Positions 1 to 64,000 of a stretch of 64,000 bases of DNA are shown here, one piece after another. The stretch covers positions 8,066,038 through 8,130,037 of the forward strand of contig CM038923.1 of assembly GCA_021904315.1 (NCBI GenBank). Reading direction: 5' to 3'. A program made the translations under genes and the position numbers. The stretch comes from Sphagnum magellanicum (lineage: Eukaryota > Streptophyta > Sphagnopsida > Sphagnales > Sphagnaceae). Every line of letters starts with the position of its first letter. The stretch's first letter is position 1. The notes under the pieces are model-generated. The model ran no database searches and was not told the DNA's origin. It worked only from the letters and a program-made list of their open reading frames with translations.

Positions 1-44
1 CTTTTTAGGGTTTCCCGCTGCTCTCTTCCTCGTTCGCTATTCAG

Positions 45-140
45 GATTTTCCCCTCCCCTCTTGCTCCACTTTATTGAGGGTTTTCCCATCCCCTCTTCC
101 TCCACTTGCTCGAGGGTTTTCCCTTCCCCTCTTCCTGGAA
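45..140. repeat. 35-bp pyrimidine-rich tandem repeat, about 2.6 copies
   Basis: A unit containing TTTTCCC-N-TCCCCTCTTCCTCCAC recurs with its TTTTCCC core at 47, 82 and 117, a period of 35 bp. It is followed by a short GTC/GTCGTC run. No coding role is visible. It lies beyond the 3' end of the KDM3-like gene. A pyrimidine-rich leader or promoter of a gene off the left edge is possible but unsupported. Confidence 0.7.
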
Positions 141-1030
141 GTACCGACGTCGTCGTCGTCGTCTGTCGTTAGACCTGTGCAGTGTTTTGGAAATACCTAA
201 ACAAAAAACCCTAAAAACCGAGAGAACAAATGTAAAGCAAATCTTTGAGGTTTATTATCAGGATTTCTTTTGGGGATGGGGATTTGCTCTTGCATTTCTA
301 TCTCACATGTGTGTGTTGGGTTATAGTCAGAAGAAAGTTTGTGTAGAGTGTAATGGCTTTGGGTCTAGGGGGGAGTCGGTAAGGCCATGATAATGACCAC
401 CAGTAGAGAGAAGGTAGCATAGAGAACCCAACTTAGGCAGGAAGCAAGCAAGCAGGAGCATGAGTTATTACCTACCGTATATTTGATTGTTGAGGAACAT
501 CATGTGGTAGAAACATGTATGTAGGTTTTAGGGTTTATGGGTGTGCTTTTGGGTTCCCATGCAGTGGTGCTGTTTTAGTTCACACAAAGAGTGCTGCTAT
601 CATGTCCATGGGCTGGAGCTCTTCAAACATAACAGCAGAGCATTTCAAAGCCTTTCTTTCTTTACTCATCATGTATGGATGGAGCAGCAGCCTGGTGGAA
701 CTGCAAAACATTGGCTTCGCCTTCTAACCAGCTAAGTCATTGTAAAAGCCAGCCAGTGCACTTTTTTCTCAACACAAACTAGGTATCCAAATGTGCAACA
801 ATCCTACTACTTACTTGTTCATCATCCTTTGGCTCTGTTGTGAAGAAAAAAAATTCACTTTAGTAGTTGCACTAATGGAGGATGGATGTCACAAGTAAGT
901 AGCTAGTTTGTCTTGGATGCTGGGCTGATGACATGGTACAAAATTTGGTGAAGAAGATGGGTTTGCTGCCACGATGATCATGTGGAGTCCATTTTGGCCT
1001 CTTGAACCTAAGGATTGAACACAACAAAAT
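141..1030. other. Non-coding stretch, 3' flank of the KDM3-like gene
   Basis: Short open frames here show no family resemblance and no coding-like conservation. The segment next to 1031 is expected to hold the 3' UTR and poly(A) region of the minus-strand demethylase gene. I see no clear poly(A) signal that I would place with confidence. Confidence 0.5.
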
Positions 1031-4000
1031 CTAATTGTCGCAGCTGTCACGTATTTGTCGCAGGCTGTGAACCACCTTTGTTGCCCCATAAACTATCATC
1101 TTCTTTACCTGCAAGGAGAAAACAGATTTGATGTATACATGTACGTACAATGTCAAAGTGTATTTCACAATATGGGTAGTAATTAACAAACAGCATGTGC
1201 CAACTTTGGAGATGCAGGTAATGGGTTGTTAGGTGCTAGTTTCATCCTACCTCCAATTTGTCTTTGTTTGCATGGTGAGATTTTGGAAGGCAGCGGAATT
1301 CACTTGTCAGCTGCAAACACTCTTGCAAGCTCTCTGGAGAAACAAACTCAAGTACCATATGGATACACGACTGCGTCACCCAAGAAGAAAACAGCAAAAC
1401 ACACACAAAGGATGATAAACTTACATAGATGCTCAGGATGGAACCATAATTGGCAGTGGCCATCAATCATGCAGTTGGAATTGTCCAAGGAATGCATCTA
1501 TGACATGAAGCATTGTGGCTACACGTGGATTAAATGAAGCACACAAATGTTCAGTAAGTATACACATGCAATGAAATTTTGTTCCCCTTCCCAAAAATAA
1601 AAATAAATCCAGGGCTCCAAAATGCACCTTCAAGTTGCGGACTTGATATGAACAACCTGCTGGAATCAAAACTGCTTCACCTTCGTTTTGCTCAAATGTC
1701 CAGGCTTCAACATCTTCACACATGGTTAGAAACCAACACTTCAGAAAAAACTTACATTATGAGACTCCAAATCTTCATAAACAATTTTTGAATTTGCAAA
1801 ACTGTTTTTTGAATTCAATAATGTGAAGTTTCAATTTTCCTCATACCTTTATAACATATTTTGGACTTACCATATTCCTCCTTTAGCTTCCTTTTGTGGT
1901 CACTTGTTAAGAAGAATGCGTGATCATGAATAGGATGTATTACCTGCAAAAAAAATTGATCAATGTGAAACCAACCTACTCACTTAGTACTGTGACATAC
2001 CCATTTTAGGAGCTTCTTTTGTGCTCACCTGCACTTTCATCCTCTTTCTTACATGATAATCATAGTTTCTAGATCGAATTCCATCATGGAACTATGCAAC
2101 ATTATCATGTAAGAATGGGCACAAATTGCATGCACTTCTAATAGCCCTGCAAAAGTAACAATTAGGAATGGGATCTCACAGAGTCAACCACCCAGTGGTC
2201 AGGTATGCAGAATTCCTCCCAGTGCTTTCTCAAATATGCCTCCAGCTTAGGTGTGTCTTGTCGTCGGAATATGTCCCATAATGCCCCTCCATACACAGAC
2301 TTTCGAGTATGAGCAGTCCTGTCAACATCATAGTTTGCACCAAGAGATGACCACTTGGAATCCCCCTTATGATTGGACTTCTGGATCCAATCCTTAACAA
2401 TCTGTTGCTGTTCTTCAAGAAGTTGTACTTCTGTGGTATGCATTAGCACATATACCTGCCATGGTCCACAAGTGCTCAATTCAACTATCTGGCCTTTTGA
2501 GTACCTATGTTCTTTATCACTATGGGAGCAGTGACAAGGGGCTGCCACAACTACCCACATTCAGAACTTTCATACTAATGTTTACTGAAATTGCCTGACC
2601 AATCTAGAAATTGTCAGTCCAGAAATTGAAAAAATGCTTACAGAATCAGCCATGTCTTTGTGTAATTTGATTACAGAATCACCCTTCAAAAGTTCCTCTC
2701 TTAGCCCGTTAGCAATGTACATCCTGGGACCCAAATCGGGCTTCCTCATGTTCTCAGGCAGTTTGGCAGCCAAATTAAGGAAACCTGTCTTTGGGTTCAT
2801 GTATTGTTGGAATGGAAGTGTAGCCAGAAATTCAGCTCTATGTTTTGGGAGCTGCTTTTCAAATCCACTGGATGGTGGCCAATCCTTGAGCCTCAAAAGT
2901 TGTGGCCACCCATCTTTATGGCTTTTACTGTCCTTGTAACCTGTGAAAAACTGGTGGAGATTCACATCAACCTGCACTGCCCATTATGGGCGTTATCAAA
3001 GAATTAATTGATGGGGTCCTTTGCCAACATTGAATGCTTGATATCATGGGCTCTACGATGATGGCTTGAGGAGTAAAGAAAAAATTGCACACAGAATAAT
3101 GAGCCCTTCCCTGGGATCAGAGGAATTGACTTCTACCTCTTGCCAATCAAGGCAGTCTATTGCTGCAACAGTGCGGGTATTCTTTTCGAATTTGTTTTTC
3201 ATGGTTTCACGAACAGCACGCCACATAACCATTGGTTCCCAGCTGATACCACTGCCTCCTTCCAGTACTACATCGCACACGATAACAGGCTCGCCTCGCA
3301 ACCAGTGTTTCTGAAAATGGACTAGACCCTCTGACTCGTCTTCAACATTGTGTCTAGAAGGACAATATAGATAATTGTCATTCTTCTCACCTTTTCGATG
3401 AGAAGCAAGCCGCAATTTCTTTTTGACATCTCCTCCTCCACCCAGGTCACAAATGGAGCAGTGCAGCGGGTCATGTTCTGTTCGAGTGTTGTACGATTCC
3501 ATCTCAGCATCCATGGCGAGCTTTGCAATCCAGTCAGGCTCAAACAAAGTCTTCAAACCTAGTTCACAACTGCCACACCCACCTTGTGACAGTGGAGGGC
3601 ATTTAATGCTACCATCTGAGCTTGCTGCCCAGGCACATGATTGCACAGGCTTTTCTAGCTTTGATCCTTGTATCTCCACTGATTCTGGCTCCTCCTCCTC
3701 TTTGCCATCCTGCTGTTTGGCCTGAGCTCCTCCGACTGACCCACATTTAAGACGCAGCTCTCTACAACAAGTAATGCACAGCCGGTAGCCACAGGCTGGG
3801 CAGCTCCTGTGGTAGTCAACAATTGATGTGCTGCAATTATCGCTGCAAAAAAGGCAAATCGTGCTTGGACATGTCAACAGCCATAGCGTCATCGTAGATG
3901 ATTGTTACAAGAACGATCAAATGACATTAAATACTTCATCAAGATCAATTTCTCGTAGAAATTTCCTAAAGGGAAAACCTTATTAAACAAGCTGAAGCAC

Positions 4001-5305
4001 ACACTTGCACTCCTTGTGCTACATACCAATGAAGGCACTGATCTGCAGAAATCACTGTCTTTTCCATCTTCACATGTGATGTTCCTGCACAGTTTAACTT
4101 GGACACATTCAACAAAACTGGAGAAAAACATACTTCTTTTGTTTCATTTTTTTTCTGACAGCATAAAAACAGGGTACGATATAGAGAAGGGGTGAAGATT
4201 AATACGTTGCAAACTGCGCTCCACTTTCAGCTCATCACGCTGCTCATTGTGGACTTGCTCCAAGCATGGTAGCAACTTGATCAGCAGGTACTTCAGAAAC
4301 TCTTGTGTTACATCCTCATCCCATTTCACAGTCTCCTGTTGTGCCCCCCACCCAATGCACCAAACTATTTAACATGATAAATGAATTTCTCTGTCTACAA
4401 CCAATTGCAATCCTCCAGCCAGCCTTAAACCCTAAACCCTAAAGCCACTTACCATCTGCAATCCACAGGTATGTATGCAAGCCTTGCAGTTACAGTTTCC
4501 ACGGCAGAATGGGCATGCAACTGCAACACCTGACTCCGAAAGAAACGGGTACCTGTTGCATCTCAAAAAATCAGCTCAATCCATCCACAGTGTTATCCAT
4601 TGCCTACATTTGCTAACAGGAGAAGTGCGAATTGTACATACCATGCTTTGATGCATGGTGAGCAGTAGCACTTGAGATTACACTTGCTGCAGTAAATAAC
4701 TTTCTCTTGGTCATTCCTCTGACATTGATGACACATGCTATTTCCATTTTCATCTTCTTTTGTTCCATTGAACTGCAGTCTCAACCAACAAAGCAATGTA
4801 TATCATTTCTGCAGACTGTAGGCAAGTTCAGGATATGGCTGCATTGCAAATAGATAAATAATACAATGGAGTAAAGAGAAAGTTGCATGAAATTGGAACA
4901 TGAAAAAGATCCTTTCATGATTTCCTTTTAACTATGACTCACCATCTCACCTCCAGTTCTGTCCTCTTCTTCGTCATCAGATTTTGCAGGCCTAGCAGTT
5001 AATTGTCTTGGGGACTTTGCAGACAATAAATGCTTGGGAGAGGAGAGACGACGTTTCTTTGGTTTAGCCCTGAAAGAGATCTTGCTCTTTGTGGAATTAT
5101 GATGTTCACAGTAGATGGAACCTTCCATCCTTTCTTGTATGCAACGCCAACCCTTGCCATCAGACCTCCTGCACCGTAGCTCATCCTCTGGATACACTCT
5201 CTGAAATTTCCTACGTTTTACTGGACGGCTGCTGCTGCCCTCAGCTTTTCCAGTACTGCTTGTTGGTATGTTGTGCATTTCAATATCTGCTGCTGCCACC
5301 TCCAT
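1031..5305 (-). CDS. KDM3/JHDM2-type JmjC histone H3K9 demethylase-like protein with WRC and RING-like domains
   Basis: Minus-strand gene in 12 exons: 5305-4943, 4772-4642, 4552-4453, 4335-4206, 4084-4027, 3842-3137, 2971-2642, 2455-2180, 1943-1871, 1713-1628, 1370-1251, 1108-1031. All junctions are GT-AG and phases agree, giving 2451 nt and 816 residues. Domain order: a WRC domain near residues 55-85 ([12 protein letters not shown], then CEHH); a RING-like cysteine cluster ([35 protein letters not shown]); a second zinc motif ([20 protein letters not shown]); then JmjC. The order matches plant IBM1/JMJ24-27 proteins, which act in the nucleus on H3K9 methylation and associated DNA methylation. 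JmjC carries LHKD for the first iron ligands and ends in KLEVKKM like its relatives. The usual distal PHQV histidine is SYQV here, so demethylase activity is doubtful. The start is the ATG at 5305; the frame stays open upstream to 5410. A telobox lies about 400 bp upstream. Confidence 0.9.
4428..4445. repeat. Interstitial telomere-like motif in an intron
   Basis: AAACCCTAAACCCTAAA lies in the intron between the 4453-4552 and 4206-4335 exons of the KDM3-like gene. Two and a half plant-type telomere units (AAACCCT) are present. Short interstitial copies are common in plant genes and do not indicate a chromosome end. Confidence 0.7.
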
Positions 5306-5705
5306 CTGTTTTGATTCTCTGCTTGAGAGCAAACAAATAATCTCTATCATCTTCAGTAGGAGATAAACAATACCACCAAGTACAAAACCCATAGACATGC
5401 CCAAAAACACTGCCTAGGTACTACTGGAATTGACTGGAAAAAACTTTCATTTAGATATACAAATATTTTGCAACTGGTATGTATGGTGTGAAGATGGTGG
5501 TAAACCAGAGATATATCGATGCAAAACTTAGTCTCCACTGCCACCTGATGCTTTCTTCAAGAAATGTAGCTATATCTGCGCAGAATAGCAATGGTTTTTT
5601 TAATCAATAGCATGGTGATCATGAGACAATGTGAAATACCCACATGCATGCAAGTACATATCTAATGCTCAAAATGGGTACCTGAAAAAGAGCAAAAGTG
5701 TTGGA

Positions 5706-5725
5706 GACCAGGACCGAGGGTTTAG
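5706..5725. promoter_or_regulatory. Telobox upstream of the KDM3-like gene
   Basis: GAGGGTTTAGGGTTTAAG holds two GGGTTTA units about 400 bp upstream of the KDM3-like start codon, in its 5' UTR or promoter. Teloboxes (AAACCCTA) are known plant elements bound by TRB proteins and linked to Polycomb recruitment or growth-related expression. The role here is inferred from motif and position only. Confidence 0.4.
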
Positions 5726-8700
5726 GGTTTAAGAGCTGCCACGCAGCATGTCACAGATGGTCTACTACACTGGATGGTGCCTGTGACTACCCTCATTTGT
5801 GGTACAGAAATCTAAGAAAGTCCACAACACAATACAACTTGGAAATTATAATCTGAGAACCACAACATCATGAATTCAGAAGCTGATTGAAGCATTTCTA
5901 ACTGCATTTCTCCAATGTGGGATTGTTTAAATTTTCTTTGAACAATCCAAGAACTTCAAATCTCATGAGAACTTGTGGCCTTTCCCAAACCTTGGGATCA
6001 CTGACTGACCTAATAACAGCTCACATTGCTCCTGCAGCAGGAGGGATTGAACAGAATAGAAAATTGAAGCAACAACCCATAAGCAAGCCAGTTGTAAAGG
6101 TGGGATTTTAGCAGAGACAAAGAAACTCAATGCAACAAACTAACTTCAAAAAGTGGCAGCATTACAAGCCAGTGATGAGGAGAATTATCACCTTGAAAAG
6201 CATCAACAACAATGTATGTCGCTGCTTTTCCCAAAGACCCAATTATGTAGTAAGCTTGAACCCAAAACTCCCCCTCCCTCACAGTGCAAAAATCAACCCT
6301 GGGTTTGTAACAGAAGAATGGAGCTTATCATCATCGTCGTCATCAGCACACAACAACAGCAGCAGCAGAAACAACAACAACAAATTCTTGCAGGGAATTT
6401 GAGGAAACAAGAAGGCCTAGAAGACTGTAGAATGAAATGCTTCTCCACAACTCCGAGTGACACTCAATTACCCATTGAGGAACGTTACTGGATATCCAAA
6501 GCTGCAAGAGAAGGAAAGAAGAGTGTGCAAAAAATCCAAGCCTGTAACTGTAGCACATAGGAGGAGGAGGGAGGGAGGAGAAGCGCCAAGCATCAAAACA
6601 GCCGACTGGTTAGGGCTCATATAACAACAAAAACAAGAAAAACAAAAACCTTTGCAACAAAAGCTTGCAGCTGGCACCCACCTGATGAGTACCCCAATGC
6701 TGGAGGCAATAAATAGCAACCCCCCCTTTGCACTTAATGACATTACTACTACTACTACTCCTTCTTCTTCTTCTTGTAGATAGACAGATAAACAGATAGA
6801 TAGCTGCAGAGAGATTCTTGTAAAATCAGCAGGATTTACAAAGAAAGTTTGCAGCATTGTGGGGGTTTTTGTATTTTTTTCTTTGGGTTTTGGGGGGGGG
6901 AGTTGTCTATTTTGGGTTACAAGTTACAACTTCAAAATCTGCTTGAGCAAACCCATGGCTCCCCACGATCTGCAATGAATATACTCTCTGTCAGTCAGTC
7001 AGTAATTCAAGTTCAATGTCTGGCCTAATTTGGGTTTGCAACCAAAATCCCTTTTGTTATGAAGAGAGAGTGAGCAAAGTCATTCCTTATATTGGGTGTA
7101 AGTATTATTGCAAAACAGAACCTTCTTTTCCCTCCGTCACCTCAACTTCAAGTCAAAGCCCTTTTTGTGCACCCAAAAAAGGTTTCATCATCATCATCAT
7201 CATCATCATCAAAGTCTTGTTTGATCATCATCAGAGTTTTGTTGGATCATCATCATCATCTTCTTCTTCATCATCATTCTTCACTCATTTATTCATTTCA
7301 TTCCCATTCAACTAAGCAGAGCTTGAACCGTAAGAAACAAGAGGAGGATTTCAAGCTTCTCTGTTCTTTCAAGGGGATTTTATTTTGTCAGGATCATGCT
7401 GTTGTCATTGTTGCTGTATTGAGCTTGAAAGGAAGAAGCATTGCAGACAAATGGATTTTGAGACGATGATCTCCTCAGGATGCGAAGTAGATGTCCAGGA
7501 TGTGCAACCAGATGTCCACCAACCAACTGACGGACCTCACAAGCCATGAATTTTGAAATGGATTTCCAAGATCAAAGTTCAAACTACAGAACAGTATAGA
7601 AGAAGAAGAAAAAGACTATACCACCTTCTTCAATATCCAGCATGCATGCTATCCTCTGGTATGCCCTACAATGATGCAGAAGCAATCCAGAAGTACTCTT
7701 TTGTGCATATAAGTATACAATAATGCAGATGGCTGAAAAGTACATCCTTTCAAATTGTCAATTGTTTACTTACATTGGCACACTGGGTTTTAGCAGAAGT
7801 TCATCAGACAGGCAAGCTTCTAAGAGACTGCAGCTTTTAACACTTTGCCCCTCTTTCAAGAACTCGCAGGGACAAAATACAACAACACCCAATTCACAGT
7901 TTTGTGCAAAGATCAACAATCTTGAGCCCATGAGCAGATAATGAAACATGTCACACACACAAGAATGATGGGTGCAGTCATAACCTGATGAGGAAGAGCA
8001 CAAGGATTATTATTTTCTGGCAAGCTTTGCAATTGCACTATATCCCCTTCGAAGAAATCAAATTCTTATTCTACTGTCTTTTGATCCAAGGACAAGAATG
8101 AGTAGCTAGTAGTACCTAAACAATTTGCAAGCAGCATTTAGAGAGAGAATCAGCAGAATTTGCACATAGAGAACTTTTGATACAAGAAGAAGCAGCACAA
8201 CAGTAGCACTTTTGCTACTATTGTTGTTGCAGCACAATCCAACTTTCTTTCTTCCTGCTTCCTTCCTTCCTTCTTTACAGCAGCAGCATGAGTTTTGCAG
8301 ATCTCTCTACTCTTCACATCAAGGTGACAGTTACCAGTAGCTGCTGGTGCTGCTATATCATCATTTGCCTCTGCACTTGCTTGAAGGAATTTGTGTCTGC
8401 TGATGATCAGTGTGCATGTTGGAATCAAAGTCTTAAGGGGAAGATCAGTCTCAGAGAAGAGACCTTGCAGGTGATGAGGGAGATGAAAGGCAACAACAAC
8501 AACAGCTTGCTGTATCCTTCTAATGCATCAGATTTTTGTTCTTTTGTTGCATCAGATTGTTAATCTTTCTTCATCGGACTCACAATGTGAGACCAGACAA
8601 GTGTCTTTTGAGACCTGCATTTGGTGTAGTTTTGTATTAAACTTCCTATTGAGAAGATTTGCATGAAGAAACTCAACTTCTCCAGTGAGCCTTATAAGAG

Positions 8701-9919
8701 TGCTGCTGCAACTGCATCGATAATGACCAAGAACAAAGAAACTCCATCTCTGTTCATCATTGTAAAATCTTTTCTCAACCTCCTTATCTCTCACTTCTCC
8801 TCAACATCTTGTGGATTGGTGGTGCACTCATTCCTGTCCTGCTTGCAAAGCAACATTTGAAGAACATTCTTCACGTTCTTCTTTCCTGTCCAGTCTTCCT
8901 CTGTTTTTGCACTTGGACACCAATAGACTAGTGTTGATGATCATGATGACTTTTGGGGAAATTTTCTGCTAAGAATCTCCATACAATTATTCCACACACG
9001 AGGAAATCTTACAACTCTTCCATGGAGTTGCAAGATTCCAAAGCTTTCATGTTGTCAGAATGCCTCACACACAATACACATCTGTAATGAAATTCTGCAC
9101 ACTTTGTGGCATATGGGAGGTTCTCACCTAAGAGGATGCTTCTCAGAGGAAGAAGCACTGATCATACTTCCTGGAGCTTGCACTAATGACACAAGATGAT
9201 CTACTTGTCCAAAAACAGCCGAGATCAGATTCCATACCTTCATTCAAGGTAATCAGTTAGTTTATGATTTTGCATAAAACTATTTTGCATGCAATCATAT
9301 TCAAACATGTTGCAGATTGAAACAAATGCACAAAAGCAGGCACATTCTGATCTTCAACAATCATCACCTTCCTTTCACCAAAAGACTTGTGTCTGCAGCA
9401 AATTCTGGCACTCAGTCACTCATGTCCATGCCACATGCAGAAGAAGACTTTGCAGTAAGTTCCTTTTCAAAAGTTTTGAGAGCCATTCATTATTGTTGCC
9501 CCATTGCACAAAAAGTGTCTTCTCACACAGACAAAACAGATTCTTGCAAAGTTTGCACACCATTTTTTATGTCTTGCTACAGAGTTAGAAAACAAAGACC
9601 ACCTTCGTCATCCCTGCACCACTTTTAGATATACCCAAACAAACAAGATCTTACAGGCTACATCTTATTAGTATTTTTTACGTGATCAACATCATAGCCC
9701 CCCTCTTGACAGTCGTATATGTGCAAGTTGGGCCAATCCTCCTCTTTGAAACCACATTGTTTTTCCCTCATTATACCCACTTTTTCTCCAAAAACATGAA
9801 AGCACATGTGCTTACAAAAATCTACAGATATACAATCACCATGTTCTTCTCTAATAAACACTTCTTTTTTCCCTTTGATAGACACCAGGTGCTCTTCAGC
9901 TCCAGGCTCTCTTTCTTTC
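5726..9919. other. Intergenic region rich in simple sequence
   Basis: About 4.2 kb between the KDM3-like gene and the dehydrogenase gene. Open frames are short and made of CAA, CAG, TCA or CTT runs with no family resemblance. It includes ACT and TTC runs near 6745-6777, GATA/GACA runs near 6778-6803 and the trinucleotide block annotated separately. It may hold the promoter and leader of the KDM3-like gene. I see no coding gene. Confidence 0.5.
7185..7277. repeat. TCA/CAT trinucleotide microsatellite, interrupted
   Basis: An uninterrupted TCA run spans about 7185-7210. After a short break come further CATCAT and CTTCTT runs to about 7277. Open frames of Ile, Ser or His homopolymers across it are artefacts of the repeat. 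Confidence 0.8.
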
Positions 9920-12200
9920 TCACTCCTGCTTCTGGATGCTTTGAGGATATAACACTTGCTGTGCTTTGGTGGTATCCAGGAGTACTTTGCTTAGTGGTTT
10001 CTGCTCAATTGGATGGTGGACATAAAATATGCGGAAGAGAGTCTCAAGAATCTCAGGAGCATACACACGCAGCAGGATGAAAGCATTATAGAAGTATGGG
10101 ACAACAACATAGCGGTGTGACCGTAAAACACCCAATACAGCTGCTCTTGCACATGTCTCTGCATACTCCACGGGTGCTGGTCCCACATGTGCCTGCACCA
10201 TAAAGTCTGCTTGTGAGAACACAAGTTTCCTCTGGACTTTTGACTATGCATTTTTTTGTTCTATGAGATTTTTTCCCTTCCTACATACCACCATCTCTAT
10301 TGTGATGTAGCACATTAACATTCAGATGTTTAGAGTTATGCATGTGGTCTAGGCAACAACTATCAATGTAGATCAAACCAGGCATTTGAATGAACTCTTA
10401 AGCATATGATAAATCATATAGGAAGAAGGAGCCACTTACATCACGCTGATGAACTGGCTTTTCAGTCAACTCCCCTTCTGCACCCACAAACTTTCCTCTT
10501 GTCATCTCACTCTCAATCCAGCCAGGCATCACAATAGTTATTCCAATCGTCTCTCCAACTTCCACCCGTAATGTCTCATAAAACTGCAGTGCAGCTGCTT
10601 TTGCACTCTGTCCCAAAACACACAAAAATAACATCATCATATATCCTGCTGCTGTCAAAAGCATGGATCATTCCGTTTTGGAGCTAGCTTCTACCCATGA
10701 CAGGTACTAGGATTCTATATTTAGTTTTTGGGGAAGAAAATGGCAAAGTTTTAAAAGAGTGTTTTTTGCTTACATTGTATATGCTTTGTCGGGGATATGG
10801 GATAACACTCACAACAGAGGCAATCTCAAGGATTTTGCCTTTGCTGCGACGCAAGTGTGGCAGTGCATAGTAGGTCGCATAAACATGTCCCCAAAATGTC
10901 ACATCCTGCAAAAGGGCATTGTAGTGATTTAGCAATTGGGTGAAAGTCAATTGAAGCTTCAGTTATAAAAGCCAGAAACTGGTCTTGATCATTTTTGACA
11001 TGACCATTTTTTCTGCTGACAGCATTTTTTCCTGCTGATTCCACATAAGTAAAATAGCCAGCAGCTGTACTAAGTATGAACCTTCCTTTTGATCCACAAT
11101 AGCTATCTCAGAATCAAATGCTGGATCTTCTATTCCATAATTGATTTCTGAGAGCCACAGGAATTACCATGATTGGATTCATTGCAGATGTGTCTTTAGC
11201 TTGCTCAAAAAAGAAACTGTGGGCAATGCCTGCATTGTTTACCAAGTGATCCACTGCATGGAAAACCCCCCAGTATTAGTTGAAAAGCTTGTGATTTCAA
11301 ATCTCCATCTCATTAGGCTATCCCAAAGACTTCAACTTATATAAATAGAGGATCAACAAAACCAGCACTGGAAGTAAATGTGACTGTTGTAAAGACAAAG
11401 TACAAATCGGAGTCATCTTCTTTGTCAGATGATGATGAGGTGGCTGCAAGAAACGATCACAACCATCATGGATTATTGTTGTTGTTGTTGCTGCTCATGA
11501 GAGATTTCCGAAGATTCCCTTATATGCTTCCTCTTGTGCTCAGCACTCTCTGAACAAAATCTTGTTTGAGAAATGGAATAATTAGGGCTGAAAACTTACA
11601 TCGACCATATTTATTGATAGTCTCATCGACAAAGCGTTTGCATTCTTCCTGTTTCGTGACATCTCCAGCAATAACATGCACATCAGTTGCACCTTTGGTC
11701 ATTGCACGATCTGCCACCTGCTCCAGTAGATTCTGTCTTCGTGCCACAATAACTAAACGTGCCCCTCGTTTTGCATACTGATAAGTTAAGTGCTGCCAAA
11801 AAAAACCCAGATCACAACCATTAGCCACATTACATAGATAGCTATCTGCCTTGTATGGCCAAGAGAGCGACTGTCAAGCTCTGGGCCATCACCCAAATCC
11901 ATCTACTTACATAATCCTGGAACATTCAAACCCCTACCTCACTGGGTGCCTAAGTGCTAACATTCAAGAGACTCAATGAAGAGGTGTCCAGCAGATCCTA
12001 TCTCTCAGATTCATAAAAAGTATTTTGTCAAATGTCAATTGATGGGGAATAATGGAACAGACCTCTCCAATGCCAGAGGACGCCCCTGTGATGAGTATCA
12101 CCTTGCCACGGACATCTTCAAACACCAACAAGCTGACAAGGAACTTGAGGAACCTGACAAAGGTCAGTGCTGGATACAGTAGCAACAGAAGAAATGCCAC
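9920..12200 (-). CDS. 11-beta-hydroxysteroid dehydrogenase-like short-chain dehydrogenase (steroleosin/HSD type), 5' end incomplete
   Basis: Six minus-strand exons are joined by GT-AG introns in phase: (12200)-12063, 11792-11600, 11253-11168, 10905-10774, 10607-10440, 10192-9920, about 328 residues. Order: a hydrophobic N-terminal anchor (FLLLLLYPALTF, then LKFLVSLLVF); the NAD(P) motif TGASSGIG; LVNNAG; the catalytic serine in EIAS, 13 residues before the tyrosine; YNSAK as YxxxK; then a PGWIESEMT segment and a C-terminus ending LYPQSIQKQE. This matches plant HSD/steroleosins, which sit on oil bodies or ER and reduce or oxidise steroid- or lipid-like alcohols. The 12200 boundary is not a real start: the frame opens at GTG, has an upstream in-frame TGA and no ATG. 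A splice acceptor (TTCCTCCAG then TGGCATTTC) sits there, needing one base from an upstream exon, so the ATG may be split by an intron. That exon was not found. Confidence 0.85.
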
Positions 12201-14640
12201 TGGAGGAAGGAAGCATCACCCACCCACCCACCCACCCCACACATATCCACAAACAAACTGGATGTTATAATTTTTTGAGGATTTGAATTGAACTCAATTG
12301 CAACAAGGACACATGATCTTCACATGGGCATGATGTACTCGAGACCCATCTCTGATGATTACTTTGAAGGTGGAATTTCATAGTCTTGTAGTTACCTGAA
12401 GCTCAGCTAGATCATATCTCTGCTTTGCCACAAATCTTCAAACAAAGAAAACCTTCTTCTTCCTGAATATTGTCAAGCTTTAATCCAAGAGTTTGTAAAT
12501 AAATTCCTTCTTGAAAGAATTTCTTTGAAGAGCCAAGGAAGAATGCGTGAATTCTGTGTCAAAACTCAAAACCTACAAGTGGTCTGAAGAGTTTTGTTTC
12601 TGAGTAGCTACATACTTGTAGGTGGCAACACAAAGTCCAATACTGTTGTGATTACTGCCATGTTGCTTGCTAGATTCTGAAAGCAGACTCGTAATGCTCC
12701 CCAATGTGCTGCTGCAATTTCTTTTCCAACTTGAAACTCAGTTCTAATCAGTTTGTATTTCTTCCAGTCTAGAGCCCTCCCCCCCCTTTCTCTCTCTCTC
12801 TCTTTTGCTGTGCCCTGTGTGGCAACAACTTTCTTGGCTCAAAATCAAAGTTCTAGACACAAAATGCTCACAGAAGAAGTGGGGGGAATGGGAATTCACA
12901 TGAGATTTTGAATGCTGTTGATACAACAACTCCTGAGGGCATATATGATTCTTTGTTGGAGGATGATCCCTAAGAGTGCACAACAACCCATGCTGGCGCA
13001 TGCAGCCCATCATACAATTGGGTGCCACAAAAGACTGCTGATACTGATAGTTTCTTCAACTGTAGTCACACCCACATCCTCATGCAGCGGCTATTGTGAG
13101 CAGTTGGCAGCGGATCTGAGAAATGGGTCATAAGGCACCTGTCACAGTTTGCATAACCAAAAAACAAAAAAGCTTTTTGGCATATTACCCTACTCCCACA
13201 TCCACAGACACTTTACTGGAAGAAAGAATCCTTGTTCCTTTACCCCCCCCACTACCCAATCCTTCATTACCGCTCATCATCAACCCCAAAAACAACAACA
13301 ACAACAACAGTTCAAATGTGTTGACACAGCATATCTAACACTCAGTCAAGCACCTTCATCTTCATCACCAACCAGCCCATGGCTCTAGAAATTTAAAGGC
13401 AAACAAGACCATGATATTCTCTCTTTTATATAATAAATATGACTTTGAAGTCCCCTTTTCACATACTGAAACAGAATTGAGAAAATGACCCAAGACATAA
13501 TAACATAAAAGCTTATGTATTGTACAGATGATACATGCCTGAGAACTCTTTGACATTATAGATCAGCAAAGCTTTAGGAAAATCAACAAGAAGAGATCAG
13601 AGGGAAAAAAAACAAAAAACAACAAACCAAACAAACAAACAAACAAACAGCATGAAAATTAGAACCCCGCACCATAAATAAACATAGAAAAAGACCAAGT
13701 TGAGGAGCAATTTCAACAATAGCAGCAGCAGCAGCAACACCAATAATAACAACAACAACAGCAAATCCCATGCATGCAACAACCTCTAAAGTTTTACAAA
13801 TGGTTTTTTAATCAGTTCTTAGTTGATTGTTTTAGAACCAACCAATCGGTTCATAGATTATTTGGGTACCTGTGATTATACATCTTGAAGACTCACCCCT
13901 GATAACCACTAGTTCTTTGTTGCCATTTCTAAAATCCGATCATCATTCGTAATGACTAGGGTAGAACAGCCCATGAGCAAATCACTTAAGCCAGGGCAGG
14001 CCAGATCCAACAGGAGGGTTCTGTTGTTTCTGATGTCCAAACAAAACTTGAACCCCTCTTATTAGAGTATTTGGCGCACTAGAAATCGTCAAAAACAAAT
14101 TAGAATTGAGAAAATTACAGCCCGCCCACCCCATCTCCCCCCCCCCAAGTAGAGGGGGTCAAGAACTCAAAAAAAACAAACCATCAAACATTACAAAACC
14201 TGAACTTGATTGCCCAAAATATTCCTGGTATGTTGCTTTGTTACGATTAGAATTCCAAGATGAATTGTAAAACTGAAGGTGGCACTCCTATAGCATTTTA
14301 AATCATTGAAAACGAACAAGAAATGAAAAAGCTAAAAACTTTGAAAATAAGAGGGAAAAAAAAAGGTGTTTTATAAGTTGGAAAGCTTTTTTTTTTCTTT
14401 TTTTTCCTCGTTATTTTTTCATTACTCATTTTCATTTACACTTCAAAGATGATTTCTAAAGTTTGAGGTAACGCTCTCATAACATTTTAAATCACTCCAA
14501 AATGAAGCACAGATGATGAAGATCTAAACAAAGTGATCGGTGACATGGTAACAATTGGTGATGGGCAGTTCTACCCTAACGACTAACAAGTAAACCTACA
14601 AACTGGGGATACTTATTGGGGGTATTTATTCTTTTTCATA
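12201..14640. other. Non-coding stretch upstream of the dehydrogenase gene
   Basis: It should contain the missing first exon and promoter of the minus-strand dehydrogenase gene. It also holds a CACC run near 12219-12238, a TCTC run near 12790-12803, CAA runs near 13290 and the AAAC/CAG repeats annotated separately. No other gene is recognisable. Confidence 0.45.
13618..13765. repeat. AAAC and CAG/CAA simple repeats
   Basis: An (AAAC)n run at about 13624-13650 is followed by AGCAGCAGCAGC near 13722-13736 and AACAACAACAACAGC near 13747-13761. Minus-strand leucine- or valine-rich open frames over this block are microsatellite artefacts. Confidence 0.7.
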
Positions 14641-14901
14641 TTAATTAGTTGAGGGTGCGTCATAAGTTTAACCTTTCTTTGTTTGGTATAAAATAGTTGA
14701 AACTATGGAGGTTCCCCAAAATAGAAGATTCTGTAGAGACGTGGAGATTCTTGCCCTTTGGCCCATCTATATAGGTGAGAAGGGGAGGACTTCGGGCAAA
14801 ACATATGGGATTAAAGTGAGGGGCTATTGGGAACACCCTTGGGGAACATATTGAGAACCCAATGGGAACTTGAATGGAACAAAGGAAACATGAAAAGACG
14901 A

Positions 14902-15204
14902 CTTTAGACGAGGGTCCAGGGACCAATGAATTCAAGTAATCTTATTGGTTGAAAGCTTTATACTGATCTCAAGGAAGGCTTTTAGACAAGGGTGCAGGAC
15001 CAAAAAGTGGCAAATTGAGGCTAGACCTACATGACCAAAATCAACTGGTTCAGACCAAAAAACAGTGCTAAAAGGAGAGCTCCTGATTTGGAGAACCAAG
15101 AATCAGGCTAGGGACCAAGGTACAGCCCAACTCAAGTATTCAATTTGCTTCAAATCAGTCCAAATTGGTTCTTAGGAAATTGGACCCTGGACCCTTGTCT
15201 AAAG
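14902..15204 (-). mobile_element. MITE-like inverted-repeat element, family 1 (single copy outside the array)
   Basis: About 303 bp bounded by terminal inverted repeats: left end CTTTAGACGAGGGTCCAGGG, right end the reverse complement of CTTTAGACAAGGGTCCAGGG. Its interior aligns over full length, in opposite orientation, with 32915-33233 and 45219-45537 inside the 12.3-kb array units. No open frame of note, so it is non-autonomous. Target duplication is not clear, so the superfamily is not assigned. Confidence 0.75.
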
Positions 15205-15730
15205 TGGGCCTAACTTTCCTCCCCACTCCAAGGGTGGGTCACCTCATAGTTGGTAAAACTTGAAAGCCAAACTCCATTCAAATGAGTGTTTTTTTTATAA
15301 AAATTGTTGAATTTTTTTTTCTCACTTTTTTCATTTGATTCCCTGTTTTGGTTACATTGGTAGTTCTGATGCCCAACTTGTTCGACTTTGTTAATAACTT
15401 TATTGTATATCGTGAACATGAAAAAACTTTGTAATTCAATAGTTTGTATGAGGTGATTCAAAGAAGAGTAGTAGGAAAGTATTCCATTAGTTCGTTGCAA
15501 TTTTGTGGCTCTTGAGTGAATGTAGACTCATGAGTGACTTTTAGGTGTACAAGAGAGTATTCGTACAAGTGAAAATAGGCGAATTATTCTTCTAAATATT
15601 GGTATGATACAAATGGTTGGGAAATGACACACTCTTGGGTCCAAACAAGATTAAGGTATCGAAAATGATTGTTTCAAAGAATATCCAGGGCACCCCCTCA
15701 ATTGCAAACTCTTTGAAAACTTAATTTAAT

Positions 15731-16665
15731 ATTGACTAGTTGTGGCCCGTGCCATTGGCCCAAGTGTAAACCCATTACAAAATACAGAAACTTGGCATGT
15801 GAACATTGCAAAGCTCGCCATGGATGGTGAGATGGAATGGTGTAAGCCTTCAAGTGTTACCACATTCTCAGCTGATTTTTCCTTCCAACATCTGGTGATT
15901 TTTGGGATTTATTTGAATTTTCAGTGGTAGAAATCACTTAAAAATAAATATCTCCCACATTCGGAATCCAAATCTTACCAAATCAAAAACTTTTGCACCG
16001 CAAGTCCAAATGTCATGGAACCAAGCCCATGCACCCCCTTCTTCTTGTCAAGAGCGTTCCAAAGACACCAAGAACACGATCTGAAGCATCGCAGTGCAGT
16101 GGATCTCATAAGTACAAAACAAATCAAACAAACTACCTTCTTTCATAGATAGACTAGTGTGACCTGTGGATCTCATAATTACAAAACAAACAAAACAAAC
16201 AACCTTCCTTCATAGATAGACTAGTGTGGCCTGTGCCATTGGCCCAAGTGTTACCACCTCCTCAACTGATTTTTCCTTCCAAAACCTGGTCTTTTGAAAT
16301 TTATTTGAATTTTCAGTGGTAGAAATCACTTAAAATTCAACATCTCCCACATTCTGAATCCAAATTTTACCAAATAAATTTCATTAAATCCTGTTCATCA
16401 TTATCTTTTCAATAAGACTAAAGGCACATTGCAATCCCCCTGAAAATTTCAGCTACAATTTAATTTAATTGTCAGTGAAAAATTCATTCAATACTCAAGA
16501 ACTTCTACACCGCAAGTCCAAATGCCATGAAACCAAGCTAATGCACCCCTCCTCCTCACGAGCTTTCCAAAGAGACCAAGAACACGATCTGAAGCATCCT
16601 GGTTCAGTGGATCTCATCGGTACAAAACAAAACAAACAAAATACCTTCCTTCATAGATAGATATC
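15731..16665 (+). repeat. Two direct copies of a 420-500 bp repeat
   Basis: Copy A (about 15731-16155) and copy B (about 16209-16665) share ordered blocks: GGCC(C/T)GTGCCATTGGCC, then CTGATTTTTCCTTCCAA, then TTTCAGTGGTAGAAATCAC, then CCGCAAGTCCAAATG, then ACACGATCTGAAGCATC, ending at TTCATAGATAGA. Offsets between matching blocks are 484-508 bp. A 60-bp partial third copy of the terminus (16137-16212) lies between them. Copy A carries an extra 90 bp annotated separately. It looks like a tandemly duplicated non-autonomous element. No coding content is supported. Confidence 0.75.
15768..15857 (+). pseudogene. 90-bp insertion carrying a scrap of the KDM3-like gene exon
   Basis: Copy A of the local repeat reads CAAGTGT (15761-15767), 83 extra bases, then CAAGTGT again (15851-15857). 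Copy B has a single CAAGTGT here. Inside the extra segment, about 15805-15840 matches the KDM3-like exon at 3493-3529 (minus strand, peptide [11 protein letters not shown]) with roughly two mismatches, including 22 identical bases in a row. The flanking 7-bp duplication resembles a target-site duplication. A deletion in copy B between the 7-bp repeats is the alternative. Confidence 0.6.
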
Positions 16666-19600
16666 CTCCAAATATTAGTAAGATATTATTCCATGCATAC
16701 ATTTTTTTAAAATTTAAAGTATATAAGGATTCATAACAAGTCCTAAGAAAAAATCCAAGACATTTTCAACCGAAGTTACAAATCATTCAAAAACTTGTTG
16801 AAAATGAATTAACAATATTTTTTCCCCAAAGCTTTTATATCACAAACACCTTCGATATTAATGTATATGAATCAATGAACTATTAATAGATAAATGTTGT
16901 ATTATTGTGCACAAGGCTCTAAATTTGAATTCTTTGAATTCTTTGGGCTTTCCTAGGCATAGAGGAAACATGACCCATTGTGGATTAATTTTTTTTTATA
17001 AATCTTTCATAGGTACAAATCAATGTTGTCGAGTTCTTGATTTCAAAAGGAACCTTCAATCCTAGTCTTAACTTTCTTTTTTGGTTTTTAATGGAACCTC
17101 CAATATGATCTTGAAATTGATTATTTAAAATTTACAAACCTTTGATTTTGATCATTTTTACAAAGAATTTTAAATCAATTTGTTTCCATTTCCATTACAC
17201 ACAACTAAAACCCAAAAATTTATGTAATTTTTGTTTGTTCAACTAACATAGTTCAAAATAAAAATTATATATGACCAATCAAATGATATAATTTGCCTAA
17301 AATGTAAGATGAAGTTTTAATTTTTTTAATGAAGTCATATTTATGTACATAAAGAACCTATACCTATTTAAAATGGGACAACACCCCAAGTTCGAATTCT
17401 AATTCTATAAAAGGGTTGGTTATTCAATCAATCCAACGATGGTTCCAAGCAGTGTTTTTTTTTTTTAATTCTTCAAATAGGTGCACTGGCTAGGATTTTT
17501 AGCATTAATTAGTAGTAAATGGCAATTGTATTGGTGGAATAATAGATCTTTTTTGGAATCCTACCTCATTCTAGTGACCCACAAGAACACACTATTTGAA
17601 TTTGGCGACTTCTAAGTTTTTTTGCTCAAGATACGATGAATTTGTTTTTTCAAATCTCGAAAATCCCTCTATTGGATTCACTAGCCCTTTTTTATGTCAC
17701 CATGTTGCAAAAAATTGTCGAAAAAAAACACTTGTTCCAAAATAGTTTGAAACCTCTAGTTTGAAGACCTTATAACCTAATTTATAACATAGAACTTCAA
17801 CTACCAAAATCCCAGAACTTGCCAACATTAGTTCAAACAATGTTTAATTTACACATTGTTAACAAAAAAAAAAATGGTGTTTATTTCATTTTGCACTAAA
17901 GTGGACAAGGACCCATTAAGGACACCTTGAGAACCAATTTTGGAAGGTATCTTAATAATGTATGTATTGTCCTCATTTGTCCACATTACAAAAGTACTAG
18001 AAAATTAAGTTATGATGTTGCAAAATATTCAGGAACATTTCATTTATACAACAAGATCTATGCTCTTCAGATAACAAAACCACAAGAAGTTACAACTCCT
18101 CCATGGTGATATGATATAGTTTGAACTATGCAGAACTATCTACTATAAGTGTATCTAGTCACCATAACCAAAGAAAACAAAGAGGCCTTTTACCACATCA
18201 ATTTCAGACTTTACCACCTTGCATAAGCAAAATAAAGTTCACAATATCATTACTAGAATTATAGAGGTTATGAAAAACATAATCAACTATAGGGGTTTAT
18301 ATATTTAGCACAAGCATATGTCCCACCAGTATGGACAAAAAAATTCAGTTCTATAAACATTCCAAGCTTTGATCCCACACACAAGTTTCTTGCAATGGTC
18401 ACTTATAAAACAATTCATGACACCTACATGCCCACAAAAAACCTCCAAACCTTCACTTAAATATGGGTTTAGATGTGATATTCTATCCAAATGAGTTTTG
18501 CAACCATTATATTCCTAATCCCACCATTGATGCATAATCTATCACATTGCTAAAAAGGGGAAGTTTCCAAGTCACATTTGACAAAAATGGAGCAAATTTG
18601 ACATGGCATTGGTCACCATATGAATTTATACTCTTGTTAACCTTTTAGCTTAATATGTCTATGTTTCAAAATTGTGAGGAAGTTATATGATTCCATTAGT
18701 AGTTGGAAGGACCATAAGACTTTAATCCATACAATTGTTACCAATTTCTTCTGTTCAATCCACCAAGATGAGCATATTTTATTTGCAATTAGATCCATTT
18801 AAGATCTTTAAAAAAAACACCATAAACCAATAGTTTAGAAATGTGAAAAATTAAGTGCAAAACTAGACCTAATGGCTTCACAAATTATTTAAAATTCCTT
18901 GGATTGGAATTAGAGGATCTCTCAAACAAAACAAACAACTTGTCACATAATGGCTTGCCCATTTATCCAAGGGAGAGGTCCAAACTAAAACCTCCATTTG
19001 AATAAATTTAGAACTTTTTTAATCCATGCATGCACTTCTATGGGACACCTCTAAATGTTCATGCCATCAGATGCATAATTGTTGTTCACACATTGGTTCA
19101 AGACTGAACAAAAATTTTACCCCCAAATATTGCATTCATGCGTACTTTCTTCCCTATGGGTAGAACCAACAAAGTGTGCAAGTAATGTGTTAAAACCTTA
19201 TTTATAAATCAAGTACACATTGAACTTGTTGTTTAGTCAAAATAAAGTTAGGAAAATTAATTTAAACAACCAAACCCAATAATCATATTGGTCTTTTTTA
19301 TAAAAATCTTCAAGCTTACACACAACTTTATTATGTTGAACATTAAAAAAAAATGATTTTTTTAAAACCATTCCATTGGTCCTTTAAAATTCTCACAAAC
19401 CTATTAAACCTTATTACACATTTAAATGTTAGTTCATTCAAGATAACAAAGAAAAAAATGTAGATCATTAAATCCAACAATTTTTAGACCATAACATATT
19501 TTCTTCACACCTACACAAAATCTTATTCAACACCTTTTAGATATATTAGTACATTGATGGTGTGTGGACACCTAGTGGTGATTAGGTGGTATTTAGGTAT

Positions 19601-20880
19601 TACAACAATGTTAATTTAAAAGATGTTCACATTTGCTACTATGCATAACATTAAAGTTGACATGGAATTTGATGTGTCAAATGGATGTTAAGTGAAATGT
19701 TAATGTAATATCAAATGTTTAAAAAAATATCATTCATTTTCAAAAATACACAAAAGTTATAATGTTAAGTTGGCCACCCAAATTTCAAGCAAATAAGTTG
19801 ATGGCATGTTTGCACTTTTTAACAGCATTATCATGTGTCATCATGCTTTTCATTATATTTAATTTTTTCATTAAAACAATAGACAAGATCACAATAACCT
19901 TGTCAAATTTTAAGCATCACCAAAGGTCCTAAAAGATGGTTAAAAAAGAAGGTAATTATAAAAAAATTGACCATGTTATAAACAACAAAACAAAAGTAAC
20001 TACAAATTAAACTTGAAAACCTAAGAATACATTCAAAAAACTTTTCAATGTCGTGAATTCATAACTTGAAAACATTTATTTGTGAATTTGAACATGTTGA
20101 TGAAGATGTATAATCATTCCCTCCTCATGCAAGTAGAAGTCCCAGATCACTTCATGAATAGACATGCAACTACAACTATACAAAAAGCTTTAGAAAGACG
20201 ACAACTTTGCAGAGATGATCTTTGAAGCCTAAAGAGCACAAAAAAAACATAATTGCAAAAAGAACTTCACAAAGGTTACATACAAAACTACACATAAAGC
20301 TTTACAAAGATACACAAAAATTAAACAAAGAATGAAAAACTACCCAAAAACAAAAAACAAACAAACAAAAACAAAAAAAAAACTACACAAAAAAAATGAG
20401 AAACAAATAGAAAAAAGGAAATGATCTTGGAGCGACGGATCAATGTTAAAAAACAATGTGAAAAGTAACATCAATTGATGTTGAAAATTGATGCAACAAG
20501 ATCATGATGCATTACTAAGATACCACTTAATGCCAAGTCCACACAACACACACAATGTACATGTTAAGCAAATCTAAAGATATTCTACCCATGTGTGTGG
20601 ATGGGTTTAAATTACCACTAGTTTAGCTACCTATAGTTAATGATGAATTAGTAATTAGTTGTTAATTTGGTGAGCTGAATATTTAGTTAGTTGTGTTAGG
20701 CCCTTTAACACTTTAGTTTTTCCTAACACTAGGGGTGAAAGGTGCATAATACTAGAACCTTGTTTCATGGTTCCTTACCTTGTTTAAAGCATTGAGAACT
20801 TGTTTAGGGTTAAGGGTTTGGGTACGTGTTGTTTCATTTTCCCTCCTTTGTTTGTTTGTAGGGTTTTTTTTGAAATATTG
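16666..20880. other. AT-rich intergenic DNA with decayed open frames
   Basis: About 4.2 kb of AT-rich sequence with poly(A)/poly(T) runs and only short open frames (for example 17927-18109 + and 18305-18490 -). The translated pieces near 17.9-18.5 kb look vaguely like a fragmented protein, but I recognise no family. It is probably an old retroelement or DNA-element remnant, though this is not demonstrable from the sequence alone. Confidence 0.4.
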
Positions 20881-20927
20881 AGAACTTGTTTAGGTCTTAG
20901 TGAGTGCGCTAAGTCGTGGAGCTGAAC

Positions 20928-21848
20928 ATGAGCTGCTGCTCGTACTGGCTGCTGAAGACGGAGCCGGCGGAGTGGGGATGGGAACACCAAGTGGCTAACG
21001 GCGGCGTGTCGCACTGGGATGGAGTCCGCAACGCGCAAGCGCAGAAGCACTTGCGCAGCATGCGCCAGGGTGACTTGTGCTTCTTCTACCACTCTGGGAA
21101 GCATCCCGCCGTTGTGGGATTGGTGAAAGTGGTGAGGAGCTTCTACCCGGATCCTTCCGATGCCGCCGGCAAGTGTGGGATGGTGGACGTGCGGGAGCTG
21201 CTTGCGCTCCCTTCGCCCGTCACTCTCGCTGTCCTCAAAACGGAGCCGTGTATGGCGAACTGGATTCTGTTGCGGCAGCCGCGCCTTTCTGTCGTGCCGG
21301 TGAGCGACCCTATCTGGAACCGTATCTGTGAATTGGGGGAGCTTTCGCTTCCTCTCCCTGATGAATTCAACTCTGAGATTCCTCCCCCACCTCTTGCGGA
21401 TGGTAGTGACGAGAAGAAAATTTCTTCTCCTGACGCCAAGAAAGTGCGCAAGAAGAAGGGAGCAAGAATGCCATCCAAGGTAGACGAGATCTTGCTCCCG
21501 GATGTAAATTCTAACTCTTCTTCCCCTTCTATGCAAACGCGTGAAGAGCACGAGTTGTGTCTTCCTGAAGTAAAGCAACTGCGCAAGAAGGGAGAAAAAC
21601 GGTCAGCCATGGGAGAGGCCAATAAATTTAGGTCTAAGGCCTCTGCACAGCGTAGTACAAAGCCGGATCACTCCCCCTCTGTGGAAGGGTGTGAAAAGAT
21701 TGAATGTTTGGATTCCAAAGAGATCCAGCAGCCACCTACAAGGAAGAGAATTATGTCAACTGAAGTGCCTCATGATCTTGTACAAGATGATGTTTTGAGA
21801 AGGCGGTCCTCGAGATTATCCAGGCAGGAGATTCATAGAGACTCCTGA
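20928..21848 (+). CDS. EVE-domain protein (thymocyte nuclear protein 1-like) with basic C-terminal extension
   Basis: Single-exon open frame of 306 residues from the ATG at 20928; the frame is open a few codons further up but only from GTG. Residues about 6-150 form an EVE domain: YWLLKTEP at the start, HWDGVRNAQA(Q)KHLR, GDLCFFYHS, VVGLVKVV, a YPDP segment, MVDVRELL, and RLSVVPVS near the end. EVE domains have a PUA-like fold and are thought to recognise modified bases in DNA or RNA; THYN1-type proteins are nuclear. Residues about 155-306 are low-complexity and Lys/Arg-rich with several basic clusters (KKVRKKK, RKKGEKR, TRKR, RRRSSRLSR), probable nuclear-localisation or nucleic-acid-binding segments. 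The RKKG region is loosely repeated around LLPDV and CLPEV. The EVE part is clearly more GC-rich than the flanks. The long tail is unusual compared with compact THYN1 homologues. Confidence 0.88.
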   Translation: MSCCSYWLLKTEPAEWGWEHQVANGGVSHWDGVRNAQAQKHLRSMRQGDLCFFYHSGKHPAVVGLVKVVRSFYPDPSDAAGKCGMVDVRELLALPSPVTLAVLKTEPCMANWILLRQPRLSVVPVSDPIWNRICELGELSLPLPDEFNSEIPPPPLADGSDEKKISSPDAKKVRKKKGARMPSKVDEILLPDVNSNSSSPSMQTREEHELCLPEVKQLRKKGEKRSAMGEANKFRSKASAQRSTKPDHSPSVEGCEKIECLDSKEIQQPPTRKRIMSTEVPHDLVQDDVLRRRSSRLSRQEIHRDS

Positions 21849-22826
21849 AACTCATGAGATTGACTGCATTTCAAGTGTCATCCTGGACATGAGTGGAATG
21901 TGTGAGATGGTGCAGAGTATTTCTGATGCAAGCATGAAACCAAGCAAGTGACAGCAAAGCCTATTAATCTCTGCTACAGCAGGTGCTCCAACACAGGAGC
22001 AGAAGCAGCTGGAGTGTTAAGAACTCCAAAACTTTGGAATGTTTTCAGAAGGTTTGAGATTTGGCTTTGGAAGAACTCTCTGTCTTTGGACCGATGTGGA
22101 ACTGGTGTCAGCCAAAGTGCTTCACAGGTCAGACAATGCGATGCTATAATACTTTGGTTGATTTTCTCAAGCCTCTCAGAAGCTTTTTGCCTGGATATGG
22201 AGTGCCTGACATAAGGTACTTGTTTTGTGCAATTCTGAGATTTTACTCTGAGATTTTTCGCACATCACTGTGAATATCATTTCTCAAGATTCTCAAGAAT
22301 TTGACAAAGTTAGGTGCAGACTTTGTATCTGACAACAAAACCTGCATTGTCTCCCATAGAACCTTTGATGAGGGTGGTTTACTCTTCCTCCAAGTCTTGG
22401 AGTCTCTGACATCCTCCTCGCCTGGCTTCTTTTTTGTGATAACAGTTTGAGAAAGGGAAATGACAGATTGACAGGTGTTTTAGAGATTGTTCCGCATGCC
22501 ATGCCAGAAAAAACAGAGGACGTGTGAGAGATGAATTTTTTTTGTTTTTTCATTCAGAGGATTTATGGAGCTGCCCTAGAAGTGCTTGTAATGAAGAATC
22601 AATCGACACTGACACATACCATTGAGATGTGTGAACTTTGAGTGTATGGGCCACCCCACTTCTTTTGGAATTCTAGGGTTACACTGACAACTGAAAAGAG
22701 GTTTCTGGAGGTACTAGTTTACTTTTCTGAATTCCACTAAATTAATTGCAGAGAAAGACTCCTCTGGCTTGTGGATTTGTTGCACTAGAGGTTGTCTTCA
22801 TTTGTTGCCAAACTCCACAGCCAGAG

Positions 22827-22868
22827 CTGTTCTGTTCTGTTCTGTTCTGTTCTGTTCTGTTCTGTTCT
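22827..22868. repeat. TGTTC pentanucleotide microsatellite
   Basis: About eight uninterrupted copies of TGTTC, then TTTC. It is about 1 kb downstream of the EVE gene stop codon. Confidence 0.9.
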
Positions 22869-22971
22869 TTCTTCTTGGTTTGTGATCAGCTTTAGTTTTA
22901 CCATCTATGCAGCCTCAAACCTATGAGTCCATGCAGCCTCATTGCTTTTGGTATTCATTCCAAGTTAGTTT

Positions 22972-23091
22972 AAAGGCTGTGGTTTTTTCTGGTACCTGGC
23001 AGCACTCTCTCAAAGGCTGTGGCTTTTGCTGGTAGCCAACAGTACTCTCTCAAAGATGTCGGCTTTTGCTGGTACCCGACAAGGCTCTCTT
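22972..23091. repeat. 40-bp tandem repeat, three copies
   Basis: Units start at 22972, 23012 and 23052, each beginning AAAG-N-TGT and containing GGCTTTTGCTGGTA and CTCTCT(C/T). Copies 2 and 3 differ by several substitutions and no indels, keeping an exact 40-bp period. Confidence 0.85.
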
Positions 23092-23619
23092 ATAGTTTTT
23101 TAGGGCAATGACAAGAGGGTGCTATTTCATAAGTCCTGAAAATCATCATCACTGTGAGACACACTTCCATTCTTTAGTAAAGGTGAAAGACTAGTTCACC
23201 CTGCACTGACCACAGTGCTTCTGTGAGACACACTTCCATAGCCATGACAAACTTGAAGTCTGTTGTTGTTCATCTCTGATGTTTTTAATTTCTCACAAAG
23301 GGTTGCAAATCTTGCATCTGGCATTTGTGAAACAGAATCTGAACTGATTGAGAAATTGTTTAGATTAAATTTGGAGTTATTTAAAAGCACCCAATAAAGA
23401 AGCATTCGGGTTTTCTTCAAATTGTGTAGAATGAAAATCATTATTGCCAAAATTTTGGAAAACAACATTGTTGTGAAAGACTTGAATCTTCTATTTCACC
23501 ATTGTAGTTTTCCTATAATGTGGCTAAATTTAGAATCCTAATGTAAACTTAGAATGTCTTGGTTGAAAGAATTTTGATTGTCTAATATGATACAACTTGA
23601 GAGCAACTTGCAAAGTGTA

Positions 23620-25205
23620 GATTTTTTATGTCCAAAATAAAATGTTTTCCTTTTCAATCTTGATTTTATAAATACATGTTTTTTTTAAAAACATTGGCAT
23701 TAGGATGAAATGTTCTTTTATATTAATAATCCTTTTGTTTTCATTTCATGTGATAGATGGTGGAAAATTTAGAAAAAACATTTCATTGAAAAAATGTGTT
23801 AATTTGCTTACATTATCCCAAATTGGTTCAAAGGGATTTCATAACCTTAGATTGGTTGATCTAACTAAAGCCTAACCAACTATTGTGAAATTTTGTATTC
23901 AAGGGTGAAATTTGAATAATGTTAAGTGATTGTGCTTTAAAAATGCATGATTCAAAAGTTGCCAAGTAATTTGTTTTATTGTTTACAATTAAAAATACTT
24001 GATTTGAAAACTTTTTTTTCATCTATTGGCCAATTGAATGCACTCAAAGAGCTTGATTTGAATGGTTGTTCCAACTTTGAAAAAACTACCTTCATCTATT
24101 GGCCAATTGAATGCACTCAAAGAGCTTGATTTGAATGGTTGTTCCAACTTTGAAAAAACTACCTTCATCTATTGGCCAATTGAATGCACTCTAAGAGCTT
24201 AATTTGAATGGGTGTTCTAACTTGAAAGAACTACCTTCATCTATTGGCCAATTGAATGCACTCAAAGAGCTTGATTTGAATGGTTGTTCCAACTTTGAAA
24301 AAACTACCTTCATCTATTGACCAATTGAATGCACTCTAAGAGCTTAATTTGAATGGGTGTTCCAACTTGAAAGAACTACCTTCATCTATTGGCCAATTGA
24401 ATGCACTCCAAAAGCTTTATTTGGTTGAGTGTTCCAACTTGAAAGAACTACCTTCATCTATTGACCAATTGAATGCACTCCAAGAGCTTTCTTTGTGGGG
24501 CTGTTGCAACTTGAAAAAACTATTTTCATCTATTGGCCAATGAAATGCACTCCAAAAGCTTGATTTGGATGGGTGTTCCAACTTGAAAAAACTACCTTCA
24601 TCTATTGGCCAATTGAACGCACTTAAACAACTTTCTTTATACTAGTGTTCCAACTTGAAAAAACTATTTTCATCTATTGGCCAATGAAATGCACTCCAAG
24701 AGTTTGATTTGAATGGGTGTTCCAACTTGAAAAAACTACCTTCATTTATTGACCAATTGAATGCACTCCAAAAGCTTGATTTATCATGGTGTTCCAACTT
24801 GAAAAAACTATTTTCATCTATTGGCCAATGAAATGCACTCCAAGAGTTTGATTTGAATGGGTGTTCCAACTTGAAAAAACTACCTTCATTTATTGACCAA
24901 TTGAATGCACTCCAAAAGCTTGATTTATCATGGTGTTCCAACTTGAAAAAACTATTTTCATCTATTGACCAATTGAATGCATTCCAAAAACTTGATTTGA
25001 ATGGGTGTTCCAACTTGAAAAAACTACCTTCATTTATTGACCAATTGAATGCACTCCAAAAGCTTGATTTATCATGGTGTTCCAACTTGAAAAAACTATT
25101 TTCATCTATTGACCAATTGAATGCATTCCAAAAACTTGATTTGAATGTGTGTTCCAACTTGAAAAAACTACCTTAATTTATTGATCAATTGAATTCACTC
25201 CAAGA
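23620..25205 (+). pseudogene. Truncated hydrolase-NLR pseudogene, LRR end only (array copy 1)
   Basis: Sequence from about 23620 aligns with the intron and LRR exon of copies 2 and 3 (39590 and 51890 onward). The hydrolase and NB-ARC exons are missing, so the 5' break lies near 23620. The start of the LRR exon (23759 on, matching VVENLEGISLTKC of the other copies) has stops and an indel. About 16 tandem LRR units of 72 bp follow, built on NLK(E/K)LPSSIGQLNAL, with frame changes and stops between open pieces at 24349-24543 and 24853-25176. Two higher-order units recur near the 3' end: a block ending in a DLSWCSNLKKL unit and one with DLNGCSNLKKL. This is clearly not a functional gene. It is followed by the same tail and RING remnant as the other copies. 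Confidence 0.85.
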
Positions 25206-25772
25206 TGTTGGGTGATAGAAGAAAGGCATACCTGTTGGCTGGGGTATCTTTCAGAACAAGAGAAACCCAGATCTACACTTAGCTCATCAATATTGTGTTT
25301 ATTTTGGTGCCAAATTTCCTTCCCCTTGAAGGTGCATTGCATGATTTATTTTGTTCAAGATGCGGAATCTAAATGTTCCCTGGTGAATGGGAACGTTTGC
25401 TGGGTGCCTCTATCATTGTCCAAATCCAAGCAGGTGCTAATATCTGCGCCTGACAAGAAGCAGGTATTTGAATCCTGACTACATATCTGAGTTTTTGATG
25501 AACAAATATAATGTTTCCACCAGAATAAGGAGCCTGTCTTGCAGTTGTTTGAAGCTTTCCTTATTGGGTGGCCTGTCCAATCATCAATTTTTGCATAACA
25601 GGATGTAAAACTGCATTTATGAATAAGGGCATTCTTATTCTAGTAGCCTATAATTGTGAATTTTTGATATGCAGTGACCAGTTTACCACTACCAAAGCCT
25701 TGGAGTTAGGGTCATTTATAGGAGTGGACTATGTGTATTTTGTGTTGATTCACACTGTTGTGGTTGTGAATA

Positions 25773-28700
25773 CCGTAGTGCCACGAAAGGTTTGGGTGGG
25801 CTTTAACGATCAATTTAATTAATCTTGAGGAAATTTTTTGGAAAAGGTCCATCACTGCTGCAGGAAATGCATTGTTTTCAAGGGAAAGGTCTAGTAATCT
25901 ACCAAAAAGGTCCATTACAAGTCCAAGCCAATTTCCATTTTTTTTTGTTTTGATGTTGCAAGCACACATGTGCAACATTTTGAGCATACAGGCATTTATC
26001 TACACTCTACATTGATCTGCATTGCACGGCAAAAAAGTACCTGTGCACAAGTCACAGCTTGTGGAATGGCGTCGTGATGACATTCTTGTTACATTTGCCT
26101 CACAAAAGATGACACTGACCGTAACGACTCCAGACCACCAGGTGCATTGCACCATGCTGAACTCAGTCCTTGAACTGCACATACATGTTGCTCCAATCAA
26201 AGACATTCGGCAGAGGCTCCAAGTCGAAAGCAACGCTTAGTGCCTCACTTGCACACAATGCACCACCCTCATACAAGCCTGGATGATTATTCCCTACTGT
26301 CATGAATTCCTGAATGTTCTAGACTAGCTAAAACGAAGCTTTGACACAGCGAATGAAGAACTGCTGGCAGATCAATGACCCTTGTGAGAAATCTACAGCA
26401 GCCAAACTTGCCTGAATGTTGGCCAATGCTGTAGTGCGAACATTGTCATCAAGCTTGAGAACAGGGGAGGAAAGAAAGGCAATCAAAGTTGACCATGCCT
26501 CGACACTGCCCTCATAAGAAATGACAGCATCTCTCAAAGCTTCACGCACCATCTAAGCATGTGCTTCTCCCTCTTCTGACTGCACACTATCCATCCCACC
26601 AACATCGCCGACCTCTCTTTCTCCAAAGTAACCACCATCATCCACTTGCATTGCATCATCATCACCCTCCCCATCTTGAGCAGAATCAAAATGCCCTCGA
26701 TCTTCCACTGCCACCTCGCCACCTTCCACATTATCCACCGGGGCATTCTCATCCAAAGCCAGCAAGCTATCTGCAGCTGCTCAGCAACTGCAGCTGCTAC
26801 TCGGACTGCATACGCCTCCATCCCTGCCTGCAACACCTCGCTCTGCAATGCCAACTGCTCATCAATTTGCAGGTATTCCTCGGCAACAATGGCTTGCGTA
26901 GCAACATCCTGAATGGATGCTATCGCTGCCACTGTTGACGAGGATGCCCTAGCAGCCTTTGCGGTTGCCCTCGCAGCCAGCTGCGCCAAAGGAACAAGAT
27001 CATCTTCGTCAGGCTCAGAATCTAAACCTTTAGAAAACAGCTGCTGCTCATCCTCATCACCAATCTCCGCATCATATCCTTGCGGGACACTCCACAACTT
27101 GCCTGCATCACGCATCTTGCCAGCGACTCGTTGCACTTGCCTATCAAAAGCAGCATGCAACCCTGTAATCTACCAAGCCTTCTTCACAATGGATGCATCT
27201 CCATTCAAGCGCTCCCATGACGACAACAACCAGCCAACCGAAAGATCACGCATGACACCCACAGCCGTGCCCACCTTTACTTCACCAACAGCATGGCCCT
27301 GCAGTTGCTGCCCCACATCTTGAGCATACCATAGGTGGTATGCAGCCTTGACAGTAGCCTTAAAGGGGCGATTCAAGCTTGTGTCCGCAGGCTGAAACTT
27401 ACTGGTGGTTCCCCCTGGCACAAACAAGATGATCAAGTGGGGATACTCCTCCTTCATCCACGACAGGAACTCCTCATTCTTATGCACAGACCAGCAGTCT
27501 ATGAGCAGGACTGCCTTTTGATCAACTGGCAACTGGCCATTACTGGCCTTGACCACGCTCCTGACATACGAGTCAATCATTCCAATGATATATTTGCGCA
27601 TGCTGCCCTGATGGGTGTCTGAGCAAACACGAAGCCTTTGGCAGCTGCAGTTGCGCGGCATAGCACGTTGGGCAAAACTCTCAAACTGCCCTCTACCCCA
27701 CCATAGATGACTTGCAAGGGCAGCATTTTGCCACTTGCAGTTGACGCAAGCATAGCAGTGTAGCCCCGCTTGTCATCGCCATTTGCCACGCTGACATCCA
27801 GAGAATTCTTGGTGTGATAGGTGCAAGCATTGCCGGCCGGCACAAGCTGCATCCCTGTCTGATCCCAGTTGATGACCTGCATGCGAAGGAAAGGGAGAAG
27901 AAATTTCGTGAAACAAACTTTCTTCAACCAAACACACGAAACAACGGTTCAGAGCATCGTACTGACACTGACATCTGTGCACTACGGGGTGGTGCAAGGC
28001 ATTCTTGCTCCCACCAGGAAGTTGAAATTTTGTGCAAAGCAATGCAATGATATCCCATGTACTGCAAGCAGTTGAGGCGGTGACCATGCGCAAATCTTGG
28101 CACAGCCAGATAAGAAGTCAAAAGTTGGCAGTGTAATGCAAATATAAATCAACACATGGATGCACATTGTTTTGCAGTTTCACACAGCTTACCAGCTCTA
28201 GTGGGATGCCCTCACGATCCACAATGTTAGCTAGGCGGTGCTTCAGCGTGTCTCCTTGCTCCTGCCAGTCCTTTGGCAAATTCTGCACTGCTGTGGTGGC
28301 CTTCCTATAGCTCCAGCCCATCTCCTGACTGGCAAACTTACGACACCACTGCCAGTTGACGCTGAAAGTGGTGCCGTTGTCAAACACAACCCCTGCTGTT
28401 GTTGATATTGCCCTAAACACCAGTAGCACACTAATGGTCAGGCTGCGGATGATGCTAGAGTTGATGGCTGCACCGCTCTTGCACTAGTCCTCCAACAATG
28501 TCTTGAGGGCCCCTTTTGCTGTGCCCATGTCCTGCTTCTCCAGCATAGGCTTACGCCCACGCCCAGCTACAAAGCTCTTGCCACGGTTCAGCGCCTACTG
28601 ATACTGCGGCAGTAGTTGGACTTTTTTCTGATGAGGTACCAGCCACCCCTGCACTGTGTTGACAGCCAAAGCCTAGAAGCAACCATGGGGCAGTGAGCAC

Positions 28701-29421
28701 AGCTTGCTGATTGCTGTTATCACGTTGCCACCATTCAAGCGCACAAAATGGAGGATTTCTTCAATGTCGCTGGCATTCTTGAACCAATCCTTGTGCACTG
28801 CTTTCTTCTTTGCAAGGGCTGCTACTTTGGGGTTGTTGGTGGCGGCTGGCTTGCTGGGGGCAGCAGCGACAGGTTCATCGTCTGCTGAATCTGAACCATC
28901 TAACGCTGCATCTATTGGAACTGCTGCAAGGCTCCTATTGCTAATGGCTGCCTGGCATGCTGTTGAAACTGCTGTGGCTGCACCAAGGAAACTTTCTGCT
29001 TGCCTGAGCCTGGCGGCCAACCCCGCCTCTTTGCAGGAGCGGGAGCCGCCGGGATGGGAGCAACCAGAGGTCTCTTTGCAGAACCTTCTGCCCTTGCCTT
29101 CTGATCTGTTGCTATAGATTTGGTTTCCCTCTCCTGAGGGGTCAGCTGTCTGAGGAAGCTGTTAGTGCTGGGATGGCTTTGGAAAGACATTTTGTGGGCC
29201 TGCCAGGCCTTGCTGATCAGTACAAGGTCGACCCCCCCCCGGAAACGAAGCAAAAAAGGTTCGTTACACGCGCGACAATGCGAAGCTTTTTTTGGCGCCA
29301 AAAGGTCCAATTTTGGGGGAAAACGTTCGTTACAGAAGTCCAAAAGTCATTTATTTGCCCAATAAAGGATCGTTTCGGCCTCCAGCCCGAATTCATTAAC
29401 AAACCTTTTGTGGCACTACGG
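25773..29421 (-). mobile_element. Tc1/mariner-superfamily (pogo-like) DNA transposon, 3649 bp
   Basis: The left end CCGTAGTGCCACGAAAGG and the inverted right end CCGTAGTGCCACAAAAGG form about 22-bp terminal inverted repeats with one mismatch. The element is flanked by TA on both sides (25771-25772 and 29422-29423). The homologous empty sites at about 41590 and 53667 read GAATACAACATGG with a single TA, which proves insertion with TA duplication. It encodes a minus-strand DDE transposase pseudogene. A subterminal motif, TAACGAAC, occurs twice inside the right end. It is the only copy in the window and is absent from the other array units, so it inserted after the array duplicated or into this copy alone. 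Confidence 0.93.
26328..29190 (-). pseudogene. Pogo-like DDE transposase pseudogene
   Basis: Reading from the ATG at 29190: an AT-hook-like KRRGWPPGSGK; an acidic linker; a helix-turn-helix region (SVNWQWCRKFASQEMGWSYR); an intron at 28192-27877; then the DDE domain with NWDQTG (first Asp), LLIDCWSVHK (second Asp) and FVPGGTTSKFQPAD (third Asp), the pattern of DDE_1 transposases. An Ala-rich and acidic tail follows. It is broken by five in-frame TAG codons (28675-28673, 28597-28595, 28486-28484, 27172-27170, 26555-26553) and about three frameshifts (near 28950, 27620 and 26765). No TAA or TGA interrupts the reconstructed frame. It would have cut and pasted the enclosing element but cannot do so now. 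Confidence 0.88.
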
Positions 29422-30811
29422 TACAACATGGTGTTGACGTTTGGAAGGTGAAAGTCTCATCTATACCACACTGGATTACCTACACTGGGTCTCATCTATA
29501 CACTGGGTTGAGGATGCAGGTGTAACAGGGTTTGGACTAGAAGGTATGCCAAGGCAGGCAAGATTCCACAAGTTAACAAGAGGTGGCTCCTCTCACCTCT
29601 GTAGAAGGAAATGAAAGCCTTGAAAATTTGGCAAGAGAGAGCCAGTCTGCTGACTTTTCACCAGCTTTAGGATCTGAAAACTTTCAAGGGGGACACGGAG
29701 AGCAATCTTTGGAGCATCTGTGCACTGTGTGCTTGGATGCACCTAAGGACAGTTTCTTTGATCCTTGTGGCCATCGCTGCACAGGTTACTCCTGTGGCAT
29801 GAGATACCTACCCATCATCCAATGGCAACAAATGATTCCTTTTGCAGATGTTCTAGTTGTTTGGTGGTGGGGTTTTCAGCAGCTAGGACATGGGTAGTTT
29901 TTCCAGCTGCAATTGCCCATGGCTCAGCAGTGCATGTTGTGTACTGCGACCAGAAATAATCTGGACCACTGCTGTAGCACAAGGACAGTTTTGCTTCTCT
30001 ATAAGTTTTCTGTTTGGAGCTCGTGGGCTGACCATTAAACCATAATCGCTTGAATTGCAGGATACAAAATGCAAGACATCCCGTTTGCCAGGAAAATGTG
30101 CTTGCTGTCCGTAGCATTTATGACTGATAAACCCTTAGAAGCAACGATCTGGCTCTGGAGCAATCTTCCTTGAAAATTGCTTAAGTATTGTGACTGTAAA
30201 GCATCTGAACGAGAAATTTGCCGAGTTGGTCACTAAGGCATGCTTTTTTTCTGTTCTGTCAGTGACGACAAGCAAACCAGGGTCATCTTCTGAACTGGAC
30301 ATTGAAAAGGTGTGTCGTTGCAGTGTAGATGTTTATCAATTTCTCCTAGCTCATCTAATTATCCCGAAGCATTTTGCAGTGAATGCTATGATGAAAAACA
30401 GTCTTAGACACTGGTAAACGCAACTATGTCTAAGATTGTTGCAACGACTTCTAAATCTGTACAACCTCAGGTTTTGCCACCCTCGATAGACAGACTGTTT
30501 GTGTAATCTGTGTCGTATTGTGAATCTGAACTTGTGTACTTGGGATTCACCATTCGTGACTTGTGATCTGCAATTTTTATGATTGAGGTTTAAAATTCCA
30601 AGGGGCATCAAGAGGAAATATCAACTCTGTGCAGAAATGGAAACATGTTAGAACATGTGGACATCAAGTCCAATGCTGTTTTGGAGGGTACATCGTAGCG
30701 GGAGGAGCATTTCTTAAAATGGAACACTCATCATATAACAGTATGGTGGGCGTGTCATTTCATTTTACAAAATGTTCCGCCCCTGTTTTTTAAATTTTGG
30801 ATGTGCTTTAC

Positions 30812-30908
30812 AACACCCACGGAGCAGGGGCATAACTGAAATAAGAACACCCATGGCTCCACCTCAGGAGGGTCCTTATTTCAGTAATGACCCACTCCTG
30901 GGGTGTTA
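30812..30908. repeat. 97-bp hairpin (array copy 2)
   Basis: The left arm (AACACCCACGGAGCAGG... ending CTGAAATAAG) and right arm (CTTATTTCAG... ending GGGTGTT) are about 34 bp and mostly complementary. A spacer of about 30 bp containing CCATGG separates them. It is conserved in array copy 3 at 43134-43230. It could be a short foldback MITE or a source of small RNA. Confidence 0.75.
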
Positions 30909-32271
30909 ACCCTCACATAAAGTTGGAGCAGAATATTTGTAGTGCATCTGGAGGACACATTATCTAGCAGAATTTCTCATTGCGAGTGGGCATTTCAATT
31001 TTTTCCCCCTTCATACCTGGTGGGTATCCTGCCATATGTGCTGACTATCATAGGAAAAGAAATGAAAATTAATTTTTCTGCCAGTGCTGTACACCAGAAC
31101 GCCCTCAGAGCAAGGTCTTACCCCAAAGAGCACACACTGGCCAAAGCCAGGGCAGGCCTATTTGACGGAGAATGCCTCACTTGGATGGCATTACCCCACT
31201 CTAACTTGTGATATTAAAGTTATTCGTAAAGTCAGGAAAAGACGGTACTGGAACACCCCCTGTTTCACTATTCACAGGGCACACCCTCCCATGCTCTGGC
31301 CACTCGTCGCAAGGCCATGGGACCAAGCATAGTATCTGGACGCGGTATGTTTATGCCTTGGACAAACCAGCATCTATATTGGTACGAAGTTACAAAAACA
31401 CTTTGTGTTTGTTTTTAATCATTAAGAAATGTGGGTGTAATTCATTACTCTCCATTCATTAGACCAATGAATTCATTATTTTTCTCATTGTACCAGTCCG
31501 CATGCTGGTTCACCCAAGGTTGTGCCGGCCCACTCTATTCAAGGCCATTTTTTACTCTAATACTACAACCCTTGGCTGTGTATACCAACAAGCTTAAAAA
31601 ACACCTATTGAAAAAGAAACACCTGACCTCCACCTCGAATTAGGGCCTGAATTTTTCTTAAAGGATTTTAAACAAGTGTTGGGTAACACCCAAGGGCTGG
31701 GATGTTCGCAAAATAATGGGCCCCTAAGGTCGAAGGCTTCTTATTTTGGGAATGCCCTGGCCCAAAGGCCTTGCACAAGGTAAAAATCAACTAATTTTCG
31801 TCAAATTTAAAATGGAAAAAAAAAACTTCCCTGTTATTACCCACCAGGTATCATAGGGACCAGTCTCAATTGACTTAAACTAATGAATTCATTTAAAATA
31901 TAATGAAATCACTTGACAGTCAAAGACACTTTTGTTGTAGCTAAAATCATTTTTTAAGCAACTCCACAAGTGCTCTGAGTATATGGCAATGGAACACAAT
32001 ATTTCCCAAAACCAAGATTAGTTTCTTTTCTTTTTTTCCTCAACCCCAAAATAAAACTGACACTGCAAATTATCGGTAACGACTAATAGATACTTGCAAC
32101 CCACTTGGACCAACCACCTGACTAAGAGTCTATCCAACAATCAACAGCAGGTATTGTCCTTTGCTGAGCCTTGGTATTATTCTCAGGGAAAATGTCCAGG
32201 CGAAAGCCATTGTGCTGAGCCAAAATATACCGTCCGGGGCCATATACCCAGCACCTGTGGAGCTGCTTTTA

Positions 32272-32551
32272 GGCCCACGTTACACTAGGAGTCGAGGCTG
32301 ATGTTCAACTCAAATCATGCATTCCTATTGTCCAAAAGTTGAAATCAGCCCCAAGGGCTAATGACACTAAGAGTGATGGCTGAAATAGAAAAAATCTTTT
32401 CAATCTGCCCCAAGTTACTAATAAATGCTGCACTTTATGGTATTGGCCCCAAGGCTGAAGAAAAGTATACCATTAAAATTGGGATGCCAATTTGCAACCC
32501 TCAAACTTCACCCCTAGTTTTTTCAACACTGACTCCCAGTGTAAAGCGGGC
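32272..32551. mobile_element. MITE-like inverted-repeat element, family 2 (array copy 2)
   Basis: About 280 bp. The left end reads GGCCCACGTTACACTAGGAG; the right end is the reverse complement of GCCCGCTTTACACTGGGAG, giving inverted repeats of about 29 bp with several mismatches. No coding potential. The same element is at 44573-44858 in array copy 3. Its termini resemble those of family 1 in layout (GGCCC then CTTTA-AC), so the two may be related. Confidence 0.65.
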
Positions 32552-32914
32552 GTTACACTAAATGAGGGTCTCTGAGTTCAATTTTAACATTTCTTTGATG
32601 CGTGTTGGGGTTATTACCGGGGAAAGCGCTCGTTCAAGAAGGTGAATATATTAATGTCGGTGCAGGTTCAGCCTGGCCATTAATTACAGGTTTCCCCAAT
32701 TCCTTCCCAAACAACAGACTGGGTTGTGGGCACCATAACACAAATCAAGTCAGAAAACCAAAAAATGAGCAAAAAGTTACTGGCTTTCCCTAGGCTAATG
32801 CCTCAGATCTCGGATCCAACATGTGTGCACTTTGCACCAGATGTGAATCATGCTGATTGTGCTTCTCCGCATAAGGAGTCAAAAGGGTCTTGCAGTAAAA
32901 CACCATTAGGCCCA

Positions 32915-33233
32915 CTTTAGACCAGGGTCGAGGGTCCAATTTCCTAGGAACCAATTCGGACTCATGTGAAGGAAATTGAATCCTTCAGTTGGAGTGTACC
33001 TGGGTCCCTAGCCTGATTCTTGGCTCTCCAAATCAAGAGCTCTCCTTTTAGCACTGTCTTTTGGTCCGAACCAATTGATTTTCCCTCCAAAACTGGTCCC
33101 ATATTAGCCTCAATTTGCCACTTTTTGGTCTTGGACCCTCGTCTAAAGGCCTTGGGACCAATATAAAGCTTTCGACCAATAAGATTGCTTGAATTCATTA
33201 AGCAAGGCCCCTGGACCTTGGATCCTCATCTAA
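32915..33233 (+). mobile_element. MITE-like inverted-repeat element, family 1 (array copy 2)
   Basis: It aligns along its length with the reverse complement of 14902-15204, including the termini CTTTAGACCAGGGTC and the inverted CTC(A/G)TCTAA end, and with 45219-45537 in array copy 3. It is 319 bp with no open frame of note. The right terminus here has drifted (GATCCTCATCTAATG). Confidence 0.75.
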
Positions 33234-34887
33234 TGTCGCCGTCAGTTTCACAACATGTTTTTCCATCATTTATTTAGAGTGCACACATATATAGCTCTGA
33301 ACCACTGTTTTCTTTTTCTTTTTCTTTTTTTCTCAATTTTGCAGTTTGTAAACATTGTCCATTTTTTCCATTTTTTGAGCATTTTTCTCTCGAACTCAGA
33401 CTAGTAAAACGAATTTTCCCAATTTCTTCAAAAAACATTTGTAGCCACAGTGCGAAAATTCACGAAGAAAAATCAGTGCTCTGTAGAGAATTTCTTTTGT
33501 TTTTCCACTCCCGACTTATTTGCTATGACCATCCATGTAATTTTTCATTTCCCTCCCAGGCTCCTCCAATCATAGCCACTGCCCAGGGCGAACCACCACC
33601 TACACTGGTAGACTCCCCTTCCTGAGTGAGGCCTCTTGGGTTTAGGTTTAGGGTTTTGGGTTGTAGATTCAGAGACCCTGATTTTGTCTAAGGACGCTAC
33701 ACGTATCTATAATGTTTTGAAGCTACCCCCAAAAACTTTGGGATTTTCACCATGGTTCTAATATAGGCCAGGTTCACCTCATCAAGGCAAATTGACCCCG
33801 CCAAGCCCATTTAAATTGCTCATAAATATTCTAGATATTTATAACTTTCATTTCCCTAGACGAAATCAGAGTCCAAAATTCCATATCTATAATTTTTTGG
33901 GGCGTAATATGGCCATTTGAATGAGTTTTGGAGGTTTTTACCGTGATCCCAATATGGGTGTGAATTCACCCTGGCCGGTTCGCCCAAGGCCCAATTAATC
34001 ATGCATTGCCTGCAACATGAGGTCTGGCAGAACGCTTCAATAATGCACTGAGTGAAATCAGCAAACAGCAGGAAACGGGTGGATCAATATTTTTTGGGTC
34101 AGTTTTCAGATATAGCCCAAGTGGCTATCATCGGTAGGAAGATTTAGTCGGATTTGGCTATGAGCTAAATATGGCAATAGAAAATTTTAAACATCTTTCT
34201 CTTATTTTTGGCTACCGACTGGAAAACATGTATGGAAATCTGACGATTTTTCTTTCACTTTGGTTGGATTTTGGCTATTGAGAATCTCAAAAAGCATTTG
34301 ATTTTAGCACTTTTAAAATTTATGACTTAGTTTTTTTTCGGTAAAGGAGAGGTTGGTGTGTGGATGTGAACAAAAGTCATGATGATAAGAATGGAGAAGG
34401 CCAGAGGGAAAAAGTAAAGCGTGTTAGACAAGTCTCAAGGTGACGTTGCATATTCCATCCTCAATCATGAGTAGAAAATAGAGACATGTGTTCCAGAAAA
34501 GAAAGGAATGAATTATTCAGTGGCCAAGAAATCGGTAAAGCGCGTATGCTACAGTCTGAAAAGTCACGGGAAAACCCTTCTAGAAGTTTCTGGGGGAGGA
34601 GAAAATGAAGAAGAATAAACATCTGTGAGAAAAGTCGAAAAAGGAATAAGAGAAGAGAGTGGGAATTCCAGGGAGATCGTGAAGAGGAAAGGGGTTGATT
34701 TTTTTGGGGAGATCTAGTGGAAAGATCAACTTAGCTTGCGGGAATCTGTGATGTGAGGGACACCCATCATACCCTGTGTCTGCTTTTGGGATGGCAAAGG
34801 ATTTGTAGCAGGTTTTCTGAGAGCAAAAGCTTAAGAGAAAAATATTCATGAGAGCAGTGAGCAAAAGGAATTTCAGTAGTGCAAAAT

Positions 34888-35058
34888 ATGGCAAATTCAT
34901 ATGGCCTCAAGGGAAAAGGAGTTGATCTTTCACAAGAGCCACCAAAAAGACAGAGAGATGTTGTGGGGATCCCTGCTGCGATTGAGACACCTTTGGTACC
35001 CGCTGAAAATGCTCCTTCAAGCTCTGGATGGCAGAGCAATGTGCTGCTTCCTTCTTAA
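34888..35058 (+). pseudogene. Small open frame with internal repeat, shortened by frameshift (array copy 2)
   Basis: The ATG at 34888 opens MANSYGLKGKGVDLSQEPPKRQRD, followed by a block with AAIETPLVPAENAPSSSGW. One extra base compared with copy 3 (CTTCCTTCTT against CTTCTTCTT) brings an early stop at 35056. A second copy of the block follows at about 35124-35200, so the DNA carries a direct repeat of about 146 bp. No family recognised. It may be an exon of the hydrolase-NLR or unrelated. Confidence 0.35.
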
Positions 35059-35379
35059 TTTTATGATGAGCTTTCTTGGCATAGTTTTTTCTTGGGTTTT
35101 CCCACGTAAAGATATTGTGCGGATGCCTGCTGCGATTGAGACACCTTTGGTCCCTGCGGAAAATGCTCCTTCAAGCTCTGGATGGCACAGCAATGTGGTG
35201 CTTCTTCTTCATCTTATCATGAGCTTTCTTTGCACAGTTGTTTCTTGAGCTTTTCCAAGTTACATGTTGAAGTTTGATTTTTCTTTGCTTTTTTAAAATT
35301 TTGTTGGGGTGTGACAATTTTCCTTGACCATTACAACCATTGATAGTTTATTGTCCTCACAAAGCATCAGGAGAAGGAG

Positions 35380-35450
35380 GTCTAATTCAGATTTGAACTC
35401 CCAACCAGCAGCTTCGCAACCATTACCTTTAGCCACTAGGGTACTTGAAT
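35380..35450 (-). mobile_element. tRNA-derived SINE head (array copy 2)
   Basis: On the minus strand an A-box-like TAGTGGCTAAAGG (35439-35427) is followed at about normal tRNA spacing by a B-box-like GAGTTCAAATCTG (35400-35388). A cloverleaf is degenerate and no CCA-end acceptor pairing is evident, so it is a SINE promoter head rather than a working tRNA gene. The same sequence sits in array copy 3. The boundaries of the SINE body are not clear. Confidence 0.6.
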
Positions 35451-36201
35451 GTCGTCAATCACGTACAAGCTTCCTTGTCATACATTTTCACTTTGCCTAC
35501 TTTCCAGTTTGTTTGTTTAGATAAAAACAATAAGAAATGGAGTCATCATTATAGCCTCTTACGTTAGGCTGCCAACTCCGTTGCTATATAACAAATAGAA
35601 TTGGTGAAAGGGAAATTTCTCAATTGGCATTAACAAAGAATATATTGAACTTGTAAAGATTGGAACTTTCATTATAGATTTATGAGTTAAGTTCAATGTG
35701 TAGTCTTGATCCAACAACCTAAAGAAAATTATTAAAATGTTCTTGGACATTCTTATTGGGTTTGTGTCCCAATTCCTTAGGAGTTCGAGGCCTTAATGCC
35801 CAAATGTTGGGGAAAATGTCATGAAATACAAATGAACCAAACTAGATGGATGAGTTAATCAACCCAAATTTGAAATAATTCAATTCTTAGCATTAACCTT
35901 TATTGATTGGCTTATGTTCCACCTCCTATGTAACGATATTTACTTATTGAACTTTGTTTTGAAACTTTCAGGTCTATAACACATGTGATTGATCTTCATT
36001 TGTTAGTCATGCAAGATAGATTTGGTATTCTCCAATTCATCTATTATTGTCTTCTTGTTGAACTTAATATTTTCAATTACTTATTGCCTTTATCTAACTA
36101 CTACAATTTGTATAGTGCATTTCTCTAATTTAATGTATAGTCAAATAATTTTCAAGAGGTGTTTGAAGAATTGTGTTAACTTTTTTTCATTTTCTTTGCA
36201 G

Positions 36202-39200
36202 AAATATGCAGTGCATGATTTAAATCCCACTTGCAATTCCAATAATCCAAACTTGACCATCATTTTTTTCCATGGGATTGCTTTTGGCACAAATGATGAG
36301 TGGAAAGAAACATGGACAACATGCCCCACCAACAATAGAGAAGAGTGCGAATGTTGGCCAAAGAAGTGGCTACCCGAAGACTTGAACAATAATGTTCGAA
36401 TTTTATCATTGTCCTATGATTCTAACATTGTGACAAGTGTTCACAATGATGTGACTGGAATTGGCAAAAACCTCATTCAAAGCTTGGTTACAAATTCAAG
36501 GTGTGGCAATCTCCTCTATTTATGGACACAATAATTACTTCCCCTTGTGTACATTAATGATAATTGTTTACATCTTTAGATTTTTTTTAATGTTTTGCTC
36601 AAGTTAATTGTTCATGTGTATTAATATTGTGATACGCACCAACAAGTTTCCATTTATTTGAATTGTTAAATTCATGTAGAAAACCATAAAATGGGGTTTA
36701 ATGCAATTGTTCTTGCTTGAAGATAATAGCAAAGTCTATGTTCATATTATAAGTTCATGGTACAACTAGTTTGGTTTTAGATGGCAATTTTTAATTCGTG
36801 TTTTTTCAAGCTTTATTTTTGGTAATGCAATTGAATTAAATTATATTATATTAATACGTGTGTAGAAAATTTGCATCCATTTCATTGCGAAAACATAATT
36901 GCAAAAAAAAGGCATGTTTTTATTTTTATTTTGATTTCAACGATATTTCCTAGGTAACACAGAAAAGATGAATTGCACCTTAACAAAAGAATGTAAACAC
37001 CTACATACTTGTACATGATAATTATTTTACCAAAACATGGTTGTCACATTTTTTAGGTAGATTAATGGAATTAATAAATGATAAATGACAAGCAAATCAA
37101 TTATGAACTTATGGTTCATGTCATGTGTGAATTGGAAAATTGCCTCAAGTATAACAGGACAAATTTGTACATGTTATTACAATGTTGATAATGGAATTTT
37201 GGTGCATTGTTGAATATTTTGTAGTTATCAATCCCTTTGGGATGGACCAGTGGCATTAGTTGCTTATAGTTTTGGAGGTCTTGTACTCAAAAGCTTGGTG
37301 GTTGAAGCTCATAAACATGTAAATCAAAGGCCAAGAAATGATTTAGATGATGAAGTACACAAATGTTGTAAAACATTTTTGAATAATGTTAAAGGTGTAA
37401 TATTTTATGGTGTACCACATGCTGGTGGTTCCCAATATTTATCAATTTTTTTCACTTGGCAACATCAACAAATCAACACATTGAGCAAGTATGCAACCCA
37501 ATCTGGTTTTTTGAAAAATTTAGAATCTTTCAACTCACAAATGGAGCACCTTTCAACAGATTTTAAAAATGCGCTTCAGGAAGACCTCAACATTTATGCA
37601 TTTGGCGAAGGATTACCACTCCATGAGAATTGGGTAAGATTTTCATTTCACGACATTGAAAGTTATCCAACTAGGTTCATTAGTTGAATATTTTTTGTAT
37701 TGTCAAAACTTGTGTGTGATCATGTACTCAATACTTTTAAATATATTAATGTGGTGAATGGGTCATGTGTTTTATGAACTTTGTTTCATGAATTACTATT
37801 GATGGAAATGAAATTTTATTGATTTCAAACAACAAGAAATAGGTTTAAATTTCCCTTCATCAAATCAATTCCATATAAATATTTGTGAGGGAAATCATAA
37901 CATCATTAAAACATGTAAGATTAATGAGATTTAAAACCAATAACTTATGTGATATATATAATTTGCTTGCCAAAGGGTTGAAAGAAATTATTTTTACACA
38001 AAATATTTCATTCTTTTTCAAACATCAATAGATATTAAATTTCCACCACCATTTGAAATTATTATGTTACTTATAAGTTAAAGCATAAGTGAAGAAACAA
38101 GTCAATGAGTTCCATTAATTTAATCTTTTGCACATGCAGGGAATTTTAGTGCCATTTGCTTCAGCTATTCAGTTGTCAAACAACAACCATTACAAAATTG
38201 AGGATGCTAATCACTTGACAATTTGCAAGCCACCAAACAAAGATCATCCAAGTTATTATTTATTGTTAAAATGTTTGAAAATGTATGGAGGTAAAAACAT
38301 CAAATCTAAATCTTGATTTCATACATGTTCATGTAATTTGACACACCTTAGGTCATAGCACACTTGATGTGTATCGTTATGCAATGTCATATATATTGGT
38401 TATCAAATAAGAAACATAACATATAAATGACCTATATTTTGTGAATTTTGACAGAAAACTATATTGCTTCCACCTTTGCCATGTCATGAGGTGGGGTTGA
38501 TTGACAAAGCAAAAGACATAGACATTTTGTTCCAAAAGGAATCTATTGTTGGTTTGGTTGGAATGGGTGGGATTGGGAAGACCACTTTGTGCAAAAAATT
38601 CTATCATTTGTTCCACAACCAATATGACAAATCTAGTTTTTTGGAGGATGCGAAATCAAAGGACAATATCAATGATGTCATAAAACAACTCCTACATGAT
38701 TTGTGCGGCAAAAGGTTATGCAAGGATGAGAATGTGAATAAAAAAGACCTTGACCAAATTAGGCAATGTATGGAATCCAAGAAAGTGTTTGTTGTGGTGG
38801 ATGATGTTGGTAAGGCGGAGAACCTTACATCCTTGCAATTTCTCATTAGTAAATGTGCAAGGAATACAACTTCTAAAAGCAAAGTACTTGTGAATTGTCG
38901 AAATTGGCAAAATTTGAAATCTCATGTAAGTGAGGATGGAAAAATGGTCATGAAATCCTTGAAGGAAGAGCAAGCAAGGGAACTTTTTATGTTCCATGCA
39001 TTCGGTAATGCAAATCATGTTTTAATAAAAGCTTTCAAAGATATATGTATGAAGATTATAGAAACTTGCGAGGGGCTTCCTTTAAGTCTTAAAGTATTGG
39101 GTTCTTTTTTGTGCGATACCAAAGAATTGGAAATTTGGGAAGATGCATTGAGCAAATTGAAAAGCGGGCAAAGTTTCACCGGGGGCAATGAAAATGAAGA

Positions 39201-41030
39201 GCTTTGGAGTAAATTGAACATTTCTTATGAATACTTGGATAAGGAACATCAAAACATGTTTTTGGATATTGCTTGTTTTTTGGGTGGTTTGAAAATAAGT
39301 ACAATTTGTCGAGCGTGGAATGGAGATTATTTACACCCAAAATCTGGATTACAAAATTTACAACATAGATCTTTAATCCAAAGGGCAAAAGGTGGAATCT
39401 TGTACATCCATGAACAATTACGAGGCATGGGTCAAAATATTGCAATGGAACTTCCAATTATGAATCGCTTTATATGGAAATCAAATAAGTCAAATTTCCT
39501 TTTACAAAAAGATGAAGTTGTCACCTTACTATTTCAATCCTATAATTTTATTTTGATTTATTATAAAAAAAATTTAATGTCTAAAATCAAATGTTTTACC
39601 TTTCAATATTGATTTTATAAATACATGGTCTTCTTAAAAACATTGGCATTAGGATGAAATGTTCTTTTATATTGATAATCCTTTTGTTTTCATTTCATGT
39701 GATAGGTGGTGGAAAATTTAGAAGGCATTTCATTGACAAAATGTGTCAATTTGCTTCCATTGTCCCAAATTGGTTCAAAGGGATTTCACAACCTTAGGTT
39801 GATTGACCTAACAAAAGCCTCACCAACTATTGTGAATATGTGCATCCAAAAGCAAAATTTGAATAATGTTAAGTGGTTGTGCTTCAAAAAATGTAAGATT
39901 CGAAAGTTGCCAAGTAATTTGTTTTATTCTTTCCAATTAAAAGTACTTGATTTGACAGAATGCCTAAGTTTGGAAAAAATACCTTCATGTATTGGCCAAT
40001 TGAATGCACTCCAAGAGCTTGACTTGAATGGGTGTTGCAACTTGAAAAAACTACCTTCATCTATTGGCCAATTGAATGCACTCGAAGAGCTTAATTTGAA
40101 TGGGTGTTCGAAGTTGAAAGAATTACTGACATCTATTGGCCAATTGAATGCACTCCAACAACTTCATTTGAGGCGGTGTTCCAACATGAAAGAATTACCT
40201 TCATCTATTGGCCAATTGAATGCACTCCAAGAGCTTTATTTAAACAACTGTTCCAACTTGAAAGAACTACCTTCATCTATTGGCCAATTGAATGCACTCG
40301 AAAGACTTTATTTAAACAGGTGTTCCAACTTGAAAGAATTACCTTCATGTATTGGCCAATTGAATGCACTCCAAAAGTTTTCTCTATTGTAGTGTTTCAA
40401 GTTGAAAGAACTACCTTCAGCTATTGGCCAATTGAATGCCCTCCAAGAACTTTTATTATACATGTGTTCCAATTTGAAGGAACTACCTTCATCTATTGGC
40501 CAATTGAATGCACTCCAAAAGCTTAATTTAAACATCTGTTCCAACTTGAAAGAACTACCTTCATCTATTGGCCAATTGAATGCACTCCAAAAGTTTAATT
40601 TATCATGGTGGTCTAACTTGAAAGAACTACCTTCATCTATTGGCCAATTGAATGCACTCCAACAGCTTGATTTGAGTGGGTGTTCCAACTTGAAAGAACT
40701 ACCTTCATCTATTAGTCAATTGAATGCACTCCAAAAGCTTTATTTGAGGAGGTGTTTCAACTTGAAAGAATTACCTTCATCTATTGGCCAATTGAATGCA
40801 CTTCAAGAACTTTATTTAAACGGGTGTTCCAACTTGAAAGAACTACCTTCATCTATTGGCCAATTGAATGCACTACAAAAGCTTTCTTTGAGTGGGTGGT
40901 CCAACTTGAAACAACGACCTTCATTTATTGGACAATTGAATGCACTCTAAAAGCTTGATTTGGATGGGTGTTCCAACTTGAAAGAATTACCTTCATTTAT
41001 TGACCAATTCAATTCATTTCAAAATGTTAG
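36202..41030 (+). pseudogene. Hydrolase-NB-ARC-LRR resistance gene, disrupted (array copy 2)
   Basis: Exons: 36202-36500, 37225-37633, 38140-38290, 38455-39516, 39706 to about 41030. The first three encode an alpha/beta-hydrolase of the SERAC1/lipase-like type: IIFFHGIAFG oxyanion loop, AYSFGG nucleophile elbow, GVPHAGG and ANHLTICKP histidine. The fourth is NB-ARC: GMGGIGKTT P-loop, VFVVVDDVG kinase-2, GLPLSLKVLG, FLDIACFLGG. The fifth carries 15 LRRs of 24 residues. Exon 3 is 151 nt here against 153 nt in copy 3: loss of AT before the donor shifts the frame into NB-ARC and leads to a quick stop. Further nonsense codons lie in the LRRs (TAG at 40390, TAA at 40948). A first exon with ATG is not identified. 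Its domain order matches the hydrolase-NLR class described from liverworts. Confidence 0.85.
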
Positions 41031-41034
41031 TTGA

Positions 41035-42433
41035 CAAAGGAAAGGCATACCTGCTCGCTGGGGTATTTTTCAAAACAAGAGAAACCCAGATCTGTACTAA
41101 GCTCATCAATATTGTGGTTATTTTTGTGCCAAATTTCCTTCCCCTTGAAGGTGCGTTGCATGATTTATTCTGTTCAAGATGCAGAATCTAAATGTTCCCT
41201 GGTGAATGGGAACGTTTGCTGGGTGCCTCTGTCATTGTCCAAATCCAAGTAGGTGGTAATATCTGCGCCTGACAAGAAGCAGGTATTTGAACCCTGACTA
41301 CATATCTGAGTTTTTGATGAACAAATATAATGTTTCTACCAGAATAAGGAGCCTGTCTTGCAGTTGTTTGAAGCTGTCCTTATTTGGTGGCCTGTCCAGT
41401 CATCGATTTCTGCATAACAGGATGTAAAACTGCATTTCTAAATAAGGGCATTCTTATTCTAGTAGCCTATACCTGTGAATTTTTGATATGCAGTGACCAG
41501 CTTACCACTACCAAAGGCTTGGAGTTGGGGTCATCTATAGGAGTGGACTATGTGTATTTTGTGTTGATTCACACTATTTTGGTTGTGAATACAACATGGT
41601 GTTGATGTTTGGAAGGTGAAAGTCTCATATATACCACACTGGATTACCTACTTCATATTGTGGGGTACGTTGTTTTTCCCATCCTGGACCTGAGGGAAAT
41701 GCTATGCTTTGCACTACTCAGTTTTTGTTGATTCAAGTCCTTCTATGATATTTTGATGACCATCCTGAAATTTCCCCATTGGAGACGTTTGAAACAAGTA
41801 ATTTGATTTCAACTGGGTTGAGGTTGCAGGTGTAATAGGGTTTGGACTATTAGGTATGCCAAGGTAGGCAAGATTCCACAAGTTAACAAGAGGTGGCTCC
41901 TCTCACCTCTGTAGAAGGAAATGAAAGCCTTGAAAATTTGGCAAGAGAGAGCCAGTCTGCTGACTTTTCACCAGCTTTAGGATCTGAAAACTTTCAAGGG
42001 GAACACCGAGAGCAATCTTTGGAGCATCTGTGCACTGTGTGCTTGGATGCACCGAAGGACAGTTTCTTTGATCCTTGTGGCCATCGATGCACAGGTTACT
42101 CCTGTGGCATGAGATACCTACCCATCATCCAATGGCAACAAATGATTCCTTTTGCAGATGTTCTAGTTGTTTGGTGGTGGGGTTTTCAGCAGCTAGGACA
42201 TGGGTAGTTTTTCCAGCTGCAATTGCCCATGGCTCAGCAGTGCATGTTGTGTACTGCGACCAGAAATAATCTGGACCACTGCTGTAGCACAAGGACAGTT
42301 TTGCTTCTCTATAAGTTTTCTGTTTGGAGCTTGTGGGCTGACCATGAAACCATAATCACTTGAATTGCAGGATACAAAATGGAGACATTGCAAGACATCC
42401 CGTTTGCCAGGAAAATGTGCTTGCTGTCCGTAG
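41035..42433 (+). pseudogene. RING-finger gene remnant, copy 2
   Basis: Homologous to the remnants at 25206 and 53105 and not split by a transposon. Exon-like blocks: 41031-41252 (CSLVNGNVCWVPLSLSKSK, cut by a TAG where the other copies have CAG); about 41500-41600; the RING exon 41893-42207 with CTVCLDAPKDSFFDPCGH; and a last exon 42371-42433 ending CKTSRLPGKCACC and stop. The last exon is exactly 9 bp longer than in copy 1 and stays in frame, which favours past coding selection. The gene is probably dead in this copy because of the nonsense codon. Confidence 0.55.
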
Positions 42434-43133
42434 AATTTATGACTGATAAACCCTTAGAAGCAACGATCTGGCTCTGGAGCAATCTTCCTTGAAAATTGCT
42501 TAAGTATTGTGACTGTAAAGCATCTGAACGAGAAAATAGCTGAGTTGCTCACTAAGGCATGCTTTTTTTCTGTTCTGTCAGTGACAACAAGCGAACCAGG
42601 GGTCATCTTCTGAACTGGACAATGAAAAGGTGTGTCGTTGCAGTGTAGACATTTATCAATTTCTCCTAGCTCATCTAATTATCCTGAAGAATTTTGCAGT
42701 GAATGCTATGAAGAAAAACAATCTTAGACACTGGTGAATGCAACTATGTCTAAGATTGTTGCAACAACTTCTAAATCTGTACAACTTCAGGTTTTGCCAC
42801 CCTAGATAGACAGATTGTTTGTGTAATCTGTGTTGTATTGTGAATCTGAACTTGTGTACTTGGGATTCACCATTAGTGACTTGTGATCTGCAATTTTTAT
42901 GATTGAGGTTTAGAGTTCCAAGGGGCATCAAGAGGAAATATCAACTCTGTGCAGAAATGGAAACATGTTAGAACATGTGGACATTAAGTTCAATGCTGTT
43001 TTGGAGGGTAAATCATAATGGGAGGAGCATTTCTTAAAATGGAACACTCGTCATCCTATAACAGTATGGTGGGCGTGTCATTTCATTTTACAACATGTTC
43101 GCCCCTGTTTTTTTAAATTTTGGATGTGCTTTA

Positions 43134-43230
43134 CAACACCCACGGAGCAGGGGCATAACTGAAATAAGAACACCCATGGCTCCACCTCAGGAGGGTCCTT
43201 ATTTCAGTAATGACCCACTCCTGGGGTGTT
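43134..43230. repeat. 97-bp hairpin (array copy 3)
   Basis: Same arms and loop as 30812-30908, with no visible loss of pairing between the arms. Confidence 0.75.
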
Positions 43231-44572
43231 AACCCTACACATAAAGTTGGAGCAGAATATTTGTAGTGCATCTGGAGGACACATTATCTAGCAGAATTTC
43301 TCATTGCGAGTGGGCATTTCAATTATTTTCCCCTTCATACCTGGTGGGTATCCTGCCATATGTGCTGAGTATCATAAGAAAAGAAATGAAACTTAATTTT
43401 CTGCCAGCGCTGTACACCAGAACGCCCTCAGAGCAAGGTCTTACCCCGAAGAGCACACACTGGCCAAAGCCAGGGCAGGCCTAATTCAGGGAGAATGCCT
43501 CACTTAGATGGCATTACCCCACTCTCTAACTTGTGATATTAAAGTTATTTGTAAAGTCAGGAAAAGACGGTACTGGAACACCCCCTGTTTCACTATTCAC
43601 AGGGCACACCCTCCCATGCTCTGGCCACTCGTCACAAGGGCATGGGACCAAGCATAGTATCTGTATGTGGTATGTTTATGCCTTGGACGAACCAGCATCT
43701 ATATTGGTACCAAGTTACAAAAACACTTTGTGTTTGTTTTTAATTATTAAGAAATGTGGGTGCAATTCATTACTCTCCATTCATTCGACCAATAGTACCA
43801 GTGTGCATGCTGGTTCACCCAAAGTTGTGCGGGCCCACTCTATTCAAGGCCATTTTTCACTCTAATACTACAACCCTTGGCTGTGTATACCAACAAGCTT
43901 AAAAAGCACCTATTGAAAAAGAAACACCTGACCTCCACATCGAATTAGGGCTTGAATTTTTCTTAAAGGATTCTAAACAAGTGTAGGGTAACACACCAAG
44001 GGCTGGGATGTTCCGAAAATAATGGGCCCCTAAGGTGGAAGGCTTCTTATTTTGGGAATGCCCTGGCCCAAAGGCCTTGCACAAGGTAAAAATCAACTAA
44101 TTTTCGTCAAATTTTAAATTAAAAAAAAACTTTCCTGTCATTACCCACCAGGTATTATAGGGACCAGTCTCAATTGACTTAAACTAATGAATTCATTTAA
44201 AATCTAATGAAATCACTTGACAGTCAAAGACACTTTTGTTGTAACTAAAATCATTTTTTAAGCAGCTTCACAAGTGCTCAGAGTATATGGCAATGGAACA
44301 CAATATTTCCCAAAACCAAGATCAGTTTCTTTTCTTTTTTTTCTCAACCCCAGAATAAAACTGACACTGCAAATGATCGGTAACCACTAATAGATACTAG
44401 CAACCCACTTCGACCAACCACCTGACTAAGTCTATCCAACAATCAACAGCAGGTATTGTCCTTTGCTGAGCCTTGGTATTATTCTCAGGGAAAATGTCCA
44501 GGCGAAAGCCATTGTGCTGAGGAAAATTTACCATCCGGGGCCATATACCCAGCACCTGTGGAGCTGCTCTTA

Positions 44573-44858
44573 GGCCCACTTTACACTAGGAGTCGAGGCT
44601 GATGTTCAACTCAAATCATGCATTCCTATTGTGAAAAAGTTGAAATCAGCCCCAACAGCTAATGACACTAGGAGTGATGGCTGAAATAGAAAAAATCTTT
44701 TCAATCTGCCCCAAGTTACTAATAAATGCTGAACTTTATGGTATTGGCCCCAAGGCTGAAGAAAAGGATACCATCAAAATTGGGATGCCAATTTAATTTC
44801 CAACCCTCGAACTTCGCCCCTAGTTTTTTCAACCCTGACTCCCAGTGTAAAGCGGGCC
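44573..44858. mobile_element. MITE-like inverted-repeat element, family 2 (array copy 3)
   Basis: Copy of 32272-32551. Left end GGCCCACTTTACACTAGGAG and inverted right end GGCCCGCTTTACACTGGGAG pair better than in copy 2. Confidence 0.65.
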
Positions 44859-45218
44859 TTAGACTAAATGAGGGTCTCTGAGTTCAATTTTAACATTTCT
44901 TTGATGCGTCTTGGGGTTATTACCGGGGAAAGGGCTCGTTCGAGAAGGTGAATATATTAATGTCGGTGCAGGTTCAGCCTGGCCATTAATTCCAGGTTTC
45001 CCCAATTCCTTCACAAACAACAGACTGGGTTGTGGGCACCATAACACAAATCAAGTCAGAAAACAAAAAATGAGCAAAATGTTACTGGCTTCCCCTAGGT
45101 TAATGCCTCAGATCTCCGATCCAACAGGTGTGCACTTTGCACCAGATGTGAATCATGCTGATTGTGGTTCTCCGCATAACGAGTCAAATGGGTCTTGCAG
45201 TAAAACACCATCAGGCCC

Positions 45219-45537
45219 ACTTTAGACCAGGGTCCAGGGTCTAATTTCCTAGGAACCAATTTGGACTCATGTGAAGCAAATTGAATCCTTCGGTTGGAGT
45301 GTACCTGGGTCCCTAGCCTGATTCTTGGCTCTGCAAATCAAGACCTCTCCTTTTAGCACTGTCTTTCGGTCCGAAACAATTGATTTTCCCTCCAAAAAGG
45401 TGCCATATTAGCATCAATTTGCCACTTTTTCATCTTGAACCCTCACCTAAAGGCCTTGGGACCAATTTAAAAGCTTTCGACCAATAAGATTGCTTGAATT
45501 CATTGGCCCCTGGACCTTGGACCCTCGTTTCACGTCG
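45219..45537 (+). mobile_element. MITE-like inverted-repeat element, family 1 (array copy 3)
   Basis: Copy of 32915-33233. Termini CTTTAGACCAGGGTCCAGGG and, inverted, a GAGGGTCCAAGG end are recognisable. Confidence 0.7.
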
Positions 45538-47185
45538 CCGTTAGTTTCATGACATGTTTTTCCATCATTTATTTAGAGTGCACACATATATACCTCTGAG
45601 CCGGTGTTTTCTTTTTCTTTTTCTTTTTTTCTCAATTTTGCAGTTTGTAAACATTGTCCTTTTTTTTCCATTTTTTGAGCATTTTTCTCTTGAACTCAGA
45701 CTATTAAAATGAATTTTCCCAATTTCTTCAAAAAACATTTATAGCCACAGTGCGAAAAATCACGAAGAAAAATCACTGCTCTATAGAGAATTTCTTTTGT
45801 TTTTCCACTCCCGATTTATTTGCTATGACCATTCATGTAATTTTTCATTTTCCTCCCAGGCTCCTCCAATCATAGCCACTGCCCAGGGCGAACCACCACC
45901 TACACTGGTACACTCACCTTCCTGAGTGAGGCCTCTTGGGTTCAGGTTTAGGGTTTCGGGTTGTAGATTCAGAGACCCTGATTTTGTCTAAGGACGCTAC
46001 ACGTATCTATAATGTTTTGAAGCTACCCCCAAAAACTTTGGGATTTTCACCATGGTTCTAATATAGGCCAGGTTCACCTAACCAAGGCAAATTGACCCCG
46101 CCAAACCCATTTCAATTGCTCATAAATATTCTAGATATTTATAACTTTCATTTCCCTAGACGAAATCAGAGTCCCAAATTCCAAATCTATAATTTTTTGG
46201 GGCCTAATATGGCCATTTGAATGAGTTTTGGAGGTTTTTACCGTGATCCCAATATGGGTGTGAATTCACCCTGGCCGGTTCGCCCAAGGCCCAATTAATC
46301 ATGCATTGCCTGCAACATGAGGTCTGGCAGAACGCTTCAATAATGCACTGAGTGAAATCAGCAAACAGCAGGAAACGTGTGGATCAATATTTTTTGGGTC
46401 AGTTTTCAGATATAGCCCAAGTGGCTATCATCGGTAAGAAGATTTAGTCGGATTTGGCTATGAGCTAAATATGGCAATAGAAAATTTTAAACATCTTTCT
46501 CTTATTTTTGGCTACCGACTGGAAAACATGTATGGAAATCTGACGATTTTTCTTTCACTTTGGTTGGATTTTGGCTATTGAGAATCTCAAAAAGCATTTG
46601 ATTTTAGCACTTTTTCAATTTATGACTTAGTTTTTTTTGGTAAAGGAGAGGTCGGCGTGTGGATGTGAACAAAAGTCATGATGATAAGAATGAGGAGGCC
46701 AGAGGGAAAAAGTAAAGCGTGTTAGACAAGTCTCAAGGTGTCGTTACATATTCCATCCTCAATTATGAGTAGAAAATAGAGACATGTGTTCCAGAAAAGA
46801 AAGTAATGAATTATTCAGTGGCCAAGAAATCGGTAAAGCGCGTATGCTACAGTCTGAAAAGTCACGGGAAAACCCTTCTAGAAGTTTCTGGGGGAGGAGA
46901 AAATGAAGAAGAATAAACATCTGTGAGAATAGTCGAAAAAGGAGTAAGAGAAGAGAGTGGGAATTCCAGGGAGATCGTGAAGAGGAAAGGGGTTGATTTT
47001 TTTGGGGAGATCTAGTGGAAAGATCAACTTAGCTTGCAGGAATCTGGGATGTGAGGGACACCCATCATACCCTGTGTATACTTTTGGGATGGCAAAGGAT
47101 TTGTAGCAGGTTTTCTGAGAGCAAAAGCTTAAGAGAAAAATATTCCTGAGAGCAGTGAGCAAAAGGAATTTCAGTAGTGCAAAAT

Positions 47186-47545
47186 ATGGCAAATTCATAT
47201 GGCCTCAAGGGAAAAGGAGTTGATCTTTCACAAGAGCCACCAAAAAGACAGAGAGATGTTGTGGGGATCCCTGCTGTGATTGAGACACCTTTGGTACCGG
47301 CTGAAAATGCTCCTTCAAGCTCTGGATGGCAGAGCAATGTGCTGCTTCTTCTTAATTTTATGATGAGCTTTCTTGGCATAGTTTTTTCTTGGGTTTTCCC
47401 ACGTAAAGATATTGTGCGGATGCCTGCTGCGATTGAGACACCTTTGGTCCCTGCGGAAAATGCTCCTTCAAGCTCTGGATGGCACAGCAATGTGGTGCTT
47501 CTTCTTCATCTTATCATGAGCTTTCTTTGCACAGTTGTTTCTTGA
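47186..47545 (+). CDS. Small hypothetical protein with a duplicated block, or an upstream exon
   Basis: An ATG at 47186 opens 119 residues: a basic segment (PPKRQRD), then IPAVIETPLVPAENAPSSSGW, a hydrophobic stretch (LLLLNFMMSFLGIVFSWVF), a second AAIETPLVPAENAPSSSGW block, and a second hydrophobic stretch (VVLLLHLIMSFLCTVVS). The protein is thus two copies of a polar-then-hydrophobic module, made by a direct DNA repeat of about 140 bp. I recognise no family. It lies about 950 bp before the first recognised hydrolase exon, so part of it might be an upstream exon of that gene. The matching frame in copy 2 is broken, which argues against strong selection. Confidence 0.3.
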   Translation: MANSYGLKGKGVDLSQEPPKRQRDVVGIPAVIETPLVPAENAPSSSGWQSNVLLLLNFMMSFLGIVFSWVFPRKDIVRMPAAIETPLVPAENAPSSSGWHSNVVLLLHLIMSFLCTVVS

Positions 47546-47677
47546 GCTTTTCCAAGTTACATGTTGAAGTTTGATTTTTCTTTGCTTTTTTAAAATTTTG
47601 TTGGGGTGTGACAATTTTCCTTGACCATTACAACCATTGATAGCTTATTGTCCTCACAAAGCATCAGGAGAAGGAGG

Positions 47678-47748
47678 TCTAGTTCAGATTTGAACTCCCA
47701 ACCAGCAGCTTCGCAACCATAACCTTTAGCCACTAGGGTACTTGAATG
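47678..47748 (-). mobile_element. tRNA-derived SINE head (array copy 3)
   Basis: Same A-box-like and B-box-like pair on the minus strand as 35380-35450, with two substitutions outside the box cores. Confidence 0.6.
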
Positions 47749-48499
47749 TCGTCAATCACGTACAAGCTTCCTTGTCATACATTTTCACTTTGCCTACTTT
47801 CCAGTTTGTTTGTTTAGATAAAAACAATAGGAAATGGAGTCATCATTATAGCCTCTTACATTAGGCTGTCGACTCGGTTGCTATATAAGAAGTAGAATTG
47901 GTGAAAGAGAAATTTCTCAATTGGCATTAACGAAGAATATATTGAACTTGTAAAGATTGGAACTTTCATTATAGATTTATGAGTTAAGTTCAATGTGTAG
48001 TCTTGATCCAACAACCTAAAGAAAATTATTAAAATGTTTTTAGACATTCTTACTGGGTTCATGTCCCGATTCCTTAGGAGTTGGAGGCCTTAGTGGCCCA
48101 AATGTTGGGGAAAATGTCATGAAATACAAATGAACCAAACTAGATGGCTGAGTTAATCAACCCAAACTTGAAAGAATCCAATTCTTAGCAATAACCTTTA
48201 TTGATTGGCATACGTTCCACCTCCTATGTAACAATATTTACTTATTGAACTTTGTTTTGAAACTCTAAGGTCTATGACACATGTGATTGATCTTCATTTG
48301 TTAGTCATGCAAGATAGATTTCGTATTCTCCAATTCATCTATTATTGTCTTCTTGTTGAACTTAATATTTTCAATTACTTATTGCCTTTATCTAACTACA
48401 AAAATTTGTATAGTCCATTTCTCTAATTTAATGTATAGTCAAATAATTGTCAAGAGGTGTTTGAAGAATTGTGTTGACTCTTTTTCGTTTTCTTTGCAG

Positions 48500-51400
48500 A
48501 AATATGTAGTGCATGATTTAAATCCCACTTGCAATTCCAATAATCCAAACTTGACCATCATTTTTTTCCATGGGATTGCTTTTGGCACAAATGATGAATG
48601 GAAAGAAACATGGACAACATGCCCCACCAACAATAGAGAAGAGTGCGTATGTTGGCCAGAGAAGTGGCTACCCGAAGACTTGAACAATAATGTTCGAATT
48701 TTATCATTGTCCTATGATTCTAACATTGTGACAAGTGTTCACAATGATGTGACTGGAATTGGCAAAAACCTGATTCAGAGCTTGGTTATAAATTCAAGGT
48801 GTGGCAATCTCCTCTATTTATGGACACAATAATTACTTCCCTTTGTGTACATTAATGATAATTGTTTATATCTTTAGATTTTTTTAATGTTTTGCTCAAG
48901 TTAATTGTTCATGTGTATTAATATTGTGATACGCACCAACAAGTTTCCATTTATTTGAATTGTTAAATTCATGTAAAAAAACATAAAATGGGGTTTAAAT
49001 GCAACTGTTCTTGTTTGAAGATAATAGCAAAGTCTATGTTCATATTATAAGTTCATGGTACAACTAGTTTGGTTTTAGATGGCAATTTTTAATTCGTGTT
49101 TTTTGAAGCTTTATTTTTGGTAATGCAATTGAATTAAATTAAATTATATTAATACATGTGTAGAAAATTTGCATCCATTTCATTGCAAAAACATAATTGC
49201 AAAAAAAGGGCATATTTTTACTTTTATTTTTATTTCAACGGTATTTCCAAGGTAACATAAAAAAGATGAATTGCACATTAACAAAAGAATGTAAACACCT
49301 ACATACTTGTACATGATAATTATTTTACCAAAACATGGTTACATTTTTTAGGTAGATTGATGGAATTAATAAATGATAAATGACAAGCAAATCAATTATG
49401 AACTTATGGCTCATGTCATGTGTGAATTGGAAAATTGCCCCAAGTATAATAGGATAAATTTGTACATGTTAATACAATTTTGATAATGGAATTTTGGTGC
49501 ATTGTTGAATATTTTGTAGTTATCAATCCCTTTGGGATGGACCAGTGGCATTAGTTGCTTACAGTTTTGGAGGTCTTGTACTCAAAAGCTTGGTGGTTGA
49601 AGCTCATAAACATGTAAATCAAAGGCCAAAAAATGATTTAGATGATCAAGTACACAAATGTTGTAAGACATTTTTGAATAATGTTAAAGGTGTAGTATTT
49701 TATGGTGTACCACATGTTGGTGGTTCCCAATATTTATCAAAGTATTTCACTTGGCAACATCAACAAATCAGCACATTGAACAAGTATGCAACCGAATCTG
49801 GTTTTTTGAAAAATTTAGAATCTTTCAACTCACAAATGGAGCACCTTTCAACGGACTTTAAAAATGCGCTTCAAGAAGACCTCAACATTTATGCATTTGG
49901 CGAAGGATTACCACTCCATGAGAATTGGGTAAGATTTTCATTTCACGACATTGAAAGTTATCCAACTAGGTTCATTAGTTGAATATTTTTTGTATTGTCA
50001 AAACTTGTGTGTGATCATGTACTCAATACTTTTAAATATATTAATGTGGTGAATGGGTCATGTGTTTTATGAACTTTGTTTCATGAATTACTATTGATGG
50101 AAATGAAATTTTATTGATTTCAAACAACAAGAAATAGGTTTAAATTTCCCTTCATCAAATCAATTCCATATAAATATTTGTGAGGAAAATCATAACATCA
50201 TTAAAACATGTAAGATTAATGAGATTAAAAACCAATAACTTTGTGATGTATTTATATAATTTTTTTGCCAAAGGGTTGAAAGAAATTATTTTTACACAAA
50301 ATATTTCATTCTTGTTCAAACATTAATAGTTATTAAGTTTCCACCACCATTTGAAATTATTATGTTACTTATGAGTTAAAGCATAAGTGAACAAACAAGT
50401 CAATGAGTTTCATTAATTTAATCTTTTGCACATGCAGGGAATTTTAGTCCCATTTACCTCAGCTATTCAGTTGTCAAACAACAACAATTACAAAATTGAA
50501 GATGCTAATCACTTGACAATTTGCAAGCCACCAAACAAAGATCATCCAAGTTATTGTTTATTGTTAAAATGTTTGAAAATATGTATGGAGGTAAAAACAT
50601 CAAATCTAAGTCTTGATTTCATATATGTTCATGTAATTTGACACACATTAGGTCATAGCACATTTGATGTGTATTGATATGCAATGTCATATATATTGGT
50701 TATCAAATAAGAAACATAACATATAAATGACCTATATTTTGTGAATTTTGACAGAAAAATATATTGCTTCCACCTTTGCCATGTCATGAGGTGGGGTTGA
50801 TTGACAAAGCAAAAGACATAGACATCTTGTTCCAAAACGAATCTATTGTTGGTTTGGTTGGAATGGGTGGGATTGGGAAGACCACTTTGTGCAAAAAATT
50901 CTATCATTTGTTCCACAACCAATATGACAAATCTAGTTTTTTGGAGGATGTGAAATCAAAGGACAATATCAATGATGTCATAAAACAACTCCTACATGAT
51001 TTGTGTGGCAAAAGGTTATGCAAAGATGAAAATGTGAATCAAAAAGACCTTGACGAAATTAGGCAATGTATGGAATCCAAGAAAGTGTTAGTGGTGGTGG
51101 ATGATGTTGGTAAGGCAGAGAACCTTACATCCTTGCAATTTCTCATTAGTAAAAGTGCAAGGAATGCAACTTCTAAAAGCAAAGTACTTATGAATTGTCG
51201 AAATTGGCAAAATCTGAAATCTCATGTAAGTGAGGATGGAAAAATGGTCATGAAATCTTTGAAAGAAGAGCAAGCAAGGGAACTTTTTATGTTCCATGCA
51301 TTCGGTAATGCAAATCATGTTCCAACAAAAAAATTCGAAGATATATGTATGAAGATTATAGAAACTTGCGAGGGGCTTCCTTTAAGTCTTAGAGTATTGG

Positions 51401-52770
51401 GTTCTTTTTTGTGCAATACCAATGAATTGGAAATCTGGGAAAATGCATTGAACAAATTGAAAAATGGGCAAAGTTTCACCGGGGGCAATGATAATGAAGA
51501 ACTTTGGAGTAAATTGAACATTTCTTATGAATACTTGGATAAGGAACATCAAAACATGTTTTTGGATATTGCTTGTTATTTGGGTGGTTTGAAAATAAGT
51601 ACAATTTGTCGAGCGTGGAGTGGAGATTATTTATACCCAGAATATGGATTAAAAAATTTACAACATAGATCCTTAATCCAAAGGGCAGAAGGTGGAATCT
51701 TGTACATCCATGAACAATTACGAGGCATGGGTCAAAATATTGCAATGGAACTTCCAATTATGAATCGCTTTATATGGAAATCAAATAAGTCAAATTTTCT
51801 TTTACAAAAAGATGAGGTTGTCACCATACTATTTCAATCCTATAATTTTATTTTGATTTCTTATGATTATTTTTGTATGTCCAAAATCAAATGTTTTACC
51901 TTTCAATATTGATTTTATAAATACATGTTCTTCTTAAAAACATTGGCATTAGGATGAAATGTTATTTTATTTTGATAATCCTTTTGTTTTCATTTCATGT
52001 GGTAGGTGGTGGAAAATTTAGAAGGCATTTCATTGACAAAATGTGTCGATTTGCTTCCATTGTCCCAAATTGGCTCAAAGGGATTTCACAACCTTAGGTT
52101 GGTTGACCTAACAGAAGCCTCACCAACTATTGTGAATATGTGCATCCAAAAGCGAAATTTGAATAATGTTAAGTGGTTGTGCTTCAAAAAATGCATGATT
52201 CGAAAGTTGCCAAGTAATTTGTTTTATTGTTTCCAATTAAAAGTACTTGATTTGACAGAATGCCTAAGTTTGGAAAAAATACCTTCATGTATTGGCCAAT
52301 TGAATGCACTCCAAGAGCTTGATTTGAATGGGTGTTGCAACTTGAAAAAATTACCTTCATCTATTGGCCAATTGAATGCACTCCAAGAGCTTAATTTGAT
52401 TGGGTGTTCCAAGTTGAAAGAACTACCTTCATCTATTAGCCAATTGAATGCACTCCAAAAGTTTTATTTATCATGGTGTTACAACTTGAAAGAATTACCT
52501 TCATCTATTGGCGAATTGAATGCACTCCAACATCTCTATTTGAATGGGTGTTTCGACTTGAAAGAACTACCTTCATCTATTGGCCAATTGAGTGCACTCC
52601 AAGAGCTTATTTGTTGGGGTTGTTCCAACTTGAAAGAACTACCTTCATCTATTGGCCAATTGAATGCACTCCAAGTGCTTGCTTGTTGGGGTTGTTCAAA
52701 CTTGAAAGAACTACCTTCATCTATTTGGCAATTGAATGCAACCCTTTCTTGGGGTGGGCGTCTAACTTGA
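48500..52770 (+). CDS. Hydrolase-NB-ARC-LRR resistance protein (array copy 3), 5' exon missing, LRRs truncated
   Basis: Exons 48500-48798, 49520-49928, 50438-50590, 50755-51816 and 52006-52770 join in phase to about 895 residues. Residues about 1-285 are an alpha/beta-hydrolase: IIFFHGIAFG, nucleophile elbow AYSFGG (Ala where Gly is usual), GVPHVGG, and a histidine in ANHLTICKP. Residues about 290-640 are NB-ARC of the TNL-like lineage: GMGGIGKTT, VLVVVDDVG, GLPLSLRVLG, FLDIACYLGG, and IHEQLRGMG where MHD is typical. LRRs of 24 residues (CSNLKELPSSIGQLNALQEL type) follow: six full units, then an indel near 52745 causes a stop. About five more units lie out of frame to 53095. The NB-ARC/LRR donor (GAG then GTTGTC) is weak. 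No Met exists in the first exon, so an upstream exon is needed. Such proteins are presumed cytoplasmic immune receptors. Expression is unknown. Confidence 0.8.
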
Positions 52771-53104
52771 AAGAACTACCTTCATCTATTGGCCAATTGA
52801 ATGCACTTCAACAACTTTCTTTATACTAGTGTTCCAACTTGAAAGAACTACTTTCATCTATTGGTCAATTAAATGCACTTCAAGAGCTTGATTTAGAGGG
52901 GTGTTCTAACTTGAAAGAACTACCTTCATCTATTGACCAATTGAATGCACTCCAAAAGCTTAATTTATCATGGTGTTCAACTTGAAAGAACTACATTTAT
53001 TTATTGACTAATTGAATGCATTCCAAAAGCTTGATTTGAATGTGTGTTCCAACTTGAAAGAACCACCTTCATTTATTGACCAATTGAATTCATTCCAAGA
53101 CGTT
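52771..53104 (+). pseudogene. Out-of-frame LRR units downstream of the copy 3 stop
   Basis: About five more 72-bp LRR units continue after the stop at 52768-52770, in a shifted frame and with further stops and indels (for example TACTAG near 52826). They show that the ancestral gene had at least eleven repeats. Confidence 0.75.
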
Positions 53105-54351
53105 GGTTGACAGAGGAAAGGCATACCTGCTGGTTGGGGTATTTTTCAAAACAAGAGAAACCCAGATCTGTACTAAGTTCATCAATATTGTGGTTATTTT
53201 TGTGCCAAATTTCCTTCCCCTTGAAGGTGCGTTGCATGATTTATTCTGTTCAAGATGTGGAATCTAAATGTTCCCTGGTGAATGGGAACGTTTGCTGGGT
53301 GCCTCTGTCATTGTCCAAATCCAAGCAGGTGGTAATATCTGCGCCTGACAAGAAGCAGGTATTTGAACCCTGACTACATATCTGAGTTTTTTATGAACAA
53401 ATATAATGTTTCCACCAGAATAAGGAACCTGTCTTGCAGTTGTTTGAAGCTTTCCTTATTGGGTGGCCTGTCGAATCATCAATTTCTGCATAACAAGATG
53501 TAAAACTACATTTATGAATAAGGGCATTCTTATTCTAGTAGCCTATACCTGTGAATTTTTGATATGCAGTGACCAGCCTACCACTACCCAAGCCTTGGAG
53601 TTGGGGTCATCTATAGGAGTGGTCTATGTGTATTTTGTGTTGATTCACACTATTGTGGTTGTGAATACAACATGGTGTTGATGTTTGGAAGGTGAAAGTC
53701 TCATATATACCACACTGGATTACCTACTTCATATTGTGGGGTACGTTGTTTTTCCCATCCTGGACCTGAGGGAAATGCTATGCTTTGCACTACTTAGTTT
53801 TTGTTGATTCAAGTCCTTCTATGATATTTTGATGACCGTCCTGAAATTTCCCCATTGGAGACGTTTGAAACAAGTAATTTGATTTCAATTGGGTTGAGGT
53901 TGCAGGTGTAACAGGGTTTTGACTAGAAGGTATGCCAAGGCAGGCATGATTCCACAAGTTAACAAGAGGTGGCTCCTTTCACTTCTGTAGAAGGAAATGA
54001 AAGCCTTGAAAATTTGGTAAGAGAGAGCTAGTCTGTTGACTTTTCATCAGCTTTAGGATCTGAAAACTTTCAAGGGGGACACCGAGAGCAATCTTTGGAG
54101 CATCTGTGCACTGTGTGCTTGGATGCACCTAAGGACAGTTTCTTTGATCCTTGTGGCCATCGATGCACAGGTTACTCATGTGGCATGAGATACCTACCCA
54201 TCATCCAATGGCAAGAAATGATTCCTTTTGCAGATGTTCTAGTTGTTTGGTGGTGGGGTTTTCAGCAGCTAGGACATGGGTAGTTTTTCCAGCTGCAATT
54301 GCCCATGGCTCAGCAGTGCATGCTATGTACTGTGATCAGAAATAATCTGGA
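53105..54351 (+). pseudogene. RING-finger gene remnant, copy 3, cut at its 3' end
   Basis: Homologous to the remnants at 25206 and 41035. Blocks: 53107-53373 (CSLVNGNVCWVPLSLSKSKQ), about 53570-53680, and the RING exon from 53969 to about 54283 with CTVCLDAPKDSFFDPCGH. The 5' part of the RING exon has a TAG (AGAGAGCTAG) where copies 1 and 2 have CAG. Homology stops abruptly at about 54351 (CTGGACCAC), where LRR sequence begins, so the last exon is missing. Confidence 0.6.
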
Positions 54352-54895
54352 CCACCTTCATCTATTGGCCAATTGAATGCACTCCAACATCTTTCTTTGT
54401 GGGGTTGTTCGAACTTGAAAGAACTACCTTCATCTATCGGCCAATTGAATGCACTCCAACATCTTTCTTTGTGGGGTTGTTCGAACTTGAAAGAACTACC
54501 TTCATCTATTGGCCAATTGAATACACTCCAAGAACTTTATTTAAACGAGTGTTGCAACTTGAAGGAACTACCTTCATGTATTGGCCAATTGAATGCACTC
54601 CAAGAGCTTTATTTAAACAAGTGTTCCAACTTGAAAGAACTACCTTCATCTATCGGCCAATTGAATGCACTCTAAAAGTTTTTTTTGAGTGGGTGTTCCA
54701 ACTTGAAAGAACTACCTTCATCTATTGGCCAATTGAATGCACTCTAAAAGCTTTCTTTCAGTGGGTGTTCCAACTTGAAAGAACTACCTTCATCTATTAG
54801 CCAATTGAATGCACTCTAAAAGCTTTCTTTCAATGGGTGTTCCAACTTGAAAGAACTACCTTCATCTATTGACCAATTGAATGCATTCCCAAAGC
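54352..54895 (+). pseudogene. Orphan LRR block fused to the RING remnant (array copy 4)
   Basis: About seven and a half 72-bp LRR units, most of them CSNLKELPSSIGQLNALQ(H/E)L, start in the middle of a unit directly after RING-exon sequence. One open frame runs 54373-54675. Later units carry TAA in place of CAA after NAL (for example near 54672). The block ends at about 54895 in a small CCCAAAGC duplication, beyond which array homology ceases. There is no start, hydrolase or NB-ARC. Confidence 0.8.
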
Positions 54896-57800
54896 TTGAT
54901 TCCCAAAGCCCAAAAAAAGAAAGTATTTTTTCGTCAATAAAAGCATTGTCACTAGTAAAAAAAGACTAAAACGTAACCAAATTATTTGTGATTACATGGG
55001 ACTAATTGTTCTTTACAACTAATATTGGTTTCATTTGTGACAGAAAATCACATCACACATTTTTTGGTGACATTTTATGACTATGTTGCAACTATTTATA
55101 GGTTTTTCATTTTTCTAATGGAATGACTTTTCACATTATTTTCATTTTCAAAGGCTTTTATTTGGCCCATTAGTTGCAAAAGTGACCAAAATTTGGTAAT
55201 TAATATTTATTTATACATTAAGTTATGTATATTGCTAATTTTGCATAGGGTAAATCATGCATTTTATGTTATGGTAACTAACAATTATGTATAATAAGCC
55301 TTATGTATACATTATGTACTCCACATTCATAATGGTATATATATGTATTATTTTTGTGGATTAGTTAGGCATGGTTTAAAAAAGCTATTATTGTACTACG
55401 GTATATGTAAAGGTGGCAATACATCAATCATCCATAGGTGTCTAAAAAACAAGTACAATAATTATCATAGAATTATTGCAATTAAATTAATAACCAAAAA
55501 AATTATAAAAAATTATAAATAATCAAATTATTTAGAACTTAAAATTTATAATTAAAATCCATATTTAATCTTTTTACACTCATCATAATGTAATTTGATT
55601 GATTAATGTAATTGATGATCATCATTATTGTAAAAAATTATATATCTATTGTTTATAATTACTTATTTATAGTGAACAATTATTCTTCCAACATAAAAAT
55701 TCACCCTATTTATTAATTTTTTTACAATGCTAAAATTTTATTTAAAGTTTATATAATATGTAATTGCATTTAGTAATAATATTGAGAATTTATAATTAAA
55801 ATTATAATTTATAATTTTTATGGTGATTTTATTATAATCTGAATAATTAATGTACTTATTGTAATTAAAATAATTCAATTGTAGTAAATTATTGTATGTA
55901 GAAGCTATGATATTTTATTGAAAGTGAATAGTTATTATTACAACATTAATTTTACATTAATTTTAATATTTTACACAGTAATAAAAATTATAAAAATGTA
56001 GTAAATTGATTTTAATTAAAATTAATTACTACAATTATGATAATTTAATGAAAGTTCATGACTATATGTTTGGTGTATATTTTTTGAATTTCATCATTAT
56101 GTGCATACTCTTATTCAAATTGGCAATTGTAATTTGTAAATGTTTTTGTCACATTGATGATTTCACCATATGTTTATGACATTTGAATATAATACAATAT
56201 GTAAAAAATCAAATGTGATGAAAAAATGAGCCGCCCTATCTTGCAACTACCCCACATCCCATCTTTGTGAATAGTGATTTAATTGCAATAATTTATTGAC
56301 AACCTTTTTTGAGCATACCTATCACCTTTGGTGTATAAGAGAATACATACAACTTTGTCCCATTGTGTTGTTCCATTTTGTGACACCATCTTTACTACAA
56401 ATTGGTGCGCAACTTGGGGTTTAAAACTAGATTCCAAGGATGTTCAAGGGTGGGCATGAAAATAAAAGGGAATATGGTACGATCACTTCCGATGGAAACA
56501 CCCAACATTTCATTTTCAAACATGTGAAACATACTTTTGAATACATTTTGTTGTCTACATGTTTATGGTATTTATTTGCATTCATTTGTATGTTTTGTTT
56601 CAAGATCTATGGTTTTCAAGAATCAATTTTCCATTGTTCTCTTTTAATCCTTAATCCTCATGAACATGAATTTGTCTAGTTCATTGAATCTTAATTTCCT
56701 TTTCAATATCATCCTTAATGAATTTCTTTCATAAACATGGTCAAGATCAATTAGTGCACCTTCATAATTTTTGTCACAAGATGTGTCAAACAACTAGTTT
56801 TTTTAGGAACCAAGGTGTGGTTTCAAAAATTTAGAATCCTTAATAAGTCTTAGTACAAGACCTTATAATTTTCTGAAATATAGGAAATTTTGCAAGGAAA
56901 TGAATTAAATCCTTTTGAGCTAGGAATATGAGTCCTTGATTTTGTAGGAACATTTACAACTTAATAGTTTTTAGAAAATTGGATCCATGATTTAGGATCC
57001 AAGAATTCATTAAGACATGCAATCTTGTGTTAGGAATTAGATTCTTAGGTTACAACTCCACTTTTGTTTTATGAAACCCCATCTTGCATATATTGAGCTT
57101 AATTAAGTCGTATATTTCATTTTTCAATCCTATTTCAAAAGTGTGGGTCCTAGACTAATAATATTATGTCTTATATTATAGAAAATTCAGTCATTTTTTA
57201 TCATTGTATTTGTAGGGAAAGTAAGAAACATCATTGGAAATACAATATAAAGTTTTGGCATTAAAGATGTTTCACCATTTGTTTCCACGATTCTACAAGA
57301 CTTGACCAACATCTTGCCAAAACAAAGCACAAAAATTCATGGTAGAAAAGAGAATGCTAGGGTCATGTTTCATGAACTCTTACCACATTCTTCAACAGGT
57401 AAAACATTCATTCCAATTGACAAAAACACAAGAAATCATGACAAGCTCTCCAATGTCACATGTGAATATGCTTCAACAAACTAGTGATAATTCTTGAATG
57501 CTTGCACATGGAACAATGAATGCACCCATTTCAACTATTGAATCATGTGATCATTTACCAAGTCAAACCTAGTTTATTGGCCTAAATGCCCCAACAATGC
57601 ATATATTGGCTATATTTCATCTAAAATTTGGTGTATGATGCATATGTGGAGTTTCTATAATAAAAGATTTCACCCTAAAGTGAAGGTGCCAATATATATC
57701 ACATAGGTGATGGTTATTGTTCCTTTTTGGGAATTTTTGTTTGTAAAAATTATCATCCCTAAGAGGATTTAGCCAAATTTGGTTAGAAACCAAATATGAA

Positions 57801-60492
57801 ATACAAATCTTTAATCATTTTAAAATATTTTTGACTACACATTAAAAATCAAATATTAGAATGGTGATTTTTATCAAGTTTTTTCTTCACTTATGGTCTT
57901 TGAAAACCTCCAATATTTATCTATGAAAGAAGGTAGTTTATTTGATTTGTTTTTCACATTGAAATTTCCCAAACCATGGTGCATCTTGTCATGTTCTCGA
58001 TGTCATTGGAAAGTTTTCAATGAATTAGGGTGTATCAAGTTGGTTTCATAATGTTTCAACTTATGGTGAAGAAGTTATTGAAAAAACAAAAATCATTGAA
58101 AATTACTTTAAATAAAAAAATTATTATGGAATTTGGGCACACTCTTGGTATTGTTAGAAAACTTTCAATTCATAGGATTTAATGAAGGCATTTGGATTTG
58201 CGAAAATCCAATGGCATTTGTGAAAAAAATTGAATGTTGAATAGTTCTTTTGTTTGAAATTCAATTTAATTACAAAAAAATGGTTTTGGAAGGAAAAAAT
58301 GGGTAACCAATTCACATTCAGGCCAATGACATAGGCTACTCTAGTGCATTTGAGTTATAATCTTTCGTCAAGGGTCATTGTGGAAGAAGCAATAGCAAAA
58401 CTTCTCATAAAATCTAGGTATGAAAAATGAAACTACATTAGGAAGGCGAATGGAACCTTGGGACTTAAAAGTAACATATTTCTATGTTATTAAAGTTTTG
58501 CCTTGATTTTACATGTAGAAGGTGTCAGTGGCATTGTAATGAATGTAGACAACCTTTATTTTGAGGTGTGTTGTTATTATAGCTAAAGGATTGTCGAGGC
58601 TAGGCATTTTTTAAAGTTTTCCTCCTTTCTCTTTATCCAATATGTGTCTCGCTATTGGGGGAGAAGGTTCAAGTACTTGATTTCTTCTTGTTCCCCTTGC
58701 GATATGCCCTTTTTGGAATATTTTTAGTTTGCTAGGATTTGGGTCCTTCCATTTTGTACCTTTTTCTCCCCCTTTGTTAGGTTCTTTGTTTTATTGATAA
58801 TTGATAGGTTTTCATCATTTTAGAACTTTTTCATGTGACGTAATAGTTGAACTTAGACATGCAACCTATTAAAGCTTTCTATAGTCATTTATGTCATGTA
58901 ATCACACATAGGTTAAGTTCAAGTTTCAACTTACAAAAGATGGAACCATTATTACTATTTTTTAAAGTCTTGGAAAGTAAGGATATTGTGAATCCAGAAC
59001 AAAGACAAAGTTTATTATGACATATTTATCACATCCTTTGCAAGAAAAGCAAGGTTATCATAAATCCAAAAAGATGTTCAATTATGAAATGTCATTAATG
59101 TATGGAAAGTCACTAAGATGATCATCAATTGAAATGCAACATATAAGATCATCGATTAAAATCTAACATAACGATCATCAATTTGAAATCGCATCAAGCA
59201 TTGCAAGTTAAAAACATATAAACAAATTCAATTTTGCATTAGTAATGATTGGGTATGACATGGAAAAGCCTCTTTTTATGCATTGTAACAAAGGGATCTG
59301 AGGCCATTAGAAAGGTTGATAACATTATATGATTATGGCCTTTGGATGCAAGAAGATCATCACAAGAGGGAATAGATTTGTCAACCTTCTACTACACCAA
59401 AAAATCATCAATTAAGTTTTTTTATTTTCATAAAAAAAATCTCTTCATCACCATTTTCAACCTTCATTCTTGATGGTCCAACTTTCTAATCCACTTGATA
59501 TTGCATCTACCAACAATCATATAACTCCAATTTAATGACAAAAATTCAAGTAACATTGTGGGCAAGTGGGGATGTTTTTGGCCCATGAAGGCCTCTATGA
59601 CAACCACTCAATGAATACATTAGCTAATGTATTCAACTCACAATTGGAATACTTTATTGCAAGTCATGGTCACAATGGTTGCCCACAATAATACTATATT
59701 GATGGTTATAATAATAAGTAACTAGTGTAATCTTCTTTTTAGTAAAATGTTTGATGAAGGTCCCTTATGAATATCATTAGACATCTTGACAAGATCCTGT
59801 TAGATTTTGTTTCCCCTAGATTTTGAAATCATTGCCATGATTAGATAATTCAAACTTCAAACATATTAGTTCCAATAAATCATCCACACAAACTCACCAC
59901 ATGCATTAACAAAACATTTTCAAAAATTCGACTCCATGATTCTTAACCCATACTTCAAATGAATAAATTATTCACCTCTACTTATATACATAATTCTGAC
60001 AACCCAATATAAGTAGTTGATGTTTTTGGGACTTTTAGATGGTTAGGATCTTGCTCCACCTTGAAGGGCCTTGATAATATTTAGCCCAGTTAAGAAAGGA
60101 ATATTTTTTGCTAATGCCCAAGCTTTGGCTGCCTTTAGTGGTGGTGCTCCAAAATTGTCACCATTCTTGCTTAACATCACACACCCAACTTGAAAGCAAA
60201 CCATACAAAATTTCACTCACCCACATGAAGAAAATCTTGCACAATTATCAGCATTCAACATACTTGAGCAATTGTTGTTATTGTTAATTCTAATGGTGTA
60301 TCACTAATAAACACATAAAAGTATTATTCATTGCATTCTCCACACTCGATTAAGGTTTAAGGTCCTAAAACATTTTTACGTTTAAGTGACATTTATAAAT
60401 TAGTACAATTTAGATCAAATTGTAAGTTTATATGAAATTTGAAAAGGCCCAACCGAACTCATTATGAAATGACCCCATTTGTCATATTCAAT
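54896..60492. other. AT-rich region, no recognisable gene
   Basis: The array ends here. From 55200 to 56100 the sequence is extremely AT-rich, with TTATAATTA-type runs. Open frames such as 56440-56679 and 57302-57484 are short and unrecognised. It is probably old transposon debris. Confidence 0.45.
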
Positions 60493-60810
60493 TCAAAAGA
60501 AATTGAAATCAATAAACACCATCAGCAAGCCCATGAAACAACCAAACAACATTGTTGTGATATCAAAAACAAGAATATGCCAACTTAACAATTGTGGAAT
60601 GCTTAAGGTTTTATAGAAATGATTTTTACATACTAGAATAGGAACAATGCCTACCAATTTTGTAAGAGCCATCGAAAGTTCAATGTGTCCATTCTGCATT
60701 GGTAGACCACGCGCATGTTCAATGCACAAAAAGATGTGACCTAGGGTATGAAACTCCTCACCAAACATCCTAGCTTCTTTTTCTTTGTCAATTTCATTTT
60801 TGAGGTTCAC
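60493..60810 (-). pseudogene. Fragment resembling the RibB (DHBP synthase) domain
   Basis: A minus-strand frame of about 105 codons contains FHTLGHIFLCIEHARGLP, then NGHIELSMALTKLVGIVP and an LVC. This lines up with the conserved end of 3,4-dihydroxy-2-butanone-4-phosphate synthase (GHxFPL, then RxGHTE, then DLxxLAGxxPxxVLCE), a step of riboflavin synthesis carried by plant RIBA proteins. The Thr of GHTE is Ile and the following Glu of LCE is lost. An in-frame TAA lies just upstream, and the rest of the domain is absent. If the match is real this is a decayed fragment, not an enzyme. Confidence 0.4.
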
Positions 60811-60892
60811 AACTTCTTAACAAAGCTCTACAAGCCGAAAACATGTGAAACTTTTTTCCACATCAAGAGCACCAATTTTCAAGCTCTTGTGA

Positions 60893-61195
60893 TCAAGCAA
60901 AAATCCCATTGAGCATGAACCTTGGCACATTTGCTTCTTCTCCTTTCCCATGTGCTACAATATTGGATACTTCTTCATTAAATTCGTAATGCCTAATACT
61001 TGTCAAAGCAAAACACCTTTTGATTTGTTGAAATGTTTGTCCATAGCTTTGTTTCATGAACATATGTGCAATTTTTTTTAATATCTCGTTTAAACTAATG
61101 TTACCCAAGGGGGTCATAATTTCCAGCTTCCAAATATTTGTTCTTGTTTTCCTTGTTTGCCACAATTGGTTGGAATCAGTGACTAAAATCCTCAA
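60893..61195 (-). other. Unrecognised minus-strand open frame
   Basis: About 100 codons containing FEEVSN-like and HGKGEEANVPRFML segments, directly upstream of the RibB-like fragment on the same strand. No family recognised. Stops separate the two frames. It may be part of the same decayed gene or unrelated. Confidence 0.2.
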
Positions 61196-63300
61196 AGTAA
61201 TGCTTGGCTAGGGTTTTTTTCAAGCATTGACATAATACAAGATTAGTTGATTAGGGTTTAAGGTTATCATGGATGGATACTGATCTTGCATTATTGTTTT
61301 GTGCTTTGTAAGTTTGTTTATAGATTTTGAAGTTTAACACATTTAGTGCCAAAACCTCAGTGTTTTTAAGTTGGGTACATAACTACATCAACGTTGTCAT
61401 AACAAATCCTCACTAGACAAGCCGAACAGAGCTACAAGAACCTTAGTTGGAGAACTATTCTAAAAATTATGGTAGAAACCAAGCTTCCAATTGCTTTTAC
61501 AAGAAGCTCAAAAAGTGGAAATGATGGGAGTTTACTAGAAATAAAAGAAGAAGAGTTGTGGGTGGGTAGTGGATACTTCTCCAATGAAGGGGAAACCACA
61601 AGTAGAAGCGATTTCATGAGCCACAAAGATGTACATCTCCCCTCCGGCGTTAATCCTTAGAGTTCTCAAAGAAAGAGGAGAGAGAAGCCGCTGGGAAGAA
61701 AAGGTTAGTTTTGGCCTCCCTGGATTCTAAGTCTAAAATTACAATGCGCTAGCCTTTCCTTAGGGCTTTTAGAGCTGCACTCAAAACTTGCTCTTCCATA
61801 TTTCTTGTCTAAATTCTAACATTCAAATCAAACCTTGGGTCCTCTTTATTGGAGATCCAAGAAAAAGAGATAATTCTTGAAAAATAGGTTCTAAAGGTTG
61901 TTTTAGTCATGAACTCCTCTTGCACAAAAGATTTAGGCAAGCTTGTAGATAAGCTTATCACTTTCATCTTTTTCCTTACAACATTGGAACTAAATATAGT
62001 TAACAAAGGAAAAAAAAAAATAGGATACAATTCATGTGGGATGACAGATTGATTTAACGATGATCAATCCTTCCCAAATGCAAATCATCATCTTCTTCCC
62101 AAATGAAGATTGCATTAGTAATAACAATGTGGAATGCCATTGTTGTTGCAGCACTAAAACAAAACAATTATAGTGTACTCAATTGATTGAGAGCTTGCAC
62201 CTTTTGTGGTTGCTCATGCTTGGTGCTTCCTTGCCTTCCCGGTCATAATGAACCAACACCCACGAATGCACCATGAAGGATGAATGATAAGTGGTTAGGA
62301 AACAACTTTTTGTTGGGATTTAGTTTCCTCGCTAACCATGATGGTTACCTAAATTGGTTTTTTTTTCCTACCTACCTACCAACAACCCACAAGTAGGTTG
62401 TTAGTAGATAGGTAGTAAAAAAACCTTTACATATGTATAAATAAACCATATACTTACCTAATAGTTATTATTTTCCTACCTACTTACCTATGCATGAGAC
62501 CTATTTCCTATCACAAAACTTCACATTTCTTTACATTTATGTATTTGATGGGGAGTTTGTCACCTTTTGCATATACATTCATGAGGAGTTTACCACTGTC
62601 TTTCCATACCCTAGTGGTTTTGTAAGACTTGACATTTATATTTACATACAGTACTCCAAGAAAATTTGTAATGCATTTGGAAGGCACCTTATATCCCATC
62701 AATTTCCCTCCTCGAAAATGGTAGGGATACTATGCATACTAATCAAAAGTGGGAAGGTTCTTACACCTAAAAGTAGTCACTAATGTTTTTTATGCTCACA
62801 AAACTTTTAAAATAATTTGAACTAATATAAAACTAACATTTTTCAATAGAAGTTTTGATGTACACCTTTTACATAATAATAGAATGCAACATTTCTTAGT
62901 GTCATGAAAATTGAAATAATAATTGAAATGATGTTTTCAAAGATATTCTTATGAATAATTTGCGATTAAAGACTAAGTTCTTATCCCTGTTTGGTTCATA
63001 ATACCTAGAATGTACCCCATACTTATTACTAAGTACAAACTAATCCTCCGCAAACATTCTCACTTAATATGACATTTTCTTCAAATGATCAACAAAATGA
63101 CTTCAAACATCTATGGCATAATATTCTAGATTTTTTTGGGGGTTTGCAAAACATTACAAAACTTTCACACACACCAAAACATGTTGGACCTTACAATATC
63201 ATGCATAGATCACCTTTATTTGAACGCTACAAAATTCTCCACGTGAGGAATATTTTTTGGTGAAATTCTGAGAAGCTTGGACCAGTAAGTTTTTATATTA
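61196..63300. other. Non-coding stretch near the right end
   Basis: Short open frames (61469-61660 +, 62490-62783 +) show no recognisable family. It contains the hairpin annotated at 62357-62425 and nothing else I can support. Confidence 0.4.
62357..62425. repeat. Near-perfect hairpin with 30-bp arms
   Basis: The left arm (GGTTTTTTTTT then CCTACCTACCTACC and AACAACC, to 62387) pairs with the right arm (GGTTGTTAGTAGATAGGTAG then TAAAAAAACC, from 62396) with only a few mismatches around an 8-base loop CACAAGTA. CCTACCTA motifs recur at about 62474-62490. It may be a foldback element or a small-RNA precursor. Confidence 0.75.
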
Positions 63301-63315
63301 AAAAAAGTAATATTA

Positions 63316-64000
63316 TGTTGGAAATTCCCTATTAAAAAATTCATTAGAAAAAAGAAATTTTATTTAAAAAATTCCCAAAATTGTCAAAATTGCCTAAACA
63401 TGAAAAGGTGTTAAAAAAGGCATAATATCCCTTTTAGTCCTATGGCTTATGATTTATATAAATTTGGTTCATGTCATGCCTGTATGCACGGCCTCATGCA
63501 TGATGGCCAGTTACGGGCATGCCTGTCATATTTTTTAGGGTTATTGTATGGTTGTAAGGTTATGAACGTTCTTAAGTGACTGTGCACTATTAGGTTTAGG
63601 GTTTCAGCTTTTGGTGGCTGTATAAAAAGGCCAAGCCCTTCCCTTATCCTTTAGTTTTTCTAGAATTCCTTTGTATGAGAGTTGTCTCCATAGTTCACTG
63701 GGATTCTCTAGATGCTCACGGTGGTTATTGCACGGCCACCATCTACATTACTTCTTTGCAATTAATTTCAATTCTAGAAAAATTCTATTTCCTGTTGGTT
63801 CATGTTGAAAGCAACAGATTTCTTGCATTTTTAAAGTTTTAGAGTTGTTACTACTGGTGTGGTGTTGTTGCTGCCGGAGGGAGCGCAAGTAGGGAGCACA
63901 AGTTGCTACTACTATTGCTACGGGACGGAGCTTTCGTGTTACATTCAAGCCAACCAACAGAGTTGAGATCTTTGAACAGGTTTCAAAGCTCCCCCTCCCT
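63316..64000 (+). promoter_or_regulatory. TATA-containing promoter-like segment, possibly part of an LTR
   Basis: TATAAAAAGG at 63621-63630 is a strong TATA box, followed by a pyrimidine-rich leader-like stretch. A TGTTGGAAATTCCC at 63316 would suit an LTR start, and the segment has the U3-R-U5 flavour of a retrotransposon LTR, but no second LTR, primer-binding site or coding region is in view. A gene starting beyond 64000 is equally possible. Confidence 0.35.

Follow-up and report, generated by a model that had tools for sequence, protein, structure and literature searches.

A hydrolase-NB-ARC-LRR fusion gene in a decaying tandem cluster of Sphagnum magellanicum

In a 64,000-nucleotide stretch of Sphagnum magellanicum DNA (contig CM038923.1; hereafter the window), an alpha/beta-hydrolase, an NB-ARC and an LRR array are fused in a single gene, which we call copy B. 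The architecture is not new: copy B joins the known HNL (Hyd-NLR) class, and its locus is a small, decaying tandem cluster of immune receptor genes of this class. We assign a probability of roughly 60% to the reading that, within this cluster, copy B combines a triad-bearing hydrolase with a TNL-like switch and an LRR sensor, acting by the mechanism outlined below.

Xue et al. (2012; PMC3352924) introduced the class as HNL on the basis of Marchantia genes and believed it to be liverwort-specific; Hyd-NLRs have since been described from the mosses Sphagnum and Ceratodon (PMC11218826, PMC10952240). Going by the available text of these reports, the original prediction was right that hydrolase-NLRs had already been described, but its wording "from liverworts" is too narrow, because mosses carry them too. 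Its remark that neither substrate nor signalling has been resolved fits the same literature, in which the output chemistry is described as unknown.

Gene structure and tandem cluster

GT-AG borders and in-phase joins are present for all five exons of copy B (Table 1), and the spliced product is one open frame of 895 residues, counting the first Lys, whose sole stop is terminal; the predicted five-exon, in-phase fusion thus stands. Exon lengths place the introns after 49928, 50590 and 51816 in phase 0 and the one after 48798 in phase 2, and exon 1 begins in phase 0 and is flanked by the acceptor TTTGCAG and the donor GTGTGG. The fusion is not a chance arrangement, because a near-identical copy sits 12.3 kb upstream. 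As for the extent of the gene, the predicted exons hold but the predicted ends do not: 48500 is a splice acceptor, with no Met ahead of the hydrolase in the listed exons, and 52770 closes a frameshift-made stop within the LRR array, with degraded LRR units continuing to about 53100.

Separate exons for each domain could also be expected of two neighbouring genes, one for a free-standing SERAC1-like hydrolase and one for an NB-ARC-LRR protein, and the copy A frameshift would yield a hydrolase-only product. However, a single 164-bp intron, with in-phase splice sites at either end, is all that separates hydrolase and NB-ARC and therefore leaves little room for two genes, and on this ground the arrangement was rejected. 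The NB-ARC exon, moreover, opens straight into the NB-ARC with no start codon, the order is the same in copies A and B, and published HNL genes are described as keeping this order, with an intron of phase 0 at this point (PMC3352924), which makes two genes very improbable. A promoter and terminator scan of 50400-50900, using bacterial-type models that are uninformative for a plant, returned 0 terminators and 2 promoter-like sites, where shuffles gave 3.3.

A scan of 40900-48490 for ATG exons ending at a phase-0 donor, with an approximate donor scoring matrix, found no convincing phase-0 start exon. The top scores were 1.72 in 45000-48490, where a short exon has two starts and so spans 8 or 19 codons, and 2.85 in 40900-45000, where the ORF has 16 codons. 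Copy B's own four donors score 4.03, 3.21, 2.78 and -1.07, the last being the weak donor at 51816; since its own donors reach this low, score alone cannot dismiss a weak start-exon donor. An ORF at 47159-47542 holds a doubled hydrophobic segment and lies within 47000-47600, the most conserved non-coding stretch measured (divergence 0.0117); its best phase-0 donor scores 0.02 and comes only after a point where copy A is frameshifted, and earlier donors score -2.0 or less. The alternative start in Table 1 has, in our own judgement, a poor context. There is probably a further exon upstream of 48500, one that is absent from the HNL description.

Copy A has the same domain order as copy B and is about 95% identical to it (94% in the hydrolase). 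It carries a 2-bp deletion in its third exon, between hydrolase and NB-ARC, and a TAG at 40390, and is probably a recent pseudogene or the source of a hydrolase-only product. Within the duplication, 29502-40808 matches 41812-53100 and 40187-42279 matches 52271-54355. In fragment D, no hydrolase or NB-ARC match was found. The TAG at 52827, in the remnant of the copy B array, shares its local sequence with a stop in fragment C, and the 3' decay may therefore predate the duplication. Read-through of the LRR stops was considered and set aside, with nothing in its support. A WRC domain within the window identifies the DNA as that of a plant.

Table 1. Features of the cluster (window positions)
Feature	Position	Strand	Remarks
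Fragment C	23622..25773	+	reduced to last intron, LRR exon and 3' flank; numerous stops and frameshifts
Tandem segmental duplication	29502..54355	+	unit about 12.3 kb; copy A within
Copy A	36202..40389	+	exons 36202-36500, 37225-37633, 38140-38290, 38455-39516, 39706-40389
Copy A LRR units past stop	40390..41024	+	same frame until another stop in last unit
Copy B, possible alternative start	48431..48499	+	ATG 48431; same open frame if acceptor at 48500 unused
Copy B exon 1 (first listed)	48500..48798	+	N-terminal part of hydrolase, KYVVHDL...; ends in phase 2
Copy B exon 1 motifs	48563-48574; 48653-48670	+	FFHG oxyanion strand; WPEKWL
Copy B exon 2	49520..49928	+	nucleophile Ser115, GVPHVGG strand, probable catalytic acid Glu228
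AYSFGG; Ser115 codon	49557-49574; 49563-49565
Glu228 codon	49902-49904
Copy B exon 3	50438..50590	+	end of hydrolase with catalytic His261
HLTICKP; His261 codon	50510-50530; 50510-50512
Copy B hydrolase/NB-ARC intron	50591..50754	+	164 bp, phase 0 (from exon lengths)
Copy B exon 4	50755..51816	+	NB-ARC and winged helix
Presumed P-loop	50860-50886
Presumed kinase-2	51079-51111
Presumed RNBS-B	51178-51204
Presumed GLPL	51367-51390
Presumed RNBS-D	51559-51579
Presumed MHD equivalent	51703-51732
Copy B exon 5	52006..52770	+	LRR; 24-residue units starting at 52270, six of them good, the seventh losing the frame; stop TGA 52768-52770
Copy B array remnant	52771..53100	+	out-of-frame, stop-bearing LRR remnant
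Fragment D	54354..54897	+	seven LRR units

Domains of copy B and a proposed mechanism

By family, the N-terminal domain of copy B appears to be a SERAC1/DUF676-type serine hydrolase, its residues suggesting that it may be catalytic. The Pfam DUF676 serine esterase profile scores 21.4 bits on the whole protein and 23.9 bits on the hydrolase part alone, only just above the cutoff of 20.3, in line with the predicted SERAC1/lipase-like alpha/beta-hydrolase; a PDB sequence search with this part gave nothing credible (two matches, E 0.57 and 1.7). The serine of AYSFGG and the histidine that had been predicted to remain are both present, and to them we add Glu228 as the probable catalytic acid of a Ser115-Glu228-His261 triad. 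All three residues are identical between copies A and B and invariant in five of five aligned sequences (copy B and four bacterial relatives); the search for those relatives used the His motif as one of its two patterns, and neither Ser nor Glu.

It is unlikely, in our estimation, that the domain lacks catalysis and serves instead as an EDS1-like scaffold or binds lipid. To our knowledge EDS1 does not need catalysis, and the GxSxG elbow of copy B begins with Ala (AYSFG). EDS1-like or lipid-binding roles are among the options named in PMC10952240, at least in its available text. However, Ser, Glu and His are invariant with four bacterial homologues and unchanged between the two copies.

The profile search suggested with the original prediction matched DUF676, NB-ARC (1.3e-32), WHD_ROQ1 (7.3e-8, above cutoff) and LRR (LRR_14, 2.3e-26). 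The nearest solved structure for the NB-ARC is Roq1 (1.2e-34), which together with WHD_ROQ1 bears out its predicted TNL-like character; the best CNL is MLA13 (8.4e-16). On these scores, which are pairwise and not a tree, the NBS probably sides with the TNL/PNL/HNL superclass and not with CNLs. TIR is absent among the best 25 of 29 Pfam families, and the intron before the NBS is in phase 0, not the phase 2 of TNLs. The alpha/beta-hydrolase lies directly N-terminal of the NBS in a single reading frame, a C-terminal LRR follows, its array shortened by the frameshift, and phase-0 introns within the hydrolase, between hydrolase and NBS and after the NBS match those described for HNL genes in phase and in placement relative to the domains. 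Table 1 gives the segments that we take to be the NB-ARC motifs; the MHD position reads IHE.

The 24-residue LRRs of the prediction were recovered as the LRR_14 match and six good units. The units are near-identical and 72 bp long. Over 31 of them (14 from A, 10 from B and 7 from D, excluding the 16 of fragment C), variability is highest at 16, 18, 20 and 21 of the 24 positions, all exposed in LxxLxLxx, for which the chance is 5e-4 as computed after viewing the table.

In the proposed mechanism, the hydrolase takes the place where TNLs carry TIR, NB-ARC and winged helix would form an ADP/ATP switch, and the LRR units, differing mainly at exposed beta-strand positions, would be the sensor that keeps the protein off until a pathogen product binds. 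The NB-ARC would then swap its nucleotide and oligomerise, and the clustered hydrolase domains could turn active and cleave an ester, probably in a membrane lipid or an acyl group. The outcome would be cell death or a signal of lipid type, in a presumed immune role for copy B. For this type of plant NLR, the probable complete triad is an addition from which a catalytic-dead test can be designed.

Selection and decay

The weightiest alternative, which we take seriously but do not favor, is that both copies are pseudogenes, with an ancestral fusion, the working members of the HNL family elsewhere and nothing functional made here. The missing start exon, the frameshift in copy A, the LRR stops in both copies and the array stop that copy B shares with dead fragment C all fit this view, and the copies diverge in exons (0.024-0.044) about as much as in introns (0.025-0.090) and flanks (0.012-0.045). 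Against it stands the comparison of A with B over 2178 aligned coding bases, which stops before the LRR repeats and takes the flank-and-intron spectrum as neutral: 28 changes are synonymous versus 19.0 expected (P 0.0125), and there are 0 stops versus 4.1 expected (P 0.01), with omega about 0.62 overall. The hydrolase alone gives P 0.039 and the NB-ARC alone P 0.077; the start of the LRR exon is indistinguishable from neutral (P 0.63). The LRR stops and the copy A deletion fall outside the stretch counted. These values point, modestly, to purifying selection outside the LRR repeats, and copy B keeps an uninterrupted frame from the hydrolase through the NB-ARC to the sixth LRR unit, with its catalytic and P-loop residues all intact. 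Given the tandem copy, the LRR decay and the missing start, none of which appears in the original prediction, the status of copy B as an intact receptor is uncertain.

The cluster illustrates receptor evolution by tandem duplication of 12 kb, by LRR units being gained and lost, by change at exposed positions and by decay. The HNL class is thus seen here to duplicate and to decay, with a hydrolase that resembles proteins of bacterial anti-virus systems.

Bacterial relatives and comparison with known systems

Two scans of bacterial genomes were made; the first, with two uninformative peptides, found 0 relatives in 117 stretches, and the second found 4 in 46. All four match the PADLOC retron-VIII effector model (DUF626_VIII). 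One adjoins the RT of a type-VIII retron, an ABC-3C domain is present in two, and one is located among ABC-3C partners; NB-ARC and LRR had no match in any of the four. Copy B aligns with them by hhalign over columns 11-278 (probability 99.2, E 8.6e-20), and an HMM of the four gives it 81.3 bits while reporting 0 of 1000 shuffles and not the one ordinary hydrolase included (BioH). Copy B itself falls short of a retron type VIII effector: the effector model matches only its hydrolase part (1.5e-8, profile 15-234 of 474), a domain that is here joined to NB-ARC and LRR in plant DNA. In the predicted model of a bacterial relative, pLDDT falls below 50 across residues 191-221, a segment that includes the His. 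Foldseek gave low TM-scores, which among the 50 matches listed span 0.28-0.43 when normalised to query length.

These matches suggest an ancient immune effector hydrolase common to plant HNLs and bacterial systems, for which four loci are too few. Tentatively, the bryophyte-type NLR hydrolase may descend, as TIR does, from an ancient immune effector common to retron type VIII and ABC-3C anti-phage systems; when clustered it would hydrolyse lipid or acyl esters to kill or signal, and the copy A frameshift would free a hydrolase-only protein comparable to TIR-only proteins. We hold this extended proposal to be possible but less likely than not. The bacterial comparison set, though small, places the same domain in retron-VIII and ABC-3C contexts, and if the chemistry is common to both, bacterial substrate work would inform the plant receptor class.

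Roq1, whose NB-ARC and winged helix are the best match for those of copy B, carries an N-terminal TIR, whereas copy B has the hydrolase. Bacterial DUF676-type proteins (retron type VIII effector, ABC-3C CTD9) have a hydrolase that is homologous across almost the full domain and shares the triad residues, but in place of a fused NB-ARC and LRR one of the four has an RT nearby and one has ABC-3C partners. Bacterial and fungal proteins related to NLRs have already been noted to carry hydrolase domains (PMC10952240). Fungal SesB-like and SERAC1-like NLRs bear a related lipase-like N-terminal domain but, in the text available, ankyrin, WD40 or TPR repeats with no LRRs found, whereas copy B has LRRs; a 2014 paper on fungal NLRs already ties the lipase-like domain to the bryophyte hydrolase-NLR and SERAC1 (PMC4986451, PMC9815663).

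Among plant systems, the Hyd-NLRs of Chia et al. (2024; PMC11218826) have, by description, the same domain order as copy B. Most bryophyte hydrolase-NLRs are reported there near bryophyte TIR-NLRs, a placement that the TNL-like NB-ARC of copy B fits, unlike the minor Sphagnum subclade described inside the CC/RPW8 clade; the hydrolase domains of two Marchantia members are reported to give cell-death-like responses in Nicotiana (PMC11218826). The HNL of Marchantia polymorpha (PMC3352924), as described, shares with copy B the domain order, three phase-0 introns and a TNL-related NBS. Compared with that description, the hydrolase of copy B is interrupted by an additional phase-2 intron, the gene probably has a further exon upstream, and the present locus has two full copies, two fragments and near-identical 72-bp LRR units.

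Gene structure and domain composition

As read from the sequence, copy B, the hydrolase-NB-ARC-LRR gene, is a real, clearly drawn hydrolase-NLR within a decaying tandem cluster. Its five exons had been proposed to join in phase, and they do so: GT-AG is found at every border, and splicing yields a single open frame of 895 residues, with introns of 721, 509, 164, and 189 bp in phases 2, 0, 0, and 0 (cumulative exon lengths of 299, 708, 861, and 1923, the start at 48500 being taken as phase 0). The 164-bp gap between the hydrolase and NB-ARC exons has in-phase splice sites, the NB-ARC exon is without a start codon of its own ahead of the domain, and the same order recurs in copy A, the second gene copy; therefore, evidence below the transcript level argues strongly for one fused gene, in agreement with the original prediction.

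Pfam profile searches returned both expected families, with NB-ARC at 1.3e-32 and the DUF676 serine esterase barely over cutoff. WHD_ROQ1 (7.3e-8) also exceeded its cutoff, as did several LRR families. The NB-ARC was anticipated to be TNL-like, and its closest solved counterpart is indeed that of Roq1 (1.2e-34), versus 8.4e-16 for MLA13, the best-scoring CC-headed NLR.

Features of the hydrolase-NLR cluster and its surroundings
Feature	Position	Strand	Remarks
Copy B, exon 1	48500-48798	+	GT-AG borders throughout
Copy B, exon 2	49520-49928	+
Copy B, exon 3	50438-50590	+
Copy B, exon 4	50755-51816	+
Copy B, exon 5	52006-52770	+
Copy A	36202-39516	+	same exons as copy B; LRR exon from 39706
Fragment C	23622-25773		last intron, LRR exon, and 3' flank only; many stops
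Fragment D	54354-54897		LRR only
ORF 5' of copy B	47159-47542	+	two 153-bp units, hydrophobic stretch in each
DDE_1 transposase remnant	27173-27772	-	adjoins start of tandem duplication; in 50% G+C island (26-30 kb)
RING finger gene fragment	54032-54283	+	zf-C3HC4_3, 5.2e-7; at duplication-unit border
Match to RING finger fragment	41980-42200 (approx.)		from repeat matches
WRC-domain ORF	4931-5413	-	ordinary plant neighbour
EVE-domain ORF	20913-21845	+	ordinary plant neighbour

The DDE_1 remnant is presumably of the pogo type. The WRC domain is not known from outside plants; its ORF and the NLR mark the DNA as that of a plant, probably a bryophyte given the receptor class.

The hydrolase domain and its bacterial relatives

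Scanning bacterial genomes with a masked alignment yielded four relatives out of 46 stretches, compared with 0 of 117 in an earlier scan. These four sequences share 24-26% identity with copy B, and Ser115, Glu228, and His261 (copy B numbering) are invariant in all five aligned sequences, as are the HG, WP..WL, GG, and HLxICKP motifs, with conservation partly built in at WP..W and HLxICKP, which the scan patterns contained. Ser115 and Glu228 occur in neither pattern, and Glu228 lies outside the columns kept in the mask. The nucleophile serine and the histidine are thus retained as had been claimed (the histidine motif being part of the scan pattern), and a Ser115-Glu228-His261 triad, predicted from residues rather than geometry, is probable.

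Aligned by hhalign, the copy B hydrolase and these relatives gave a probability of 99.2 over columns 11-278. An HMM built from the four scored copy B at 81.3 bits and reported none of 1000 shuffles, nor E. coli BioH, an ordinary hydrolase used as control. The AlphaFold2 model of one relative, L002, has a mean pLDDT of 67 and a pTM of 0.71, with pLDDT under 50 at residues 191-221, which include the histidine. Foldseek matches are by description esterases, lipases, thioesterases, and similar proteins, with TM by query length of 0.28-0.43 among the 50 matches listed. Together, these results support assignment to the hydrolase fold family.

The copy B hydrolase also matches DUF626_VIII, the PADLOC retron type VIII effector model (1.5e-8), and BioH, the one control, matched no PADLOC model. 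DUF626_VIII is matched by all four relatives (7.9e-157 to 1.4e-20), and DUF676 exceeds its cutoff in three, falling under it in L003. A reverse transcriptase adjoins L001 (RT_VIII, 4.7e-157); CTD9, an ABC-3C domain, is present in both L002 and L004, and downstream of L002 come an ABC-3C middle component (MC5) and an ATPase of the AAA_23/SMC type, whose SMC_N match is below cutoff. Neighbors were examined as one ORF each for L001 and L003 (one of these two matching a defence model), two for L002, and by reading only for L004. Going by PADLOC and Pfam family names, the hydrolase domain would serve in bacterial defence; four loci are too few for a family-wide statement. At L004, the ABC-3C-type hydrolase gene (5971-7038) stops within CTD9 (profile positions 1-67 of 113) and adjoins ORFs resembling a mobile element, which we take to be of the IS21 type.

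Divergence and decay within the tandem cluster

The tandem duplication has a unit of ~12.3 kb, with 29502-40808 matching 41812-53100 at 94.8%. Two bases are missing from the third exon of copy A (38140-38290) relative to copy B, and because of this deletion the frame of copy A, spliced as is, ends 297 residues in, right behind the hydrolase, which would give a hydrolase-only protein. In the LRR array of copy A, a TAG at 40390 interrupts the frame; more units follow in frame, the last of them holding a further stop. The array of copy B goes out of frame in the seventh unit, with the stop at 52768-52770; the local sequence at a TAG beyond it (52827) is the same as at a TAG in fragment C.

Between the two copies, Nei-Gojobori dN/dS is 0.42 overall (hydrolase 0.37, NB-ARC exon 0.41, LRR exon start 0.77), and synonymous divergence, at 0.072, is above that of most introns and flanks. 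A neutral spectrum was taken from flanks and introns, excluding 47000-47600, the region of the ORF 5' of copy B and, among the measured stretches, the most conserved between the copies (0.0117). Applied to 2178 bases up to 52260, excluding the LRR repeats (stops in both copies) and the copy A deletion gap, it gave an omega of ~0.62, with 28 synonymous changes observed versus 19.0 expected (P 0.0125) and 0 stops versus 4.1 (P 0.01); P by part was 0.039 for the hydrolase, 0.077 for the NB-ARC, and 0.63 for the LRR start. These values lend modest support to constraint over at least part of the divergence.

The LRR scan counted 14, 10, 16, and 7 units in A, B, C, and D. With the decayed C set aside, the other 31 units (A, B, and D) show their greatest amino-acid entropy at positions 18, 20, 21, and 16 (2.1-2.8 bits; next 1.3). 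These top four of 24 are four of the five x positions in LxxLxLxx, for which the chance of 5e-4 is descriptive, the test having been picked after table inspection and pair counts being non-independent; descriptively, the pattern is what a diversified binding surface would look like.

Relation to known hydrolase-NLRs

Copy B belongs to a class described in 2012. According to the excerpts available of the cited works, these receptors were named HNL from Marchantia and thought liverwort-specific, with three conserved phase-0 introns, located within the hydrolase, at hydrolase/NBS, and at NBS/LRR (Xue et al., 2012; PMC3352924). The original attribution to liverworts therefore holds for Marchantia and not for liverworts alone, since Sphagnum and Ceratodon are also named, with biochemistry described as little known (PMC10952240). 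Bryophyte Hyd-NLRs are mostly close to bryophyte TIR-NLRs, with a minor Sphagnum subclade within the CC/RPW8 clade, and two Marchantia hydrolase domains caused cell-death-like responses (Chia et al., 2024; PMC11218826). Brief mentions occur elsewhere (PMC12512272, PMC12856790, PMC12890914), and a review excerpt takes the contrary view that mosses lack canonical NLR genes (PMC11850516). A DUF676 integrated domain is given as Aegilops tauschii-specific within one flowering-plant set (PMC12787737).

A link from plant hydrolase-NLRs to retron or ABC-3C hydrolases was not among the matches listed for the open-access literature, of which PMC10952713 contained none of the terms sought. Excerpts do list hydrolases as N-terminal domains in NLR-related proteins of bacteria and fungi (PMC10952240), relate the bryophyte hydrolase to SERAC1 and to SesB-like domains of fungi (PMC4986451), and report alpha/beta-hydrolases in prokaryotic conflict systems (PMC7159879). 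The bacterial link, together with the probable triad, would make the question of the hydrolase chemistry more testable.
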